Below, one piece after another: positions 1 through 64,000 of a stretch of 64,000 bases of DNA (its first letter is position 1; every line of letters begins with the position of its first letter). The DNA is from Terasakiispira papahanaumokuakeensis. GTDB taxonomy: Bacteria > Pseudomonadota > Gammaproteobacteria > Pseudomonadales > Halomonadaceae. The translations under genes and the position numbers were made by a program. The notes under the pieces are model-generated. The model searched no databases. It worked only from the letters and a program-made list of their open reading frames with translations, and was not told the DNA's origin. The stretch is taken from contig NZ_MDTQ01000001.1 of NCBI RefSeq assembly GCF_001709345.1, positions 744,001 to 808,000 of the forward strand, given 5' to 3'.

Positions 1-327
1 TTTGACCTGACACAGGCAACCTCGCAAACCCAGTTGAAGGGGGTTAAAGCGCGGTTTTTAAAGCATTACGACGTCTTGGGCGTTCGTGTGATGACGTTGG
101 GGCAGGCTGAAGGTCAAGGGCTTTTGTCTCCAGCCTCGTTCTCTCAAGACCCGAGCGATGATCGCGAACAACAACGTTTGGCACTGACTCAGCAGCAAGT
201 GCAGCAGCGTTGCCAAGCTCAGGGGTTGCCGATGCGGATGAGTGCCGAAGAGGCGTTTGCCCATTGGGAGCAGTTGGTCGCTTTGCCGCCTGCTCGCACG
301 GCATCGGCCGTTAACCGTATTGAATAG
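1..327 (+). CDS. Phage-type protein of unknown function, 5' end outside window
   Basis: The reading frame is open from the first base of the window to a stop at 327, so the gene is truncated at its 5' side; the TTG at 34 is probably not the real start. The visible 109 codons give a polar, Gln-rich protein with no signal peptide or membrane segment. I do not recognise the family. It is followed 11 bp later by a winged-helix gene on the same strand, so it probably belongs to the early/regulatory part of the phage-derived locus. Confidence 0.5.
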   Translation, partial: FDLTQATSQTQLKGVKARFLKHYDVLGVRVMTLGQAEGQGLLSPASFSQDPSDDREQQRLALTQQQVQQRCQAQGLPMRMSAEEAFAHWEQLVALPPARTASAVNRIE

Positions 328-338
328 GAGGTGATCTG

Positions 339-629
339 ATGAGATTACACACACGGGGGTCGACAGGGGCCTTCTATAAACGCCGAAAAACTCAGGAAAT
401 TAGCATCTTGCAAGCGCTGAATGATGTCCCTGAGGGCATGACGCGCAGTGAGTTAGCGCAAGACTTGAAGCTGCGAGTGAGTTCAGTGTGTGGTCGTTGC
501 CGAACACTCATAGATCACCATCTCGTTAGCGTCGAGCAGGTTCGCCACTGCCGCGTCAGCCAGCGTCGGGTTCAAGCATTAGTACTGACCGCTGAAGGCC
601 AAGCCGCACTGAGTCAATACCGGCATTAA
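339..629 (+). CDS. Small winged-helix DNA-binding protein
   Basis: A 96-residue basic protein. Residues about 20-85 read as a winged helix: a first helix 'EISILQALNDV', a turn 'MTRSELAQDLKL', a recognition-like helix 'SSVCGRCRTLIDHHLV' and a wing ending in 'ALVLTAEGQAAL', similar in layout to MarR-type or phage wHTH proteins. The start at 339 has a very strong ribosome site (AGGAGGTGAT). It lies in the pre-lysis regulatory segment, so a transcription role in the tailocin or prophage is plausible, but target and mode are unknown. Confidence 0.6.
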   Translation: MRLHTRGSTGAFYKRRKTQEISILQALNDVPEGMTRSELAQDLKLRVSSVCGRCRTLIDHHLVSVEQVRHCRVSQRRVQALVLTAEGQAALSQYRH

Positions 630-676
630 GTCGAGTTGATGAAGATACGCTCAAGCGCAGATTTTGGGAGGTTAGG

Positions 677-1237
677 ATGACAATACACAAGCGTTACACC
701 CTGATGCTGGATGCGATGAGCTTGACTCAGTTGCAAGCTGAAATGCGTCATGACGATTGGCGAGCCCCATTGGCGCGTAAAGCCTTTGCGGAGCAGTTGC
801 TGGCGATCCGGCTCGACACCTTGCTGGGCTATGATGAACCAGGTTGGCACAGTGTGAGCCCTTTATATGGCGCGATAGAATTTCAAGGCAGTTTACCTGA
901 TGGATTACGGCAAAAGCCCAGTGATCGTGTGCTGCAAGCAGCGGATAGGATGCGTCAAATGACGCGCGCTGAAACACTGGCTGCACAGTTGATTGATCGG
1001 TTACCGGCCCGTCAACGCTTGGCTTTATTAATTGATGGATTGCGCCAACGTTATCAAATGACCCGTGCCGCCGCCTGTCAGCTAGAATCTTGGTCAAAAT
1101 TGGCAGGCCAGTTGCAGCTCTCGCGGTGGTTGACGCCGAAACAAATGAAACCCATGTCGCCTCAGCAAATGGGGGTATCGGTTGGGCAGGCGCGCCAACG
1201 TTTATCTGATGAGCTTGAGCTGCACCAAGCGGCCTAG
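677..1237 (+). CDS. Phage regulatory protein, possible late antiterminator
   Basis: A 186-residue soluble basic protein with start ATG 677 and a good ribosome site (gggagg). Residues about 110-135 ('LPARQRLALLIDGLRQRY') resemble the helix-turn-helix entry seen in sigma region 4 and in several phage Q/ArpU-type antiterminators, but the similarity is weak. Position is the better evidence: it is the last gene before a LexA box, a sigma-70-like promoter and an immediate terminator, followed by holin and endolysin, which is where lambda carries Q. Function as an antiterminator is inference. Otherwise unrecognised. Confidence 0.45.
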   Translation: MTIHKRYTLMLDAMSLTQLQAEMRHDDWRAPLARKAFAEQLLAIRLDTLLGYDEPGWHSVSPLYGAIEFQGSLPDGLRQKPSDRVLQAADRMRQMTRAETLAAQLIDRLPARQRLALLIDGLRQRYQMTRAAACQLESWSKLAGQLQLSRWLTPKQMKPMSPQQMGVSVGQARQRLSDELELHQAA

Positions 1238-1255
1238 CGGGTTTCAAGAAAAATA

Positions 1256-1271
1256 CTGTATAAATATACAG
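1256..1271. promoter_or_regulatory. LexA (SOS) box
   Basis: CTGTATAAATATACAG matches the gammaproteobacterial LexA consensus CTGT-N8-ACAG with an all-A/T core; with its flanks it agrees with the 20-bp E. coli consensus at 18 positions. It ends 7 bp before the -35 hexamer of the promoter that drives the lysis and tail genes. This implies DNA-damage control of particle production and lysis. Confidence 0.8.
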
Positions 1272-1278
1272 AAAATGC

Positions 1279-1307
1279 TTGACCCTTTTTTATCTCAGCG
1301 GCATAAT
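1279..1307 (+). promoter_or_regulatory. Late promoter for lysis/tail operon
   Basis: TTGACC (1279-1284), a 17-bp spacer and CATAAT (1302-1307) form a good sigma-70 promoter. Transcription would start near 1314, only about 15 nt before a strong terminator hairpin and downstream of the LexA box. The gene order is early regulator, promoter, terminator, holin. Confidence 0.6.
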
Positions 1308-1328
1308 ATCTCTATCTTGTGATTCATA

Positions 1329-1364
1329 CGCCCCGACGGCCTAAGCCGTTGGGGCGTTTTCGTT
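1329..1364 (+). terminator. Leader terminator upstream of lysis genes
   Basis: A 12-bp stem with one G-T wobble (CGCCCCGACGGC / GCCGTTGGGGCG, loop CTAA, 1329-1356) is followed by a U-rich tract TTTTCGTTT. It sits between the late promoter and the holin gene, so it would stop most transcripts unless antitermination occurs, like tR' after lambda PR'. Confidence 0.75.
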
Positions 1365-1408
1365 TCGAATCTTTGCTTTTTTCTACTGGTTTCATCCATG
1401 AGGTCCCC

Positions 1409-1627
1409 ATGACTGAATTACTGACGATCTCGACAGCGCACACCTTGGTGTTGGCGCTGGCGTCGCTCGTGCTCGTTCGGCTGGCCTTAATGCTGCTGGA
1501 TCGTGCAACGGGCCGCTCTTTCGCTCAAACGCTGGAGGTGATGCATGCCAATCCACTGGCGCTGTCTATTTATTATGGTTGCCGCTTTATTGGCGCCTGT
1601 TTGTTGGTCGGCCTCGCTATCGGATGA
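1409..1627 (+). CDS. Putative holin, two membrane segments
   Basis: A 72-residue hydrophobic protein starting at ATG 1409 with GAGGT just upstream. An upstream in-frame start at 1319 would run through the terminator hairpin and is rejected. Two hydrophobic helices (about residues 9-30 and 50-71) flank a short polar loop with Arg and Asp. Its size, topology and place directly before an exported muralytic enzyme fit a class II-type holin that permeabilises the inner membrane to time lysis. Its 3' end overlaps the endolysin gene by 83 bp in another frame, giving tight translational coupling. Confidence 0.65.
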   Translation: MTELLTISTAHTLVLALASLVLVRLALMLLDRATGRSFAQTLEVMHANPLALSIYYGCRFIGACLLVGLAIG

Positions 1628-2114
1628 TCAGTACGATGCCGCGATTCAGCAAGCGGTAAAGCGCTGGTGGCCTGGGGTCGATTGGCGCTTATGGAAGGCT
1701 CAGCTCTGGCAAGAAAGTCGATTTGATCCTGATGCCGTTTCGCCGGTAGGTGCTCGCGGGCTGGCGCAGTTTATGCCCGCCACCTGGGCTGACGTCAGTC
1801 AGCAAATGCAGATGGCCGGGCTCTCGGCCCACTTAGCAGAACCGGCAATCGAAGCGGGCGCTTTTTATATGGCGCGATTACGTCAAAATTGGTCGAGCCC
1901 GCGGCCCGAGCAAGACCGCCACTCTCTGGCGATGGCTTCTTATAACGCGGGCTTGGGCAACCTGCTCAAGGCTCAAAGGGCATGCGATGGGGCGCTGTTG
2001 TACGCCGACATTGCGCAATGCTTGCCGCAGATCACCGGGCCCCATGCCTCAGAAACGCTTCATTATGTGCCCGCCGTTTGGCGTTGGTACCGCGCCCTTT
2101 TGCTGCTCGAGTAA
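1545..2114 (+). CDS. Endolysin: SLT-family lytic transglycosylase
   Basis: A 189-residue soluble lytic transglycosylase that cleaves the glycan strands of peptidoglycan. The goose-lysozyme/SLT signature is clear: catalytic Glu in 'WQESRFDP' (about residue 57), 'GARGLAQFMPATW', and 'ASYNAGLGNLLKAQ'. The N-terminus 'CLFIMVAALLAPVCWSA' looks like a Sec signal or signal-anchor, so the enzyme may be exported and activated when the membrane collapses. It overlaps the holin gene upstream and is followed 5 bp later by the spanin gene. SLT enzymes also occur as housekeeping Mlt proteins, but this operon position marks it as the locus endolysin. Confidence 0.85.
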   Translation: MPIHWRCLFIMVAALLAPVCWSASLSDDQYDAAIQQAVKRWWPGVDWRLWKAQLWQESRFDPDAVSPVGARGLAQFMPATWADVSQQMQMAGLSAHLAEPAIEAGAFYMARLRQNWSSPRPEQDRHSLAMASYNAGLGNLLKAQRACDGALLYADIAQCLPQITGPHASETLHYVPAVWRWYRALLLLE

Positions 2115-2119
2115 ATCCT

Positions 2120-2515
2120 ATGTCGATCTCCCGCTTAATGCTGCTGGCTGCTGCCTTGCTGGCGGCTTTGGCTTATCACGTCATCACGGTGTCTCGCTTG
2201 GAACAAGACATCCATGATACGCAGCATTTGTTGCAGCAGGTTAAACAGGATCGGGAGACCTATCAGGCCGCGCTGGCGCATGTTCAAGACACGCTCAAAC
2301 AGGTGCGTGACCAGTATCAGCGGGAAGTGAGTGCACGCGATGCGGCTCAACGGCAGGCCCAACAATTGGAGGCGGACTATGCGCAAGCCAAACGTCAGTT
2401 GTTACAGCTATCCCAACAGGATGAAGCGGTGGGGCGCTGGGGTCGTCAGCCTGTGCCTGCTGCTTTGGTTGAGCGGTTGCAGCCCTCAGCCTCTCGCGCC
2501 GAGGGTGATCACTGA
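2120..2515 (+). CDS. Rz-like inner-membrane spanin
   Basis: A 131-residue protein with one N-terminal membrane helix ('LMLLAAALLAALAYHVI') followed by a long Gln/Glu/Lys-rich coiled coil (about residues 25-100), the architecture of i-spanins such as lambda Rz. The ATG at 2120 lies just after the endolysin stop; an upstream in-frame start at 1982 would lie inside the endolysin gene and is rejected. An Rz1-type lipoprotein gene overlaps its 3' end in the +1 frame, the usual genetic signature of a two-component spanin pair that fuses inner and outer membranes at lysis. Confidence 0.8.
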   Translation: MSISRLMLLAAALLAALAYHVITVSRLEQDIHDTQHLLQQVKQDRETYQAALAHVQDTLKQVRDQYQREVSARDAAQRQAQQLEADYAQAKRQLLQLSQQDEAVGRWGRQPVPAALVERLQPSASRAEGDH

Positions 2516-2711
2516 ACCGGTGATGATCTGGCCGAATCCTTTACCGCTGCGTCTGACAGAACCCATTCCTTTGCCCTCGATACCGCCACCGCCGGTGGTG
2601 AACCTGGATCTGATCCATTTATTGCTGCGTTATCAGCACTTGCTGGAGCAGGCGAATAATAATCGCACTGAAATTCAACAACGTTGGCCGGTGGCTGATG
2701 ATGGACCTTGA
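2421..2711 (+). CDS. Rz1-like outer-membrane lipoprotein spanin
   Basis: A 96-residue lipoprotein in a frame overlapping Rz. From ATG 2421 the protein starts 'MKRWGAGVVSLCLLLWLSGC', a textbook type II signal peptide with lipobox LSGC. The mature part is proline-rich ('PLPSIPPPP') like other o-spanins, then has a short amphipathic tail. Longer in-frame starts exist (2331, 2379) but would place a charged stretch before the signal. It overlaps Rz by 95 bp and the next gene by 14 bp. It is longer than lambda Rz1. Confidence 0.75.
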   Translation: MKRWGAGVVSLCLLLWLSGCSPQPLAPRVITEPVMIWPNPLPLRLTEPIPLPSIPPPPVVNLDLIHLLLRYQHLLEQANNNRTEIQQRWPVADDGP

Positions 2712-3003
2712 ACCTCATGAGACGTCTCCCATGGAGCGTCATATCCAAACCATCGTGGCGGGTGTGGTGGTGGCCATTTTGATCTGGGTCGGCGCGACGT
2801 TGAATACCGCAACACAGCAGACGGCGCGGCTCGAAGAGCGGCTCTCGTCGTTATTTCGAGAAGTGCAAATGCTGCGCGAACAACTGGGAAATCAATACAC
2901 CCGGCACGATGCAGAACGCGATTTATCGATTGTCCGTGCGCGGTTGGAAGACCAGCAACGTCGTCTTGAGCGTCTGGAGTCAAAGCTGTCGCGGGTGCCT
3001 TAA
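2698..3003 (+). CDS. Membrane-anchored coiled-coil phage protein (DUF2730/XhlA-like)
   Basis: A 101-residue protein with a single hydrophobic helix at about residues 17-37 and a charged heptad-rich coiled coil afterwards ('ARLEERLSSLFREV', 'RLEDQQRRLERLES'). Small TM-plus-coiled-coil proteins of this kind (DUF2730, hemolysin XhlA type) occur near phage lysis genes as accessory holins or antiholins. It overlaps the Rz1 gene end, so it is part of the lysis cassette. The exact role is not determined. Confidence 0.55.
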   Translation: MMDLEPHETSPMERHIQTIVAGVVVAILIWVGATLNTATQQTARLEERLSSLFREVQMLREQLGNQYTRHDAERDLSIVRARLEDQQRRLERLESKLSRVP

Positions 3004-3131
3004 CGATCACTTCTGTCTGCTTTGATCATTCTTCTCGTCTGACCCTTCTCTTCTCACTCTTCTCTTCTCAGACTTTTGCATCACTCACGCCTTTTCGAAT
3101 AACGGATACAGCTCATCGATCGAGGTTTAGC
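3004..3131. repeat. Pyrimidine-rich spacer with TTCTC repeats
   Basis: Between lysis and tail genes lies a CT-rich stretch with repeated 'cttctcttctca' units (about 3030-3070). No promoter or hairpin is evident. The same style of simple tandem sequence recurs at 3930-4025 and 16575-16620. Confidence 0.5.
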
Positions 3132-3845
3132 ATGATTAATACGGTACTCAATGCGCTGCGTAGCGAGGGGTTTGCAGCGTCACATTCAAGTCAGGTGCAG
3201 CTCGCCACGGATAGCAGTGAGTCTTCATTAAAGGCCCTGCTGTCCCCCTTATTTGAAAGCCCCATTGTGGGCGGCTTATGGGATGACCCATGGCCGGACA
3301 CTGGCGCCTGTTATCAATGGTGTGATCGTGTTCCGGTCCGCATTGACCGCTATGTGGTCGGCGTCCGGCCGACGTTTGAGGTCACGCTGACCGCGCCGGA
3401 TTTCAGCGCACTCAATCTTGCCATGCAGGCCGTGATGCAAGCCTGTGACGCCGATACACACTGGCAATGTGTGAAAGCTGAACATGTGACGCTTAATGAG
3501 CGACGGTGTGGCCGTTTAACGCTTTGGACTGGCGTTCGTATGACCGGTCCCAGTCTCCATCTTGTTTCAAGTGAAGCCGCCAGCCCTAACACCATGGGGG
3601 CTGTTGAACAGGTGGTCACTTCGACACTGGCCGTCATCCTGGTGGCTAAACCGGATGCGCTTGAGGCCTTGAAATCGCAAGTCAATCAAGTGTTGTTGGG
3701 GTTAGTGCCCGCCGCGGGCGATAGCGTGTTGCCGGTGATTTCACCACTGGCAGCAACCGGTGGGCGCATCCAAACTCATCTTGGCCCTGAGCTTTATTGG
3801 CGCGGGCTTTATCAGTATCGCGACCTGGCGAGCCGTCAGGCGTAA
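3132..3845 (+). CDS. Putative tail terminator/completion protein
   Basis: A 237-residue soluble protein. The C-terminal third ('VNQVLLGLVPAAGD', then 'GGRIQTHLGPELYWRGLYQYRDL') resembles phage tail-terminator proteins (Gp37/DUF1834 type), which cap the tube and fix its length. The N-terminal half has no match I recognise. It comes first in the morphogenesis segment, before the tail tube gene, where tail terminators usually sit next to the tube gene. In a headless particle such a protein could close the proximal end of the tail. The family assignment is moderate. Confidence 0.5.
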   Translation: MINTVLNALRSEGFAASHSSQVQLATDSSESSLKALLSPLFESPIVGGLWDDPWPDTGACYQWCDRVPVRIDRYVVGVRPTFEVTLTAPDFSALNLAMQAVMQACDADTHWQCVKAEHVTLNERRCGRLTLWTGVRMTGPSLHLVSSEAASPNTMGAVEQVVTSTLAVILVAKPDALEALKSQVNQVLLGLVPAAGDSVLPVISPLAATGGRIQTHLGPELYWRGLYQYRDLASRQA

Positions 3846-4097
3846 CCCCTTGCGTGGCGTTTAGCCGACGCTGTAGGGCTTGAAAGTGAACCTCTTGTGT
3901 TCACTGAAGCCCTTGTTTGACCCTTCTGAGGTTCCTTCGAGGGCCTTGTGATGGGTTCCTTCGTGGTTCCTTAGTTGTTCCTCTGCAGTTCTTTGTAAGT
4001 CGTTTTTTGTAAGTCGTTCCTTTCCTTTGTTTCACCGGTTTGCACTGCATTGAGCGGTAGCAGCCGATCTATTTTATTCACTCGGAGTAATCTGATT
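3846..4097. repeat. Intergenic region with GTTCCTT-type direct repeats
   Basis: Contains multiple imperfect copies of 'ggttcctt', 'gttcct' and 'tttgtaagtcgtt' between about 3930 and 4025, including two adjacent 'ttgtaagtcgtt' copies. No ORF is supported. A ribosome site (cggag, 4083-4087) precedes the tail tube start at 4098. Confidence 0.5.
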
Positions 4098-5057
4098 ATG
4101 CCTTTGATGCGTAAATCTTATGTCGTGGCTCAGCTTGAAAGTACAAAAGGTGAAGATGCTCAGCCGACCGCGGCTGACATTCTGCCGATTACCCAAATTG
4201 GCAGCTATACCCCTTACGACGGTAACACCCAATCTCGCGAACGCATGCGCCCTTACCTGGGTGCGGTTGAGCAGGTGAATGTGTCGCCGCGTGCCAGTAT
4301 CCAGCTCACCTTCCCGCTGTATGGCGCTGGCACTGCCGGTGAAGTGCCTTTCGTGGGCCGCGTATTGCGCGCCTGTGGTATGGCCGAGACGGTTGTGCCT
4401 GCCGCTGATGATGGCGCCACGGGTGCGCTGGTCAAGTACACCCCGACCAGTGCCGACTCTGAAACCCTAACGCTGTGGTTTGAGCGTGATGGTCGTTTGC
4501 AACGCCTGACCGGCGCTGTGGGTGCACCGACGCTGGATCTCTCGACTGAAGGCTTCCCGACGCTGCAAGTGACCTTTACCGGCGCTTACAACCGTCCGGA
4601 AGTCTCCCCGCTGGAAGGTGTTTCCTTCGAAGAAAGCCTGACTGAAATTCCGGTCAACAACCAGAATACGCCTAAGTTTGCAGTCCATGGTCAGGATGAA
4701 GTCATGCAATCGCTATCTGTCGACTTTGGCAACAATGTGGCCTGGAAAAACCTCGTGGGCTACGAAGGGGCTGACCGTACTGATCGTCAGCCGAGTGGTC
4801 AGGTCAATATTCGTGCCCGTGGCGCGGAAGAATCTCTGGCCTACTTCGAGATGATGGAATCTCACCGCCAGGTTAAAACCGGTTCGCTGGAGATTGTCCA
4901 CGGTGTGAATGAAGGCAACATCATTGAATTCCGTGCGCCGCAAGCACAGCTGTCCAGCATCAGCGATCAAGACAGCGATGGCCGTCTGCATTATCAGTTT
5001 GATCTCAGCCTGCTGCCAGAAAAGGGCGATGACGAGTTCGAACTGATCTTCCGTTAA
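4098..5057 (+). CDS. Major tail tube protein
   Basis: A 319-residue protein; start ATG 4098 has GGAG ten bases upstream (the TTG at 4050 is less likely). It resembles siphophage tail tube proteins: a beta-rich core ('ASIQLTFPLYGAG', 'GEVPFVGRVLRACGM'), a central 'SADSETLTLWFERDG...TGAVG' hairpin and a C-terminal Ig-like part. It is well placed between the tail terminator and the tail chaperone. It would polymerise as the tube of a non-contractile tail; there is no sheath gene nearby, so the particle is F-type rather than R-type. A terminator-like hairpin follows. Confidence 0.75.
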   Translation: MPLMRKSYVVAQLESTKGEDAQPTAADILPITQIGSYTPYDGNTQSRERMRPYLGAVEQVNVSPRASIQLTFPLYGAGTAGEVPFVGRVLRACGMAETVVPAADDGATGALVKYTPTSADSETLTLWFERDGRLQRLTGAVGAPTLDLSTEGFPTLQVTFTGAYNRPEVSPLEGVSFEESLTEIPVNNQNTPKFAVHGQDEVMQSLSVDFGNNVAWKNLVGYEGADRTDRQPSGQVNIRARGAEESLAYFEMMESHRQVKTGSLEIVHGVNEGNIIEFRAPQAQLSSISDQDSDGRLHYQFDLSLLPEKGDDEFELIFR

Positions 5058-5086
5058 TGCCTGATCGAATGTAATCCCCCTTTGAT

Positions 5087-5114
5087 GCCCTGCCGAATCC
5101 GGTGGGGCTTTTTT
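5087..5114 (+). terminator. Hairpin with T6 after tail tube gene
   Basis: GCCCTGCCG / CGGTGGGGC with loop AATC (two G-T pairs) followed by TTTTTT. It lies inside the tail operon, so it probably acts as a partial terminator or 3'-end stabiliser, raising tube mRNA relative to downstream genes. Confidence 0.6.
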
Positions 5115-5186
5115 GATCCTGGCCGATGGGTCGAGCATGGCATCACGCCGTGCGGTTCATGGCCTGATAAATGATGGAGTCTTTTC

Positions 5187-5531
5187 ATGTCTTTTACCCT
5201 GAAACCGATTACCGATATTCAAGTTGATGTCAGCATTGACGTACCGGGTGCTGAAAAGCCCTCGACTTTAACCGCGCGCTGGCGCCTGCACCCGTTCAGT
5301 GAACAGCAGCGCATTTATGATCGCCAGAAAAATGGCGAGATGACCGACGATGAACTGGTCCAAACCGATCTGTTGGATCTGCAAGGCGTTCAGGATGAAG
5401 CGGGTGACACCATCGCCTTTACCCCAGAACTGCTCAGCCAACTGATGGATCTGCCTTACGTGCGCCGTCCTCTGGTCTTGAGCTGGTTCCAGGCTCAACA
5501 AGGTCGTTCACAGGCCGCCGCAAAAAACTAA
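5187..5531 (+). CDS. Tail assembly chaperone, zero-frame product (gpG-like)
   Basis: A 114-residue acidic protein positioned between tail tube and tape measure, exactly where lambda gpG lies. It ends '...QAAAKN' with a canonical A-AAA-AAC slippery heptamer (5522-5528) read in frame just before the stop. Slippage by -1 fuses it to the downstream T-like frame. gpG and gpGT chaperones coat the tape measure protein and recruit tube subunits. The ATG at 5187 follows gatggag. Confidence 0.8.
   Translation: MSFTLKPITDIQVDVSIDVPGAEKPSTLTARWRLHPFSEQQRIYDRQKNGEMTDDELVQTDLLDLQGVQDEAGDTIAFTPELLSQLMDLPYVRRPLVLSWFQAQQGRSQAAAKN
5522..5528 (+). promoter_or_regulatory. -1 programmed ribosomal frameshift site A AAA AAC
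   Basis: The zero-frame codons are gcA AAA AAC TAA, the standard X-XXY-YYZ heptamer with the stop directly after it. After a -1 slip, reading continues CTA AAA GCG GCC into the frame that ends at 5866. Confidence 0.8.
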
Positions 5532-5866
5532 AAGCGGCCGGTCGGTACTGGGCGGGGGCGGGCGATGACCGTCGCGAACAGGCCCAGCAAGTGCTGGGCA
5601 TTCAGGTCGGCACGCCGGTCAGTACCGACGACGCTCCTGGCGAAGTGTGGGCTGAACACTGGCCTGCGGTCAGTCTGTTTCTGGGCGTTCAAACCCAGTG
5701 GCGGATTGCCGCAGGCATGGGCGGCCTTTTTTACCAGGGGTTGGAATATCCGGCCATCTACGGACACCCCGCGTTTACCACGCTGGACCCCGACACTCAG
5801 CAGACACGCCTTGAGCAACTGCAACTGATCGAAGCCGGTGCGCTTGAAGTGCTGAATCGGCGTTAA
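5528..5866 (+). CDS. Frameshift extension of tail chaperone (gpT-like, DUF1799)
   Basis: This frame has no independent well-placed start; it is entered by -1 slippage from the upstream gpG-like gene. The extension of about 112 residues has a DUF1799-like pattern: 'RYWAGAGDDRREQ', 'VWAEHWPAVSLFLGVQTQWR', 'GMGGLFYQGLEY'. DUF1799 proteins are the T part of siphophage gpGT. The fused product would be about 226 residues. A GTG at 5591 could start a shorter protein but has no ribosome site. Confidence 0.8.
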   Translation, partial: LKAAGRYWAGAGDDRREQAQQVLGIQVGTPVSTDDAPGEVWAEHWPAVSLFLGVQTQWRIAAGMGGLFYQGLEYPAIYGHPAFTTLDPDTQQTRLEQLQLIEAGALEVLNRR

Positions 5867-5926
5867 TCGTCCGGCCCTCCCTCCTGCGCCCTGCGGGGCG
5901 CTTCACCATCTTCAAGAGAAAGACTT

Positions 5927-8900
5927 ATGGCGAGTCAACACAAGACCAGCCTGATCATCGAGGGTGATGCGTCGGGCGGTATGGTCATTAAAGCAGCCCC
6001 AGCGTTAAAACAAGCGCAACACACGCTTAATCAAACGGCACAAGAAGCCCAAGCGCAGTTAGATCAATGGGTTAAGCATCTCAAAGCTGATGCTGTTGAA
6101 TACTCAACGCGCCGACTCAGTGAGACTTTAAATCAAACCGATCGGGCGCTAGATGTATTAAGCCAACGTTTGTCACTGAGTGGAAAAGAAGTCGATGTAT
6201 TCAAACGAACTTTGACTCAGGGCGCGAGTGATGCGGCGTCAGTACTCAAGCAGTTGGGAAAGAACTATCGACAAGATGACAAGCAACCTTGGCGGCAATC
6301 CATGGAGGCGATTGTGAGTCGCACTGGGGATCAGCTGGTTGAACGTGAGGCTAAAGTGCTGTCGACGCGTTTGGGGCAATGGGGACAGTCGCTTGATCAA
6401 GTCTTGTCCAAGCTTGAGTTACCTTCTGAAGTGAAAAGCATTGGACAGACTTCTTCCCAGCAACTGATTGCTGTGATGCAGCAGGCCGTGCAGCAAGCTG
6501 CTGCGGGGGAAACGCCGCATATGCAAGCAGCGATAGAAGCGATTGGTCGTCAATCACTTGAGTCGTTGAAAACATTAGGGCAGCAGGCGATTTCACAGCA
6601 AGTCGACCAAAGTCGCCAAGCGCTATCTCAAACGATACAGCAGCAATTGGGGCAACTGACTTTGCCTGGGCAAACCGGTGAAGTCCTAGAAAACCGCAGC
6701 AATCAACTGATTAAGGTTCTGAACCAAGGCGCTCAAGATGCGCTGCAAGGGCGTTCGGTCCACTTAGGTGATGCACTCAACGATATTAAAGACGGTTTGT
6801 TGGGGGATTTGAAATCGGAGGCCAAATCCGTCTCCAGCCAGGTGGTTGACGCAACGCTGGATCGTGTACATGACGACATCTCGAAAAAAATCAGTGAATT
6901 ATCCCTGCCCGGGCAAACCGGTGAAGTCCTAGAAAACCGCAGCAATCAACTGATTAAGGTTCTGAACCAAGGCGCTCAAGATGCGCTGCAAGGGCGTTCG
7001 GTCCACTTAGGTGATGCACTCAACGATATTAAAGACGGTTTGTTGGGGGATTTGAAATCGGAGGCCAAATCCGTCTCCAGCCAGGTGGTTGACGCAACGC
7101 TGGATCGTGTACATGACGACATCTCGAAAAAAATCAGTGAATTATCCCTGCCGGGGCAAACCGGTGAAGTTCTGGAAAACCGCAGTAACCAACTGATTAA
7201 GGTTCTGAACCAAGGCGCTCAAGATGCGGTTCAAGGGCGTTCGGTGCATTTAGGTGATCAAGTTAAGGCCATCAAAGAGGGGCTGTTGGATGACCTGGCT
7301 GATGAAGGTCGACAGATAGCCGGTAATGTCGCCGGGCAGGCGTTGGAGCACACTCATCAATGGTTAGACAATCAAGTCGTTGATCTAGCGTTACCCGAGG
7401 AAACCACCCAGCTATTGACGAGTGCTGTTGATCGCCTTGCTGAGATGGCCCACCAAACGGCCGATGATATGATCGCGGGCAAGTCTGTCGATGTATTGCC
7501 CATGTTGCGGTCATGGGGAGAAGAGACCCTTCAGGGGGCCAAGCAGAAGGCCGTGAACGGCGCTTCGCAATTGATTCAGGATGCACTGAGTGATAACACT
7601 GCGGTGCTCAGCCAGTGGCTGGGGCAAATGGGGTTACCTCAGGCCAGTTCGGCATCTCTTGAGCGCGTGATGACACAGGCCAGTGGCGAAATTTCGACAG
7701 CTGTTCAGACGCTGGCACAGAATTATTTAGCCGGTGAACATACTCACTTTGGCCGTGATCTTAAATCCATCGCCACAGGTAGTCTCGATGAGGTACTGAA
7801 AGGTCAAATTGAGCTGTTAACCGCATCTTTGGGCGACCTTTCCGGTGTGGCTGAGCAGTTGGCCCATTCTTTGGGCGTTAACCCCGAGAAGATGCAAGGG
7901 GTTGAGCATGTACTCCAGCAAGGGACTCAGGCCCTTGATCAGACCTTAAAGCATTGGTCGAGCGCTTTGGTGTCAGGGCAGACTATCCATTTCGGCGATG
8001 ATCTGAAAGGGATGGTGAAAACCACCGGTCAGCAGTTGGTCAGTGAAGGCATTAAAATGCTGACGGATTCACTGTTGAAAAAAGCACCGCAAGTGGAGCC
8101 CATGACACTGGCGGCAAAAGTAGATGCCGGTTCTCAACAAAACATTAAAGGGCTTGGGCAAGAGCTGAAAGGCCTGAATGCTCAGGCTCAAGCTTCAGCT
8201 CAAAGCACGACACAACTGACACAACAAGCGGGGCAGCTAGCGCAGTCTCTAGCGAATGTTGTTCCTGCGTCAAAGCAGGCCTCTTCGGCTTTTGATCAGT
8301 TTGTGAATGCCTCGACTGATCGTTTGGGCCTTTTTGCCTCTGATGTCTTTACCCAGTGGTTTGAAGAGGGCTCATTAGGTTTTGATGACCTGATGGATCA
8401 TGTTGAATCCTCCTTCAAAAATACTATGACAAGCTTGGCCTCCGAGCTGACCTCCTCAACCTTAATGAATGTGATGGGCGGCGGTGGGGCTCAAACAGGA
8501 GGCTTTGATCTCGGTAGCCTGATCGGGATGATCAGCGGTAACAGCAGTGGCGGTAGCTCGGGCGGCCTGAATATCGTTGATATGATCAGTGGTGCTGAAA
8601 AGGCCTGGGATTGGGCTTCTGAAGCCTTGGGCTTTGGTGGCGCATCAACAGTCGCAACGTCATACACCAATAGCGCAATAGGTCAGGGAATTAATAGCTA
8701 TTTGGCTTCAGGAGGCACTGAAGTCACCGGTAGTATACTGGCCTCTGCAACAGGCTCCCAGGCCGCAGCAGCCAATGCATTGCTCATCAACAGTGGTGCA
8801 CCGCCGCTGAGTCTCGCTAGCAATGAAGTGCTACAACAATATGGCATTACTCGAGCCGGGGTCCCAATAACGCAAAGTGGTGCTGCAGGAGCTGGTGGCT

Positions 8901-11557
8901 CTATCGCCTCTGGTTTAGGTACTGCAGCGGCAGGTTATGCGGGTCAATGGGTCGGTGGCCAGCTGGGTCAAGGTATCACCGGGAAGCATGCCAATTCTAA
9001 TATTGGCGCAAGTGTCGGCACCGCAGCAGGCGCCTATTTTGGCAGTATCATTCCAGGTTTAGGGACCTATCTGGGGTCAGCTTTGGGGGGAGCGATTGGG
9101 AGTTTTGCTGATGTTGCGTTTGGCTCGGGTCGAGAGGCTGTTGTGCGGTTTCGACAGCTGGCAGACACGCCCGAAAACGTTTACAAAAACGATCCCAACA
9201 ACGGTATGGTTTGGTACAAAGAGGGCGTTGGCCCTACTTTGGGATACGATACTGACCCCGAAAACGGCAACCTATGGTATAGCTCCGGGAGTTGGGATAA
9301 TGGCAACCTAGGGCGTGGTAGAACTTCAGCGTTTGGTACATACGGCTATTTATCTAAAGATGTGTTTGAGCCTGAGGATTTGGCCAAGTTTCTTGACGGC
9401 CTGAAAATGCTCGATGATTCGGTCGCTCAATTTCTTAATGAATCTGAAATCGCGAATATTAAGGATGATTTAGCAGGCTATTATTATCGTGGAGATGACC
9501 TGCCTGACATTATTGACGATCGCCTCACCATCATGTTTGAAAACGTTGATAGTGAGTTTGATGAAGGGCTGAAACGGCTGGCGCTGTCCGGGGGTAAGTT
9601 GCTCAATGACCGACAGAAAGAGATTTTTGATTCGGTATCCAAGGAGCAGTTGGCGCTTCTTGCTAGTGGTAATGCTGACGACTTGGAGCGAGATCTTTTC
9701 AACCCGTTCGGGTCTGGATATGTTGGGTTAGGCGGCGGAGGTTACGACTTAGATGAGGGCTTGTTTGCAGCCGCTTTTATTGATGCGCTCCAAATTGAAT
9801 CGCTCGGCGAACAAATGGGGGATGCGGTTGCTGAGGATATGTTCTCACGATTCTCTGAATCGTTGGAAAAATCGAAAAATACAGAGCAGATTGATGCGGC
9901 GGCTAACGCCATTTCATCGGTGGCCAACACCATACTATCCCTCGAAGAATCGGTTAAGACACTTAACTTCACCTTCGATGACACCTCTGAAAATGCCTAT
10001 GAGGCTGCCGAAGCGATCAACAAGGCCATGGGCGGCCTTGGGAATTTGCAGGCGGCGCAAACAGCGTATTACCAGAATTATTTCTCTGAAGAAGAGCGGC
10101 GGGCTGATACGTTCGAGTCGTTAAAAACATCACTCACCGATTACTTTGATGCCATTGATGTGGCGATGCCGAAGTCAAAGGCGGCATTTCGGGCCTTGGT
10201 GGAGTCGCTGGATGCGACGACCGATAGTGGGTCTGAGGCGTATGTGGCGCTGATGCAGATTCAGGGCCAGGCGGCACAGTATTATCAGTTGCTCGCAGAG
10301 CAGCAGGCGCAGGCGGCGCAGAATGCGTTGGCGTCATTTGAGCTGCCGGATGACATGCGCAGTTATCTGCAAGATCTCAGTGATTGGGCCACGCAGGAGT
10401 TGGCTCAGATCAGCCAGACTTATGCCGAACGCATCCGCTTGTTGGAGCAAGAGCAGCGCATCGGGCGTGAGTTGCGCCAGTATGTTGAAGAGTTGAAAAT
10501 CTCTGAGCTGAGTCCTTCTGGCCCGTCGGAAAAACTGGCTGAGGCGAGCGCCCAGTTTGCGGCGCTGTTGGTCAAAGCTGAAAACGGCGATATGGACGCC
10601 GCCGGGCGTTTGCGCGGCTCGGCTCAAACTTATCTCGAAAACGCTGACAGCTACTATGGCCGTACCGGTGCCTATACCCATGTGTTTGATGAAGTCATTA
10701 GCGCATTGGATAGCCTGGGTATCGGTTTCATGCAGAGCGATACCACGGCGGAGAAACTCAATGCTGAGATGCTGCGTGAGCAGCAGCGCATTCGGGATCA
10801 TGTCCGTTCAGAGCTGGATTGGGCGCAGCGTCAATTCACCCAACTGACGTCGATCAATCTGTTGTTAGAACAGCTGCCGGAGAGTTTGTCTTCTTCTCTG
10901 GCGGAGATCATTGCGGCTCAAAATACGAATGGAAGCTCTCAAAGTGGTGGTAGTCACGGTGGCAGTAGTGGCGGTAATCACCAGCCCCCCACACAACCCG
11001 ACCGTCCTGCCTTAACTGATGCCGGTTGGGCTGATCAACAAGTCCGTGCTATCGCTGCAGGGATGGTCAGTGAACCTGAATTGCAGCGGGTGATCAGCAA
11101 CTTCCAAGTTGCCCTCACGGATGGCGCGAGCCGTGAGGCAGTTTACAAAAATATGCTCACTGCGCTGATTGATTCGGCCAATTACGACTCCGAGTGGCAG
11201 AAAGTCTACGACTATTATATGGCCAAAGGTGTCGATAAAGTGCCGGGCATGATCAACGGCTCGCACCGCAACGGTTTGGCTTCAGTACCGTTTGATGGTT
11301 ACCGCGCTGAGTTGCATCAGGCGGAGATGGTGCTGCCCGCGCCTTTAGCCAACCATGTGCGTAATAGTGTCGGCCAGTCATCGGTCAATATTCAGCCGAT
11401 GGTGGCGTTGCTGGAGTCGCTGCAAAGTGAAGTCTCACGCTTGACTCAGTTGGTCGGGGCCTCGGCGGATCAGGCCGGTCGCCAACGTGAGCAGCAAATC
11501 AAAGCCACGCAACAAGCCGCTCGGCACGCCCGTCCCACCCCTGTCACGGTAGGATAA
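5927..11557 (+). CDS. Tape measure protein with 81-residue tandem repeats
   Basis: A 1876-residue protein that sets tail length. Residues 1-720 are helical and Gln/Ala-rich, with a repeat of about 81 residues seen at least three times clearly (starting 'LPGQTGEVLENRS' at about 246, 327 and 408) and several more times in degenerate form around the motif 'G-x-S/T-x-H-x-G-D'. Residues about 770-830 hold the lambda-type segment 'VFTQWFEEGSLGFDDLMDHV'. Residues about 950-1070 are Gly/Ala-rich and hydrophobic, as in tape measures that contact the membrane. The C-terminus has the common 'GLASVPFDGYRAELHQAEMVLP' motif. No peptidase or transglycosylase domain is obvious. Length is large even for siphophages. 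Confidence 0.9.
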   Translation: MASQHKTSLIIEGDASGGMVIKAAPALKQAQHTLNQTAQEAQAQLDQWVKHLKADAVEYSTRRLSETLNQTDRALDVLSQRLSLSGKEVDVFKRTLTQGASDAASVLKQLGKNYRQDDKQPWRQSMEAIVSRTGDQLVEREAKVLSTRLGQWGQSLDQVLSKLELPSEVKSIGQTSSQQLIAVMQQAVQQAAAGETPHMQAAIEAIGRQSLESLKTLGQQAISQQVDQSRQALSQTIQQQLGQLTLPGQTGEVLENRSNQLIKVLNQGAQDALQGRSVHLGDALNDIKDGLLGDLKSEAKSVSSQVVDATLDRVHDDISKKISELSLPGQTGEVLENRSNQLIKVLNQGAQDALQGRSVHLGDALNDIKDGLLGDLKSEAKSVSSQVVDATLDRVHDDISKKISELSLPGQTGEVLENRSNQLIKVLNQGAQDAVQGRSVHLGDQVKAIKEGLLDDLADEGRQIAGNVAGQALEHTHQWLDNQVVDLALPEETTQLLTSAVDRLAEMAHQTADDMIAGKSVDVLPMLRSWGEETLQGAKQKAVNGASQLIQDALSDNTAVLSQWLGQMGLPQASSASLERVMTQASGEISTAVQTLAQNYLAGEHTHFGRDLKSIATGSLDEVLKGQIELLTASLGDLSGVAEQLAHSLGVNPEKMQGVEHVLQQGTQALDQTLKHWSSALVSGQTIHFGDDLKGMVKTTGQQLVSEGIKMLTDSLLKKAPQVEPMTLAAKVDAGSQQNIKGLGQELKGLNAQAQASAQSTTQLTQQAGQLAQSLANVVPASKQASSAFDQFVNASTDRLGLFASDVFTQWFEEGSLGFDDLMDHVESSFKNTMTSLASELTSSTLMNVMGGGGAQTGGFDLGSLIGMISGNSSGGSSGGLNIVDMISGAEKAWDWASEALGFGGASTVATSYTNSAIGQGINSYLASGGTEVTGSILASATGSQAAAANALLINSGAPPLSLASNEVLQQYGITRAGVPITQSGAAGAGGSIASGLGTAAAGYAGQWVGGQLGQGITGKHANSNIGASVGTAAGAYFGSIIPGLGTYLGSALGGAIGSFADVAFGSGREAVVRFRQLADTPENVYKNDPNNGMVWYKEGVGPTLGYDTDPENGNLWYSSGSWDNGNLGRGRTSAFGTYGYLSKDVFEPEDLAKFLDGLKMLDDSVAQFLNESEIANIKDDLAGYYYRGDDLPDIIDDRLTIMFENVDSEFDEGLKRLALSGGKLLNDRQKEIFDSVSKEQLALLASGNADDLERDLFNPFGSGYVGLGGGGYDLDEGLFAAAFIDALQIESLGEQMGDAVAEDMFSRFSESLEKSKNTEQIDAAANAISSVANTILSLEESVKTLNFTFDDTSENAYEAAEAINKAMGGLGNLQAAQTAYYQNYFSEEERRADTFESLKTSLTDYFDAIDVAMPKSKAAFRALVESLDATTDSGSEAYVALMQIQGQAAQYYQLLAEQQAQAAQNALASFELPDDMRSYLQDLSDWATQELAQISQTYAERIRLLEQEQRIGRELRQYVEELKISELSPSGPSEKLAEASAQFAALLVKAENGDMDAAGRLRGSAQTYLENADSYYGRTGAYTHVFDEVISALDSLGIGFMQSDTTAEKLNAEMLREQQRIRDHVRSELDWAQRQFTQLTSINLLLEQLPESLSSSLAEIIAAQNTNGSSQSGGSHGGSSGGNHQPPTQPDRPALTDAGWADQQVRAIAAGMVSEPELQRVISNFQVALTDGASREAVYKNMLTALIDSANYDSEWQKVYDYYMAKGVDKVPGMINGSHRNGLASVPFDGYRAELHQAEMVLPAPLANHVRNSVGQSSVNIQPMVALLESLQSEVSRLTQLVGASADQAGRQREQQIKATQQAARHARPTPVTVG
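6671..7156 (+). repeat. Two identical 243-bp tandem repeats in the tape measure gene
   Basis: Unit 1 (6671-6913) and unit 2 (6914-7156) appear identical or nearly so at DNA level; a third unit starts at 7157 and diverges after about 100 bp. The 243-bp period is exactly 81 codons, so copy-number change keeps the frame and alters tape length. Confidence 0.85.
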
Positions 11558-11560
11558 TTC

Positions 11561-12964
11561 ATGACTGATCAAGACTTTCAGCGCTGGCTCAGAGAGCCCA
11601 GCGCGGCCCGCCTATTGCTGGTCGATTTACATCATGCCGAAGGCGTCGAACGGGTGGCCAACGGCGCTTATATTACCCATCCTGATGATGACCCGCCCAA
11701 TACACCGTATCTGGATGTGTTGAGCGAGGCGGTCGACATCACCCAAAGACTGGATGCCCAGCCGAGCTGGGGAGATCTGGCCTTGATCGATGATGGTCAA
11801 TTGGCCCATTGGCGTGCTTATCAATGGCGGGGGCATGAGGTGGTGATGCGGCTCGGCTCACCGGATTGGCCCTTGCGTGATTTTCGTGTGATCGCCCGAC
11901 AACAGTCGGGCGCTATTCTGTCGGCTGATCGGGATCGGTTAACCCTAGGGCTGTATGACCGTTCGGCCCTGCTGGATCAACCCATCGAGCGTGAGGCCTT
12001 GCCTAATGGCGAAGCGGCGCCGCTGGTGTTAGGGCGCGTGTTTTGCGCCCCGGCGGTTCGGGTTGATTCTCAATCCTTGCTGTATCGGGTCTCATGGTTG
12101 CCGGTGACTCGTTTGGTTGTTCGTGATGGTAATGGTCCGGAAATCGCCCATACCTCGCGTTATGCCACCGGATCGTTTATCGCCCGAGCTTACTCTCCAC
12201 GCGCCTTGTGCTGCGATGTGCTGGAGCCTCATCAGACACCGGCGCAAATCGTGCAGTGGGTCGCGGCCCAGTATGGCTTGTCGGTTCATTCTGGCGGGGC
12301 CGCTCAGGCTGAAACGTTGCCCGAGATTACGCTCGGGTTGCGTTATGACGGGGAAGTGACCGGGCGTCAGATCCTGGATGATGTCTGCCAGGCCATTGGC
12401 GGCTATTGGTCGATCGATATAAATGGTCAGCTACGGGTCCAGCGGTTGACGATGCCGGAGCAGGTCGACTTGACGTTAGCCGCAGACGATCTGGAGCAGG
12501 GCAGCATTCAGCTGGATCGGCTGGAATCCCCGTGGCGCTCACTGACGCTGCGTTATGACCGCAACTATGCCCCGATGAACGATATAGCCGGGTCCATCCA
12601 GGATAACCAGCCAGCGCTGGTCGAGCGCCTTTCTGAAGAATGGCGCGCGGTTACTCGCTCGCTGGATGACGTGACCACTGAAGATGATCTGGATCTGAAC
12701 GACTTCCCGCTGGCACAACCTAAAACGCTCTCCACGGTACTCACGCAAAAGGCCGAGGCGGAGCAAGAACTGATCCGTCGGCTGCGATTACACGCTAAAC
12801 GTCGTGAAGTCTGGTCGATGACCGCCTTCCTTCCCCCTTTTGAACTGTCGCCCGGCGTCGCGGTGCGCGTTCGACACCCGGCCCTGGCTGAACGTATCGG
12901 TCGGGTGATCAGCGTGTCGGCCTCGCCGACGTCCGGGCGTACGTCCTTGGAGATCTGGTACTGA
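11561..12964 (+). CDS. Tail tip/hub protein
   Basis: A 467-residue beta-rich protein directly after the tape measure gene. It has the layout of baseplate hub proteins: an N-terminal domain with 'LLLVDLHHAEGVERVANGAY' (beginning typical of tail tip proteins that specify 'thing/place' of assembly), a middle domain with 'QIVQWVAAQYGLSVHSGG' and 'GRQILDDVCQAIGGYWSID' as in gp44/gp27-like hubs, and a C-terminal 'PGVAVRVRHPALAERIGRVIS' OB-like part. It would form the distal ring that starts tube assembly. Its stop overlaps the next start (TGATG). Exact family not certain. Confidence 0.6.
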   Translation: MTDQDFQRWLREPSAARLLLVDLHHAEGVERVANGAYITHPDDDPPNTPYLDVLSEAVDITQRLDAQPSWGDLALIDDGQLAHWRAYQWRGHEVVMRLGSPDWPLRDFRVIARQQSGAILSADRDRLTLGLYDRSALLDQPIEREALPNGEAAPLVLGRVFCAPAVRVDSQSLLYRVSWLPVTRLVVRDGNGPEIAHTSRYATGSFIARAYSPRALCCDVLEPHQTPAQIVQWVAAQYGLSVHSGGAAQAETLPEITLGLRYDGEVTGRQILDDVCQAIGGYWSIDINGQLRVQRLTMPEQVDLTLAADDLEQGSIQLDRLESPWRSLTLRYDRNYAPMNDIAGSIQDNQPALVERLSEEWRAVTRSLDDVTTEDDLDLNDFPLAQPKTLSTVLTQKAEAEQELIRRLRLHAKRREVWSMTAFLPPFELSPGVAVRVRHPALAERIGRVISVSASPTSGRTSLEIWY

Positions 12965-13785
12965 TGGCTAACTTACGTATTCTGGCTGAGAACCTTTGGG
13001 ATCAAGCCGAACTCACGGCCTCAAGTCAGGCCATGCCAGTGGATTATACCCAGCGCAGTGAGCGGCCTTTTGTCTGGCGTTCCACCTCAGCCCAATCACA
13101 AACCCTGACCGCCACATTGCCTGCGGCGGCCTATCTCGACTGTATCGCCTTGGCCCGCCATAACCTTGGGGGCCTGGGGTTATGGCGCATTGAATTACTG
13201 CTGGCCGATCAAGTGGTTTATGACTCCAGTACGGTCAGCACCGGCATGCTCATTCCCGCCGGGGTCTTCCGGGCCGGGATTGATGCCTGGGGCGCCACTT
13301 ATAACGACCGCTTGCCGAACACCTCAAGCCTGGGCATTCACTGGCTGCCGGGGCCGCTCGCGGCCGATACCTTCCGCCTCACCTTAATGAGCGAAGGCGT
13401 GGACTACCTCGAAGTCGGCCGGGTCTTCGCGGGCCTTTCTTGGTCACCGCAATACAACCTCAACTGGTCGCCCCAAGTGGAATGGCAAGAAGATGCCGAA
13501 CACGCCATGACCGAAGGCGGCTCACTGCGCACCGTCGGCAGCGGCCGATTACGCCGTCACTTTGCCCTACAGCTGGATTGGCTGAACGCCTCTGACCGGC
13601 AAATGCTCGTCACCGACTTAGCCCGTATGGGCATGCGGGCCGACCTGCTGGTTGCCCTTTACCCTGATGAAGAGGGGCTCAACGCCCTGGAACACACCAT
13701 GGTCTGTCGGCGTGATGCCACCATCAGCCACACCCACAACATGCTGCGTAACTGGCAGACATCCTTATCTTTCCTGGAGGTTTAA
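12964..13785 (+). CDS. Minor tail / distal tail protein
   Basis: A 273-residue beta-rich protein that overlaps the hub gene stop by one base and is followed 2 bp later by the fibre gene. Residues about 30-150 look like a carbohydrate-binding jelly roll ('AAYLDCIALARHNLGGLGLWRIELLLADQ'), and the C-terminal half ('RRHFALQLDWLNASDRQMLVTDLARMG') resembles the Dit-like part of tail proteins. A role in joining hub and fibres is inferred from order. No enzyme motif is visible. Confidence 0.5.
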   Translation: MANLRILAENLWDQAELTASSQAMPVDYTQRSERPFVWRSTSAQSQTLTATLPAAAYLDCIALARHNLGGLGLWRIELLLADQVVYDSSTVSTGMLIPAGVFRAGIDAWGATYNDRLPNTSSLGIHWLPGPLAADTFRLTLMSEGVDYLEVGRVFAGLSWSPQYNLNWSPQVEWQEDAEHAMTEGGSLRTVGSGRLRRHFALQLDWLNASDRQMLVTDLARMGMRADLLVALYPDEEGLNALEHTMVCRRDATISHTHNMLRNWQTSLSFLEV

Positions 13786-13787
13786 CC

Positions 13788-15935
13788 ATGGCACGACCCC
13801 ACGTGACCCCACCGGAGCCGATTGATCTGACTGATCAACGGATTCAAATCGGGGATACCACCGCCTTTGTCACCAAATTCAATACCACCCAAGATCAGTT
13901 CGAGCGGTTCAGCACCGAGACGGACGCCTACACCACTCAGCTCAGCGCCTTGGGCGACTACCTCGAACAACGCGCCGATAGCGCGGATGCTGACGCCGCC
14001 GCTACAGCAGCTGACCGGCTGGCCGTGGCTGGTGACAAAACCGCCGTCGCGGTTGACAGAGCCGCTGTAGCCGATGACAAAACCGCCGTAGCCAGCGATC
14101 GCCAAGCGGTTGAAACGGCCGCCAGCCAAGTCGCCAACGACCAGCAAACCGTCGCCACCGATAAAACCGCCGTGGCCACCGGCCGCGCAGCGGTTGAATC
14201 TGCCGCCAGCCAGGTGGCCAACGATGCCAGTGCGGCGGCGGAATCCGCCGACAGCGCCAGCAGCAGCGCCCAAACCGCCGCACAACTGCGCGATCAGACT
14301 CAAGCCCTGCGCGATCAGGCCGAGGCCATCGTCGTGGATGACGACGTCCGCGCCGCCATGCGTGATGCTATGGCGGGCTCAGCGGTGACAATCACCAATA
14401 GCACCGCCCCGGGCGCTCCGGCCGGTGGCAGTTGGAGCATTCAGCTCCGAGCGATGAGTCGCCAGGTGGGTGGCCAGGTGGTGAATTTTGCGATCACTTG
14501 GTGGGATGGCCAACAAGAGACGATCTACCCGCCTAACGGGGTATTGTTTGCGTCTCACGCGGTTGATCGCCCCGTCGGCGAGACGGTGACCGCGACCGTA
14601 ACGGCCTACGATGACATCGGCAACGAGAGCGAGCCTTACCCGATCACCGCCACGGTGTCCGCCGATGCTGCCCCCACGGGCACCGTGTCGATCGGTACCG
14701 TTACGCAGGCCCAGCCAGGCGATACCATCCAGTTTGCGTTTACGGGTGCGACAGATCCTGATGGCGGCAGTGTGATGTACCAAGTCGTCGACGAGGCAGG
14801 ACTAACGTGGAGCAAAACCACGGGCATCGTCGCTGGCGAGATCGTGACCGCCAGCGTGCCGCTGAGCTATGAGGGCTCGCCTGCGCTGGTTTCAGCCTGC
14901 GCGGTGAGTAGCCGAGGCGTTCAAGGTGCGGCAGCGACCAAGTCCATCACCATCAGCCGCGCCGACATCATCGGCGTTTCGTTGCTCGAAACCGGCGGCC
15001 CCGGCGGCACTTGGCAGCATATCGACGTCAACGGCAACGCTATAGCTCGCCCGTCCACGAGTTGGTTTAACTCCCATCCGGTGTGGGGGGGCATGTCAGA
15101 CCAGATGATCGACGGCCAGCATATGGTGTTTGTGCCGCGATTCTACTACAAACGGGGCGAGGATGCGTTAGGTAACGATGCGTGGTGGATCAGCCCAGTG
15201 GAATACGCCGGGTTCACACTCATGCCCGCGTTTATGTATGGCGGCAGGGCGATTGATGGTTTTTGGGTGGGCAAATATCAGGCCAGTCTGATCGGCGATG
15301 AACTGGCCTCACGCCCCTGGGTGTTGCCAGCGGTGTCTAAAACCCTCGCTCAATTCATGACGCATGCCACTAATCGCAATAGCGGTGGCGTGCAGGGATT
15401 TCGCATCTGGCACTACGACATGTGGCTAGCGGTCCAGTGGCTCTATCTGATCGAAAACGCTACGATGGACAGTCAAGCCCACACCGGCAGGGGTCGGGTC
15501 TCCACAGGCAGCGCCGCCAGCGTCTCAACGGCCGATGTGGCTGAGGCGACGTATCGCGGCATCGTCGGCCTGTGGGGCAACGTCTATCAATGGATGGACG
15601 GCGCAAGGGCACTGAACGATGTCATTGAGCGACGCAGCTATAACGGCAGCTGGACGTCAACAGGTGAATCGGTGTCGAACTCCGGTAGCGCAAATTATCC
15701 GCTGACCTTCAGGCCGTCATCACCCCAGCAGTTTATTGCAGGCACCTATCGGACAGGCAATGGCAATGCGACATTGCCAGACTATGTGCGCTGGCGAAAT
15801 GGCGGCGAATACTATCCCTTTGTCGGCGGCAGTTGGAGCACTGCGGCGAGTGCCGGGCTCTGGTACGTCAATTGCGGCGGTTCGGCTTCGAGTGCGTACA
15901 GCCACGTCGGGGCGCGGCTCGCGAGGGTGGTGTGA
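13788..15935 (+). CDS. Tail fibre with C-type-lectin-like (DGR-target-like) receptor domain
   Basis: A 715-residue receptor-binding protein. Residues 1-60 ('MARPHVTPPEPIDLTDQRIQ...') are shared with the second fibre gene and probably attach to the tail. Residues about 60-190 are Ala/Asp-rich repeats ('GDKTAVAVDRAAVADDKTAV'), a trimeric coiled coil. Residues about 200-400 are Ig-like beta domains. The last about 300 residues form a C-type lectin/FGE-like fold: 'GFRIWHYDMWLAVQWLYLIE', 'GIVGLWGNVYQWMDG', and the terminal 'GGSWSTAASAGLW' ... 'VGARLARVV', the hallmark of Mtd/TaqVP-like variable proteins. No reverse transcriptase is nearby, so diversification is unproven. Confidence 0.8.
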   Translation: MARPHVTPPEPIDLTDQRIQIGDTTAFVTKFNTTQDQFERFSTETDAYTTQLSALGDYLEQRADSADADAAATAADRLAVAGDKTAVAVDRAAVADDKTAVASDRQAVETAASQVANDQQTVATDKTAVATGRAAVESAASQVANDASAAAESADSASSSAQTAAQLRDQTQALRDQAEAIVVDDDVRAAMRDAMAGSAVTITNSTAPGAPAGGSWSIQLRAMSRQVGGQVVNFAITWWDGQQETIYPPNGVLFASHAVDRPVGETVTATVTAYDDIGNESEPYPITATVSADAAPTGTVSIGTVTQAQPGDTIQFAFTGATDPDGGSVMYQVVDEAGLTWSKTTGIVAGEIVTASVPLSYEGSPALVSACAVSSRGVQGAAATKSITISRADIIGVSLLETGGPGGTWQHIDVNGNAIARPSTSWFNSHPVWGGMSDQMIDGQHMVFVPRFYYKRGEDALGNDAWWISPVEYAGFTLMPAFMYGGRAIDGFWVGKYQASLIGDELASRPWVLPAVSKTLAQFMTHATNRNSGGVQGFRIWHYDMWLAVQWLYLIENATMDSQAHTGRGRVSTGSAASVSTADVAEATYRGIVGLWGNVYQWMDGARALNDVIERRSYNGSWTSTGESVSNSGSANYPLTFRPSSPQQFIAGTYRTGNGNATLPDYVRWRNGGEYYPFVGGSWSTAASAGLWYVNCGGSASSAYSHVGARLARVV
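15823..15932 (+). other. Candidate variable region of the fibre lectin domain
   Basis: The last 110 bp before the stop encode 'GGSWSTAASAGLWYVN' to 'GARLARVV', with conserved scaffold positions (GG-x-W, AGLW, GARLA) alternating with AAY-derivable codons (AGC, TAC, GTC, AAT, TGC, GGC, CAC). This matches DGR variable repeats in form. No matching template repeat is seen in the window. Confidence 0.4.
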
Positions 15936-16540
15936 TGGCCGAAAATCAACAGGGGTTTACGATGCAAATCATTGAAACTGACAGCGGTCGTTTTGTCGAG
16001 TACGGGGGTTTTACAAAACCGCTGCCGCCGCTGGCGGTTGACGCGGCGGTGCACGGGTGGATCACACCGGATCAGCTGTGGATCAGCGTTCAACGGCCGG
16101 GCGAGCTGAAAGATGTTTATCCAGGTGAGGATGGCCGGTATTTGGGCGCGCTGGGCATTGAGGCAGACCCAGAGCTGGCCGTGGCTGCAGAGCGCGAACA
16201 GCGTATCGAAACCCTGCGGGCCGCGATTGAAGACCAACGCAAGCAGGCAGAAGACCAGGGCGTGATATATGAAGGCATGCGTTTCTCGGGCAGCCCCGCT
16301 AACCGGCAGTATTTAAGTGAGGCGCTGCAGTTTGCCCAAGCTGTTGGCGTTGACACATTCGACACCTGGAAAGACAGCGATAACCGATTCCACGCTAATG
16401 TGCCCGTGGTCACCGTCACCGAGGCATTTCGGCAAATTGGCCAACGCCGCAATGCATTGTTTGAGCGCGAACAGCACTACGCCCAGCAGATTGACGCGGG
16501 CGAGCTGCTGAGCGCCGAGGGGCTTGATTGGGCCTTATAA
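15935..16540 (+). CDS. Tail fibre assembly/accessory protein, DUF4376
   Basis: A 201-residue protein whose ATG overlaps the fibre stop (ATGA). The C-terminal half ('YEGMRFSGSPANRQYLSEAL' to 'RRNALFEREQHYAQQIDAGE') is a DUF4376 domain, found in phage fibre-associated and fibre assembly proteins. The N-terminal part ('MQIIETDSGRFVEYGG...PPLAVDAAVHGWI') is variable. It is probably a chaperone or a fibre-tip adaptor for the upstream fibre. Confidence 0.7.
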   Translation: MAENQQGFTMQIIETDSGRFVEYGGFTKPLPPLAVDAAVHGWITPDQLWISVQRPGELKDVYPGEDGRYLGALGIEADPELAVAAEREQRIETLRAAIEDQRKQAEDQGVIYEGMRFSGSPANRQYLSEALQFAQAVGVDTFDTWKDSDNRFHANVPVVTVTEAFRQIGQRRNALFEREQHYAQQIDAGELLSAEGLDWAL

Positions 16541-16766
16541 ACGACTAACCTCACCACGTCTTACCCCGCTGTCTCTTTTATTTCTCGACTGCTCTTCTAT
16601 TTCTCGATTTCTCTTCTGCAGTTTCGGCTTTAACGCCCACTTTTTGATGTCTTTCGCCTGCCCGTTGGCGCTTTCGGCTCATTGATCCGCTGATGGTCGG
16701 TGTCGTCGGCCCTGCGCGATGCTGTGCGTTGGTTCGGCAGGCCGTTTTCTTACTGGAGGTTTAACC
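16541..16766. repeat. Spacer between fibre cassettes with CT-rich repeats and duplicated leader
   Basis: Contains 'tttatttctcgactgctcttctatttctcgatttctcttctg' type repeats (about 16578-16620, given here only as a description of repeated 'tatttctcga' units). At 16754-16766 the sequence 'ctggaggtttaacc' repeats the leader just before the first fibre start (13775-13787), marking the left edge of the duplicated cassette. Confidence 0.5.
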
Positions 16767-17468
16767 ATGGCACGACCCCACGTGACCCCACCAGAGCCGA
16801 TTGATCTGACCGATCAACGGATTCAAATCGGGGATACCACCGCCTTTGTCACCAAATTCAATACCACCCAAGACGCCTTCGAGCGTTTCAGCGAAGCGAC
16901 CGGCCCTTATGCCGAGCAACTTAACGCCCTAGGCGAATACCTCGAACAGCGCGCCGACAGCGCCGAAGAAGCCGCGCTCTCAACGGCGGATGATCGCCAA
17001 GCGACCCGCGCGCATTTAAAGACTGTGACCGAGTTAAAAGATGAGGTCGTTGATCAGCGCACCCTTGCGGAAGACGCGACCAGTACCGTGTTAAGTCGGT
17101 TGGATGATGCCCTTGAAGCGACAGATTACGCCAATGCGCAATCGGCGCGTGCCGAGCAGGCCGCGACCACCGCGCAACAGGCGGCCTCTGATGCCTCAAC
17201 GGCGGCTGAAAACTCCAATCAACAACGCGCACTGGCCGAAGCCGCTGCGGAACAAGCCGCGCAATCCGCAATTGAAGCCGGGCCGACACACTTAAGCGTC
17301 TCGCGCAACGCCACCGCCGTCACCATTGAAAGCTCGACCGGCCAAAACGCCGTACTCCCCGCAGCAAGCGAGACCACTGCAGGGTTGATGACGGCGGCAG
17401 ATAAACAATCATTAAACCAACTACATCAACATCAATTAATGTTTGACGCAGCCTTATTTGGAGTGTGA
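16767..17468 (+). CDS. Second tail fibre, same N-terminal anchor
   Basis: A 233-residue fibre. The first about 45 residues and the ribosome site are nearly identical to the fibre at 13788, then the sequences diverge. It has an Ala-rich coiled coil (about 65-170) and ends with 'LPAASETTAGLMTAADKQSL', a motif common in phage fibre shafts just before the receptor tip. It lacks a large tip domain, which is probably supplied by the overlapping downstream gene. The in-frame start at 16719 is upstream of the duplicated leader and is rejected. Confidence 0.75.
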   Translation: MARPHVTPPEPIDLTDQRIQIGDTTAFVTKFNTTQDAFERFSEATGPYAEQLNALGEYLEQRADSAEEAALSTADDRQATRAHLKTVTELKDEVVDQRTLAEDATSTVLSRLDDALEATDYANAQSARAEQAATTAQQAASDASTAAENSNQQRALAEAAAEQAAQSAIEAGPTHLSVSRNATAVTIESSTGQNAVLPAASETTAGLMTAADKQSLNQLHQHQLMFDAALFGV

Positions 17469-17473
17469 TCGCC

Positions 17474-17875
17474 ATGAAAGTAATGAATATTAATGAATCA
17501 GGTGGCTATGGTTTCTCTACACTGTATCGCGTGCCGCGTGGGAAAGTTGCAAAAGTTATTTTGAATACTGTTGCTGTTAATAATAATAATATGTCTAAAG
17601 ATGATTTTCCTGTCTGTGAACTATTGTTGGGAAATATGTACTTTAAATTTGAATTTGAAGGAAAATCTGATTTTTACTATGATAGAGGTGATTTTCCGAC
17701 TTATGACGCTTCTTTGTTGTTTTTTTATGGAGCCGGAACTGGTTTGGTTATTGTTCCAAGAGTACACTATCTTGTAAGTGATGAGGTTGTTAAATCTGGG
17801 CATAATAATTCTCAGCACAAAGCCAAAGGCGTAAAGCTAAATTTGTTGGCGACTATTTTCGAAGAGTCAGTTTGA
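17474..17875 (+). CDS. Low-GC protein, possible fibre tip or adaptor
   Basis: A 133-residue protein from ATG 17474 (GGAG ten bases upstream; a GTG at 17465 overlaps the fibre stop). It is rich in Asn, Phe and Tyr and strongly AT-rich compared with every neighbour, which suggests separate acquisition. It looks beta-rich ('FYYDRGDFPTYDASLLFFYG') with no known motif. It is the last gene of the locus and overlaps or follows the fibre stop directly, so a receptor-binding tip or adaptor is plausible. I do not recognise the family. Confidence 0.55.
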   Translation: MKVMNINESGGYGFSTLYRVPRGKVAKVILNTVAVNNNNMSKDDFPVCELLLGNMYFKFEFEGKSDFYYDRGDFPTYDASLLFFYGAGTGLVIVPRVHYLVSDEVVKSGHNNSQHKAKGVKLNLLATIFEESV

Positions 17876-17956
17876 TTGGGTTAAATTAATTGTTTGAATA
17901 ATTTTTAATTTTTTATTATGTTGTTTGGTTAAATTCGTCATTCTATATTTCAGTCA

Positions 17957-17977
17957 GCGTGCCGATCAGGCACGCTT
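17957..17977. terminator. Hairpin between tail locus and chromosomal gene
   Basis: GCGTGCC / GGCACGC with loop GATCA (17957-17975), in AT-rich sequence between two convergent genes. The T tract is short, so it may act as a weak bidirectional terminator. It marks the right end of the tail locus. Confidence 0.45.
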
Positions 17978-18011
17978 GTCTCGTGTCCCTTGTGGGGATA
18001 TCGCGAGGGGG

Positions 18012-18896
18012 TTAGCGTTGGCCGGCGCGGCGGTAGGCGACGGTGGCGAGGGCGGCCCAGTCGAGGGTGCCGTCGCCGTGGGCCAGGGCGTCGAGGCCGT
18101 TGTCTTTCAGAAGGCTGGCTTGGGGCATGGGAACGCGGGCTTGTTCGGCGGCTTCGAGGGCGAGGCGAACGTCTTTATGGCCTAAGGCGAGTTTGAAACC
18201 CGGGGGTTCGAAGCGGTCTTCGGCAATGGCTTGGCCGTAGCCTTTGTACACCGGGGCGGCGAAGAGGGTGCTGGTGATTAAGTCGATAAAGGCTTTTTTA
18301 TCAATGCCATAGCCTTGGGTCAGGGCGGAGGCTTCACCCATGGTATTGATGGCGCTGGCGATCATAAAGTTGGCGCCGAGTTTGACGGCATTGGCTTGAG
18401 CTGGGGTGTCACCGAAGTGCCAGGTGGTTTGTCCCAGAATGTCAAAGAGTGGTTGCGCTTGAGCCAGGAGTTGAGGGGCGCCCGCGGCGAAGATGTTGAG
18501 TTGCCCCGCGGTGGCGACGTCGACACGGCCTAACACGGGGGCGGCGATATAGCCCACTTGGGCGGTTTGATGCTGTGCTGTCAGTTGCTCGGCCAGGGCA
18601 ATCGAGATGGTGGCCATGTTGATATGCAAGGCGCCGGGCTTCAGGGCCTCGAGTGCCCCTTGTGTGAGCATCACGTCTTCGACGGCGTGATCATCCGCGA
18701 GCATGCTGATGAGGATATCGGCGTCTTGTGCTGCTTGGGCCGGGGTGCTGGTGACGGTCGCGCCTTGCTCGGCTAGGGGCTGAGCGGCCTCAGCGCTGCG
18801 GTTCCAGACATTGAGGGCGTAGCCTGCGTTCAGCAGGTTAATGGCCATGGGGGCGCCCATGGTGCCGAGCCCTAGAAATCCAATCTTCGGTGTCAT
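18012..18896 (-). CDS. NAD(P)-dependent beta-hydroxyacid dehydrogenase (GarR/HIBADH family)
   Basis: A 294-residue oxidoreductase of the 3-hydroxyisobutyrate/tartronate semialdehyde reductase family. The N-terminal Rossmann motif 'GLGTMGAPMAINLL' (residues 7-20), the 'ADILISMLADD' strand and the catalytic Lys region 'GDTPAQANAVKLGANFM' are present. The substrate-binding segment normally 'D-A-P-V-S-G' reads 'IAAPVLGRVDVA', which is typical of the glyoxylate/succinic semialdehyde reductase branch. Start ATG 18896 has AGGAA upstream. Next to a hexarate pathway it could reduce a semialdehyde by-product, but it stands alone and convergent to the tail locus. Confidence 0.75.
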   Translation of the reverse strand: MTPKIGFLGLGTMGAPMAINLLNAGYALNVWNRSAEAAQPLAEQGATVTSTPAQAAQDADILISMLADDHAVEDVMLTQGALEALKPGALHINMATISIALAEQLTAQHQTAQVGYIAAPVLGRVDVATAGQLNIFAAGAPQLLAQAQPLFDILGQTTWHFGDTPAQANAVKLGANFMIASAINTMGEASALTQGYGIDKKAFIDLITSTLFAAPVYKGYGQAIAEDRFEPPGFKLALGHKDVRLALEAAEQARVPMPQASLLKDNGLDALAHGDGTLDWAALATVAYRRAGQR

Positions 18897-19677
18897 GTCT
18901 ATTTTTCCTGTTGTGTTGCGTTTTTCTTATACCGCTTTGGTGTCAATTGAAACCAAGTTTGAAGCCATCGTTGAAACATGAGTGGGTCGCGTTGTTGAAG
19001 CCGTTGTTAAAATAATGGTTGAAGCGGTTGTTGAAGCGGTTGTTGAAGTCGTTTTTGAAATCGTTAAAACACGAGGCTGATTAAGCACGCTAATCGGCGA
19101 GTGCTCGTTTGTCTAGTGAGTTGATGAGCAATGCATGTTTTTTTTGTAGTTGGCTATCTTTTTTAAATTCTTGATTTTAAATGAATTTTTATTGGGTTTT
19201 GGGTTAAGACTAAGGTCGGTATTGAAATGACGCCTCAGATTGCTTTTTATAACATCATACGTATGACGTAAGACGTCATTGAGGTCGGCATCATGACGAT
19301 GGTGAGGCCAATCACATGAGTGGATATCAATCGAGTCAGTTCAATCGAGTCAGTTCAATAAATCAGCTGGCAACAGGAGGTGAAAAACTAACGTGATCAC
19401 GGTGTGTGTGGAGGTCAGCGATCTGGAGTCGTGACCTTGTTGTTGCCATCGGATGAGTGGGCTGCATCCATGGAGTCGCCAGCAGTGTAAGGGTTATTGA
19501 GTCGTTAAAGCTAAGCGTTATGACCGTCGCACATTTTTCATTGACGCCTTCTGGTCTTGCCCAGGCGTAGGTGTGGCCGCCTGCACCTTGACCGGTCATT
19601 GAACGGTTGGTTTTAAGCGATCGGTAGTCAGTCAGTAAGACACTTAAAACAATAAATTTAAAAAATTAGGGGATGTT
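18897..19677. other. 780-bp gap with GTTGAAG repeats and operator-like palindrome
   Basis: From about 18960 to 19064 runs an imperfect tandem array of 'ggttgttgaagc' (12-bp) units. A perfect palindrome TCATACGTATGA lies at 19255-19266. The rest (19270-19677) would be a long 5' leader of the porin gene; an ORF on the minus strand there (19363-19599) lacks family features. I see no RNA gene. Confidence 0.5.
19255..19266. promoter_or_regulatory. Palindromic operator candidate (site 1)
   Basis: TCATACGTATGA is a perfect 12-bp palindrome upstream of the porin gene. Related sequences occur at 22497-22508, 30611-30624 and 35068-35079 ahead of other genes of the island. The GntR/FCD protein encoded at 29818 is the natural candidate binder; this is inference. 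Confidence 0.4.
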
Positions 19678-20397
19678 ATGAATAATAATAAAATCGTTAT
19701 CGGTATGATGTCGGTAGCCGTTCTTTTTAGCGGTTATAGCATGGCCGGTACTACATCGATTACGACCAAATATGAACAAACATTTAGGGAAAATAAAGAT
19801 TACAAGCCTAAGTTCTCTGTGGGTCACTCTTTTGATAATAATATGTGGGTGGGGATTGAGCATCAGCGCCGCTGGAAAGATGACATCAGTGGTTCCCCCG
19901 AATTCGCTGAAACAAAATTAGCCATTGCTTATAATTATGCGCTAGATGATGCCGGTCGTGTGAAGTTGCAGCCTAAGCTGGAGTGGAAGTTTAACTCGGG
20001 TAAAGAAACCATGCGGCCGATGTTGAAGTTGACTTATAAGTTAACGGATGATTGGTCCATCGGCACTCGTTATCGCTATGAGTATCAGAGTTATAGTGAA
20101 AGTGGTGGTAAACGTTCTCGCGTGAATCGTTTTGATGGTTATTTGAGTTATGCTGTTAATGATTCGGTCAGTTTATCCTGGAACCCGAATTATGCGTATG
20201 TACTGGCCGATAGCGGCACCATGTATACCGGGAACGATGATCGTTGGGAACATGAGTTTAAAGTCGGCTATAAGTATGATGCCAGTAATTCCTTTGCGGT
20301 GACTTATAAACATAAAGATAAAATTCGTGATACCGCCACTTATAATGCCGGTGAGCATAATGATGCGGTGCAGTTAGCCTACACTTATAAGTTCTAA
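19678..20397 (+). CDS. KdgM-family oligogalacturonate porin
   Basis: A 239-residue outer membrane protein with a signal peptide ('MNNNKIVIGMMSVAVLFSGYSMA') and a barrel of short amphipathic strands ending in C-terminal Phe ('QLAYTYKF'). The pattern 'KLQPKLEWKFNSG', 'WSIGTRYRYEYQSY', 'GYKYDASNSFAVTYKHKDK' is that of the 12-strand KdgM/NanC family, which takes up acidic oligosaccharides such as pectate fragments. It starts the pectin island and is followed by a terminator. The substrate is inferred from the neighbouring galacturonate pathway. Confidence 0.8.
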   Translation: MNNNKIVIGMMSVAVLFSGYSMAGTTSITTKYEQTFRENKDYKPKFSVGHSFDNNMWVGIEHQRRWKDDISGSPEFAETKLAIAYNYALDDAGRVKLQPKLEWKFNSGKETMRPMLKLTYKLTDDWSIGTRYRYEYQSYSESGGKRSRVNRFDGYLSYAVNDSVSLSWNPNYAYVLADSGTMYTGNDDRWEHEFKVGYKYDASNSFAVTYKHKDKIRDTATYNAGEHNDAVQLAYTYKF

Positions 20398-20703
20398 TGA
20401 GTTTTAGAGGTTCTCATGGGGTGTTATCGGGTGAGTGTTTCTCGCGGGCTCGATGACAATGATGGCGGTCGCTCAAGGCGACGCTTGCGGTGGCCTGTTG
20501 GTTTTCTTCAGGCGCACCGCTTTTTTGCGATCTTTTCTTGTCATCGAATGTTTAGTCTTTGTTTGACATGCTTGTGCCGGAGTTGATCAATGCGATGGAG
20601 TGCTTGAGCAAGGTGGGGCGGCGTTCGTCGAGGTTGATTTTTTATCAGCACAAGTCCGCTTAATGGCCGCTGGTCTTGTTGACGATCAGCGAGGAGTCCA
20701 TGG
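20398..20703. other. Gap between porin and esterase genes
   Basis: Holds a terminator (20487-20526) and then about 180 bp of leader for the esterase gene. No ORF with family features on either strand. Confidence 0.4.
20487..20526 (+). terminator. Terminator after the porin gene
   Basis: GCGGTG...CCTG / CAGG...CACCGC with an 11-nt loop and a small internal bulge, followed by TTTTTT. Confidence 0.6.
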
Positions 20704-22350
20704 ATGAAAACTCCGCTTTTGATGGGCAAATGCTTAGGTGTTGTGATGGCATGTGGTTTGTCTTTAAGTAGTGGCGCTCAAGCCGCTGGTTCATACCAAG
20801 CGGTGACTCTGCAAGGGTATGCCACGGCACGTGATTTGAGAGTACCGGCGCGTGTGCAAGTGACGGATCAGTACGGTCAGCAGGTTCAGACCACAACGGA
20901 TGGTGATGGTCATTATCAGGTTAAATTGCAGGGGATGAGGCCACCATTATTGGTTGAAGTCTCTGAACATGGGGCTGAATGTGAGCGCAACGATCGACCT
21001 CGCGGACAATGTTTGGGCGCCTTGTGGGTCGGCTCGTCATTGCCGGATACGGTGACGGTGAATGTGAACCCGATGACGGATTTGATGCTGTCAGAGGTTG
21101 CAGAAGCTTCAGGCTTTTTGGGGCCTCAGCAACTGTTGGCGACGACTCAGTTTCCATTGGCTTTGTCTCAGGCCGCTTGGCAGTCAGCACGTATGCGGTT
21201 TGTGCACACTTTTCAGCAGGCGTTGAGTCAATTGGGTTTGCCTGAGGATTTAAGCCCAGTGACTTATGCCGCGTCCTGGCAGCCACAGATGGCGACTTTG
21301 GTGGACAACCTATGGAGCAATCGCGGGTATGACACGGCTTCCGGGCAAACGTCGGCAACGATGTTGACTGATGTGTATTTTGAGCCGTTGGCGGTGCCGA
21401 ATCGTCAGGGTGTGATTGAACCTCTGGATTGGGCGCAGTTGCAGCAGCGTCATCAAGCGATGAAGACGGCCCGTCAGCGCATCTTTATTGTCGGTGACTC
21501 CACGGCGTCGAATTATGCTGATCAAGTTTATCCTCGCATGGGCTGGGGGCAAGTGTTGCAAGCGCAGTTTGTGCCAGGTCAGGTACAGGTCGTCAATGGG
21601 GCGCAATCCGGACGCAGTTCGCGTGCCTACTGGGCCCAGAACTGGTGGCGTTTTATGAAAACGCTGCTTCGCCCGGGTGATTATCTGCTGGTGCAGATGG
21701 GCCACAATGATGAAAAGTGCAACGGTGCCAAAGCCGGTCGAGGGGTCTTTGATGTGGCGCATTTGTGCACTTATCCCAATAGTGTCGATGGACAAGTGCA
21801 ACACCCGCCAGGCCAGCCGAAGATGTCGTTTCAGGATATGCTGGCCCATTATGTGTATGAGGCGCGTGAGCTCGGCGTGACACCGGTTTTGCTAACACCG
21901 ATTACCCGTGTTCAGAATGCTGAAGGTGATCTGGCCTTCCCGGTAGGCGGCACTCATGTCACTCATCAGCATCGTGACGGAGGCTATGCGTTTGTGGGGG
22001 ATTACCCGCAAACCATTAAGCAGACTGCCGAGCGTTTGGGGGTGCCGCTATTGGATGTGGAGCAGGCCACGATTGAGCTTGTGAATCAGCTGGGCCCGGA
22101 GGGTTGGCAAGATTATTGGTTGGCGGTTGATCCTGAGGTTTATCCCTATTATGAGGGACGGGGTGGCCGTCTGGATGACCCGGATACAACACATCTTCAG
22201 GCCCGTGGGGCGCAGGCTGTCGCCGGTTTGGTGGCGGATTTATTGAAACAGTCGCCTGAGTTGTCGCCATTGGCTGCGGTGTTGTCTGAAACGAGGTCTG
22301 AGTCCGAAACGAGGCCTGATGGAGTGAGTGATCCGGTTTCCAATAATTGA
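20704..22350 (+). CDS. Secreted SGNH esterase, CE12-like pectin/rhamnogalacturonan acetylesterase
   Basis: A 548-residue exported protein: signal peptide about 1-27 ('VVMACGLSLSSGAQA'), an N-terminal domain of about 220 residues, a catalytic SGNH domain from about 255 to 525, and a low-complexity tail. SGNH blocks are clear: 'FIVGDSTASNY' (nucleophile Ser266), 'GAQSGRSSRAY', 'VQMGHNDEK' and 'DPDTTHLQ' (Asp494, His497). This set matches rhamnogalacturonan acetylesterases of CE12, which deacetylate pectin. The N-terminal domain starts like a carboxypeptidase-regulatory fold ('ARVQVTDQYGQQVQTTTDGDGHYQVKL'), then is unknown. It would remove acetyl groups before oligomers pass the porin. Confidence 0.75.
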   Translation: MKTPLLMGKCLGVVMACGLSLSSGAQAAGSYQAVTLQGYATARDLRVPARVQVTDQYGQQVQTTTDGDGHYQVKLQGMRPPLLVEVSEHGAECERNDRPRGQCLGALWVGSSLPDTVTVNVNPMTDLMLSEVAEASGFLGPQQLLATTQFPLALSQAAWQSARMRFVHTFQQALSQLGLPEDLSPVTYAASWQPQMATLVDNLWSNRGYDTASGQTSATMLTDVYFEPLAVPNRQGVIEPLDWAQLQQRHQAMKTARQRIFIVGDSTASNYADQVYPRMGWGQVLQAQFVPGQVQVVNGAQSGRSSRAYWAQNWWRFMKTLLRPGDYLLVQMGHNDEKCNGAKAGRGVFDVAHLCTYPNSVDGQVQHPPGQPKMSFQDMLAHYVYEARELGVTPVLLTPITRVQNAEGDLAFPVGGTHVTHQHRDGGYAFVGDYPQTIKQTAERLGVPLLDVEQATIELVNQLGPEGWQDYWLAVDPEVYPYYEGRGGRLDDPDTTHLQARGAQAVAGLVADLLKQSPELSPLAAVLSETRSESETRPDGVSDPVSNN

Positions 22351-22358
22351 TATGACGG

Positions 22359-22386
22359 GCGCCCGGCGAGGGTCGGGCGCTATTTT
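22359..22386 (+). terminator. Terminator after the esterase gene
   Basis: GCGCCCG / CGGGCGC stem (22359-22380) with an 8-nt loop, followed by TATTTTC. Confidence 0.6.
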
Positions 22387-22496
22387 CTTGTGATTGTCGG
22401 TGGGGCCTGTCGACGAATAGATTTGTCGATGGATCCCCCTAGAACTGGATAGACCAAAGTCTAGATTGTCTTGACCTTCACAAGCTTCTATTGTTG

Positions 22497-22508
22497 TATG
22501 ATGTATGA
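22497..22508. promoter_or_regulatory. Operator candidate (site 2) upstream of kdgD
   Basis: TATGATGTATGA (reverse complement TCATACATCATA) shares the TCATACRT half-site with site 1. It lies 20 bp after a TTGACC hexamer (22471-22476), so it overlaps the likely -10 region, as expected for a repressor site. Confidence 0.35.
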
Positions 22509-22538
22509 CAATTGGTCATTGCTTAAGAGGATGCAGCC

Positions 22539-23456
22539 GTGAATTTTTCCCGAGAACAAACCCGTGCCGCCATTTCTGATGGGCTTCTGTCCTTTCCGGT
22601 AACGGATTTTGATGCTGAAGGTCGTTTTGACCGTGCCAGCTACCAGGACCGCCTGAAGTGGTTTGCCAGTCATGATATTTCTGCTGTTTTCGTGGCTGGT
22701 GGTACTGGGGAGTTCTTTAACCTGTCGATGGAAGATTTTCGTGCTGTCGTCACGACGGCCGTTGAAACCGTTGGCGGAAAGTTACCGATTATTGCGGCCG
22801 CTGGGCAAAGTGTCGAAAACGCTAAAGCGCATGCCAAGATCGCTGAAGACGCCGGTGCCGATGGCATTTTGTTGATGCCGCCTTATTTGACTGAGTGCCC
22901 GCAGGAGGGTCTGGTGGATTATGCCCGTCAGGTCTGTGAGAGCACTTCACTGAATGTCATTTATTACAACCGTGCCAATGGCATCCTCAATGCTCAGTCT
23001 GTTCAGGAACTGGCCGATGCCTGCCCGAATCTCGTAGGTCTCAAAGATGGCAAAGGGGATATCCAGGCGCTGAACAAAATCATCAAGACTGTGGGTGATC
23101 GTTTGGCTTATGTCGGCGGCGTACCGACGGCTGAGATTTTTGCCGAAGCCTACTTGTCCATTGGCGTCAGCACTTACTCTTCTGCTGTCTTTAACTTCGT
23201 GCCGGATATGGCGGTGAAGTTCTATAAAGCGTTGCGCGCCGGTGAGCAGGAAACGGTGACGCGTATTGTGAAAGAGTTCTTTATTCCGTTTGTCGATCTG
23301 CGAGATCGCAAATCGGGTTATGCGGTGAGTCTGGTGAAAGCCGGGGCTGCCTTGGTGGGTAAGCCGGCTGGCAGTGTGCGTGCGCCGTTGGTGATGCCGA
23401 CTGAGCAAGAGCAAGCGAAGTTGCGTGATCTGGTGGGCATCGCTCGCCAGCTCTGA
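22539..23456 (+). CDS. kdgD: 5-dehydro-4-deoxyglucarate dehydratase (decarboxylating)
   Basis: A 305-residue member of the DHDPS/NAL aldolase superfamily, matching KdgD in length. It converts 5-keto-4-deoxy-D-glucarate to 2-oxoglutarate semialdehyde with loss of CO2 and water. 'VFVAGGTGEFFNLS' near residue 50, the 'VIYYNRANGILN' Tyr motif, and the Schiff-base Lys169 in 'NLVGLKDGKGD' are visible. The ATG at 22539 was read as GTG/ATG start with upstream 'agaggatgcag'. It is the first catabolic gene of the island and likely begins the operon that continues with the TRAP transporter, though a 270-bp gap follows. Confidence 0.88.
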   Translation: MNFSREQTRAAISDGLLSFPVTDFDAEGRFDRASYQDRLKWFASHDISAVFVAGGTGEFFNLSMEDFRAVVTTAVETVGGKLPIIAAAGQSVENAKAHAKIAEDAGADGILLMPPYLTECPQEGLVDYARQVCESTSLNVIYYNRANGILNAQSVQELADACPNLVGLKDGKGDIQALNKIIKTVGDRLAYVGGVPTAEIFAEAYLSIGVSTYSSAVFNFVPDMAVKFYKALRAGEQETVTRIVKEFFIPFVDLRDRKSGYAVSLVKAGAALVGKPAGSVRAPLVMPTEQEQAKLRDLVGIARQL

Positions 23457-23726
23457 TGTGTTGATCGGGGGCGTTAATAGCCTCGATGCAGGGGGGGGGC
23501 GTCTCACAATCGAATGACTTGGATGTGATTCAAGTGGTGTCGATGGTGGCTGCTCCCTTGGCGTTGAACGATAACCGTTGAATGGTCACCGATGGAATGG
23601 TTACTGATTGAATGGTCATAGTGGATGAAATAGTTAAATAACACAGCTTAATAACAACAGATTAATGACAACAGATTAATGACAACAGTCGAATTACAAC
23701 AATGATAATGATATTGGAGTCATGTC
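23457..23726. repeat. Leader of TRAP operon with tandem repeats
   Basis: Contains a G7 run near 23491, 'gaatggtcac/ttactgattgaatggtcat' duplications (about 23580-23620) and three 'acaacagattaatg' units (about 23653-23690). No hairpin terminator was recognised. A ribosome site (ttggagtc) precedes the next gene. Confidence 0.45.
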
Positions 23727-24767
23727 ATGCCTATAACAACAAAACGACGCAAGACGGCCTCATTCACTGACATTAAAGCCCAGTTGATGAAGGCTACTCT
23801 GGTATTGGGGTCTATGGCGGCCCTATCGACTTCGATGCTGTCAACGACAGCGCAAGCCGATACCTGGCGCGGTTGGAATATTCATCCACCCGGCTATCCC
23901 AATACGATTGCGTTGGAATCTTTTGCCAAGGAAGTCAAAGAGGCCACTGACGGGCGAGTTAGCCCCAAGGTTTATAACAACAGTATCTTGGGTGATCAGA
24001 CGGATGCCATTGAGCAAGTGCGCAATGGGGCCCTTGATTTCGCCAACTTCAATATGGGGCCGATGGGGCCGATTGTGCCTGCGACCAATGTCGTGTCGCT
24101 GCCTTTTATTTTTAAAAATATCGATCATATGCACCGGGTGATGGACGGCGAAGTCGGGCAGCGTTTTGCTGAAGCGATGGCCGAAAAAAATCTGGTGGCT
24201 TTGTCCTGGTTTGATTCTGGGGCTCGTAGTTTTTATAACACCAAGCATGCGATTCGTACGCCGGATGATGTGAAAGGCCTGAAGCTGCGTGTGATGAACA
24301 ATGATCTGTATGTGCAGATGGCGGATGCGTTAGGCGGTAATGCCACGCCAATGTCTTACAGTGAGGTCTTTCAATCATTGAAGACCGGTGTCATCGATGG
24401 GGCTGAAAACAATTACCCGTCTTATGAATCCAGTAATCACTTCGAAGTGGCGGGATACTTCTCGCTGACGCAGCATCTGATTATTCCCGAGTGTCTGTGC
24501 ATTTCAAAAAGAAGTTGGAATGCGCTGTCTGAAAGCGATCAGCAAGCCGTCCGTGAAGCGGCTGAGCATGCCTCGACATTACAGCGTGAAGAGTGGACCA
24601 AACGCTCTGAAGCGAGCCGCGAAAAAGTGTTGGCCGCTGGCGTGAGTATTAATGAGGTCGATGACAAAGCTGCATTTCAGGACCGTATGACGCCTATTTA
24701 TGAGCGCTTTGTCGAGCAGAATCCGGCATTGGCTGATTGGGTTGAAGCCATTCAAAACACACCCTGA
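23727..24767 (+). CDS. dctP: TRAP transporter periplasmic solute-binding subunit
   Basis: A 346-residue DctP-family protein. An unusually long N-terminus (about 45 residues) contains the hydrophobic signal core and ends 'TTAQADTWRGWN'. Family features: 'NTIALESFAKEVKEATDGRV', the Arg-containing 'VKGLKLRVMNNDLYVQM' that binds the substrate carboxylate, and 'VFQSLKTGVIDGAENNYPSY'. It delivers an organic acid, here probably galacturonate or a related uronate, to the DctQM membrane complex for sodium-driven uptake. The first gene of a P-Q-M operon. Confidence 0.88.
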   Translation: MPITTKRRKTASFTDIKAQLMKATLVLGSMAALSTSMLSTTAQADTWRGWNIHPPGYPNTIALESFAKEVKEATDGRVSPKVYNNSILGDQTDAIEQVRNGALDFANFNMGPMGPIVPATNVVSLPFIFKNIDHMHRVMDGEVGQRFAEAMAEKNLVALSWFDSGARSFYNTKHAIRTPDDVKGLKLRVMNNDLYVQMADALGGNATPMSYSEVFQSLKTGVIDGAENNYPSYESSNHFEVAGYFSLTQHLIIPECLCISKRSWNALSESDQQAVREAAEHASTLQREEWTKRSEASREKVLAAGVSINEVDDKAAFQDRMTPIYERFVEQNPALADWVEAIQNTP

Positions 24768-24783
24768 TTTTTATCCTGGTTTC

Positions 24784-24809
24784 AGCACCGGCGTTTATGC
24801 GCCGGTGCT
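24784..24809 (+). terminator. Intercistronic hairpin between dctP and dctQ
   Basis: A perfect 10-bp stem AGCACCGGCG / CGCCGGTGCT with a 6-nt loop and no T tract. It probably protects the 3' end of a processed dctP mRNA or attenuates, giving more binding protein than membrane subunits. Confidence 0.55.
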
Positions 24810-24829
24810 GCATACGGAGATGCCTGATT

Positions 24830-25363
24830 ATGACAGCGCAACCGTCGATACGACCGACTTCATCGGATCGGGTCCAGGGGCTTGGGGCACGGGTCGAGGC
24901 CGGACTGGATGGCCTGGCTAAAGTCTGTATAGGTTCGGCTGGTATTTTACTGGTTTTTTTGGTGATCAGCTTTGGCTGGTTAGTGTTTGGTCGTTATGTC
25001 CTGAATGACACGCCGACTTGGGTGGAGCAGCTGGCGCTGGTTTTGATTGTTTATATCACGTGCCTGGGGGCGGCTGCCGGGGTGCGTTACCGCACGCATC
25101 TGAGTATTGACTGGTTGAGTCAGCGTTTGTCAGGCCTCGTTTCACGATGTGTCGATGCACTGGCGGATCTGGTTGTGCTGGTGTTTGGTGGTTTCATGTG
25201 TTGGGAAGGGGGTCAGATGGTGGCCAGCAATACTGAACGCATGATTCCCATGTTGAATGTGGCGGAAAGCTGGCGGCTCCTACCGTTACCGGTATGTGGT
25301 GCCTTGCTGGTGATTTTTTCGTTCGCCCGGTTGCTATTGGGTGAACGAGAGGAGGCACGCTAA
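24830..25363 (+). CDS. dctQ: TRAP transporter small membrane subunit
   Basis: A 177-residue DctQ protein with four predicted membrane helices ('ILLVFLVISFGWLVFGRYVL', 'LALVLIVYITCLGAAAGVRY', 'ADLVVLVFGGFMCWEGG', 'LPVCGALLVIFSFARLLLG'). The family motif 'FGRYVLNDTPTWVEQLALVLIVY' and 'RTHLSIDWLSQRL' is clear. Start ATG 24830 was chosen because GGAG lies ten bases upstream; the in-frame ATG at 24797 lies in the hairpin loop. The stop overlaps dctM (TAATG). Confidence 0.85.
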   Translation: MTAQPSIRPTSSDRVQGLGARVEAGLDGLAKVCIGSAGILLVFLVISFGWLVFGRYVLNDTPTWVEQLALVLIVYITCLGAAAGVRYRTHLSIDWLSQRLSGLVSRCVDALADLVVLVFGGFMCWEGGQMVASNTERMIPMLNVAESWRLLPLPVCGALLVIFSFARLLLGEREEAR

Positions 25364-26649
25364 TGGGGTTAACCATTCTGTTTGGTGTTTTTTTCCTCGG
25401 GTTGGTGATCGGTGCGCCGGTGGCCTTTGCGGTGGGGTTGGCCGCGTTGTTCACGTTTATGTATGAAGGGTTACCGCTGTTTGTCGCTTTTCAGCGTATG
25501 CTCTCTGGTATTTCAGTGTTTTCTCTGCTGGCCATTCCCTTTTTTATTTTTGCAGGCGAGTTGATGTTGCATGGCGGTATTTCCGCTCGCTTGGTGCGCT
25601 TCGCGTCTGCGGCGGTGGGCCGGATTCGCGGCGGCTTAGGGCTGGTCAATGTCAGTTCTTCGATGTTGTTTGGGGGGATTTCGGGGTCTGCTGTCGCCGA
25701 TACTTCAGCGCTGGGATCGATTTTGATTCCGGCGATGAAAGAAAAAGGCTATGACGCAGATTATGCCGTCAATGTCACCGTGACCTCTTCGATTGCCGGC
25801 GTTGTGATTCCACCGAGCCATAACATGATTCTTTATGCGGTGGCTGCTGGAGGTGGTATTTCGGTAACGCAGCTATTTCTGGCCGGGTTGGTGCCGGGCG
25901 TCATGATGTGTTTGGCTTTGGCCATTGCGGCTTACTGGGTGGCCGTCAAACGCGGTTACGGTGCTGAATCCTTTCCCGGTTGGCAATCGTTGGTCATCAG
26001 TCTTGCGGTGTCATTACCTGGCTTGATGACTGCTGTGATTATCGTCGGTGGCGTGCTGTCTGGCATTTTAACCGTGACTGAGTCGGGGGCTTTCGGGGCT
26101 TTATATGCGTTGGTCGTGACGGCACTGGTGTATCGCGAGTTGTCTTGGTCGACCTTTAAGCAGGCGGTGGCTCAAGCGGTCAAAACCACGTCGCTGGTCA
26201 TGATTCTGGTGGGGTGTGCTTCGGCTTTCTCTTATTTATTGGCGCTCTATGATGTGCCTTCTTTGGTGGTCGAGGCCTTAACCGCGATTTCCGAAAATCC
26301 TTACGTCATTTTCCTGATGCTGAATCTGGTGCTCTTGGTGCTGGGCATGATTATGGATATGGCGGCCTTGATTCTGATTTGTACGCCGATTTTTCTACCC
26401 ATTGCCATGCAATTTGGAATGAGTCCGGTACATTTCGGCATTGTCTTGATGATGAACCTTGGCATTGGTTTGTGTACGCCTCCGGTGGGTTCCTGTCTGT
26501 TTGTGGGCTGTGTGATCGGCAAGATCAAGCTTGAGCAAGCGGTGAAGACGATCTGGCCTTTTTATCTGGCCTTGTTTATTGCGCTCATGCTGGTGACTTA
26601 TGTGCCCTTCCTCTCGATGGCACTGCCTAATGAGTTAGGAGGCTCGTGA
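25363..26649 (+). CDS. dctM: TRAP transporter large membrane subunit
   Basis: A 428-residue DctM permease of about 11-12 helices, of normal family length. Conserved signatures include 'GAPVAFAVGLAAL', 'IPFFIFAGELM', 'NVSSSMLFGGISGSAVADTSALGSILIPAM' and 'TPPVGSCLFVGCVIGKI'. It forms the sodium-coupled channel with DctQ. Overlaps dctQ by one base, and 42 bp separate it from gci, so transport and lactone metabolism are co-transcribed. Confidence 0.9.
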   Translation: MGLTILFGVFFLGLVIGAPVAFAVGLAALFTFMYEGLPLFVAFQRMLSGISVFSLLAIPFFIFAGELMLHGGISARLVRFASAAVGRIRGGLGLVNVSSSMLFGGISGSAVADTSALGSILIPAMKEKGYDADYAVNVTVTSSIAGVVIPPSHNMILYAVAAGGGISVTQLFLAGLVPGVMMCLALAIAAYWVAVKRGYGAESFPGWQSLVISLAVSLPGLMTAVIIVGGVLSGILTVTESGAFGALYALVVTALVYRELSWSTFKQAVAQAVKTTSLVMILVGCASAFSYLLALYDVPSLVVEALTAISENPYVIFLMLNLVLLVLGMIMDMAALILICTPIFLPIAMQFGMSPVHFGIVLMMNLGIGLCTPPVGSCLFVGCVIGKIKLEQAVKTIWPFYLALFIALMLVTYVPFLSMALPNELGGS

Positions 26650-26691
26650 GATGAGTCTGTCCGTACATCACAATATGAACAGGAGCCTGGC

Positions 26692-27831
26692 ATGAAAATT
26701 GTGCGTGTCACCCCTTATGTGTTGGATTATGCCTTGCCGCAGGCCTTTGAAAGTGCCTCCATGCGTTTTGATCGGCGCCAGCATTGTTTAGTTGAAGTGG
26801 TTTGTGACGATGGCACTGTGGGGTGGGGCGAGTGCCTAGGACCGGCGCGCTTAAATGCGGCTGTTGTCCGTCAATATGGTGAGGCGTTACGAGGCGCTGA
26901 TCCATTGGAGACTGAGAAATGTTGGCTGATGCTCTACCACTTATTGCGCGATCACGGCCAGCGTGGCCTGACGATGACGGCACTAAGCGGGATTGATATC
27001 GCCCTTTGGGATATCAAGGGCCAGCACTTTCAAACCTCAATCGCGACTTTACTCGGTGGGCGTTTTCGCGAACAAGTGGCGGCTTATGCCACCGGTTCTT
27101 TCCGGTTGGATGGTATGGATCGCGTGCAGGCGGTGGCCGATGAAGTGGCCGGGTATGCCCGTGAAGGCTTCCGTGCGGTCAAAATTAAAATTGGTTTTGA
27201 TGTTGAAGAAGATTTACGTGTGATTGCGGCGGCGCGTGAGGCCATCGGGCCTGATGTGCGTTTGATGATCGATGCTAATCATGGTTATGACGCGCTCGAA
27301 GCCATTGAGCTGGGCCAGCGGGCAGCCACTTATCAGGTGGATTGGTTTGAAGAGCCGGTCGTGCCTGAACAATTGGCGGCTTATCGCGCGGTACATCAGG
27401 GCCAGCCGATTCCGGTGGCCAGTGGTGAAAACTGGCATGGGCGCGAGGCGATGTCCGGCCCGTTGAGTGAGGCGGTCGTGGATATTTTACAGCCGGATGT
27501 GTGTGCGGTCGGTGGATTTACTGAGATGCGCAAAGTGGTCGATCTGGCCCATCACCACGGTGTTCGCGTTATGCCCCATGTGTGGGGCACGGCAGTCGCC
27601 ATTGCCGCCAGCCTGCAATGCTTAGCCGCATTACCGCCCTATCCGCCGCGCCGGACCCCTCGTGAACCGATGATGGAGTTTGATCGTACCGTCAATCCTT
27701 TCCGTCAGGCGGTCGTTCAAACACCCCTTGAACATCAGCAGGGGATGATGACGATTCCGTCAGGCCCTGGTCTGGGTATCGAGATCAATCCGGATGCTTT
27801 AGATCAGTATCTTGTACAAGATTCACATTAA
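26692..27831 (+). CDS. gci: D-galactarolactone cycloisomerase
   Basis: A 379-residue enolase-superfamily enzyme of the muconate-lactonising/mandelate racemase type. It opens galactaro-1,4-lactone to 3-deoxy-2-keto-hexarate, the substrate of KdgD. Sequence recalled from Agrobacterium Gci shares long identical stretches, e.g. 'FESASMRFDRR', 'GWGECLGPAR', 'ALSGIDIALWDIKG', 'VKIKIGFDVEEDLRVIAA', 'WFEEPVVPEQL', 'PHVWGTAVAIAASLQ' and 'MMEFDRTVNPFRQAV'. The Lys of KIKIG and the metal ligands Asp (MIDANHG), Glu (FEEP) and Glu (SGEN) are present. It sits with gli, as in Agrobacterium. Confidence 0.9.
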   Translation: MKIVRVTPYVLDYALPQAFESASMRFDRRQHCLVEVVCDDGTVGWGECLGPARLNAAVVRQYGEALRGADPLETEKCWLMLYHLLRDHGQRGLTMTALSGIDIALWDIKGQHFQTSIATLLGGRFREQVAAYATGSFRLDGMDRVQAVADEVAGYAREGFRAVKIKIGFDVEEDLRVIAAAREAIGPDVRLMIDANHGYDALEAIELGQRAATYQVDWFEEPVVPEQLAAYRAVHQGQPIPVASGENWHGREAMSGPLSEAVVDILQPDVCAVGGFTEMRKVVDLAHHHGVRVMPHVWGTAVAIAASLQCLAALPPYPPRRTPREPMMEFDRTVNPFRQAVVQTPLEHQQGMMTIPSGPGLGIEINPDALDQYLVQDSH

Positions 27832-27854
27832 AACGCTTTATAGGAGGAGGCGTG

Positions 27855-28715
27855 ATGTCCATTCCAGAAAATACCCGTCCGTTAACCGGCCCTGCGCCAC
27901 GTTTGAAGGCACCCGCTGGGGCGACTGACTGCCATGTCCACGTCTTTTTACCCGGTTTTGAAGCGCAACCCGGTGGGCCTCAGATTGCTGAATTAGCGAC
28001 CGTAGAGAACTACCGGGCGCTACAGCAGTGGTTGGGTTTGGATCGTGTCGTCCTGACACAACCGAATGCGTATCAAACCGACAACCGCGCTTTATTGACC
28101 GCGTTGGATCAGTTGGGACCCGATGTGGCACGTGCCATTGCTGTCGTCACTCCCGAGACGACTCAGGCAGAGCTCAAGCAGTGGCATGACCAAGGGGTCC
28201 GCGGTGCTCGCATCATGCAGTTACCGGGGGGGGCCGTGGGGATTGATCGGATGCTGGCTGTTGAGCAGGTGATTCGGGAGATGGACTGGCACTTGATGGT
28301 GCAGTTTAACGGTCGTGATTTGTCTCAGTATCTGGATGAACTGCACAAGATTGAAGGGCGTTACATCATCGATCATATCGGCAAATTTATGGACCCTGTA
28401 CCTGCTGATGATGTGCGTGTCGATGAGATTTTACGTCTGCTGGATAAAGGCAATGCCTGGTTCAAGGTGTGTGGTGCCTATGAGACCAGCCTCACCGGTG
28501 GGCCTGATTTTGCTGATGTGGCGCCACTGGCCAAACGTGTGATTGAGCATGCGCCGGAGCGAATTTTATGGGGCAGTAACTGGCCACACGTGGGCGTTCA
28601 GCGGAGTCAGTATCCCAGCGATGTCGAGCAATTGGATGTGTTGCTTGATTGGGCTGATGAGCCGACCCGACAAAAGATTCTGGTGGATAATCCCGCTGCA
28701 CTGTATGGATTTTGA
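27855..28715 (+). CDS. gli: D-galactarolactone isomerase (amidohydrolase superfamily)
   Basis: A 286-residue COG3618 amidohydrolase that interconverts galactaro-1,5-lactone (made by uronate dehydrogenase) and the 1,4-lactone used by Gci. Motifs: metal-site 'ATDCHVHVFLPGF', 'RGARIMQLPGGAVGIDRM', 'YIIDHIGKFMDP' and C-terminal 'ERILWGSNWPHVGVQRSQYP'; these match the Agrobacterium Gli pattern I recall. A GGAGGAGG ribosome site lies directly before; ATG 27855 is preferred to GTG 27852. Located 24 bp after gci. LigI-type lactonase is the alternative. Confidence 0.85.
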   Translation: MSIPENTRPLTGPAPRLKAPAGATDCHVHVFLPGFEAQPGGPQIAELATVENYRALQQWLGLDRVVLTQPNAYQTDNRALLTALDQLGPDVARAIAVVTPETTQAELKQWHDQGVRGARIMQLPGGAVGIDRMLAVEQVIREMDWHLMVQFNGRDLSQYLDELHKIEGRYIIDHIGKFMDPVPADDVRVDEILRLLDKGNAWFKVCGAYETSLTGGPDFADVAPLAKRVIEHAPERILWGSNWPHVGVQRSQYPSDVEQLDVLLDWADEPTRQKILVDNPAALYGF

Positions 28716-28910
28716 TGGGGTTGTGAGGTTCTGCGTCAGGCACAGTATTTGAGATATCGGTTGAATATCGATTAGAGATCGACCGGATGTCGGTTGAGTG
28801 GCTCGTAAAAATGAATGGTTCCTGTCGATGAATCATTTTGAGTCATGAATGATGTTCAAGTCATCAATAAGATTTTGTTTTTATTGATTAAATAAAAGGA
28901 AGAGGTTGCC

Positions 28911-29708
28911 ATGTTAAATAAGTTACTGGTCACTGGTGCTGCCGGTGGTGTGGGCAAAGCGATCCGTCCTTATCTGAAAAGCCTCGCTAAAAGCGTCCGT
29001 CTTTCAGATATTGTTGATATCGAAAATCCGGCCGATCATGAGGAAGTTGTGACCTGTGATTTAGCCGATTATGAAGGTGTTAAAGCACTGGTTGACGGGT
29101 GTGATGGTGTCATCCACCTGGGGGGCGTTTCTGTGGAGAAGCCTTGGCAAGGTATCCTCCAGGCGAACATCATCGGTACTTACAACCTGTATGAAGCCGC
29201 TCGCCATTTGAATAAACCGCGCATTGTCTTTGCCAGTTCCAATCATACGATTGGTTTTTATCCGCGTAGCCAGAAAATTGATACTGAAGTGCCGCGCCGC
29301 CCCGATACCGTCTATGGCTTGTCCAAGTGCTTTGGTGAAGATCTGGCCAGCCTCTACTTCGATAAATTCGGTATTGAAACGTTGAGCGTGCGTATCGGTT
29401 CATGTTTCCCGAAACCGGCAGATACCCGCATGTTGGCGACTTGGCTCAGTGTTGAAGACTTAATGAGTCTGTTTGCCCGCGCCTTTAATGCCCCGAAATT
29501 GGGCAATACCGTGATCTATGGTGTGTCGGATAATACCGAGCAGTGGTGGGATAACCGCAAGGTCTCTTTTTTGGGATGGAAGCCGCAGCATAGTTCCGAA
29601 CAGTGGCGTGCTGAGATTGAAGAAAATGCCCCTAAAGCTGACCCAAATGCGCCGGAAGTGGTTTACCAAGGGGGTAAATTTGCCGCTGCTGGGCACCCAG
29701 ATGATTAA
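28911..29708 (+). CDS. udh: Uronate dehydrogenase
   Basis: A 265-residue extended SDR, the same length as known uronate dehydrogenases. It oxidises D-galacturonate or D-glucuronate with NAD+ to the aldaro-1,5-lactone. The glycine motif 'VTGAAGGVGKAIRP' (residues 8-21), 'GVIHLGGVSVEKPW', the catalytic Ser in 'ASSNHTIGFYP' and Tyr135/Lys139 in 'YGLSKCFGEDLA' are visible, as is the C-terminal 'DNTEQWWDN'. It starts the oxidative galacturonate route. A 195-bp AT-rich leader upstream holds a TCAATAA / TTATTGA inverted repeat (28864-28887), and AAGGAAGAGG is the ribosome site. Confidence 0.92.
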   Translation: MLNKLLVTGAAGGVGKAIRPYLKSLAKSVRLSDIVDIENPADHEEVVTCDLADYEGVKALVDGCDGVIHLGGVSVEKPWQGILQANIIGTYNLYEAARHLNKPRIVFASSNHTIGFYPRSQKIDTEVPRRPDTVYGLSKCFGEDLASLYFDKFGIETLSVRIGSCFPKPADTRMLATWLSVEDLMSLFARAFNAPKLGNTVIYGVSDNTEQWWDNRKVSFLGWKPQHSSEQWRAEIEENAPKADPNAPEVVYQGGKFAAAGHPDD

Positions 29709-29817
29709 ATGTCATATGTTTCATTAAAAATTAGTCTTTGTTGTTATATAGTGGTGTGGTTAAGGAGGGCAATCGCAAAGCCTTAATAATCTTTGATTCG
29801 GTGAGAGATGGTTAAAC

Positions 29818-30537
29818 ATGAACGAGCTTGGCATTAAACCTTTATCCCATGGTGGCAGTTTATCGCGCCAGGTATCTCAACAGCTTGAAAGTATTATCGG
29901 GCGTCAAGAGATTCCTGTGGGCGAAAAGCTTCCCCCGGAAGGCGCACTATGTGATTTGTTTGGTGTGAGCCGAACGGTCATTCGTGAAGCCATCACTCAC
30001 TTGAAGTCTCAAGGGCTTGTGGAAACCCGTCGGGGAATCGGCACGCGTGTATTGCACTCCGCCCCGGAGACCCAGTATCCGGCCAAACGCATTCGGTTAA
30101 GTACGGTTGAGGATATCCTCAACATGCTCGAGTTGCGTTTAACCATTGAACCGGAAGCTGCGGCCCTGGCCGCTCTTCGTTTTAATGAGCAGGATAAGCA
30201 GCAGCTGGAAGCGGCCCATGCACAGTTTGTGAAGGCCTATCAGAACAATGCCCAGGCGCGTGAAGAAGACTTTATGTTTCACCTGGCCATTGCACAGGCC
30301 ACACATAATCCTGCTTTTGTCACCACTTATGAGCAATGGAATCTGGGAGCTATTCCGCGGGCCAAGCTCGTCTCTGTCGAGTTGGACCCGCAGGCCACTT
30401 ATCAGTATCTGGAAAAGGTCAGTCATGAGCATGCGGACATTCTGAATGCCATTCTGGCACGAGATGAGCAGGGGGCTCGCGCCGCGATGCAACATCACTT
30501 GAGTCGTGCCCGTGAGACTTACTCATCTTATAAATGA
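29818..30537 (+). CDS. GntR/FadR-family (FCD) regulator of hexuronate genes
   Basis: A 239-residue transcription factor: an N-terminal winged helix (residues about 12-75, 'LSRQVSQQLESIIG...LPPEGALCDLFGVSRTVIREAITHLKSQGLVETRRGIGTRV') and a C-terminal all-helical FCD ligand domain with metal-binding residues ('EARLTIEP', 'DFMFHLAIAQATHN', 'SHEHADILNAIL'). It lies between udh and the semialdehyde dehydrogenase gene. Related UxuR/ExuR/DgoR proteins bind hexuronates or aldonates and leave DNA. It probably represses the island through the palindromes noted near 19255, 22497, 30611 and 35068. Confidence 0.8.
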   Translation: MNELGIKPLSHGGSLSRQVSQQLESIIGRQEIPVGEKLPPEGALCDLFGVSRTVIREAITHLKSQGLVETRRGIGTRVLHSAPETQYPAKRIRLSTVEDILNMLELRLTIEPEAAALAALRFNEQDKQQLEAAHAQFVKAYQNNAQAREEDFMFHLAIAQATHNPAFVTTYEQWNLGAIPRAKLVSVELDPQATYQYLEKVSHEHADILNAILARDEQGARAAMQHHLSRARETYSSYK

Positions 30538-30610
30538 TCTCGACTTTTAGCACATGGCTAAAGTGGTTGATGCTTTATAACTATTTGTTTTTAAATGATT
30601 TTTTATGATC

Positions 30611-30624
30611 TCATATTCATATGA
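30611..30624. promoter_or_regulatory. Operator candidate (site 4), TCATAT-TC-ATATGA
   Basis: A 14-bp inverted repeat resembling TCATACGTATGA with a 2-bp longer centre, in the promoter region of the semialdehyde dehydrogenase gene and 70 bp after the GntR stop. Confidence 0.35.
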
Positions 30625-30693
30625 TAAGGCCCGTATATTGAATTGGATATATTGAATTCAACGGGTTGAATCGAATATGTTGGGCCTTATCAT
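30621..30693. repeat. Perfect 12-bp inverted repeat, ATGATAAGGCCC
   Basis: ATGATAAGGCCC (30621-30632) and GGGCCTTATCAT (30682-30693) are exact reverse complements separated by 49 bp that contain two 'atattgaatt' copies. It may be a paired operator, a long-loop hairpin in the leader, or a short inverted duplication. Confidence 0.6.
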
Positions 30694-30759
30694 GCTGGCG
30701 CAGAGATTGAGGACGCGGTGGAATGACGCCCGGAAAAGCCAATACTTGAGGAGAGCGTT

Positions 30760-32340
30760 ATGACGACGTTGGAAGGTAAACTTTTGATCGGTCAACAAGC
30801 AGTGACGGGTCAGAGTGCTGAAATTAAAGCCATTAATCCGGCGACAGGTGAAACGCTTGCACCCGCTTATGCTGGCGGTAATGCTGAAGCGGTTGATCAG
30901 GCTTGTGCGTTGGCCTGGTCTGCATTTGATCAGTATCGTGAAACATCCCTGGAACAGCGTGCCCAGTTCTTGGAAAAAATGGCTGATGAAATTGATGCCA
31001 TTGGCGATGAACTGACTGAACGCGGTGTGGCTGAAACTGGCCTGCCTCAGGCACGTCTGCAGGGGGAGCGTGGTCGTACTTGCGGCCAGTTGCGTTTATT
31101 TGCTCAGGTTGTTCGTGCGGGTGAGTGGCTGGATGTGCGTATTGATCCGGCGATGCCTGAGCGTCAGCCGATGCCACGCGTGGATCTGCGTCAGCGTCAT
31201 ATTCCGCTGGGGCCGGTTGTGGTGTTTGGCGCCAGTAACTTCCCGCTGGCGTTCTCTGTTGCTGGTGGTGATACCGCTTCTGCACTGGCAGCGGGTTGTC
31301 CGGTGATCGTCAAAGCACATTCGGCGCACCCAGGAACTGCGGAGCTGGTGGGTAAAGCCATTCAGCGTGCTGTGGCCGCTTGTGGGCTGCCGGAAGGGGT
31401 GTTCTCATTGCTGTATGGTTCCGGCCGTGAAGTCGGTTCTGCGCTGGTGGCTGATGCGCGGATCAAGGCGGTGGGTTTCACTGGATCCCGCAGTGGTGGG
31501 ACCGCCTTGATGAAGGTGGCTCAGAATCGTCCGGAGCCGATTCCGGTCTATGCTGAGATGAGCAGTATTAACCCGGTTTTCCCTCTACCGGCGGCATTGT
31601 CTGCACGTGCTGACGCCATGGGGAGCGCCTTTGCGGGGTCTCTGACGATGGGCGCGGGGCAGTTCTGTACGAATCCGGGTCTGGTCATTGCACAAAAAGG
31701 TGCTGATCTGGATCGCTTTGTCAGCAGTGCTGCGGCTGCATTGAAAGATAGTGCGGCTCAAACGATGCTGACGCCAGGTATCTTCCAGGCGTATGAGCAA
31801 GGCGTTTTGCGTCTGCAAGGCGAATCTGAAGTCCGCGAAATTGTCCGGGGTCAGGCGGGTGATGGTCCGAACCAATGTCAAGCCGGTCTGTTCGTGACTT
31901 CGGCCAAGGCATTCCTGGGCAGTGAAGCGCTGCAGGAAGAAGTCTTTGGTTCGGCCTCCCTGGTGATTGAGTGTGATGATGCCGCTGAAGTGAAAGCGAT
32001 TGCTGAGCACTTGGAAGGCCAGTTGACTGCAACCGTCCAAATGGATGATGCGGATCTGGATGCAGCGAAAGCGTTGCTGCCGACCCTTGAGCGTAAGGCC
32101 GGACGTATTCTGGTGAATGGTTGGCCGACGGGGGTTGAAGTGTGTCACGCGATGGTTCATGGCGGACCTTTCCCAGCCACTTCTGACTCGCGTACGACTT
32201 CAGTGGGCAGTGCTGCCATCTTCCGCTTCCTGCGTCCGGTGTGCTATCAGGATCTGCCTGATGCGCTGTTGCCGGAAGCATTGCGCGAAGCCAACCCGCT
32301 GGGTTTGCGTCGCCTGTATGACGGCCAGCGCGAACAGTAA
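30760..32340 (+). CDS. 2-oxoglutarate semialdehyde dehydrogenase
   Basis: A 526-residue aldehyde dehydrogenase of the KGSADH type III branch. It oxidises 2,5-dioxopentanoate to 2-oxoglutarate with NAD(P)+. Features: '[21 protein letters not shown]', '[18 protein letters not shown]', '[13 protein letters not shown]', the general base region '[15 protein letters not shown]' and catalytic Cys303 in '[11 protein letters not shown]'. The C-terminal '[19 protein letters not shown]' is family-typical. It completes the galacturonate-to-2-oxoglutarate route and would also serve oxidative pentose pathways. A strong terminator follows. Confidence 0.9.
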
Positions 32341-32376
32341 GTGCTTTAAAACAGTAAGTGCTTTAAGCGGTATCCA

Positions 32377-32407
32377 AGCCACAGGCGTGATGCCTGTGGC
32401 TTTTTTT
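32377..32407 (+). terminator. Terminator after semialdehyde dehydrogenase gene
   Basis: Perfect 10-bp stem AGCCACAGGC / GCCTGTGGCT, loop GTGAT, followed by a run of T. Confidence 0.85.
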
Positions 32408-32606
32408 ATCGCCTATTTTTCGTTAGTCCGTTTTATTCATCCATTTTGATTAACCATAATCGGGCCTATGTCATGGCCTGATTGTATTGGCATTGCTTGA
32501 ATGGACAGGCTTTTGACATCCACGTGGTTGATATATCGATCGATGATATCCGTGTTTTTAAGTCTGTATGTTTGTTTAAGGTCAATGCTGTTTAAGAGGT
32601 GAAGCT

Positions 32607-33671
32607 ATGGAAAGCGGTCGTCGTACTGAAGATGTAACGTCCCTGGTATCAGAGGCGCCAGCATCGGTTACGCTGAGTTACGATGAGGCGATTCAGTTGA
32701 GTCGTCAGATATTGACCCATCATGGTTATAGTGCTGATCATGCCGATGCCATCACCCGCAATGTGGTGACGGTACAGATGGATGATGGCCATTCTCATGG
32801 GTTGTATCGCCTATTGAGCTGTATTGAGATGGTGAGGCAAAAAGGGGTCGATCCTCAGGCGAAGCCGGTGATTGTCGGTAATGAAGGTAGTCTGATCCGT
32901 GTGGATGCCCAACGCGGTAACTCGCTGCTGGCGTTTGAAATGGGGTTACCCCGGTTGCTTGATAGAGCTCGCCAGCAGGGGATTGCGGCATTATCGATTC
33001 ATCATGCGTTTCACTTTTCCGCGTTATGGACCGAGGTTGAAGCGATTGCGGCCGAAGGGCTGGTGGGGTTGGCGGTGACGCCGACACATCCTTTTGTGGC
33101 CCCGGCTGGAGGCACAAAACCTTTGTTGGGTACCAATCCGATTGCGTTTGCTTGGCCGCGTCCGGGAGATTTTCCGTATGCGTTTGATTTTGCCACCAGC
33201 ATGAGTGCTCGGGGTGAGATTGAATTGCATCGCCGAGCTGGAGAGTCCATTCCACCTGGTTGGGGGCTGGATGCCGAAGGCCAACCGACAACCGATCCGA
33301 CCGAGGCGCTTGCGGGTGCGCAGCTGCCGTTTGGGGATTATAAGGGGTCGGCCTTGTCGACCATGATTGAGCTGCTGGCCGGGCCTTTGATTGGGGATCA
33401 TCTGGGGCACCAGACGCGCCCGGCGGATGGGGATCCCGAGACGCGCTCGGATCACGGTGAGTTGATTATTGCGCTGAGTCCGCAGGCCTGGCTGGGCGCG
33501 CGGACTGATCACTATCTTGCTGAAGCAGAAAAACTGTTTGCCGGGATCGAAGCGCAAGGCGCTCGTTTACCTTCACAGCGACGCTTTGCCGCTCGCCAGC
33601 GTAACCATGAGGCGGGAGGAATGAACATTCCACTGGCGTTGTATGAGGACCTGCGGGCGCTGCTTGATTAA
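32607..33671 (+). CDS. Ldh2/malate dehydrogenase-family NAD(P) oxidoreductase
   Basis: A 354-residue member of the type 2 malate/L-lactate dehydrogenase family (with L-sulfolactate, ureidoglycolate and 2,3-diketogulonate-type reductases). Family signatures: the His-rich catalytic block 'VQMDDGHSHGLYRL', 'IDAQRGNSLLAFEMGLPRLLD', 'HHAFHFSALWTEVEAIA', 'TPTHPFVAPAGGTKPLLGTNPIAFAWP' and 'QLPFGDYKGSALSTMIELLAGPL'. The exact substrate cannot be read from sequence; in a hexarate island it might act on a 2-keto/2-hydroxy acid. It has its own 260-bp leader, so it is probably a separate transcription unit. Confidence 0.75.
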   Translation: MESGRRTEDVTSLVSEAPASVTLSYDEAIQLSRQILTHHGYSADHADAITRNVVTVQMDDGHSHGLYRLLSCIEMVRQKGVDPQAKPVIVGNEGSLIRVDAQRGNSLLAFEMGLPRLLDRARQQGIAALSIHHAFHFSALWTEVEAIAAEGLVGLAVTPTHPFVAPAGGTKPLLGTNPIAFAWPRPGDFPYAFDFATSMSARGEIELHRRAGESIPPGWGLDAEGQPTTDPTEALAGAQLPFGDYKGSALSTMIELLAGPLIGDHLGHQTRPADGDPETRSDHGELIIALSPQAWLGARTDHYLAEAEKLFAGIEAQGARLPSQRRFAARQRNHEAGGMNIPLALYEDLRALLD

Positions 33672-33684
33672 ATAAGCGACTGCT

Positions 33685-33710
33685 AGAGCCAACAGGCGCC
33701 TGTTGGCTCT
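33685..33710. terminator. Perfect 26-bp palindrome between convergent genes
   Basis: A fully palindromic hairpin (13-bp arm AGAGCCAACAGGC) 14 bp after the dehydrogenase stop and before the convergent lactonase gene. No T tract follows, so it may be a bidirectional transcript end or an mRNA stabiliser. Confidence 0.5.
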
Positions 33711-33790
33711 GCGTCCAATGTCGAACTTGTCATGAGGACGGCATCGGTGCCCTTTGGTCGTGTATGCCCTTCGGTGGGGTCACAAGTGTC

Positions 33791-34813
33791 TCAAGCGTGA
33801 ATTTCAATCCAATCCGGGCTTTGCCCCACAGCCAGTCGATCAGTGAAGTGTAATTGGCCATTATCAGTGTCGATGCGGTAACTGCTGATATGGTGAGAGA
33901 ATTGGCCGGCTGCAATCAGAAATGCGCCATCGGATGTAATGGCAAACCCTCTGGGCCGGTTTTCAGTGTGAAACCGTTGACTAAAGTTCAACAGGCCATC
34001 CGAGTCGACATGAAAGAGGTTGAGTGTGGAGGCGGCTTTTTCTGAGGCGTAAATCCATCGGCCATCCGGGGTGATATGAATATCCGCCGCTTGGAACGCT
34101 TCTGCTGGGTGTGGCATTGACACCGTTTGAAGTAGTGCTAGACCGGCATCACCATAGCGCAGCACGTTGATACAACCATTACGTTCACCAATCACATAGG
34201 CTAATGGCAAGGTTGGGTGGAAGGTGATATGCCGAGGTCCTGTGCCGGTCGGTAGGTCGAGCTGCTGTTGATGGTGTAATGGCGTGGCAGGCATGACCGA
34301 TGTTTGGGGCGGATGCCACTGCCATTGATAGATGCAGTCGCCGCCAATGCTGGTGGCCAGTAAGTGTTGTCCTGTCGGTGCCATGCTTAAAGCATGGGCA
34401 TGGGGCGCCGTGTCGATGCGGGTGATGGCCTGTCCGACCGTATGATCCTGTTCGATGGGGTAGATACTGATATGGTGATCGATATAAGAGGCACTCAAGA
34501 GATAGCGGCCATCGGGCGTCGCTTGTAAGTAAGCTAGGTTGGTCTCAATGGGGGTGCTGTGTCGGTGTATAAGTGCACCGTGAGGCGCAATCTCATAATC
34601 CGCAATAAAAAAGGGGGTGCCGCGAGAGACGGCATAAAGGTGCTGTTGATCATGGCTGAGGGCCATGGGCATGGCGCCGCCGGTATGCTCTAAATCCGGC
34701 AGCCGTTGTCGTTGTTCCCGTGTGAGTCGGCCAGTATCGGGGGCCAGTAAAACGGTGGCGATCTCTCCGCTTAAGGCACAGCCAATATATAAACGGATCG
34801 GTGTGTCTGGCAT
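33791..34813 (-). CDS. Seven-bladed beta-propeller lactonase (YbhE/Pgl-like)
   Basis: A 340-residue protein of the 6-phosphogluconolactonase (YbhE) beta-propeller family. Repeated propeller motifs include 'YIGCALSGEI', 'MALSHDQQHLYAVSRG', 'YLQATPDGRYLLSASY', 'ALSMAPTGQHLLATS', 'GTGPRHITFHPTLPLAYVIGE', 'ADIHITPDGRWIYASEK' and 'GFAITSDGAFLIAAGQ'. No signal peptide, so it is cytoplasmic. In this island it could hydrolyse an aldarolactone or aldonolactone, giving free galactarate or glucarate as an alternative to Gli/Gci. An AGGAG ribosome site precedes ATG 34813. Confidence 0.75.
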   Translation of the reverse strand: MPDTPIRLYIGCALSGEIATVLLAPDTGRLTREQRQRLPDLEHTGGAMPMALSHDQQHLYAVSRGTPFFIADYEIAPHGALIHRHSTPIETNLAYLQATPDGRYLLSASYIDHHISIYPIEQDHTVGQAITRIDTAPHAHALSMAPTGQHLLATSIGGDCIYQWQWHPPQTSVMPATPLHHQQQLDLPTGTGPRHITFHPTLPLAYVIGERNGCINVLRYGDAGLALLQTVSMPHPAEAFQAADIHITPDGRWIYASEKAASTLNLFHVDSDGLLNFSQRFHTENRPRGFAITSDGAFLIAAGQFSHHISSYRIDTDNGQLHFTDRLAVGQSPDWIEIHA

Positions 34814-35151
34814 GTCAAGCTCCTGATTGATGCGACTTATTTTAAGGTGCGACTTGTTTTAATGAGTGCAGTCGCGCTGAGTGTCTGTGATGTGAGCGTC
34901 AGCATGTGCTGGACGCCTTATCTCCGTGTGGATGGATACCGGTGTCGATGAGTACTTGTGCCAATGAGTACTTGTGCCGATGAGTACCGGTGTCTATCAA
35001 GACCGATGGTTTAATTAATACCTATGTCTATGTTGTTGGCGTCTCTATGAACACTTACGATCAAACATATTATGTATGATCTTTTGAGTCCATCGCTGTT
35101 GCAATGGATGATTACCGAGAGACAGAAGTGAGCGTAGGAGCCCGACACACC
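34814..35151. other. Divergent region with GAGTAC repeats and operator-like site
   Basis: The leader between divergent lactonase and dehydratase genes holds imperfect repeats of 'gatgagtacttgtgcc' (about 34945-35000) and 'ttttaaggtgcgacttgttttaa' near 34840. Site 3 lies at 35068-35079. Confidence 0.5.
35068..35079. promoter_or_regulatory. Operator candidate (site 3)
   Basis: TATTATGTATGA (reverse complement TCATACATAATA) shares TCATACRTA with site 1 and lies about 70 bp upstream of the enolase-superfamily gene. Confidence 0.35.
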
Positions 35152-36306
35152 ATGAATATTGAATCCATCTCCGTGGATGTCATTCGTTACGAGTCCAGCA
35201 TATCACGTGATAGTGCCGGGCATGCCCACGCCGGAGGCCCGAGTGAGGCGCGTATTGCCATGCTGACGGTCACGGCTGAAGACGGTAGCCAGGGACACGC
35301 CTTTGCACCGCCTGAACTGGTTCGGCCTTACGTCATCAATCAGTACCTCAAAAAAGCTGCCCTTGGTCAGCCTGTTCATGCGCGTGAGCGAGTTTGGCAT
35401 GATCTTTGGCACCGTCAGCGCGGCAGTGGTGGTCAGTTAACGGACCGGGCGATGGCGATTCTGGATTCGGCGCTGTGGGACTTGGCCGGACGTCAGCTCA
35501 ATATGCCGGTTTACCAGTTACTGGGGGGCGCACGCGATAAGGTGAAGGCATATGCCAGCACCATGTGTGGTGATGAGGTTAAAGGTGGCTTATCCACGCC
35601 CGATGAGTATGCCCAATTTGCCGAAAAACTGGTCGCTCGTGGCTATCAAGGCATCAAGCTGCATACCTGGATGCCGCCGGTCAGTTTTGCGCCCAGTGTC
35701 GAGATGGATATCAAGGCTTGCGAAGCCGTTCGTGAAGCCGTTGGGCCTGATATTGCGTTGATGCTGGATGGTTACCATTGGTATAGCCGTACCGATGCGT
35801 TGAAGATTGGCCGTGCCTTGTCTCGCTTAAACTTTGCCTGGTTCGAAGAGCCCATGACGGAAGATTCGATGGAGTCTTACCGCTGGCTGACTGACCATGT
35901 GGACGTACCGGTGATCGGTCCGGAGAGTCTGGCCGGTAAACATCACAGTCGTGCCAGTTGGGCGGTTCATCAGGCGTGTGACATTTTACGAGCCGGGGTT
36001 GCCAATGGTGCCGGTATCGGCCCCTGCATGAAGGTCGCTCATCTGGCGGAATCCTTCGGTATGGATTGTGAAATTCATGGTAACGGCGCCCCGAATCTGG
36101 CGGTTGTCGGTGCCATCACCAATTGTCAGTGGTATGAGCGTGGTCTGCTACATCCGGAGCTGGATTACGATCAGCCGCCGGCATATCTGAATGCCATCGT
36201 CGATGAAATGGATGAAAACGGCTATGTGCATTTACCCCAACGCCCGGGTCTGGGTGAAAACATTAACTTTGATTACATCAGGGGTAATACGGTCGAGCAT
36301 TATTGA
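35152..36306 (+). CDS. Enolase-superfamily acid-sugar dehydratase
   Basis: A 384-residue mandelate racemase-type enzyme, start at ATG 35152 (TAGGAG eleven bases upstream; the ATG at 35104 is less supported). 'AMAILDSALWDLAGRQLNMPVYQLLGG', the Lys-x-His motif 'GYQGIKLHTW', metal ligands in 'MLDGYHW', 'WFEEPM' and 'IGPESL', and a likely His base in 'MDCEIHGNG' are visible. K-x-H and 'HGNG' place it outside the Gci branch; galactarate, glucarate-like or aldonate dehydratase are possible. It precedes a sodium symporter gene and may handle a second acid sugar. Confidence 0.7.
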   Translation: MNIESISVDVIRYESSISRDSAGHAHAGGPSEARIAMLTVTAEDGSQGHAFAPPELVRPYVINQYLKKAALGQPVHARERVWHDLWHRQRGSGGQLTDRAMAILDSALWDLAGRQLNMPVYQLLGGARDKVKAYASTMCGDEVKGGLSTPDEYAQFAEKLVARGYQGIKLHTWMPPVSFAPSVEMDIKACEAVREAVGPDIALMLDGYHWYSRTDALKIGRALSRLNFAWFEEPMTEDSMESYRWLTDHVDVPVIGPESLAGKHHSRASWAVHQACDILRAGVANGAGIGPCMKVAHLAESFGMDCEIHGNGAPNLAVVGAITNCQWYERGLLHPELDYDQPPAYLNAIVDEMDENGYVHLPQRPGLGENINFDYIRGNTVEHY

Positions 36307-36509
36307 TAGGCCGTTGAACTTGATTGTCGTGTGTTGATTGAGCGGGGTCATCTACTCAGTTCAATGATACGGGAAGACGATGGCGTTTGGGGTCTCGCAA
36401 TAATGACGCACCGTTAGGGAAGAACCGGCCTGGCCTGTGCATTCCAGCGGGGAAGAGGTAGGCATGTTCTGCGTCAATAACAATAAAAACGCGTCATGGA
36501 GTCATGTTT

Positions 36510-38321
36510 ATGAGTGTCGATATTTGGGTCATATTCATCTATCTACTGTTTCTGGTCGTGATTGGGTGGGTCTTTAAGAACTTTAATGACAACACCAGCG
36601 ACTACTTCCGCGGTGGCGGTAACATGTTGTGGTGGCTGGTCGGTTCGACGGCTTTCATGACGCAGTTCTCTGCCTGGACGTTTACTGGGGCCGCTTCGAA
36701 AGCCTATTCCAGCGGGTTTGCCATTGTGTTTCTGTTTATGGCCAATGCGGTGGGTTATCTGCTGAACTATCTGTACTTTGCCCCACGTTTTCGTCAGTTA
36801 CGCGTGGTGACGGCGGCAGAGTCACTCAAAATGCGTTATGGCAAGCCCAGTGAACAGACCTTCATTTGGTTCAGCATGTTTGATGGTCTGGTGTCTGCTG
36901 CGACTTGGCTGAATGCGTTGGCTGTGATTGCGTCAGCCGTGTTTGGCGTTTCGCTGGAAACTATTATTGTGCTGACCGGCGTTGTCGTGGTTGCGATGTC
37001 TGTCACTGGCGGGGCTTGGGCCGTTGTGGCTTCCGATTATGTGCAGATGCTGATCATCATGGCGGTGACCTTTGTTTGCTTCTTCGTGGCTTGGGATAAC
37101 ACCGATAGTCTCAGTACCATTGTGTCCAGTTATGACGGTGAGTTCATGACCGGCAGTGGCTATGGCTATGCATGGTTGTTTGGCTTCTGGGTCTTTATGT
37201 TGATCATCAAACAGATCTTTATGATGAACAACACGCTTAATGGCTATCGCTATATGTGCGCCAAGGACAGTAAGAACGCGCGCTTCGGGGCTTTATTTAC
37301 CTTGTGTCTGGCCTTGATTGGTCCTGTGATCTGGTTCTTCCCCTCTTGGTATATGCATGCGAATGATCCGGGCTTTATCAATGATTTTGCCATGCTCGGT
37401 GCCAAAGCGAATGAAGCGGTCTTTGTTGGCTTTGTGAAAGACTATATGCCGGCGGGTATGTTGGGGCTGCTGATGGCGGCGATGTTTGCGGCCAGTATGT
37501 CATCCATGGACTCAGGACTGAATCGTAATGCCGGTTTCTTTGTGCGTAACTTCTACCTGTCCGTGATCAACCCGAATGCCAGCGAAGAGCAAATGCTGCG
37601 TATTTCACGCTTTGTGACGCTGGGCTTTGGTGTCTTGATTGTCGGTATCGGGTTGTTTATCAACTCGCTCAAGAGCATGAGTCTGTTCGATATCTTGCTG
37701 ACAGCCAGTGCCTTGATCACTTACCCGATCACGATTCCTGCTTTACTGGGGCTTGTGATCCGTAAAACGCCGGATTGGTCAGGTTGGAGCACGCTGATCG
37801 TTGGCTGCATGGTCTCCTATGGTGTGGGGGCCTGGTTGAGCCCCGAGTGGGTCAATAGTGTGATGGGCATCGAAGTCTCTGCCCGTGAATGGTCTGACTT
37901 CCGTGTGGCCTTCGGTATTGGTGCGCATACGGTGATTACCGGTGGCTTCTTCTTGATGACGCGCTTCTTCTATAAGGAAGAAAGTCATTCCCAGGCACGT
38001 CTGGATGAGCGTAATGAGATGTGGCGTCGCTGGTCGACTCCGGTTGATGAATCCGAAGCCGGTGAAAACACACTCTCCATCGACTATGGCCAGAAAGTGA
38101 TTCTCGGTCGCCTGATTCTGATTGGCAGCATCATGGTGATGGGGCTCTCACTGCTACCGAATCCAGATAATGGTCGCCTGATCATGCTGCTGTGTGGAGC
38201 CCTGTTGATGATCCCGGCTATCTTGATGCTGGTATCGGCCCGCTCCAGTAAACGCGCAATGGAAGCACGTGAACAAGCCTCTTCAGCAGGTTATCAGTCA
38301 GAAAGTATCCAGGAAGGATGA
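36510..38321 (+). CDS. Sodium:solute symporter (SSS family)
   Basis: A 603-residue permease with about 13-14 membrane helices. Family features: 'FKNFNDNTSDYFRGGGNMLWWLVGSTAFMTQFSAWTFTGAASKAYSSG' style N-terminal region (only described in part here), 'AAESLKMRYGKPSEQTF', 'FAASMSSMDSGLNRNAGFFVRN' and 'SASALITYPITIPALLG'. Start ATG 36510 was preferred to 36504 because GGAG then lies eight bases upstream. Its position after the enolase-family gene suggests an acid sugar or uronate as substrate, giving the island a second uptake route beside the TRAP system. A terminator follows at 38481. Confidence 0.8.
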   Translation: MSVDIWVIFIYLLFLVVIGWVFKNFNDNTSDYFRGGGNMLWWLVGSTAFMTQFSAWTFTGAASKAYSSGFAIVFLFMANAVGYLLNYLYFAPRFRQLRVVTAAESLKMRYGKPSEQTFIWFSMFDGLVSAATWLNALAVIASAVFGVSLETIIVLTGVVVVAMSVTGGAWAVVASDYVQMLIIMAVTFVCFFVAWDNTDSLSTIVSSYDGEFMTGSGYGYAWLFGFWVFMLIIKQIFMMNNTLNGYRYMCAKDSKNARFGALFTLCLALIGPVIWFFPSWYMHANDPGFINDFAMLGAKANEAVFVGFVKDYMPAGMLGLLMAAMFAASMSSMDSGLNRNAGFFVRNFYLSVINPNASEEQMLRISRFVTLGFGVLIVGIGLFINSLKSMSLFDILLTASALITYPITIPALLGLVIRKTPDWSGWSTLIVGCMVSYGVGAWLSPEWVNSVMGIEVSAREWSDFRVAFGIGAHTVITGGFFLMTRFFYKEESHSQARLDERNEMWRRWSTPVDESEAGENTLSIDYGQKVILGRLILIGSIMVMGLSLLPNPDNGRLIMLLCGALLMIPAILMLVSARSSKRAMEAREQASSAGYQSESIQEG

Positions 38322-38480
38322 TCGATGAAACACCGGTCAGGGGTTCATTCATCGCCATATTGGGCTAGCAAGACAGCCGGGTGGATGAATCGCCAGCGTC
38401 AAACGGGCCGGTGATAACGAAAAAGGGCATGTCTTAATCGCTCGCCCTGTTAAGGCTGCCTCACCGATGGCATACCATTG

Positions 38481-38505
38481 AGCCCTCTATTCGAGGGCTT
38501 TTTTT
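38481..38505 (+). terminator. Terminator after symporter gene
   Basis: AGCCCTC / GAGGGCT with loop TATTC and a T run, about 160 bp after the stop and before the convergent CBS gene. Confidence 0.75.
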
Positions 38506-38533
38506 GTGGGGTGTTGATTGAAGGGGGCGCGCT

Positions 38534-38941
38534 TTAACACCGAGTCCTGTTTTCTAGCAGGGCTTGAAGCAGCAGTCCCCGCGTAATAATGCCGATGACT
38601 TTGCGGCCTTCCAGTACCGGAAACACTTTGGGTTTATCCGGGCGCACCATGACGTTGATCAACTCCACAATATCGTCATTCGGCGAGACACTCAGGACTT
38701 CGGTTCTCATCACATCCTGCACGGTGACGCCGCCATCACAGTGGTAACTGGCTTGCAGCACTTGATGTAACAGGTCGTGTTCGGAGACAAAGCCGACCAG
38801 CCGTTTTTGCTCATCGACAACGGGCGCACCAGGGAGGCGGTGGTGTTGTAGCGCACGAGCCGCTTCATCCACGCTGGCGGTCACGGCAATTTGGTAACTG
38901 TCGCGGGACATACAATCCCGTACGCGGATATTCTGGCTCAT
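38534..38941 (-). CDS. Two-CBS-domain protein
   Basis: A 135-residue stand-alone CBS pair. CBS1 (about 8-65: 'VRDCMSRDSYQIAVTASVDEAARALQHHRLPGAPVVDEQKRLVGFVSEHDLL') is followed by CBS2 (about 75-130: 'VQDVMRTEVLSVSPNDDIVELINVM...VFPVLEGRKVIGIITRGLLLQAL'). Such modules bind adenosine nucleotides and regulate partner proteins; no partner domain is fused. AAGGAAGG precedes the start. Located 84 bp downstream of the flavoprotein gene on the same strand, so the two may form an operon. Confidence 0.8.
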   Translation of the reverse strand: MSQNIRVRDCMSRDSYQIAVTASVDEAARALQHHRLPGAPVVDEQKRLVGFVSEHDLLHQVLQASYHCDGGVTVQDVMRTEVLSVSPNDDIVELINVMVRPDKPKVFPVLEGRKVIGIITRGLLLQALLENRTRC

Positions 38942-39025
38942 GATGTTCCTTCCTTTTGACTTTCATGTCAGGCCAGGCATTGAGCCTGGCCAAGGCCTAT
39001 GTATTGAGCATTCAATAAGCTTTGC

Positions 39026-40444
39026 TTACTGAATCAGTTGGTGTGCCACATCGCGCAGGGCGGTACGCACGCCTTCTTCGATCACTGGATGGTAGAACGG
39101 CATCTCCAGTAATTGTTTGATGGTCAGTTGTTGTTGAATGCTCCAGGCTAACAAGTGGGCGATATGTTCCGCCCGAGGGCCCACCATTTCCATCCCCAAT
39201 AGCTGCCCGGTGGACTTATCAGCATAGACCCTTAACAGCCCTTTGTTGATGCGCATCACCCGAGAGCGGCCTTGGTTTTCAAACGAAACTTCACCAATGG
39301 CCAACTGGGATTCACTCAGGCGTTGCTTGAGCTGGGGCAGGGTTTCACCGGCCATGGCCAGTTGTGGGTCACTGAACACCACGGAAATGGGGGTACGGCG
39401 ATGGCCTGGATTCACCTGGGGGAAATGGGCCGCATTATGCCCGGCGATGCGGCCTTCATCGCTGGCTTCATGCAACAGCGGTTTATCATTATTGGCATCG
39501 CCACTGATAAAGATATGACTGGGCGTACCGTCTTGGTTAACGCACTGCAGTGTGCTTGAATCAAACTCGGGCACACCTTGCGTATCCAGTTTCAGGCCGG
39601 CCGCTTCGATGTTGAGTTGGTCGACATTGGGGCGGCGCCCTGTGGCCGCCAATAAGTAATCGAAACGTTCTTCGATGACGCGGGCGCGATCGGGATGATA
39701 AAAACGAATGACGACCTGATCCTGCTCACGGCGGATGTCTTCAACTTGGGCGTCAGCGTGTAGTGGGAATTCTTCTGCGAAAGTATGTTCAGCATATTGG
39801 CGAATCGCTTCATCTTGTAATGGCCCGACCAAGCCTCCGCGGCCGAATAACCGAATATTAACGCCCAGCCGGTGCAATGCTTGGCCCAGTTCCAGACCGA
39901 TAACGCCGGGCCCAAAAACGGCAACCGATTGAGGGAGCTCATCCCATTCGAAGACATCGTCATTGATGACCAGTCGATCCCCCGCCGCTTGGAAAGGCGC
40001 GGGGACATTGGGACGAGAGCCTGTGGCAATCACCATATTGGCCGCTCGCACCTGGGTATGGTCATCCACTTGGATCAAATGAGGCTCGATAAAACGCGCG
40101 TGTCCCCGTAATCGGTCGGCTTCTGGGAAAGATTCAATATCATCAATGACAAAGTTAACAAAACGATCGCGTTCTCGTCTGACGCGGTCCATGACTTCTC
40201 GGCCATTGATTTCAGGCGATGAGCTATGAACACCAAAGGGAGCTGATTCTCGAATATGTTGGGCGCTTTCAGCGGCGGCAATCAGCAGCTTACTCGGCAT
40301 GCAGCCGACGCGGGCACAGGTCGTACCGTAAGGGCCGTTTTCAATCATAACGGCGCGTTTACCCGCTTGAGTGGCGGCACGGTAGGCGCTTAATCCAGCG
40401 GTACCTGAACCTAAAATGGCCACATCGACCTGAAGTGATTGCAT
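39026..40444 (-). CDS. Dihydrolipoamide dehydrogenase-like flavoprotein
   Basis: A 472-residue class I pyridine nucleotide-disulfide oxidoreductase. It has the FAD motif 'VAILGSGTAGLSAYRAA', the redox pair in 'YGTTCARVGCMPSKLLI', the NAD(P) motif 'VAVFGPGVIGLELGQAL', the second FAD motif 'HIFISGDANNDKPLLHEA', and a C-terminal dimer domain with 'MPFYHPVIEEGVRTAL' containing the active-site His. No 2-oxoacid dehydrogenase E1/E2 genes are adjacent, so a free-standing dihydrolipoamide dehydrogenase-like role (or SthA/Mer-like reductase) is likely. Start 40444 has GGGAG upstream; the longer start at 40471 is less likely. Confidence 0.8.
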   Translation of the reverse strand: MQSLQVDVAILGSGTAGLSAYRAATQAGKRAVMIENGPYGTTCARVGCMPSKLLIAAAESAQHIRESAPFGVHSSSPEINGREVMDRVRRERDRFVNFVIDDIESFPEADRLRGHARFIEPHLIQVDDHTQVRAANMVIATGSRPNVPAPFQAAGDRLVINDDVFEWDELPQSVAVFGPGVIGLELGQALHRLGVNIRLFGRGGLVGPLQDEAIRQYAEHTFAEEFPLHADAQVEDIRREQDQVVIRFYHPDRARVIEERFDYLLAATGRRPNVDQLNIEAAGLKLDTQGVPEFDSSTLQCVNQDGTPSHIFISGDANNDKPLLHEASDEGRIAGHNAAHFPQVNPGHRRTPISVVFSDPQLAMAGETLPQLKQRLSESQLAIGEVSFENQGRSRVMRINKGLLRVYADKSTGQLLGMEMVGPRAEHIAHLLAWSIQQQLTIKQLLEMPFYHPVIEEGVRTALRDVAHQLIQ

Positions 40445-40471
40445 CGTTGATCTCCCGTTAATTTTTAACAT

Positions 40472-40838
40472 GGTCGTTTTAAGACGATTTTTCCAGTGAT
40501 TCGGCGCAGCCTTTGTTTTGTATCAAATGCCTTAAATCTGACGGTATTGATTTCAAAGATCGATCATCTTGTCTGACTTGAACTGCGCCTGACTTGATGG
40601 AGATGATTGTGGTCGCGGTTGGTGTTTAAGTGAAGTTCATAGTTTTTAAGGGCTTGATAGCTAATTTTTATTAGGTGTCGAGGGTAGCGAGCCACGGTCG
40701 TATTTTTAGTGGCAGGCATTTTTAGTGGCACAGGATTTCTAGTGGCACGGTATGTCTAGTTGAATGGCGCTTCTATTGGTCTGGCAGTACACTAGCGCCC
40801 CAATGAGTCAACTTGAAAAGAAAAAGAGGTTAACCACT
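40472..40838. other. Gap with 'ttagtggca' repeats
   Basis: The leader of the DMT gene includes three imperfect copies of 'tttttagtggcaggca'/'tttctagtggcacgg' (about 40700-40760). No RNA gene or hairpin recognised. Confidence 0.45.
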
Positions 40839-41717
40839 ATGGGGTATCTGTGGGGGGTCACCCTGCTTTGGGCGTTTTCCTTCAGTCTGATCGGGGTCTA
40901 CTTGGCCGGTCAGGTGGATAGCTATTTTGCGGTACTGACTCGCGCCCTATTAGCTGCAGCGATGTTTCTCCCGCTGTTGCGTTGGCGTCAGGTTTCCGCT
41001 GAGCTGGCGCTGAAAATGATGGCGATTGGCGGATTGCAGTTGGGGGTCATGTATCTCTGTTTGTATCAGTCGTTTATTTACCTCTCAGTGCCGGAAGTGT
41101 TGCTCTTTACCATTCTGACACCTTTGTACATCACCTTGCTCAATGATGTGATGCAACGACGCTTCAGCCTAGTCTATCTTGTCACGGCTGCGCTCGCTGT
41201 GCTGGGCGCTGGCATTATTCGTTATCACCAGGTGAGTGCGGATTTTTTAGGTGGCTTCTTGTTGGTACAAGGCGCTAATCTTTGCTTTGCCATTGGCCAG
41301 ATCAGTTATAAGCAGTTGATGGCTAAACGTGAAGAGCGCTTGCACCAGCATACGGTATTTGGATTTTTTTATTTAGGCGCCTGCGTTGTGGCTGCGGCCG
41401 GCTTTGGATTGTTTGGCAATCCTGATCGTTTGCCGACGACCGCCTTGCAGTGGGGCATTTTATTGTGGCTCGGGTTGGTGGCTTCAGCGCTGGGCTATTT
41501 TTTCTGGAATAAAGGCGCCACTCAAGTGGATGCTGGCGCTTTGGCCATTATGAACAATGCTTTGGTGCCCGCCGGTTTGATCGTGAATCTGGTGATTTGG
41601 GATCGTGATGCAGATTTATTGCGCTTAAGCCTAGGCGGCGCGGTGATTTTGCTTTCCCTTGGTTGTAATCATTATTGGACTCGGCGCCGCCAGCGCTTAG
41701 CATCCGCTGCTATGTGA
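40839..41717 (+). CDS. DMT/EamA-family transporter
   Basis: A 292-residue membrane protein with ten hydrophobic helices in two EamA repeats ('GYLWGVTLLWAFSFSLIGVYLAG', 'FTILTPLYITLLNDVM', 'GFLLVQGANLCFAIGQISYKQL', 'LASALGYFFWNKGATQVDAGALAIMNNALVPAG'). Start ATG 40839 is backed by AAGAGGT nine bases upstream; in-frame starts at 40803 and 40764 are possible. EamA members export amino acids or metabolites; the substrate here is unknown ('CarO/RhaT-like' cannot be resolved). It converges with the MerR gene, whose stop lies inside its 3' end by 21 bp. Confidence 0.8.
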   Translation: MGYLWGVTLLWAFSFSLIGVYLAGQVDSYFAVLTRALLAAAMFLPLLRWRQVSAELALKMMAIGGLQLGVMYLCLYQSFIYLSVPEVLLFTILTPLYITLLNDVMQRRFSLVYLVTAALAVLGAGIIRYHQVSADFLGGFLLVQGANLCFAIGQISYKQLMAKREERLHQHTVFGFFYLGACVVAAAGFGLFGNPDRLPTTALQWGILLWLGLVASALGYFFWNKGATQVDAGALAIMNNALVPAGLIVNLVIWDRDADLLRLSLGGAVILLSLGCNHYWTRRRQRLASAAM

Positions 41718-42233
41718 ATCACGTTTTTGTGCGAGGGCTTCCATATCGGGGCTGTGGTGGTGATGCTCGGCATGCACTTCACCTTCGGCCAAGGCGGAGA
41801 GAATGGTGCAGTGTTCGGCCGACATGGGGCCGCCGCAACAGGCGTCGGTTAATGTCGAGAGGGCTTCACGCATCCGCGCCAACTCACTCATGCGTTGTTC
41901 GATCTCAGCCAGTTTGGCCTCGGCCATGTCTTTGACTTCCTGGCAAGTATGCGATTCGCGTTGAACCTCAAGTGATAATAGCTCTTCGATATCTTTGAGG
42001 GTAAAGCCGACGGCTTTAGCTCGGAGAATAAAGTGGACCCGTTCGAGATTCTCCGGGCTATAGTAGCGGTAACCATTGTCACCTCTGGCTGGGGCTGTCA
42101 GTAATCCCTGATGCTCGTAGTAACGCAAGGTTTCGACGGTGACCCCGGTGGCTTTAGCCAACTCGCCAATACGTAATCGTTTGCCTGAAGCGCGGGCTGT
42201 CGAAATGGCTTCAGGGCTGAATAATTGACTCAC
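41697..42233 (-). CDS. MerR-family metal regulator, ZntR-like, with His-rich tail
   Basis: A 178-residue regulator if it starts at the GTG preceded by AGGAGG; longer ATG starts upstream are less supported. The MerR winged helix 'RIGELAKATGVTVETLRYYEHQGLL' and 'NGYRYYSPENLERVHFIL' is followed by the dimer helix and the metal loop 'DACCGGPMSAEHCTIL', which matches the Cys-Cys...His-Cys zinc site of ZntR. The C-terminus carries an extended 'HAEHHHHSPDMEALAQKRD' and ends 'SSGC', as ZntR ends in SGC. A zinc or related divalent ion is the probable signal. No P-type ATPase gene is nearby. Confidence 0.75.
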   Translation of the reverse strand: MSQLFSPEAISTARASGKRLRIGELAKATGVTVETLRYYEHQGLLTAPARGDNGYRYYSPENLERVHFILRAKAVGFTLKDIEELLSLEVQRESHTCQEVKDMAEAKLAEIEQRMSELARMREALSTLTDACCGGPMSAEHCTILSALAEGEVHAEHHHHSPDMEALAQKRDSHSSGC

Positions 42234-42604
42234 CACAGACCTCCTATCGGATGCCTCAACATGAATCATGTGAGGGAGATTGGCGGCGCTTGAACGTTGC
42301 TTACCATTGCATGAGCGCTTTACCTGTTTATCTTTGGGTCGCTCAACCCTAAAGTCAACAACAAGGTTGAGTTTCGACCTCGTTGCTTTTCCCACATCTA
42401 CTGGCCCACCGCTATTGGCCCACATTGATTGGCTCATATCTATGAGGCCACGCTGATGGTTTTTGTTGGATTAAGGGTTTTGTCTTGCTTAAGGAGAGGG
42501 TTTGTCCCTGATTGGTGACAGCAGACAAGGGCGTCAGTCTTGACCTACTATCGCGCCGCTGTTTGTGATTAGCGACAATCTATCGGCCAAAGAGAGCGCA
42601 GGTT
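42234..42604. other. Divergent gap between MerR and SHOCT genes
   Basis: Contains the MerR leader and repeated 'ctggccca/attggccca/attggctca' units (about 42400-42440). No MerR-type spaced promoter with a 19-20 bp spacer was convincingly found. Confidence 0.4.
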
Positions 42605-42922
42605 ATGAGTATTACAGCACTGCTGATGCTGTCTCCTATTTTTATTCTTCTGTTTCCACTGCCTGCCTTGCTGGCGTACAAGAAGAAGCATCCTTATAAA
42701 GAGAAAATTGCCCTGACCAATGTGCTGGGGTTTTGGCTTTTTGGGATCGGTTGGATCGTCGCACTGGCCTGGTGCTTTATTGGCGCTAAAGGCAAAGGGC
42801 GAGAAGATAAAACCGTGAGTGTGGCCGCCGAGATTGAGCGCATGTACAAACTCAAGAAAAAAGGCATTCTCACCGATGAGGAGTTTGAGGCGCACAAACG
42901 TTCTTTATTGGGCGATGCTTGA
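42605..42922 (+). CDS. Membrane protein with Imm-like domain and SHOCT tail
   Basis: A 105-residue protein with two hydrophobic helices (about 5-24 and 39-60). The segment 'KEKIALTNVLGFWLFGIGWIVALAWCF' matches the superinfection-immunity (T4 Imm-like) domain often found in small bacterial membrane proteins. The C-terminus 'EIERMYKLKKKGILTDEEFEAHKRSLL' is a SHOCT domain. Function is not known; SHOCT tails are thought to mediate oligomerisation. It is monocistronic. Confidence 0.7.
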   Translation: MSITALLMLSPIFILLFPLPALLAYKKKHPYKEKIALTNVLGFWLFGIGWIVALAWCFIGAKGKGREDKTVSVAAEIERMYKLKKKGILTDEEFEAHKRSLLGDA

Positions 42923-42999
42923 ACGAGGTAATGATTGAATGGGGATAATTGAATAGTGCTATGCCTGTTGGATCGATTTTATCGCTTGATGGTGTTTGT

Positions 43000-43020
43000 T
43001 AAATAATAATGATTTGTATT
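43000..43020. promoter_or_regulatory. Possible Fur box upstream of the fecI-like gene
   Basis: AAATAATAATGATTTGTATT resembles the 19-bp Fur consensus in reverse orientation (ATCATTATTATTT). It lies about 90 bp before the sigma factor gene, the usual place for iron control of such systems. Confidence 0.45.
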
Positions 43021-43106
43021 AGCTTTTTTTAGCCCTTAGAATTAAGCCGTTGTTGATTGATCTTAAGTATTGACCTCAAGTATTGATCTTAACTTAAGAG
43101 GCGCAA

Positions 43107-43685
43107 ATGGCGGCTTTGGTTCAAGCGGCAGTACCGGTCGGCGAATTATCGACGGGTCTCCTTCAATCTCCCCCTGGCCAGAGCAACGACACGGTGGCAT
43201 GTCTTTACGATGCCCATCAACGCTGGTTGTGCGCTTGGTTGCAGCGTAAGACCGGCTGTAGCTGGCAGGCGGCCGATTTAGCCCAGGATACTTTTCTCCG
43301 TATTTTGGCTTCCCCCCGAAATATGCAGCAATTGACAGTATTGCGTGAGCCGCGCCATTTTCTGACGACTATCGCGCGTCGGGTCTGGGTGGATTTCGTG
43401 CGCCGAGATGCATTGGAAAAGGCCTGGCTTGAGACCCTACAGAATCAACCTGAGCCAGTGATGATCTCCGCCGAAGAGCAAGTGACGATCTTGGAAACCT
43501 TGTGTCGTGTGGAGGCCATGCTGGAGGGGTTGGGTGATAAGGTGCGGCAAACGTTTCTACTGGCCCATCTAGAAGGATTGAAATATGCCGATATTGCTGA
43601 GCGTTTACAGGTGTCAGTCAGTTCAGTGAAATCCTATATGGCCAAAGCGATGACGCATTGCTTGTTGCTGATGTATGAGGATTAG
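43107..43685 (+). CDS. FecI-type ECF sigma factor
   Basis: A 192-residue ECF sigma. Region 2 ('YDAHQRWLCAWLQRKTGCSWQAADLAQDTFLRIL', about 35-70) and 'REPRHFLTTIARRVWVDFVRRDALEK' are followed by region 4 ('GLGDKVRQTFLLAHLEGLKYADIAERLQVSVSSVKSYMAKAM'). It would direct RNA polymerase to the TonB receptor promoter downstream when the FecR partner receives a siderophore signal. Followed 21 bp later by fecR. A possible Fur box and 'ttgacctcaagtattgatcttaa' repeats lie upstream. Confidence 0.85.
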   Translation: MAALVQAAVPVGELSTGLLQSPPGQSNDTVACLYDAHQRWLCAWLQRKTGCSWQAADLAQDTFLRILASPRNMQQLTVLREPRHFLTTIARRVWVDFVRRDALEKAWLETLQNQPEPVMISAEEQVTILETLCRVEAMLEGLGDKVRQTFLLAHLEGLKYADIAERLQVSVSSVKSYMAKAMTHCLLLMYED

Positions 43686-43706
43686 CGTGATCGCTCTTAT
43701 CTTATC

Positions 43707-44714
43707 ATGACGCCTTCCTCTCAAATGAAAGCCGCACTTCAATCGGCCGCTCATTGGTATGCCGTACTTTATGCCGAGGATGTCTCTGAACAGCAGCGTC
43801 AGGAGCACCGCGCTTGGTTAGACGCTGACCCGCTTCACCAGCAAGCCTGGCAACAAGTTGAACAATTGCGTGAGCAATTACAGGCCATGCCTGGGTCGCC
43901 TGCGTTGCAGACTTTGCAACGCCGTGAGCATTATCAGCGACGTGCTGTGTTACGGGGGTTGGCGGTATTGGCCTCTGGCGGTATTTTAGGCACCTTGGCT
44001 TGGCAGCAAACGCCTGTGGGACCTGCTCTGAGCCGAACGGTGAGGGGGTGGACCGCGCAATATCACACGGAGCGAGGTGAGCAACACCACTTGACGCTGG
44101 ATGATGGCACCCAGTTGATCCTCAATACCGCTACAGCATTGGATATTATCGAAACCGCAGACAGCCGCTTGATTCGTTTGTATGACGGTGAGATTTGGGT
44201 CAAAACCGCTCATGCGGCTGGGGCAGAGCGGCCCGCCCAGGCGATGGCCAAAGCCCTGCAAGTCCATACGGTACAGGGCATGGTGGTGCCCTTGGGCACT
44301 GTGTTCACTGTGCGGCAAAAGGCTCATTTGACTCAGGTGGGAGTGATTGAAGCGGCGGTTGAGCTTTTACCGCTGGCCGGGGGCGGGCAGGTGCAACGTT
44401 TGCATGCCGGTGAGCAGGCCCAGATGGACCGTCAGCATGTCACGGTCTCAGCCCTTAGCCAGACAGCCGATAGTTGGACGCAAGGCTTGTTGGTGGCCGT
44501 AGATTGGCCACTGCATCGCTTGTTGGCGGAATTGGCCCGCTATCGCACGGGGCGCTTGCGCTGTGACCCTGAGATTGCGCAATGGCGAGTGACTGGCACC
44601 TTTCCCCTGGATAACCCTGAGCGGGCCTTGCAAGCGATTATGAATGCGTTACCTGTCCGTGTTGAGCGCTGGACGGATTATTGGGTGACCTTGCATCCGG
44701 CCCCGACGGCGTGA
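43707..44714 (+). CDS. FecR-family anti-sigma/signal transducer
   Basis: A 335-residue inner membrane regulator. The N-terminal cytoplasmic DUF4880 region ('SAAHWYAVLYAEDVSEQQRQEHRAWLDADPLHQQAWQQVE') binds the sigma factor; one membrane helix lies near residues 85-100 ('VLRGLAVLASGGILGTLAW'); the periplasmic FecR domain follows ('YHTERGEQHHLTLDDGTQLILNTATALDI'). A C-terminal STN-like segment ('LLAELARYRTGRLRCDPEIAQWRVTGTFPLDNPERALQAI') interacts with the receptor's signalling domain. Together with fecI and the receptor it forms a cell-surface signalling unit. Confidence 0.85.
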   Translation: MTPSSQMKAALQSAAHWYAVLYAEDVSEQQRQEHRAWLDADPLHQQAWQQVEQLREQLQAMPGSPALQTLQRREHYQRRAVLRGLAVLASGGILGTLAWQQTPVGPALSRTVRGWTAQYHTERGEQHHLTLDDGTQLILNTATALDIIETADSRLIRLYDGEIWVKTAHAAGAERPAQAMAKALQVHTVQGMVVPLGTVFTVRQKAHLTQVGVIEAAVELLPLAGGGQVQRLHAGEQAQMDRQHVTVSALSQTADSWTQGLLVAVDWPLHRLLAELARYRTGRLRCDPEIAQWRVTGTFPLDNPERALQAIMNALPVRVERWTDYWVTLHPAPTA

Positions 44715-44928
44715 TCAAACCGCAATATGATGACTCACCCTTAAAAAATTCATCTCAGCTTGTCCTTTTTTAAATCTCGTTCGACCCCTTTATTAGCGAT
44801 GAATAGTGATGACGAATGATTGGCTTTCTTAAATCGCCGAGAGTCATGACTGTAAACGCTAGAACGCTTCTGCTTGAACACATCGCGCTAGCCATATCGA
44901 GTTTTCATAATACGAACGAGTGCATGCC

Positions 44929-47394
44929 ATGATTTTTCATTCCTGCTCAAAAGCCCCAATTTCCAGTGGGGACCATTCTGATTTACGTCGTTTTTTGCCT
45001 TTGCGTTATATCGCGCTGGGGTGTGTCTTATTAGGGCCTACAGCAGCGCTCCCTGTTCAGGCCGAGACCGCAGCGGGTCTGCGTGCTGATCAGCGTGCGA
45101 CCGGTCAGCAGGATGCCACCACACGGGTATATCAACTTAAGCCGGGGCCATTGGGACAAGTGTTGAGTGAGTTTGCCCGCCAGTCGAATGTTGTGTTGTC
45201 CTTTCCTTCACATTTAACCGACGGTATGCACAGTGATGGGCTCCAGGGACGTTATGCTGTTCCCCAAGGGTTTGCCGCGCTGTTATCCGGTTCGGGCTTG
45301 CGTGCGGTGAAGCAGACTCAAAGTGATGACGTTCAAGGTGCTGAAATACAAGGTGATGAAATACAAGGGAATTATGTGCTGCAGTCGGCGCCACAGGCCC
45401 ATCCGGTTGAGCTGGATGCGATGAGAGTTCAAGGGCAACGTCTGAATCATGATGGCTATTTGGCCAATACGGGCACTGCGGTCACGAAAACGAATACGCC
45501 TTTGATGGAGACGGCTCAGAGCGTCAGTGTCGTGACCGAGGATCAGATCAGCGATCGGCAGGCGTTGTCGGTCTCTCAGGCTGTGGCGTATGCCGCGGGT
45601 GTCCGTGTTCAAAGCTCCGGATTGGACCCTCGTTTTGATTCGATTACGTTACGGGGCTATCCGGTGGTCTATAACGGCGATTTTCTGGATGGTCTGCGTC
45701 AGCCCAATACTGATTGGCTTTCTTATTACGCCACTCAGCCTTATAACTTGGAACGGATTGAAGTCGTCAAAGGGCCTGATTCAGTGCTTTATGGTCAACT
45801 CTCTCCCGGTGGGTTAGTGAATCGCGTGAGTAAGCGGCCCCGGCAGGATGCCCGTCAGGAAGTCCAGGTTCAACTGGGCAATCACGATCATCGTCAGGGG
45901 CAGTTTGATGTCGGGGGTGCCCTGAATGATGCACTTCAGTATCGACTGGTGGGGTTAAAGCGTGATGCGCAAACGGATATTGAGCAGGTCGATAATGATG
46001 CCACATTGCTGGCGCCGACACTGCGTTGGCAAATCAGTGAGCGTACTGATATTACCTTGATCAGCCAGTATCAGGAGCGTGAGACATCGGCTTCGCCTCG
46101 TCCGTATCAGCGTGGTGAAAAACTGACCCATTTCTGGGCCGGTGATGAAGATTTTGACAAGCTCGATCAACACCAGTGGGCGCTGGGATATGAGCTGAAT
46201 CATGCGTTTAATGATCGCTGGTCGCTGCAGCAGAATGTGCGTTATGGCGAGGTGGATACCACTAATCAGTATCTGTCAGCGGGTACCTTGAGCGGCACAA
46301 CCTTGAGTCGCAGCAGCGTTGCGCTGGAAGAGGATATGGAATCCCTGAGTACGGATACGCGCTTAATGGCGACGCTGCAGCAAGGCGAGATGAGCCATCA
46401 GCTGTTGATGGGGGTGGATTACGCTTATCTGACGCATGATGTGACTTATGCGGGCGGTGAAGCGCCATCAATTGATCTTGAGCATCCTGATTATCATCAG
46501 CCGATTCCTCACCCGGATGATATGTGGACGGATGATCATGGCAAGACACATCGGGCCGGTGTTTACCTCCAGGATCAGCTCAGCATTGACCAATGGCGCC
46601 TGACTGCAGGTATCCGCCGGGATTGGGCGCGGGATGAAACTCAGGATCACCTAGCAGGCGAGACCACTAAGCGACGTGATGCCAAAACCACAGGCCGGTT
46701 GGGTGCCCTGTATGTGTATGATTTCGGGCTATCGCCTTATTTTAGCTATTCCCAATCCTTTGTGCCTGAGACGGGCGCAGATGCCAGTGGGCATGACTTT
46801 GAACCGACCGAAGGTGAGCAGTTTGAACTGGGGGTGAAGTATCAGCCGCCTGGTACTGAGGCACGTTTCACTGCGGCGGTTTATCAGATCACTGAATCGC
46901 ATCGTAAAACCACGGATCTTGAGCATCCGCTGTTCCAAACACAAACCGGTGAAGTGCGCACTCGCGGGCTTGAGTTAGAAGCCGTCGGAGATTTGACTGA
47001 TGATCTGCGGATGACCGCCAGCTACAACTTTAACCAGGCTGAGATCACTCGGGATAATGAGGGCGATCAAGGCCATGATCTGGCCAATACACCACGACAT
47101 CTGGCGTCACTGTGGTTGGATTATGCGGTGCCCTGGGTTGAACGTCTGCATGTGTCGGGCGGGGTGCGTTATATCGGGACTGAATATATCGATAATGCGA
47201 ATTCCGACAAGAATGAGGCCTATCGCTTAGTCGATCTAGCGGCGCGTTATGATTTTGGCGGGCGACTTGAAGGGGTTCGGCTGAGCCTGAACGCCACCAA
47301 TATCACGGATGAGGAACATATCTCCTGTGAAGGTCCTTATTGCTATCGAGGCGCTGGTCGAAGCCTGATCAGCAGCTTGGCGTATCGTTGGTAA
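44929..47394 (+). CDS. TonB-dependent siderophore receptor with STN signalling domain
   Basis: An 821-residue outer membrane transducer. Signal peptide near residues 22-45 ('LGCVLLGPTAALPVQA'), STN domain about 60-130 ('YQLKPGPLGQVLSEFARQSNVVLSF'), plug from about 165 ('TPLMETAQSVSVVTEDQISDRQA', 'VEVVKGPDSVLYGQLSPGGLVN'-type plug end) and a 22-strand barrel ending 'SLAYRW'. It imports an iron-siderophore complex and signals through the FecR/FecI pair. A duplicated 'GDEIQGNYV' style element ('QGAEIQGDEIQG') sits in the linker. The GTG at 44920 is an alternative start. The terminal 'CEGPYCYRGAGR' is typical of ferrichrome-type receptors. Confidence 0.85.
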   Translation: MIFHSCSKAPISSGDHSDLRRFLPLRYIALGCVLLGPTAALPVQAETAAGLRADQRATGQQDATTRVYQLKPGPLGQVLSEFARQSNVVLSFPSHLTDGMHSDGLQGRYAVPQGFAALLSGSGLRAVKQTQSDDVQGAEIQGDEIQGNYVLQSAPQAHPVELDAMRVQGQRLNHDGYLANTGTAVTKTNTPLMETAQSVSVVTEDQISDRQALSVSQAVAYAAGVRVQSSGLDPRFDSITLRGYPVVYNGDFLDGLRQPNTDWLSYYATQPYNLERIEVVKGPDSVLYGQLSPGGLVNRVSKRPRQDARQEVQVQLGNHDHRQGQFDVGGALNDALQYRLVGLKRDAQTDIEQVDNDATLLAPTLRWQISERTDITLISQYQERETSASPRPYQRGEKLTHFWAGDEDFDKLDQHQWALGYELNHAFNDRWSLQQNVRYGEVDTTNQYLSAGTLSGTTLSRSSVALEEDMESLSTDTRLMATLQQGEMSHQLLMGVDYAYLTHDVTYAGGEAPSIDLEHPDYHQPIPHPDDMWTDDHGKTHRAGVYLQDQLSIDQWRLTAGIRRDWARDETQDHLAGETTKRRDAKTTGRLGALYVYDFGLSPYFSYSQSFVPETGADASGHDFEPTEGEQFELGVKYQPPGTEARFTAAVYQITESHRKTTDLEHPLFQTQTGEVRTRGLELEAVGDLTDDLRMTASYNFNQAEITRDNEGDQGHDLANTPRHLASLWLDYAVPWVERLHVSGGVRYIGTEYIDNANSDKNEAYRLVDLAARYDFGGRLEGVRLSLNATNITDEEHISCEGPYCYRGAGRSLISSLAYRW

Positions 47395-48317
47395 TGGGGT
47401 TGAGGATGATGAACCTGGGAATCTCTTTTCCGATGCGGTGGTGGCTGGGCCTAGTGATCTTGCTATGGGGCGGCTGGGTTCAGGCCAGCCCTGCCGCGGA
47501 TGCCCATGTGACTGACCAGGACACCACTGAGGCCTTTCAGGATGAAGGGCCGGTTCGGCTGGATAAAACCCGTGAGTGGTCGATGCACAATGCACGCGGT
47601 GAACGTTATCGCATCTTCATCAGCGAGCCGGAAGGGCCATTGCCTTATACCGGTGGTTATCCGGTACTTTATGTGTTGGATGGCAATGCATTCTTTGCTT
47701 CTCTACATGAGGCGAAGCGAGCTCAGGAGCGTTTCCAGCAAGCCATTATTGTCGGTATCGCCTACCCGGGCGAGGCCACTCATAATTTCCGGCGGCGGGC
47801 CTATGATTTCTCTCCCCCTCCGGGGGAGCCGACGGATCCGCCGCAAGGCGGGCAGGATGAATTTCTGGATTTTATGGCGCAGCAGGTGATGCCTGCAGTG
47901 GCCCGTCAATTTCCGGTGAACCATGATCAAGAGACGCTTTATGGTCACTCATTTGGCGGTATGTTGGGCTTGTATGCGCTTTATACCCGGCCGGGTCTGT
48001 TTGATCATATTATCGCGGCGAGCCCGAGCCTTTGGTGGGCGGATCGTTACTTGCTGCCGCATGAGCGTGCTTTTTCTCAAGCGGTAAAATCGGGGCGGGT
48101 TGATGGGGTGAATCAGAGCCTGTCGCTGATGGTCGGTGATCAAGATTCACTACAAGAGCAGCAAGATGCCGAGCAGCTCTCTCAACGCTTGTCCGGCTTA
48201 TCCGCTTATGGTCTACGCAGCAGTTTTTATCGTGTGGATGGTGCGGATCATATGGCCGTGCCCTTTAACATTGAAAACCGCATTCTCCGCCAAGTGTTGG
48301 AAACGCGTAACGAATAG
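47394..48317 (+). CDS. Periplasmic siderophore esterase (IroE/Fes-like alpha/beta hydrolase)
   Basis: A 307-residue protein starting in the overlapping TAATG of the receptor stop; ATG 47406 or 47409 are alternatives. A signal anchor ('MRWWLGLVILLWGGWVQA') is followed by an esterase domain of the IroE/BesA family: 'YPVLYVLDGNAFFASLHEA', 'IIVGIAYPG', nucleophile Ser in 'YGHSFGGMLGLYAL', 'ASPSLWW' and a His in 'DGADHMAVP'. It would hydrolyse an ester-bond siderophore after uptake. Coupling to the TonB receptor supports this. Confidence 0.8.
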   Translation: MGLRMMNLGISFPMRWWLGLVILLWGGWVQASPAADAHVTDQDTTEAFQDEGPVRLDKTREWSMHNARGERYRIFISEPEGPLPYTGGYPVLYVLDGNAFFASLHEAKRAQERFQQAIIVGIAYPGEATHNFRRRAYDFSPPPGEPTDPPQGGQDEFLDFMAQQVMPAVARQFPVNHDQETLYGHSFGGMLGLYALYTRPGLFDHIIAASPSLWWADRYLLPHERAFSQAVKSGRVDGVNQSLSLMVGDQDSLQEQQDAEQLSQRLSGLSAYGLRSSFYRVDGADHMAVPFNIENRILRQVLETRNE

Positions 48318-48335
48318 TGCTAAGTGATGACCCCT

Positions 48336-49208
48336 CTAAAGCCCTGGTACTGCCAGAGCAAAAATGCCCAGTAGGCCAAGCGAGATAATGGTACCACTGG
48401 CGATGGTTTGGGCTGAGTGACCGGTGCCGAGGTAGTAAGTTTCCAGCACCACGGTATTCGCGGCGGGTGGGAGCAACGGCAGCATCAGAAAGACCCAATA
48501 ATGTTGTTGAATCAGTGGAATAGCGAAGTAGTGCCCAAGGCCAATAAAGCCTGCGACCAAGAGCCCGCCAATCAGTGCTCTTTTGAGTGTGGTATGCAGG
48601 GCCTGGTGCAGTGCGGTGCCGGTGATTTTGGCGTGGTAGAGCCAGATGCCTAAGATGGCCATCCCGAAAATAGACATTAAAGGCTTGGCGGCTGTGTACA
48701 AATGGCCTAACAGTGTCCAGTCTCCCAATGTCGGCCAGATTAGGTGTAACACTCCTCCGAATACAGCGGCGAGAAAGGGCCAAGCGGTGACGGTGCGTTT
48801 AAACAAGACCCAGCGCGAGCTTTGCGGTTGTAACGCCGCCGCTGCCGCAACATTGCCAAAAACAGAGCCCCCCACGTAAGCGACGATGATGATACGCCCG
48901 GCAGCATCGCCAAACAGCGCCAACGCCAACGGTAGCCCCAACCAACCAATATTGAGATAGCTGAAGGTGAGCGCTTCGACCGGGTCTTCGCTAAGGCGCC
49001 GGGCAATGAGAAATAATAAGGTACAAAACACGATGGCAAATCCAGCGACCAGCAGGGTACCCGGTTGGTAGGTCAGTAAGTTATAGAAAATGACATAAGG
49101 AATCAGGATCAGCGTTAATCCTTTGGCGAGGAAGGTTCTCGCCTGCGGATAGACACGTCCCAACAGCATACCACCCAACATATACAGCAGTGGGAGGAGT
49201 GTCATCAT
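48336..49208 (-). CDS. AEC-family transporter
   Basis: A 290-residue membrane protein with about ten helices of the auxin efflux carrier family ('LLPLLYMLGGMLLGRVYP', 'TFSYLNIGWLGLPLALALFGD', 'VPGL' C-terminus). Bacterial members move malate, malonate or other small acids; the substrate is unknown. It converges with the esterase gene with 18 bp between stops. Confidence 0.75.
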   Translation of the reverse strand: MMTLLPLLYMLGGMLLGRVYPQARTFLAKGLTLILIPYVIFYNLLTYQPGTLLVAGFAIVFCTLLFLIARRLSEDPVEALTFSYLNIGWLGLPLALALFGDAAGRIIIVAYVGGSVFGNVAAAAALQPQSSRWVLFKRTVTAWPFLAAVFGGVLHLIWPTLGDWTLLGHLYTAAKPLMSIFGMAILGIWLYHAKITGTALHQALHTTLKRALIGGLLVAGFIGLGHYFAIPLIQQHYWVFLMLPLLPPAANTVVLETYYLGTGHSAQTIASGTIISLGLLGIFALAVPGL

Positions 49209-49536
49209 CGTGAGGTCCTTAGCCTTAAATCATAAGGGCGGTGAGAGATTAAGGGGCGATGGGGTGATGGCTCGCATCGATATAAGCGCCTTATTTTGCC
49301 TGCTAGAAAGAAAAAATCATACAGAGTTGGACACTTCGTCACTGGCGTCAGGGGCATGCTGTGATAGGCTGAAAGTCGATTCGTTGGGTCATGAGTATCG
49401 GGCATTGATGCGTTTCAGCTCACTCCTTATTCAGTCCCAACCCAATCACCCTTAACCTAACCACAAATCAATCATAATCACTCTGATACACAATCGTTCT
49501 GATACATAATCACTCTGATACATAAGAGGACTCACG
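49209..49536. other. Gap with 'ctctgatacata' tandem repeats
   Basis: Three imperfect 16-bp units of 'cactctgatacataat' occur at about 49476-49523 just before the ribosome site of the barrel gene. 'cccaacccaatcacccttaacctaaccacaaat' is C/A-rich and non-coding. No terminator recognised. Confidence 0.5.
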
Positions 49537-50076
49537 ATGAAACCGCTTTTGACGGCAGGGATTTTGGCAGCCTCCGGCCTTTTAGCGCAGCCTGCGCTGG
49601 CGCTGGATACCTACGATGATACTTATACTTATGCCGCACTGTCGGTGCATAACTGGGATAGCGACAGTGATAGTGGACAAAATCCGGATGCTTCGGCGAC
49701 GGGTGGGAAGATCACGTTTGGCCAGCAGTTAACTTCTTTAGTCGGGGTTGAAGTCCAGGGCGCCTTAGGCGGTTCGGATAGTAGTGGTGATACCGATGTG
49801 AAACTGGAGCACATGGTGGGCTTGTATGTGCGGGGTAACTTGCCGTTAGGGCGGATTAATCCTTACCTGAAAATCGGTGCCTCTTCGGCCAGCCTGGAAG
49901 TGAAAACCGCTGATGGCACCAATAGTAATAGCGAGTTCGAGTTCAGTTATGGATTAGGGGCTGAGCTGAGCTTTACCGATGAGCTTTATATGCAGTTAGA
50001 GTATATGAGCTACATCGATACGGATGATCTGGAACTGTCAGGCGCTTCTGTCGGGTTGGGATACCGCTTCCGATAA
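49537..50076 (+). CDS. Small outer membrane beta-barrel protein
   Basis: A 179-residue OMP_b-brl-type protein: signal peptide 'MKPLLTAGILAASGLLAQPALA', then eight amphipathic strands ('TYTYAALSVHNWD', 'GKITFGQQLTSLVGVEVQGALGG', 'VKLEHMVGLYVRGNLP', 'INPYLKIGASSASLEV', 'FEFSYGLGAELSFTDELYMQLEYMSY', 'GASVGLGYRFR'). The last residues fit the C-terminal barrel signal (aromatic + Arg end). Function unknown, Opa/OmpW-like in size. AAGAGGA precedes the start. Confidence 0.75.
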   Translation: MKPLLTAGILAASGLLAQPALALDTYDDTYTYAALSVHNWDSDSDSGQNPDASATGGKITFGQQLTSLVGVEVQGALGGSDSSGDTDVKLEHMVGLYVRGNLPLGRINPYLKIGASSASLEVKTADGTNSNSEFEFSYGLGAELSFTDELYMQLEYMSYIDTDDLELSGASVGLGYRFR

Positions 50077-50150
50077 GCTCGATGCGTGGCATGCGGTGGT
50101 TGACTGAAGTCACGCATCAGATCAGCAAGCTAAAAGGTACCGGTCATTCA

Positions 50151-50179
50151 TTGGCCGGGGCCCTTGATCCCCTTATAAT
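50151..50179 (+). promoter_or_regulatory. Promoter upstream of nadK
   Basis: TTGGCC (50151-50156), a 17-bp spacer and a perfect TATAAT (50174-50179), 39 bp before the nadK start. Confidence 0.6.
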
Positions 50180-50217
50180 GCCCCTCCCATCCATGGTCGT
50201 GCCGGAGCCCTTAGGTT

Positions 50218-51102
50218 ATGGAGCAGTTTAAGAATATTGGTCTGATTGGTCGTTTAGGCAGTCACAAGGTGGTTGAAACGCTGAAACGGCTGATCCGCTT
50301 TTTAGAGGATCGCCATTATCAGGTGATTCTCGAAGACCAAACCGCCACCGTGCTATTGGGCCATGGTCTCCAGGAAGCCAGTCGCAAAATGCTGGCCGAA
50401 ATCTGTGATCTGGTGATTGTGGTGGGCGGTGATGGCAGCCTGTTGGGCGCTGCGCGTGCGATGGTGCGGACGGGTGTGCCGGTGTTGGGCGTGAACCGTG
50501 GACGTTTGGGGTTTTTGACCGACATTTCGCCGGATGACTTGGAAGAAAAGGTCGCTGAGGTGTTGGCCGGGCGCTATCTGATGGAAGAGCGCTTTTTATT
50601 GGATGTTGAGGTGCGCCGCGATGGCGAACCGATTGGTACGGCCGATGGTCTGAATGATGTCGTGCTACACCCAGGAAAATCGGCTCGAATGATCGAATTT
50701 GATTTGTTCATCGAAGGTCAGTACGTCTATAACCAGCGTTCTGATGGCCTGATTGTGGCCACGCCAACGGGGTCAACGGCATATGCGCTATCTGGCGGTG
50801 GGCCCATTATGCATCCTAAGCTGGATGCGCTTGTGGTCGTGCCGATGTTCCCGCATACGCTCTCCAGCCGTCCGATTGTGGTCGATGGCAATAGCGAAAT
50901 TAAACTCCATATCAACGAGCATAACGAAACCTATCCGCATATCTCTTGCGATGGTCAGACCCATATTGTGACCAAGCCCGGCGACTGGCTGTATATCCGC
51001 AAGAAGCCTCATCGACTGAAATTAATTCATCCGCTAGGGCATGATTATTACGAAGTGTGCCGGACCAAACTGGGCTGGAATTCACGATTGATTGAAGGCT
51101 GA
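50218..51102 (+). CDS. nadK: NAD kinase
   Basis: A 294-residue ATP-NAD kinase that makes NADP+. Hallmarks are the 'VVVGGDGSLLGAAR' motif (Gly70-Gly71-Asp72-Gly73), 'GVNRGRLGFLTDI', 'LNDVVLH', 'SDGLIVATPTGSTAYALSGGGPI' and 'FPHTLSSRPIVV'. Length is normal for the family. It heads a run of housekeeping genes on the same strand (metallophosphatase, rhomboid, DUF1315, DUF2797) conserved in order in pseudomonads and relatives. Confidence 0.96.
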   Translation: MEQFKNIGLIGRLGSHKVVETLKRLIRFLEDRHYQVILEDQTATVLLGHGLQEASRKMLAEICDLVIVVGGDGSLLGAARAMVRTGVPVLGVNRGRLGFLTDISPDDLEEKVAEVLAGRYLMEERFLLDVEVRRDGEPIGTADGLNDVVLHPGKSARMIEFDLFIEGQYVYNQRSDGLIVATPTGSTAYALSGGGPIMHPKLDALVVVPMFPHTLSSRPIVVDGNSEIKLHINEHNETYPHISCDGQTHIVTKPGDWLYIRKKPHRLKLIHPLGHDYYEVCRTKLGWNSRLIEG

Positions 51103-51112
51103 GGCGATTTTT

Positions 51113-52150
51113 ATGTATGAGCAGTCTCCAATGTGTGCTTCATCCGCCTCGTTTCCGGGTTATGACCTGATCGGTGATGTGCATGGCTGTGGTGCGACGC
51201 TGGTTCACCTGCTGAATCTGCTGGGTTATCGCTTGACTGAAGGATGCTACCGCCATCCGGAAGGGCGCAAAGTGATTTTTGTTGGCGATATTATTGACCG
51301 TGGTCCGCGTATTCGTGAAGCGTTGAATCTGGTCCGTGCCATGGTCGACAGCGGCGAGGCGGAAATTGTCATGGGCAACCATGAATACAATATGCTCGCT
51401 TTCAGTACCCCGGGTCGTCCAGGTTCTGGGCGAGATCACTTAAGAGCGCATACGGAACGTCACTCACGAATTGTCCGTGAGACGTTGGAGCAGTTTGCCG
51501 GTCATGCTGATGAATGGGCCGATCATTTGCGCTGGTTTCAACAGATACCTTTAGCCCTAGAGAAAGACGGGCTGCGTGTGGTGCATGCTTGTTGGGATCC
51601 TCAATTGATGCCGCGTTTTCTGGCCCGCTACCCTGATGCGCGGATTGATGCTGATTTTCTCCATGCCTCGGTCGAGCCGGGCAGTTTTGAGTTCCACGTG
51701 ATGGATCGCTGTACCCGTGGCTGCCACATGCCATTGCCGCCGGGGGTGCGTATTCATAGTGGTGATGGCTTTACCCGCAATAGTTTTCGCGTGCATTTCT
51801 GGGCTGAGAATCCCCAGACTTACGGCGATGTCGTTTTCCAGCCGGATAACTTGCCCGGTGATTTGGAAGACCAGCCGATTTCGGATGAAGACCGCGAGGC
51901 CTTGTGCTTTTATGGCCCTGATGAGCCTCATCTATTTGTCGGCCATTACTGGTGTGAAGGTTTTCCTGCCGTGGTTCGCCCCAATATCACCTGTGTGGAT
52001 TATAGTGCAGTCAAGTTTGGTCGTTTGGTGGCGTATCGTTATGACGGCGAGGCCACACTCAGCGCCAAACGATTTGTCTGGGTGGATGTTCAAGGTGAGG
52101 AACGTCCCCCGATTGATGAGCTAGCGGCCGAAGGTGACAGTGCCCCTTGA
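51113..52150 (+). CDS. Calcineurin-like metallophosphoesterase
   Basis: A 345-residue metallophosphatase. Start ATG 51113 has GAGG eight bases upstream and lies 10 bp after the nadK stop. Motifs: 'DLIGDVHGCGATL' (GDVHG), 'VIFVGDIIDRGPRI' (GDxxDRGP), 'EIVMGNHEYNMLAF' (GNHE) and 'HLFVGHYWCEG'. It resembles PrpE/ApaH-type enzymes that cleave phosphoesters or dinucleoside polyphosphates; substrate not determined. Conserved neighbour of nadK. Confidence 0.85.
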   Translation: MYEQSPMCASSASFPGYDLIGDVHGCGATLVHLLNLLGYRLTEGCYRHPEGRKVIFVGDIIDRGPRIREALNLVRAMVDSGEAEIVMGNHEYNMLAFSTPGRPGSGRDHLRAHTERHSRIVRETLEQFAGHADEWADHLRWFQQIPLALEKDGLRVVHACWDPQLMPRFLARYPDARIDADFLHASVEPGSFEFHVMDRCTRGCHMPLPPGVRIHSGDGFTRNSFRVHFWAENPQTYGDVVFQPDNLPGDLEDQPISDEDREALCFYGPDEPHLFVGHYWCEGFPAVVRPNITCVDYSAVKFGRLVAYRYDGEATLSAKRFVWVDVQGEERPPIDELAAEGDSAP

Positions 52151-52193
52151 TGGGCCAGACCTGGGTCAATGCGGGCTCCCGACTGATAGGTCA

Positions 52194-53045
52194 ATGCTTA
52201 TGCAGAAGCTGATTACCTTGTCGTCTGCGGAAGATCCGATGCCCTTGTCCCGCCATTTATGGGCGGCGGGCATTGGTCATCGGATCTTGCCAGGTGAGCA
52301 GGGGCATGATGTTTGGTTGTTGGATGTCCGCCAATGGACGCGTGCTCAGGAAGTGTTATCAGCCTGGCATCATGGAGCACCGATGCCAAAGCGTGCGCCG
52401 AATTCCCTCTTGAAGGTGTCGGCACTGGTGCAGTTGTGGCGCCGTTTGCCGGTCACGATTTCGCTGATTGTCGTGTCGCTATTGGTCTCGGCGGGCATGA
52501 GTTATTGGCCTGGCGAGGTGTTGTTTGCCCAGTTGGCCTTCACGCCGCTTCAGTTCAGTGGTCAATATGTCACCATCTCGGGGCTGGAGACCATGTTAGC
52601 CTCCGGTCAATGGTGGCGTTTTATTACCCCTATCTTTATGCATTTCGGGCTCATGCATCTGATTTTTAATTTGATGTGGGTCTGGGTGCTGGGTGGGCGT
52701 TTGGAAGCGATTCAAGGGTCACGACGAACACTGCTGATCATTGTCTTAGCGGGTGTGCTCTCGAATCTCGCACAGTTTTGGTTTAATCCTACGGTACCGT
52801 TCGGTGGCGCTTCCGGTGTGATTTATGCCTATCTGGGCTATATGTGGTTGTGGGATCGGCGCCACCCGGAACAACCCTTGAATGTGCCGACGGCATTGGT
52901 GATTTTTATGGTCGGCTGGATGGTGTTCTGTATGACCGACCTAGCGGGTTCTCTGGGATTCCATGTCGCCAATGAAGCGCATTTGGGTGGATTGTTAGTG
53001 GGGTTGCTGCTGGCGCTGTTGCCATGTAAAACCTATCGTCGTTAA
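52194..53045 (+). CDS. glpG: Rhomboid intramembrane serine protease
   Basis: A 283-residue GlpG-type rhomboid: an N-terminal cytoplasmic domain (about 1-85, 'DVWLLDVRQWTRAQEVLSAW') and six membrane helices. The catalytic Ser lies in 'FGGASGVIYAYLGYMW', the His in 'FHVANEAHLGGLLVGLL', and 'HFGLMHLIFNLMWVWVLGGRLE' carries the conserved HxxxN site. It cleaves membrane proteins within the bilayer; substrates unknown. Start uncertain: 52194, 52200 or an upstream ATG at 52134 overlapping the metallophosphatase. Confidence 0.85.
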   Translation: MLMQKLITLSSAEDPMPLSRHLWAAGIGHRILPGEQGHDVWLLDVRQWTRAQEVLSAWHHGAPMPKRAPNSLLKVSALVQLWRRLPVTISLIVVSLLVSAGMSYWPGEVLFAQLAFTPLQFSGQYVTISGLETMLASGQWWRFITPIFMHFGLMHLIFNLMWVWVLGGRLEAIQGSRRTLLIIVLAGVLSNLAQFWFNPTVPFGGASGVIYAYLGYMWLWDRRHPEQPLNVPTALVIFMVGWMVFCMTDLAGSLGFHVANEAHLGGLLVGLLLALLPCKTYRR

Positions 53046-53090
53046 ACCGGGCGTCGTTAAACCGAGCGTCGTTAAACCGAGCGCCGCTCA
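53042..53090. repeat. Tandem repeat after rhomboid gene
   Basis: Three copies of a 15-bp unit 'cgtcgttaaaccgag' with small changes directly follow the rhomboid stop; the first copy overlaps the stop codon. Confidence 0.6.
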
Positions 53091-53196
53091 CCACCGAATT
53101 GTATTGGGTTTATGGTTTTAATCTGATGGTTTTTATCTGATAGCGTTTAAACCGTTATGAAAGGTTGTGAAGCGTGTTGAGGCTGAGGAGTCTGCC

Positions 53197-53457
53197 ATGA
53201 ATTTTGAAAAAATGATCGACAATATGTCACCAGAGATTTACCAGGCCCTCAAGCGTGGTATTGAGTTGGGTAAATGGCCGGATGGCCGTCCTCTGAGCAG
53301 TGAGCAGCGTGAGTTGTGTATGGAGGCGGTGATTCGCTTTGAGGTACAAAATAATGTGCCGGAGCAGCAGCGTGTAGGCTATATCGATATGAGTCGTTGC
53401 GATAGCCATGATGGTGACTCCAATCTGGATGATCAACCGATCAAATGGATGAACTGA
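53197..53457 (+). CDS. DUF1315 (YeaC-like) protein
   Basis: An 86-residue protein of the YeaC/DUF1315 family ('MIDNMSPEIYQALKRGIELGKWPDGRPLSSEQRELCMEAVI'). Start 53197 has GAGGAG upstream; 53167 is less likely. Function unknown. It overlaps the DUF2797 gene by 13 bp, as in pseudomonads. Confidence 0.85.
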   Translation: MNFEKMIDNMSPEIYQALKRGIELGKWPDGRPLSSEQRELCMEAVIRFEVQNNVPEQQRVGYIDMSRCDSHDGDSNLDDQPIKWMN

Positions 53458-54353
53458 TGGGCGTGAGTGGACACTTGCGCAAAATGGCGACGACCCATCA
53501 GCCTGCGTCTGATGGGCCCAATGTGCACTATCAGTTGCGCTTGGATGATCAGCAATGGTCTTTGATGTCCCTGCTGGGGCAGTCGATACAATTGATCTTC
53601 TCGGGTCAAATCCAGTGCATCCATTGTGGTCGGGCCACGCGTAAAAGTTTTAGCCAGGGTTATTGCTATCCGTGTTTTAAATCCCTCGCCCAGTGTGACA
53701 GCTGTATCGTGAAGCCTGAGACCTGTCATTATCATTTGGGGACATGCCGCGAGCCTCAGTGGGGGCGCGATCACTGTTTTCAGCCCCATGTGGTTTACCT
53801 GGCCAATTCCAGCGGCCTCAAAGTCGGCATTACCCGAGGCACGCAAGTGCCCACGCGCTGGATGGATCAAGGCGCTTCTGCCGCGCTGCCGGTGCTTCAG
53901 GTGCCCGATCGGTTGGCCTCTGGGCAGGCTGAAATGACCTTCAAAGACAGCGTCAATGATCGAACCGCCTGGCAGGCTATGCTCAAAAACCAGGTGCCTG
54001 ATTTATCTTTGGAAGAAGAGCGCGACCGGTTATTGGCGGAGTATCATGACCGTTTATCAGCCTCGCTGGGCACTGCACCTCAGGTGTTGATTGAGTCGGT
54101 GCGTCATTTTCACTATCCCGTGTTGGAGTATCCGACCAAGGTGAAAAGCCTGAACCCGGAAAAATCACCGGTGATTGAAGGCACCTTGATGGGCATAAAA
54201 GGGCAGTATCTGATCTTGGATACTGGCGTGATTAACCTGCGTAAATTCGGCGGTTATGACGTGACGTTGCTGGCCGATGCGTTGACTGAGACCGATGATG
54301 AAACGGCGTCGCTCTCAATATCTGCATCGTCCGGCCAGACTTCTTTGTTTTGA
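53445..54353 (+). CDS. DUF2797 protein with zinc-ribbon and GIY-YIG-like region
   Basis: A 302-residue DUF2797 protein. Zinc-like Cys pairs are 'CIHCGRATRKSFSQGYCYPCFKSLAQCDSCIVKPETCHYH' (given here as separate motifs CIHC, CYPC, CDSC), followed by 'VYLANSSGLKVGITRGTQVPTRW', which resembles a GIY-YIG nuclease fold. Start 53445 overlaps the DUF1315 gene; 53457 (TGATG) is also possible. The C-terminal 80 residues form an extra beta domain. Biochemical role unknown. Confidence 0.8.
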   Translation: MDELMGVSGHLRKMATTHQPASDGPNVHYQLRLDDQQWSLMSLLGQSIQLIFSGQIQCIHCGRATRKSFSQGYCYPCFKSLAQCDSCIVKPETCHYHLGTCREPQWGRDHCFQPHVVYLANSSGLKVGITRGTQVPTRWMDQGASAALPVLQVPDRLASGQAEMTFKDSVNDRTAWQAMLKNQVPDLSLEEERDRLLAEYHDRLSASLGTAPQVLIESVRHFHYPVLEYPTKVKSLNPEKSPVIEGTLMGIKGQYLILDTGVINLRKFGGYDVTLLADALTETDDETASLSISASSGQTSLF

Positions 54354-54364
54354 AAATCGTTGTT

Positions 54365-55183
54365 TTAAAGATCAGGTTGAGTGCCCTGATGCGCATCGCC
54401 TAGCTGCGCAGCGGTGTCCGGGTCGGCCAGCATGCGCATCGACAGGTTGCCGTAGGTGTAGCTCATATGCCAAGTGTCTAACCCCTCGGGTTGAGCCCCT
54501 GCGGCGACCAGAAGCGGCAGAAAGTGCTCCGGCGTTGGGTGGTTCCGTTGAGCAAACGGCGCCTGTTGCTGCCACTGCTGTAAGCGCTCCCAGTGCCGCC
54601 GCTCAATCACTTGATGAACCCATTGGTCAAACTGCTGCACCCAAGGTGCTGTTGGAGTCCCTTCTGGTGCTAAAGCCCGTAGGTTGTGGGTGATGGCTCC
54701 GGTGGTCACCAACCAGAGATGGTGCTGACGGGCAAAGTCTCCCAGCACTTGCCCCAGTTGCCATAACTGCGCTGGGCTGAGGTCTTCCGGCAGGCTCACC
54801 GGCAAAGTGGGGAGGTCTGCCGTAGGGAAAGGCAGGCTCAACGGCGACCAAACCCCATGATCCAACGGCCGTTGATCATCTTTTTGGGCTTCAAAACCGG
54901 CCTGTTGCAGTGCCTGTTCAAGCGCGTGGGCGTGCTCGGGCAATCCCGGTGCGTTCCATTGCCTCTCATACAGGGGCGGTGGAAACCCATAGAAGTCATG
55001 CAGGGTGCTGTGTTGCGTGGCACTGCCAAGCTGGACCTGAGTGCCGCTGTGGGCCCAATGCGCCGATAAGGTTAATAGACCGGCTGGACGTGGCAGGTTG
55101 GCCAATCGTGTCAGGGCGCGTCGAGCGGCGACCTCTTTGAGGACCAAGTCTGGGCTGCCGTGAGAGATAAAGAAAGTTCGCAT
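54365..55183 (-). CDS. YgiD-type extradiol dioxygenase (LigB superfamily)
   Basis: A 272-residue LigB/DODA-family protein. Metal ligands are visible: 'FISHGSPDLVL' (His), 'LSAHWAHSGTQVQLG', 'LDHGVWSPLSLPFP' (His-Gly), and 'HLWLVTTGAITHNL'. The C-terminus 'HMSYTYGNLSMRMLAD' is typical of YgiD, a zinc-dependent DOPA 4,5-dioxygenase homologue. Start 55183 (GAGG upstream) is preferred to 55207. It converges on DUF2797 with 11 bp between stops. Confidence 0.8.
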   Translation of the reverse strand: MRTFFISHGSPDLVLKEVAARRALTRLANLPRPAGLLTLSAHWAHSGTQVQLGSATQHSTLHDFYGFPPPLYERQWNAPGLPEHAHALEQALQQAGFEAQKDDQRPLDHGVWSPLSLPFPTADLPTLPVSLPEDLSPAQLWQLGQVLGDFARQHHLWLVTTGAITHNLRALAPEGTPTAPWVQQFDQWVHQVIERRHWERLQQWQQQAPFAQRNHPTPEHFLPLLVAAGAQPEGLDTWHMSYTYGNLSMRMLADPDTAAQLGDAHQGTQPDL

Positions 55184-55494
55184 TGCACGCCTCTTCATTC
55201 GAATCATCTAAAATGTTGGCCGATTGATCGCGTGATCAGGCTCAAGGTTGAGCATCACTCGGGGCCAGAAGATGGGTTCAGTGTGCCATGCCCATCAGGG
55301 TTGATCAGCCCGTCTGCCGCTGAATGACTGTTTCCTATGAGTTAATAATCAACGCTTGGCCAAAGGGAATGGACTATTGCTTTCTCGTCTTGCGGCCCCC
55401 ATCTTGACTATCATTCTGAATAAAATGCCGCCCTGATCATGGTGAGATCATCAGTGTCGATCAGGGCGTGGTGTCGATGACAGGGGAGACCGTT
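55184..55494. other. Divergent gap between dioxygenase and pepN
   Basis: About 310 bp with no ORF. 'ttgactatcattctgaataaaatg' near 55403 could form a pepN promoter (TTGACT, then TAAAAT with a 13-bp spacer, so weak). No hairpin noted. Confidence 0.35.
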
Positions 55495-58149
55495 ATGAAT
55501 GCAATTCAGCCGGAAGCCGCGCAGCCTCAGGCGATTTATCTTAAAGATTATCAAGCCCCTGCGTTTTGGGTCGATCAGGTCAAGTTGGATGTCGCCTTGG
55601 ATGATCATCAGACGCGTGTGATCAGCACTTTATCTTTACGCCGCAATGATCAGCGCGAAGCGGGTTTGCCCTTGGTCTTGAATGGTCAAGGGCTGACACT
55701 CAAGCGAATTGAGTTGGCCGGCCAGCCGTTGGCAGAAACGGATTACCAGTATCAAGAGGATCTGCTGACGGTGGCGCGTGTGCCCGATCAATTTACCCTG
55801 GTGACGGAGGTCGAGATTGATCCGGCCAATAATACAGCGCTGGAAGGGCTCTACAAATCCAACACCATGTTCTGTACTCAATGTGAAGCGGAAGGCTTCC
55901 GCCGCATTACTTTCTTCCCTGATCGTCCGGATGTATTGACGCGCTTTACCACTCGAATTGAGGCCGATCAGCAGCGTTTCCCCATTTTGTTGTCCAACGG
56001 TAATCCCATCGAACGCGGTGAGCTGGATAACGGGCGCCACTTTGTGACTTGGGAAGACCCCTTCCCCAAACCCTGCTATCTGTTTGCCTTGGTCGGCGGT
56101 AATCTTCAAGCGGTGAAAGACACCTTTACCACCATGAGTGGCCGTGAAGTTGCGCTGGAAATTTGGGTTGAGCCGGAGAATCTGCACAAGTGTGATCACG
56201 CCATGCGCTCACTGAAAGCCTCAATGCGCTGGGATGAGCAGACCTATGGCCGTGAATATGATCTGGATATCTTTATGATCGTCGCGGTTAATGACTTCAA
56301 TATGGGCGCGATGGAAAATAAAGGGCTGAATATTTTCAACAGTGCCTGTGTGTTGGCCGAGCCCAAAAGTGAAACCGATGCGGCCTTCCAGCGCGTCGAA
56401 GGCGTTGTTGGACACGAATACTTCCATAACTGGTCCGGTAACCGCGTGACCTGCCGCGATTGGTTCCAGTTATCGCTGAAAGAAGGGTTCACGGTCTACC
56501 GGGATCAAAGCTTCTCGGCGGATATGAACTCGGCCCCGGTCAAGCGAATTGAAGATGTGGCCATGCTGCGGACGGCGCAGTTTGCTGAAGACGCAGGCCC
56601 GACCGCGCACCCGGTCCGGCCTGATCATTATATTGAGATCAACAACTTCTATACCCTGACGATCTATGAAAAAGGGGCGGAAGTCGTGCGGATGATGGCG
56701 GAGTTGCTGGGACGTGAGCGCTTCCGTCAAGCCACGGATCTTTATTTTGAGCGCCATGATGGTGAGGCGGCCACTGTAGAAGATTTTGTCGCTTGCATGG
56801 CCGAAGTCTCCGAGCTGGACTTCTCTCAGTTCATGCGCTGGTACCATCAGGCGGGGACGCCCAAGATTGAAGCCAGCGGCCACTTTGATGCCGATGCCCG
56901 CACTTATCAGTTGACTCTGCGTCAGCATACGCCCGCCACGCCGGGCCAAGCGGATAAATTACCTTTGCATATTCCGGTTCGAATGGGATTGGTCGGGCCC
57001 AATGGGCATGATTTACCGCTTGAACTTAACGGCGAACAGTTGGGCACGGAAACGGTGCTGCATTTGCGAGAAGCCGAGCAAACTTTCACCTTCCATAATA
57101 TTGCTGCGGAACCGGTACCGTCGTTGCTGCGCGGCTTTTCTGCCCCGGTTAAGCTGGCCTTTGACTATAGCCGCGAACAGCTGGCGTTTTTGATGGCCCA
57201 TGACAGCGATGGCTTTAATCGTTGGGATGCGGGACAGCGGTTGGCGGTATTGGCGTTGCAGCACTTGGTGAACCAGATTCAGGCGAATGAGCCGCTACAA
57301 TTAGATCCGGCTTTGATTGAGGCCACACGGACACTGCTCAACGGTGAGATGACCGATAAAGCTGTTTTGGCTGAGATGTTACGCCTGCCTTCTGAGGCTT
57401 ATCTGGCCGAGCAATATGAGCAGGTGGACGTCGATGCCATTCACAAGGCCCGCAGTTTTGCCCGTAAGGCGCTGGCTGATGCGCTTTATGATGATTTTCT
57501 ACGCCTTTATAAGGTCAATCAGCGTGTGGGTGACTATGCGCCCGAGGCGAATCAGATTGCTGAGCGTAGCCTGAAAAATACCTGCTTGGGCTATTTGATG
57601 GCGCGTGAAGATGAAGCGACCATTGCTCTGACACAAGAGCAGTTTAACTGTGCCGACAATATGACCGATCAGCGCGCCGCCTTGACCTTGCTGGCGCATG
57701 CTGAAGATCCACGGCTAGGCGCCGAGCCGCTACGCCGCTTTGGTGAAAGCTGGGCGCATGATCCGCTGGTGATGGATCAGTGGTTCAGCCTGCAGGTGAC
57801 ACGTCCGCAAGCCGATGCGTTGGATCGCCTGAAAATGCTGATGGCGCATCCTGCCTTCTCGTTGAAAAATCCCAACCGTGTGCGGGCTTTGATCGGCGCT
57901 TTTGTTGGACAAAACCGGGTGAATTTCCACCGTCAGGATGGCCAAGGTTATCAATTATTGGCCGATGTGGTGATTGAACTCAATCGCTTGAATCCGCAAA
58001 TTGCAGCGCGTCTGGTGATTCCGCTCACGCGTTGGAAACGTATGACGTCAGAGCGTCAGGACATGATGAAAGCACAGCTGGAAAGAATCCGTCAGGAATC
58101 CCTGTCACCGGATCTGTTCGAGATTATTGAGAAAGCCTTGGCGGCTTAA
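55495..58149 (+). CDS. pepN: Aminopeptidase N
   Basis: An 884-residue M1 zinc metallopeptidase that removes N-terminal residues from peptides in the cytoplasm. The exopeptidase motif 'MGAMENKGLNIFN', the zinc site 'VVGHEYFHNWSGNRVTC' (His307, Glu308, His311) with downstream Glu in 'LKEGFTVYRDQ', and the Tyr in 'TLTIYEKGAEVVRMM' are present. Length matches E. coli PepN. Start ATG 55495 has GGAG upstream; 55468 is a weaker option. A strong terminator follows. Confidence 0.95.
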   Translation: MNAIQPEAAQPQAIYLKDYQAPAFWVDQVKLDVALDDHQTRVISTLSLRRNDQREAGLPLVLNGQGLTLKRIELAGQPLAETDYQYQEDLLTVARVPDQFTLVTEVEIDPANNTALEGLYKSNTMFCTQCEAEGFRRITFFPDRPDVLTRFTTRIEADQQRFPILLSNGNPIERGELDNGRHFVTWEDPFPKPCYLFALVGGNLQAVKDTFTTMSGREVALEIWVEPENLHKCDHAMRSLKASMRWDEQTYGREYDLDIFMIVAVNDFNMGAMENKGLNIFNSACVLAEPKSETDAAFQRVEGVVGHEYFHNWSGNRVTCRDWFQLSLKEGFTVYRDQSFSADMNSAPVKRIEDVAMLRTAQFAEDAGPTAHPVRPDHYIEINNFYTLTIYEKGAEVVRMMAELLGRERFRQATDLYFERHDGEAATVEDFVACMAEVSELDFSQFMRWYHQAGTPKIEASGHFDADARTYQLTLRQHTPATPGQADKLPLHIPVRMGLVGPNGHDLPLELNGEQLGTETVLHLREAEQTFTFHNIAAEPVPSLLRGFSAPVKLAFDYSREQLAFLMAHDSDGFNRWDAGQRLAVLALQHLVNQIQANEPLQLDPALIEATRTLLNGEMTDKAVLAEMLRLPSEAYLAEQYEQVDVDAIHKARSFARKALADALYDDFLRLYKVNQRVGDYAPEANQIAERSLKNTCLGYLMAREDEATIALTQEQFNCADNMTDQRAALTLLAHAEDPRLGAEPLRRFGESWAHDPLVMDQWFSLQVTRPQADALDRLKMLMAHPAFSLKNPNRVRALIGAFVGQNRVNFHRQDGQGYQLLADVVIELNRLNPQIAARLVIPLTRWKRMTSERQDMMKAQLERIRQESLSPDLFEIIEKALAA

Positions 58150-58176
58150 TGGGCCACTGGTTTTTATCCCATAATG

Positions 58177-58200
58177 GGGGCGCTTCGGCGCCCCTTTTTT
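58177..58200 (+). terminator. Terminator after pepN
   Basis: GGGGCGC / GCGCCCC stem with TTCG tetraloop and T6. Confidence 0.9.
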
Positions 58201-58215
58201 CGTTATGGCCTGACA

Positions 58216-58265
58216 TGAATGGCTTGATGTTAATGGCTTGATGTTAATGGGTTGAGGTCAATGAC
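58216..58265. repeat. Tandem repeat 'aatggcttgatgtt'
   Basis: Three 14-bp units of 'aatggcttgatgtt'/'aatgggttgaggtc' follow the pepN terminator. Confidence 0.55.
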
Positions 58266-58276
58266 GTTAGAGCAGA

Positions 58277-59755
58277 TTACTCATAGGCCATATCTTCCAA
58301 CTCAATGCCGTTGGTTTCACGTACCCATTTGAAGACGAAGATGATTGAGATCAGGGCACATAGTGCGTAGAAGCCATAAGCCCCGGTAAGACCGATGGAG
58401 GCGAGCATAATGGGGAAAGTGATGGTAATGGCAAAGTTACTGATCCATTGAAAGAGCCCTGCAATCGCCAGTCCTGAGCCACGGACTTGGTTCGGGAACA
58501 TTTCCCCCAGCATGACCCACATGACCGGCCCCCAGGAAATATTGAAGAAAAAGACATAGGCATTGGCGGCCAGTAGGGCGATGACGCCCTGATCATCGGA
58601 CAAGGTCAGCTGTCCATTCACAAAGGTGGCGGTTGAAAAAGCGTAGACCAACTGTAGTAAGGTGATGGCCATGCCCATTGAGCCGACCCAGAGCAACGGT
58701 TTTCGGCCTATTTTATCGATCAATATAATGGCGGCCAGGCAAGCGGCAATACTGACAGCGCCGCTGATGACGTTAATCATCAAGGCATCACTTTCAGAAA
58801 AGCCAACGGCTTGCCACAGCACGGCGCCGTAGTAAAAAACGACGTTGATCCCGACCAGCTGTTGAAATACGGCCAAACCAATACCGACCCAGACAATCCT
58901 CAGGACTTTGCCTGTTTGGGGGTTAATCAGGTCTCTGAGCTGAGGCCGATGTTGTTGGGAAAGGGAGTTATGAATCTGTTGTTGGCGCTCTTGGGCTTGT
59001 GGGTTGTTGTAAATCATGTTGAGCACATGATGGGCTTTGGTGTGATGGCCGGCGCTGACCAGAAAACGTGGACTTTCTGGAATAAACAGTAATGCAATCA
59101 AGAAAATGCTGGCGGGAATGAGCTCCATCCAGAACATGCAGCGCCAAGCTTCATATCCAAACCAAAGGGGCGTGGTTGAGCCTCCGGCCAGGTCTGCCAG
59201 GATGTAGTTATTAAGGAAGGAGCAAAATAAGCCGCCGATAATGGCGACTTGTTGAATGGTCGCAAGTCGGCCGCGCAGATGTGAAGGCGCAATCTCACTG
59301 ATATAAGCCGGTGACATGACACTGGCGGCGCCGACGGCTAGCCCGCCGAGAATGCGGTAGATGACGAAATCGATAGAGCCTGTCGCGATGCCGGATCCCC
59401 AGGCACTGACAATAAAAAAGACGGCGGCCACTCTTAACAGGGTTCGTCGACCAAAGCGATCGGCCAGGCGCCCAGCAAAAAAGGCCCCAACGGCACAGCC
59501 CAACAGCATTGAGGCGACATTAAAGCCTGTGCCCACACTGTCGGAGCCAAACGCCTGCTGTAAACCATCGACAGTGCCGTTGATGACGCCACTATCAAAG
59601 CCAAATAGAAAGCCGCCAATCGCGGCGACCAAACAGGTGGCGAGCACCAGCATGGCACGTTGAGTATCGCTATAGACGGGAGTGTTAGAGGTGATCGGTG
59701 CATCATGATGGGTCGATGCGTCATGGTGAATCGAGTTATCACTGTGAACTGACAT
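58277..59755 (-). CDS. Sugar porter (MFS), probable pentose/hexose:H+ symporter
   Basis: A 492-residue MFS protein of the sugar porter family with 12 helices. Typical motifs: 'FGFDSGVINGTVDGLQ', 'GRLADRFGRRTLL', 'YRILGGLAVGAASVMSPAYISEIAP', 'PESPRFLVSAGH', 'QQLVGINVVFYYGAVLW' and 'DKIGRKPLLWVGSMG'. Start 59755 has AGGAG upstream and skips an odd long N-terminus. Even so, residues 1-30 are His/Asp/Thr-rich with 'HHDASTHHDAPIT', which is unusual. It lies 61 bp after the xylose dehydrogenase-like gene on the same strand and probably imports the same sugar (xylose). Confidence 0.8.
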   Translation of the reverse strand: MSVHSDNSIHHDASTHHDAPITSNTPVYSDTQRAMLVLATCLVAAIGGFLFGFDSGVINGTVDGLQQAFGSDSVGTGFNVASMLLGCAVGAFFAGRLADRFGRRTLLRVAAVFFIVSAWGSGIATGSIDFVIYRILGGLAVGAASVMSPAYISEIAPSHLRGRLATIQQVAIIGGLFCSFLNNYILADLAGGSTTPLWFGYEAWRCMFWMELIPASIFLIALLFIPESPRFLVSAGHHTKAHHVLNMIYNNPQAQERQQQIHNSLSQQHRPQLRDLINPQTGKVLRIVWVGIGLAVFQQLVGINVVFYYGAVLWQAVGFSESDALMINVISGAVSIAACLAAIILIDKIGRKPLLWVGSMGMAITLLQLVYAFSTATFVNGQLTLSDDQGVIALLAANAYVFFFNISWGPVMWVMLGEMFPNQVRGSGLAIAGLFQWISNFAITITFPIMLASIGLTGAYGFYALCALISIIFVFKWVRETNGIELEDMAYE

Positions 59756-59816
59756 GATCCTTCTCCTGCTTGTTATTGTCGTTGTATGAGCAGTGTTGTC
59801 CTTGTCTTGAGGGGGG

Positions 59817-60575
59817 TTAGCACCAGCCTGCATCGACAAAGTAACTGTGCCCAGTGCATCCTGCGCTGTCAGCGGCGGCGAGAAAGAGCACCATGGCGGC
59901 GAGGTGCTCGGGTTGTAGACGAAGCTTGATGGCCTGACTGTTGAGAATCTCTTGTTCTCCCTCCGGGGTATACCAGCGTTTTTGGCGGGGTGTTTCTACG
60001 TTGCCGGGAATGACGCAATTCACACGAATATTGTCTGGTCCTAGCTCACGCGCCATGGCGCGGGTGAATCCCTCGATACCGGCTTTGGCGGTTTCATAAA
60101 GCGATAGATTCTCCAGCCCGAGATGCCAGCTGATGGAGCCAAAATTAATGATGTTGCCGCGGCCTTGCGCTTTCATATGGGGCACCAGGGCTTTGGTCGC
60201 AAAAATCATATGACGTAGATTGACGTTGATATTCTGATCCCAGTATTCAGGGGTGATATCCGCCAGTGAATGACGATCATCCCAGGCGGCGTTATTGATC
60301 AGAATGTCGACTGTGCCAATGCGGGCCAGAGTGGCCTCAAGTTGAGCGAGATCGGTGAGATCACAGGGATGAAACGTGATCTTGCCTTGATGGCCTTCAA
60401 CCGACGCTTTTGCCGTCTCGACTAAGGCGTGTGATTCAGTCTCTACAATATCAAGGAAGTGAACATCGGTCTGTTGTTTGACAAAAGCTTTGACTATTCC
60501 GGCGCCAATGCCTGAGCCGCCGCCGGTAATGACCACCTTTTGGTCTTTTAAGCTAGGATAAATCGCGCTATTCAT
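59817..60575 (-). CDS. D-xylose 1-dehydrogenase-like SDR
   Basis: A 252-residue SDR that closely resembles the NAD-dependent xylose dehydrogenase of Caulobacter (XylB) as I recall it: 'NSAIYPSLKDQKVVITGGGSGIGAG', 'DDRHSLADITPEYWDQNINVNLRHM', 'INFGSISWHLGLENLSLYETAKAGIEG', 'WYTPEGEQEI' and C-terminal 'CTGHSYFVDAGW'. Catalytic Ser/Tyr/Lys are in 'GSISWHLGLENLSLYETAK'. It oxidises D-xylose to xylonolactone, the first step of oxidative xylose use. It is the first gene of a two-gene operon with the sugar porter. Gene symbol left empty to avoid confusion with xylulokinase xylB. Confidence 0.85.
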   Translation of the reverse strand: MNSAIYPSLKDQKVVITGGGSGIGAGIVKAFVKQQTDVHFLDIVETESHALVETAKASVEGHQGKITFHPCDLTDLAQLEATLARIGTVDILINNAAWDDRHSLADITPEYWDQNINVNLRHMIFATKALVPHMKAQGRGNIINFGSISWHLGLENLSLYETAKAGIEGFTRAMARELGPDNIRVNCVIPGNVETPRQKRWYTPEGEQEILNSQAIKLRLQPEHLAAMVLFLAAADSAGCTGHSYFVDAGWC

Positions 60576-60900
60576 ACCGTTTTAGCTCCTTTTGTCTGGT
60601 GTTGGGCGCTTATTGTTTGCGGCTTGTTTTTGGTTAGTTCAATTAATTTACTAATTCAGATTTGTTGATCTTTGACTTAGCGTCCATAAGACCTTGGTTA
60701 AAGTCTGCTAAAAGGTTTTGAATTTCAGTTTCTTGCAATGAAAGAAAAAGGTCGAAGATCAGGAGAGGGCAATATTGGCGTCAAGTTTGCACCGTCAACC
60801 GGTGGGCTTTTGATATATTGGTGTCTTGATATATCGGTGCGTTGATATATTAAGAGTTTGATGTTTTTACTCATGTTTTTACTGAGGTTTTTCGAGCCCC
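60576..60900. other. Divergent xylose promoter region
   Basis: Between the xylose dehydrogenase-like and ROK genes. Apart from the three TTGATATAT repeats (60810-60850), it holds AT-rich leader sequence with 'ttgaatttcagtttcttgcaatgaaag' and no clear terminator or RNA. Confidence 0.45.
60810..60850. promoter_or_regulatory. Three phased TTGATATAT direct repeats
   Basis: TTGATATAT occurs at 60810-60818, 60826-60834 and 60842-60850, exactly 16 bp apart, 50 bp before the ROK start. It may be a regulator binding array, or a tandem duplication of the type seen in other gaps. Confidence 0.5.
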
Positions 60901-62091
60901 ATGGTCAGTGCTTTCTCCCCTCAATCCGCCGGTGATTTGAACTTCCTCAAAACGCTCAATCGCAGTGCGGTGATCAGTCATGTTAGGCGCTATCCAGGCG
61001 CGACCCGGGCGGATATTGCATCACGGACTCAGTTGACCAAAGCGACAGTGGGCAGTGTGGTTCAAGGGCTACTGGATCAGGGGTGGTTGTGTGAGGGGGA
61101 GCTGCAGCCCCGTGGCGAAGGGCGTCCCGGACGGGCACTTTATTTGGATGATACCCACCATGTGTTATGGGGCGCTGATATCGGCGTTAAAAGCTTGCGT
61201 CTCGTCGCTTGTTCGCTGACCGGCCAACATTTGATTGAGCACCATGATGCTGAAGCGCCGACGACACCTGAGGCGACGATGAAACGGCTTGCTGAGCTGT
61301 TAAACCAGTTGCAACAGCGTCCTGAGGTGGCCGGCCGTGAAATACTCGGGCTCGGGGTGACGGCACCGGGGCCGGTCTCTCCTCTCATACCGGTATTGCG
61401 ATTGGCGCCGAATATCCGCTGGAGCGACGTGGCATTATTGGATGTGTTAGATGAGGCCGGTTTGACGATGCCGGGTGTCCGTTTGTTAGACAATGAAGCC
61501 AATGCGGCGGCCTTTGGTGAGTTTTATTTCCATGCTGGGACACCGCCCGAATCGCTGGTGTATATCAGTGCGGGGACTGGGATCGGTAGTGGTTTGGTCA
61601 CCGGTGATGAATACCCCTTGGTGCCGCGAGGCGTGCAAGGTTTATTGGGCGAAATTGGACATACGGTTTTGCAACCCGGAGGCCTCTATTGTCATTGTGG
61701 TAACCGGGGGTGTGCTGAAACCTTAGTCAGTGGTTGGGCGATTCGTGCTGCGCTTGGCTTGGATGAAAATGCTGATCTGGAAAAAGAGGTAGGCTTAAAA
61801 AGTCATGAACCTGGGGTGCAGCATGTGTTAGCACGGGCAGGTGAAGCCTTGGGGGTGTTGATGTTAAATCTGCACCATACGTTAAACCCTGCCACCATGG
61901 TACTGGGCGGCTCACTACTGCGATTAGGCGAAGCCCTGACGCAACCGGCATTGGCTTATTTTGAAGCCCATCAAAATGATCTCTTAAGAGAATCTCAGCA
62001 TATTCCGATCAAACTGATTGAAGACAGCACCTATACCGCCGCCCGAGGTGCAGCTGCCCAAGTGATGGCCAAAGCCGTACTGGATGTGTAG
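60901..62091 (+). CDS. ROK-family transcriptional regulator (XylR-like)
   Basis: A 396-residue ROK repressor. N-terminal winged helix 'RRYPGATRADIASRTQLTKATVGSVVQGLLDQGWL' (about 25-62) precedes the sugar-kinase fold: 'GLGVTAPGPVSP', 'LLDNEANAAAFGEFYF', 'VYISAGTGIGSGLVTG' and the ROK zinc motif 'GLYCHCGNRGCAETLVS' (Cys-x-Cys...Cys, with a His before). It probably senses xylose or a derivative and represses the divergent dehydrogenase-transporter operon. Confidence 0.85.
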   Translation: MVSAFSPQSAGDLNFLKTLNRSAVISHVRRYPGATRADIASRTQLTKATVGSVVQGLLDQGWLCEGELQPRGEGRPGRALYLDDTHHVLWGADIGVKSLRLVACSLTGQHLIEHHDAEAPTTPEATMKRLAELLNQLQQRPEVAGREILGLGVTAPGPVSPLIPVLRLAPNIRWSDVALLDVLDEAGLTMPGVRLLDNEANAAAFGEFYFHAGTPPESLVYISAGTGIGSGLVTGDEYPLVPRGVQGLLGEIGHTVLQPGGLYCHCGNRGCAETLVSGWAIRAALGLDENADLEKEVGLKSHEPGVQHVLARAGEALGVLMLNLHHTLNPATMVLGGSLLRLGEALTQPALAYFEAHQNDLLRESQHIPIKLIEDSTYTAARGAAAQVMAKAVLDV

Positions 62092-62117
62092 TGCGTGCGG
62101 GTTTGGGATGACGAGGT

Positions 62118-63035
62118 TTATTTCGATTCGCCTTCGTCGATATGCGCTAAGGCTTTAAACGTTTGAATAAGCCATTCGATTTTAGGGTCATGCTGGCGAG
62201 TTTTATGCCAGTAGAGGGTGAGTTGATAGTCAGGTACGGCTAGTGGTAGCGGTTCGATGTGCACCGGTAAGGTTAAACGCTGGGCATAGTATGCTGGAAG
62301 GGCCAGTAGATAGTCAGTGCCGGGTAGGAAGTCTGGCGCCGCTAAGACACTGGTGGTTTTGAGACCGATGTGGCGCTTTTTCTTATGCTTGGCCAGTGTG
62401 ATATCCACAATGCCGCGAGGCTCGTTCCAGGGCGTCACCAGAATATGGGGATAGCGCAGGAATTCGGATAAACTCAACCCCTGAGTCGGAATCGGGTGCT
62501 GACGACAACGTACACTCACATAATGATCTTTTCGCCATAGGTGAGACACCAGACTTTCTGGGACTTTCAAGCCGTGATCAAAGCCGCAGACTAAATCAAT
62601 GTCGCCTCGCTCAAGTGCTGTTTCGGGGATGCGGCTTTCCAGGTGTAAAAACTCAATTTGAATGGCCGGGTAAGTGCGGTTGAGGTCGCGCATCAAGGGG
62701 CGTAGACACCAACCGGTATAGTCGGTTGCGGCGATACGAAATAATTGCGGTTGTGTGGGATCAAAAGGTTGTGCACTGGCTAAGCCCTGAGTGAGTAATT
62801 GCAGGCCGGGTAACACGCGCTCGGCTAAGTGGCGAGCATGGATGGTCGGGTGCATACGCTGATCAATACGCACAAACAGTTCATCTCCTAAGCGCTCGCG
62901 CAATCGCTGCAGGGCATGACTACAGGCCGATTGGCTCAGGTTCAATGCCTCTGCCGTTTGGGTCACCGAGCCGGTTTCGTAGAGGCTGGCAAAGAGCTTG
63001 ATCAGGTTCAAATCTAGATTTGGATAAGCGGCCAT
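62118..63035 (-). CDS. LysR-family regulator
   Basis: A 305-residue LysR protein: N-terminal winged helix ('LDLNLIKLFASLYETGSVTQTAEALNLSQSACSHALQRLRERLGDELF') and a periplasmic-binding-like effector domain ('IAATDYTGWCLRPLMRDL', 'LVCGFDHGLKVPESLV'). It belongs to the NodD/LinR/SyrM-like branch by its 'FVRIDQRMHPTIHARHLAE' pattern. It is divergent from the acetyltransferase gene by 180 bp, which is a candidate target. Effector unknown. Confidence 0.85.
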   Translation of the reverse strand: MAAYPNLDLNLIKLFASLYETGSVTQTAEALNLSQSACSHALQRLRERLGDELFVRIDQRMHPTIHARHLAERVLPGLQLLTQGLASAQPFDPTQPQLFRIAATDYTGWCLRPLMRDLNRTYPAIQIEFLHLESRIPETALERGDIDLVCGFDHGLKVPESLVSHLWRKDHYVSVRCRQHPIPTQGLSLSEFLRYPHILVTPWNEPRGIVDITLAKHKKKRHIGLKTTSVLAAPDFLPGTDYLLALPAYYAQRLTLPVHIEPLPLAVPDYQLTLYWHKTRQHDPKIEWLIQTFKALAHIDEGESK

Positions 63036-63217
63036 TCATCATCGACTCTTAACAGGGGATATTAGAATGCAGGCGATGCATTGATTGACTTGAATCTATG
63101 CATTCGCCTCATAGTGAGGCTCAGCTTACACTAGTCGCTCACGACATCAACAGCGGATGGCTGTTGAATGGGCATTCAATAAAGATGTAATAATCCCTAT
63201 ATTGAGATGATAAGGCG

Positions 63218-63760
63218 GTGATGATGACAGCTCATGTGACTTCCAAAGCGGCGGATCAAGTCGTTGTTCGCCCTGCCGAGCGTGCTGATGCGGCGATTAT
63301 CCTTGCGTTTATTCAGGACTTAGCGGCTTATGAAAAAGTGCCTGAGGCGGTGGTGAATACGGTGCCGATGATTGAGCAGTGTCTCTTTGGCGATCAGCCT
63401 CAGGCTTATGGCTTGATCTGTGAGTATGACGGCCAGCCCATTGGGTTTGCCGTGTATTACCTGACGTACTCAACCTGGTTGGGCCGTCATGGTCTGCATT
63501 TAGAAGATTTATATGTGAGCGAGGCCTTTCGCGGTTTAGGCGCAGGCCTAGCCATTATGCGATATTTGGCACAAATGGCCGTGACCAAAGGCTATGCGCG
63601 TTTTGAGTGGCAAGTATTAGATTGGAACCAGCCCGCCATTGACTTCTACGACCGTATTGGGGGGAAGCCGATGAATGAGTGGCTGACTTATCGGTTGGCG
63701 GGGGATGCCTTGGAAGCCTTTGCGCAAGAGGCCGGGGGCAGTGGCAATACGGTTCTCTGA
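63218..63760 (+). CDS. GNAT N-acetyltransferase (diamine acetyltransferase-like)
   Basis: A 180-residue GNAT protein. 'VVRPAERADAAIILAFIQDLAAYEKVPEAV' and 'LHLEDLYVSEAFRGLGAGLAIMRYLAQMA' (acetyl-CoA motif R-G-L-G-A-G) followed by 'RFEWQVLDWNQPAIDFYDRIGGKP' match spermidine/spermine or thialysine acetyltransferases. Three adjacent Met codons make the start uncertain (63218, 63221 or 63224). Divergent from the LysR gene. Confidence 0.85.
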   Translation: MMMTAHVTSKAADQVVVRPAERADAAIILAFIQDLAAYEKVPEAVVNTVPMIEQCLFGDQPQAYGLICEYDGQPIGFAVYYLTYSTWLGRHGLHLEDLYVSEAFRGLGAGLAIMRYLAQMAVTKGYARFEWQVLDWNQPAIDFYDRIGGKPMNEWLTYRLAGDALEAFAQEAGGSGNTVL

Positions 63761-64000
63761 ATCTCAGAAAAGTGAGGTGTTTCAGCGATGGGAGGGGTAT
63801 TTCAGCGGCTGTCTGAAAGTGTCACAAACGACTGAAAGTGTCACAAAATACTGGCGGTCGGCCTGACATAAGCATGGCAATATATAGGCCATACGTTTCA
63901 TTATTCCCTTTGAATTACACCACTCAATGGTGATGGACCTTGATTGAGACCCCTTTGATTGAGACGCCAACGCCCCCTGTGATGGCCTCATTATTATTGG
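63761..64000. other. Window end, no gene seen
   Basis: Contains duplicated 'gaaagtgtcacaaa' (63816-63846) and 'ttgattgagac' (63939-63965) units and no ORF with family features. Confidence 0.5.

Follow-up and report, generated by a model that had tools for sequence, protein, structure and literature searches.

In Terasakiispira papahanaumokuakeensis, a headless prophage derivative with tail genes carries a palindrome of SOS-box quality at its late promoter. On balance, this palindrome is probably a genuine operator of the host LexA that forms a double SOS lock together with a CI-type repressor and a protein in the position of lambda Q. The element was analyzed in a stretch of 64,000 nucleotides (C1:744001-808000, hereafter the window) and in the sequence to its left; its features are listed in Table 1. 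As judged from the sequence, the combination of a Q-type late promoter with a candidate host LexA operator in a headless tail element under SOS control appears to be a new form of a familiar arrangement.

A near-consensus LexA site at 1256-1271 had been described in the earlier note, and this description held. CTGTATAAATATACAG is the sole exact match to CTGTN8ACAG that a pattern search found inside the 64-kb window. It is identical to CTGTATATATATACAG at 15 of 16 positions, which ranks it joint first among the 36 exact cores of the host genome (4.05 Mb). All eight spacer positions are A/T, a property shared by 5 of the 36 cores including this one. It is this quality, not the site count, that distinguishes the box. 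The reversed control pattern occurs 30 times in the genome, and CTGTATANANANACAG with up to two mismatches was found 32 times in forward form as compared to 30 times for the control; thus, the number of sites by itself proves nothing. Weak LexA-type sites are not enriched in the window either, with 12 sites at one mismatch as compared to a shuffle mean of 18.8. From the genome counts, a stretch of 100 bp is expected to contain an exact core with a probability of about 0.0009, and one with an all-A/T spacer with a probability of about 0.0001. The host possesses a lexA gene (TIGR00498 above cutoff at C1:1066962-1067555), and CTGTAAGGAATAACAG upstream of it is lexA's own box. Other strong host boxes precede uvrB, dinB, umuDC and ruvC or lie next to topB-like and ydjM-like genes, as named from their translations. 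A palindrome with an A/T-rich centre, its location in a promoter region and a host lexA gene with its own box are the features found here for an SOS operator. Two further host boxes (L002, C1:1427141; L003, C1:1519268) are about as good as that at 1256 and lie near genes lacking a familiar SOS role, one of them preceding a ureidoglycine-type gene by reading.

The distance of 7 bp between the site and the late promoter that had been claimed was confirmed as well, since the gap (1272-1278) comprises exactly 7 nt and is followed by TTGACC-17-CATAAT. This is the only sigma-70-like site found in positions 1-4000 on either strand. Shuffled sequences contain 2.3 such sites on average, so that the site is not above chance alone and the promoter call rests on conservation in relatives; the promoter aligns with that of a related element in another genus, described below. 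A minus-strand promoter at the box was ruled out, because the only promoter-like site in 1-4000 is on the plus strand. Transcription would start near position 1314. Relative to this predicted start, the box would be centred near -50 and cover about -58 to -43, which is the position of an UP element; it stands upstream of the -35 hexamer and not over it. Six terminator-like sites were found in 1-4000 (shuffle mean of 4.7), and that following the promoter has the most pairs. Folding of 1314-1370 yielded -29.4 kcal/mol (z = -5.9), and none of 200 shuffles was equally stable. A search of positions 1-20000 of the window with Rfam gave no matches. An intrinsic terminator-like hairpin directly 3' of the late promoter corresponds to a Q-type layout.

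Table 1. Features of the element. Positions refer to the window unless they are preceded by C1; strand "." denotes a palindromic site.
Feature	Position	Strand	Basis
S24-type CI repressor with helix-turn-helix	C1:741631-742386	-	PF01381 and PF00717 above cutoff; outside the window
Gene in P position, 3' part; starts left of the window	1..327	+	ORF C1:743353-744327; position only
Small winged-helix (MarR/IclR-like) early-operon protein	339..629	+	phrog_1123 (no annotated function)
Putative late regulator in Q position (186 aa), without match to a named family	677..1237	+	Position; family profile
Predicted LexA box CTGTATAAATATACAG	1256..1271	.	Exact core; near-identical box at equal spacing in G077
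Predicted late promoter	1279..1307	+	-35 TTGACC (1279-1284), 17-bp spacer, -10 CATAAT (1302-1307)
Intrinsic terminator-like hairpin	1328..1357	+	13 pairs, then TTTTCGTTT; about 15 nt past the inferred start
Small protein in holin position	1409..1627	+	phrog_37365 (no annotated function); homologue in the G053 prophage 55% identical
SLT transglycosylase endolysin	1545..2114	+	PF01464 above cutoff; phrog_669 endolysin
Rz-like spanin	2120..2515	+	phrog_89, phrog_214
Rz1-like spanin, overlapping Rz in a different frame	2331..2711	+	phrog_456
Small membrane protein, lysis region	2698..3003	+	phrog_462 (lipoprotein annotation); membrane span by reading
Tail module start	3132..5057	+	237-aa protein (3132-3845); tail-tube-like protein (4098-5057)
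Tape-measure-related small proteins and 1876-aa tape measure	5187..11557	+	phrog_569, phrog_680, phrog_7740; PF08809
Distal tail and fibre-like proteins	11561..15935	+	phrog_8917, phrog_8610, phrog_5302

The promoter is followed by a lysis cassette and a non-contractile siphophage-type tail module with a tape measure, the gene content of an F-type tailocin. The protein encoded at 4098-5057 belongs to phrog_290, annotated as minor tail protein, and its tube-like role was read from position; homologues of the start of the tail module are present in prophages. In the early operon, the matches of the protein encoded at 339-629 to Pfam MarR_2 and HTH_IclR were both below cutoff. No sheath match was found among the scanned proteins of the element. 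By eye, neither head nor terminase nor portal genes were seen among ORFs of at least 90 aa in C1:704001-750000 and of at least 50 aa in positions 1-24000 of the window. HMMER searches with eight head seed proteins, which head families unlike the seeds could escape, gave no match over the first 17 kb of the window and the adjoining 2 kb to the left. Thus, within the searched stretches, the element lacks the head, terminase and portal genes that are likewise absent from F-type tailocins. The reading of this headless tail element as a weapon, which had been put forward before, is plausible from its gene content.

Two regulatory genes accompany this module. The CI gene lies 1.6 kb left of the window edge and is divergent from the early operon, which comprises an O-like replication gene, the P-position gene running into the window and, as its last gene, that of the Q-position protein. 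The predicted repressor combines the helix-turn-helix and S24 domains with an Ala-Gly pair (A125-G126), S166 and K203, which we take to be the residues expected of self-cleaving repressors. The contrast drawn in the earlier note between lambda-like prophages, in which SOS acts through CI, and this locus with LexA finds no support, since the element retains an S24 CI-type repressor. The gene at 677-1237 occupies the position where lambda has Q. It is called Q-like in position only, because no described Q family was matched: eight members of the Q-position family (A1) compared with PHROGs, Pfam, NCBIfam and PDB sequences gave no antiterminator match. The family profile matched one sigma factor among PDB sequences (E 1.5), and matches in the profile databases were otherwise at chance level. 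The structural model of the window protein was poor (pLDDT 45). The model of a relative's Q-position protein had a mean pLDDT of 72.5, and its best three matches were ECF sigma factors (Z of 5.2, 4.6 and 4.1), a weak resemblance to sigma region 4 (Z 5.2-4.1) that is too weak for naming the protein. The VIA-align matches listed for this model included no known Q structure, and Foldseek against PDB and viral models returned nothing at an E of 0.001 or better.

The box recurs in a headless relative in another genus, Oceanospirillum sediminis D5 (G077). There, the box CTGTAAAAATATACAG stands 7 bp before TTGCTC-17-TAACAT, and a hairpin follows. The Q-position proteins of both elements are 37% identical, the distal tail proteins of the phrog_8917 and phrog_8610 types 50% and 58%, and the end of the G077 repressor is 67% identical to the window CI over 85 aa. 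Both carriers retain open frames for the Q-position protein and CI, the G077 CI having been assigned by reading with a partial sequence check. The lexA gene of G077 carries CTGTATAAAATGACAG. Since the G077 genome (5.6 Mb) contains 172 exact cores as compared to 57 for the reversed control pattern, chance core matches are commoner there; the chance of a core at the very same offset is about 3 in 100,000. The threefold excess of cores exceeds the expected size of an SOS regulon and perhaps reflects a repeat family. After the G077 promoter, no homologue of the window endolysin or spanins was found, and the shared part of the operon is thus the tail together with one small membrane protein, assigned by place. 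G077 gave no head seed match, and the 15 kb beyond its repressor contained no siphophage head genes by reading. Beside the headless element (L227, G077:C296:117001-132000), packaging-ATPase-like, replication-initiator-like and integrase genes were seen by reading, a cluster that is possibly a tailless membrane-containing provirus.

The closest head-bearing prophage (G053) shares the lysis cassette of the window element, its endolysin being 63% identical. Endolysin homologues occur in 5 of 275 genomes and are strong only in G053 besides the own genome. Upstream of its promoter, G053 has the one-mismatch core CTGTTAATTTAAACAC and no exact core. In a tree of Q-position genes from 36 hand-chosen loci (L105 gave no row), the window element, G077 and G053 formed a clade (99/98), within which the window element and G077 were grouped at 84/26 on long branches. 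The two box carriers may thus share one origin inside a clade that also holds a box-less prophage, and a single gain of the box is possible on this tree.

In order to place the box in a wider context, loci with a Q-position gene were surveyed in the family. The Q-position profile gave 72 matches in 66 of 275 family genomes, and the flanks of 67 matches were read (left out were G155, G573, G576, G617 and the second G107 match). In a 390-genome sample of the order, the single match was that of the own genome. A unit of promoter and hairpin within 900 nt after the Q-position gene was found at 21 of the 67 loci, including both box carriers, by a second scan that required longer stems and admitted the -10 sequence CANNNT, a widening made so that CATAAT of the window could match. 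A looser first scan over 1500 nt had returned 25 loci and missed the window. The controls gave no unit on the opposite strand and one in a stretch 3 kb further on; by comparison with these, the unit is probably an old trait of the phage group. The search for exact cores covered 9000 bases from the start of every oriented locus; L134 stops about 540 nt past the gene. Three of the 67 loci (the window, G077 and L107) have an exact core within 900 nt past the Q-position gene, and only the window and G077 have it at a promoter and hairpin unit. At least one head or packaging gene, as detected with the eight seeds for terminase, portal, protease and capsid, lies near the Q-position gene at 51 of the 67 loci. 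For the 16 loci without seed match, head status was judged by eye among the genes listed, and 13 of them were excluded from the comparison. A box at the promoter and hairpin unit is present at two of three headless tail loci as compared to none of the 51 head-bearing loci, the probability of which by blind draw is 0.002 if shared descent and the 13 omitted loci are ignored.

The third headless tail locus (L137, G018:C1:2608413-2625443) has sheath and baseplate-like genes, is of R-type by reading and showed no exact core in the stretch searched. It adjoins a queA-like gene, and three repeats of about 206 bp, each with a hairpin-like stretch, were seen by eye between its Q-position and baseplate genes. 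The conservation in related loci that the earlier note had asked for was partial: the box is kept at the same offset in G077, and it stands at no promoter and hairpin unit of the 51 head-bearing loci and was not seen in the searched stretch of L137. At L107 (G046:C1:1849533-1866569, oriented position 3400), the exact core CTGTTAATATATACAG lies 294 nt past the Q-position gene. The second scan detected no promoter and hairpin unit there, and by reading L107 has neither head nor tail genes; thus, boxes near the Q-position gene are not confined to tail elements. L110 has a core about 890 nt upstream of its Q-position gene, and neither L107 nor L110 was counted as an additional box carrier. Another 24 viral contigs with Q-position homologues, several of them copies of counted prophages, had no exact core just past the gene. 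Five further tail-protein loci (the second copy in the own genome, G066, G124, G147 and G032) had no exact core in the stretches read and carry head-type genes upstream by reading, with the view in G066 limited by a contig end. The tail protein was also found on eight viral contigs, one of which represents the own element; another, L158, has a core located 3' of its tail genes.

A further difference was seen at the promoters themselves. Related prophages often carry a conserved, partly palindromic block, [CT]ACNANATG, that abuts the -35 hexamer; it was seen in head-bearing ones in a comparison of 15 short promoter rows that include near-copies of one prophage. Both headless box carriers lack this block, which suggests that a phage control block was swapped for a host operator.

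From these features, we infer a mechanism with two locks. The headless prophage derivative with its tail genes would either have gained a LexA operator at its late promoter or have retained one. Occupying about -58 to -43, LexA would block RNA polymerase, most likely by covering the A/T-rich region for binding of the alpha subunit. At PrstA of CTXphi, an early promoter of a filamentous phage and thus of another kind than the lysis/tail promoter here, the LexA site likewise lies upstream of the -35 hexamer and acts on the upstream element. The S24 CI-type repressor, as the older lock, would silence the early operon encoding the Q-position protein, and without this protein transcripts from the late promoter would end at the hairpin. 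After DNA damage, RecA would promote cleavage of LexA, which would free initiation, as well as cleavage of CI, upon which the Q-position protein would be made and transcripts would pass the hairpin. Lysis proteins and tails would be produced only when both locks are open.

The two locks need not be of equal weight. LexA might be a minor brake, with CI and the Q-position protein dominating in lambdoid style and the box trimming leakage or blocking transcripts from the early operon. The CI with its cleavage residues, the strong hairpin after the promoter and the related head-bearing prophages that manage without a box agree with this explanation, as does the position of the box upstream of -35, from which LexA may repress weakly. 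However, a minor brake would not need equal spacing and a near-perfect core across genera in elements whose Q-position proteins are only 37% identical, and we regard it as rather unlikely, though it is the strongest competitor of the two-lock mechanism.

The earlier note had favored the opposite emphasis, namely that LexA gates lysis and particle genes directly, as for colicins. In its pure form, with LexA as sole gate and the hairpin and Q-position gene as relics, this explanation draws on the excellent box at the promoter. It has to contend with the strength of the hairpin, with the promoter and hairpin units at 21 of 67 loci and with the open Q-position and CI frames of both carriers, and it is improbable. 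Because the promoter is preceded by a Q-position gene and followed by a hairpin, removing only LexA should yield mainly short terminated RNA. What remains of the claim is a box of SOS quality at the lysis/tail promoter; "directly, as for colicins" is too simple in view of the terminator hairpin and the Q-position gene. Colicin operons are not known to include CI or a Q-type hairpin. They encode plasmid-borne protein toxins, unlike the window element. The likeness lies in host LexA on a weapon promoter in combination with further factors that delay induction (PMC4482635).

The palindrome could also belong to a phage regulator, either CI or the small helix-turn-helix protein encoded at 339-629, and merely resemble a LexA box. 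In 7 of 14 related viral contigs (L190, L192, L194, L195, L197, L201 and L188), CTGTTTGnnnnTACAG-type palindromes of the form CTGT..ACAG were found on either strand, 4.7-7.8 kb before the point where the Q-position gene ends; these may be either operators of phage repressors that look like LexA boxes or real LexA sites. However, the putative operators in the CI control regions are CTTGCA..TGCAAG in the window element and TGTTTA..TAAACA in G077. They are unlike one another and unlike the box, and the box was therefore rejected as a CI operator. CTTGCA-type palindromes with up to three mismatches number 28 in the window as compared to a shuffle mean of 38.7. The CI-region palindromes thus vary from one element to the other, but the box at the late promoter hardly changes and matches the SOS boxes of the host; this points to a host factor, and a phage operator is accordingly very improbable. 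Least credible is a decaying remnant with a functionless box: no integrase, terminase, portal or capsid gene was found in the stretches read around the element, but long open frames are preserved for lysis and tail proteins, their order is conserved, and both the layout and the box recur in the second headless element from another genus.

The two-lock mechanism was compared with known systems. The closest is rhizoviticin, an alphaproteobacterial F-type tailocin that is UV-induced and recA-dependent; it resembles the window element in its headless tail cluster, lysis genes, relics of replication genes and a LexA-family CI-like repressor (PMC10811719). It differs in that control is ascribed to its own repressor; the main text does not use the word "promoter" and hence reports no host LexA box in front of the lysis and tail genes (PMC10811719). 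The pyocins of Pseudomonas aeruginosa are likewise SOS-triggered bacteriocins released by producer lysis, for which the activator PrtN is released once PrtR has been cleaved in a RecA-dependent manner; in the text available, LexA is not placed at the structural promoter (PMC13114513). Cleavage of LexA is also stated, in general terms, to derepress tailocin genes, with LexA adding oversight in P. aeruginosa, and no box is named in the text available (PMC12297226). Prophages wired directly to host LexA are exemplified by the Gifsy prophages, in which LexA governs antirepressor genes via LexA boxes (PMC3121763), and by phage GIL01, in which it governs the lysogenic promoter P1 via LexA boxes (PMC4551915). 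According to the excerpts of both sources, the LexA target there is not a lysis/tail promoter with a downstream terminator, unlike in the window element. Searches of the literature on LexA at late promoters or upstream elements, and on LexA boxes with tail-like bacteriocins, gave no counterpart; the excerpted literature on tailocins and LexA described no LexA box at a lysis/tail promoter.

An element-encoded repressor is the usual explanation for why tail-like bacteriocins are induced in the SOS response. We tentatively propose, as a possible but doubtful route, that a lambdoid prophage became a host-kept tail weapon when [CT]ACNANATG-TTG was swapped for a LexA operator at fixed spacing, making a two-input gate in which LexA would control initiation and CI elongation. 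If so, the LexA box at the late promoter would be a readable mark of domestication, a simple sequence sign separating domesticated tail elements from decaying prophages, and it would show the host seizing the trigger of a suicidal weapon with presumed killing activity. The layout with two locks predicts sharper induction thresholds and a delay before lysis.

Some observations concern the surroundings of the element. No 14-mer common to L027 and positions 16401-20500 of the window was found as a candidate att site. At positions -4234 to -2493 relative to the window (L027 about 15766-17508), two proteins with calcium-binding-like repeats were seen by eye, with no Pfam match; they are flanked by a tRNA-Gly gene and by the CI gene and are possibly cargo. 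A second, apparently complete Mu-like prophage is located at C1:1462001-1495000 (L221, L222) of the host. This stretch has no exact LexA core, and two distal tail proteins encoded there share 47% and 51% identity with their counterparts in the window element. By reading, a CRISPR-Cas cluster with repeat-bearing frames is present at about 1700-10500 of L027, at a distance of about 10-18 kb from the left edge of the window.
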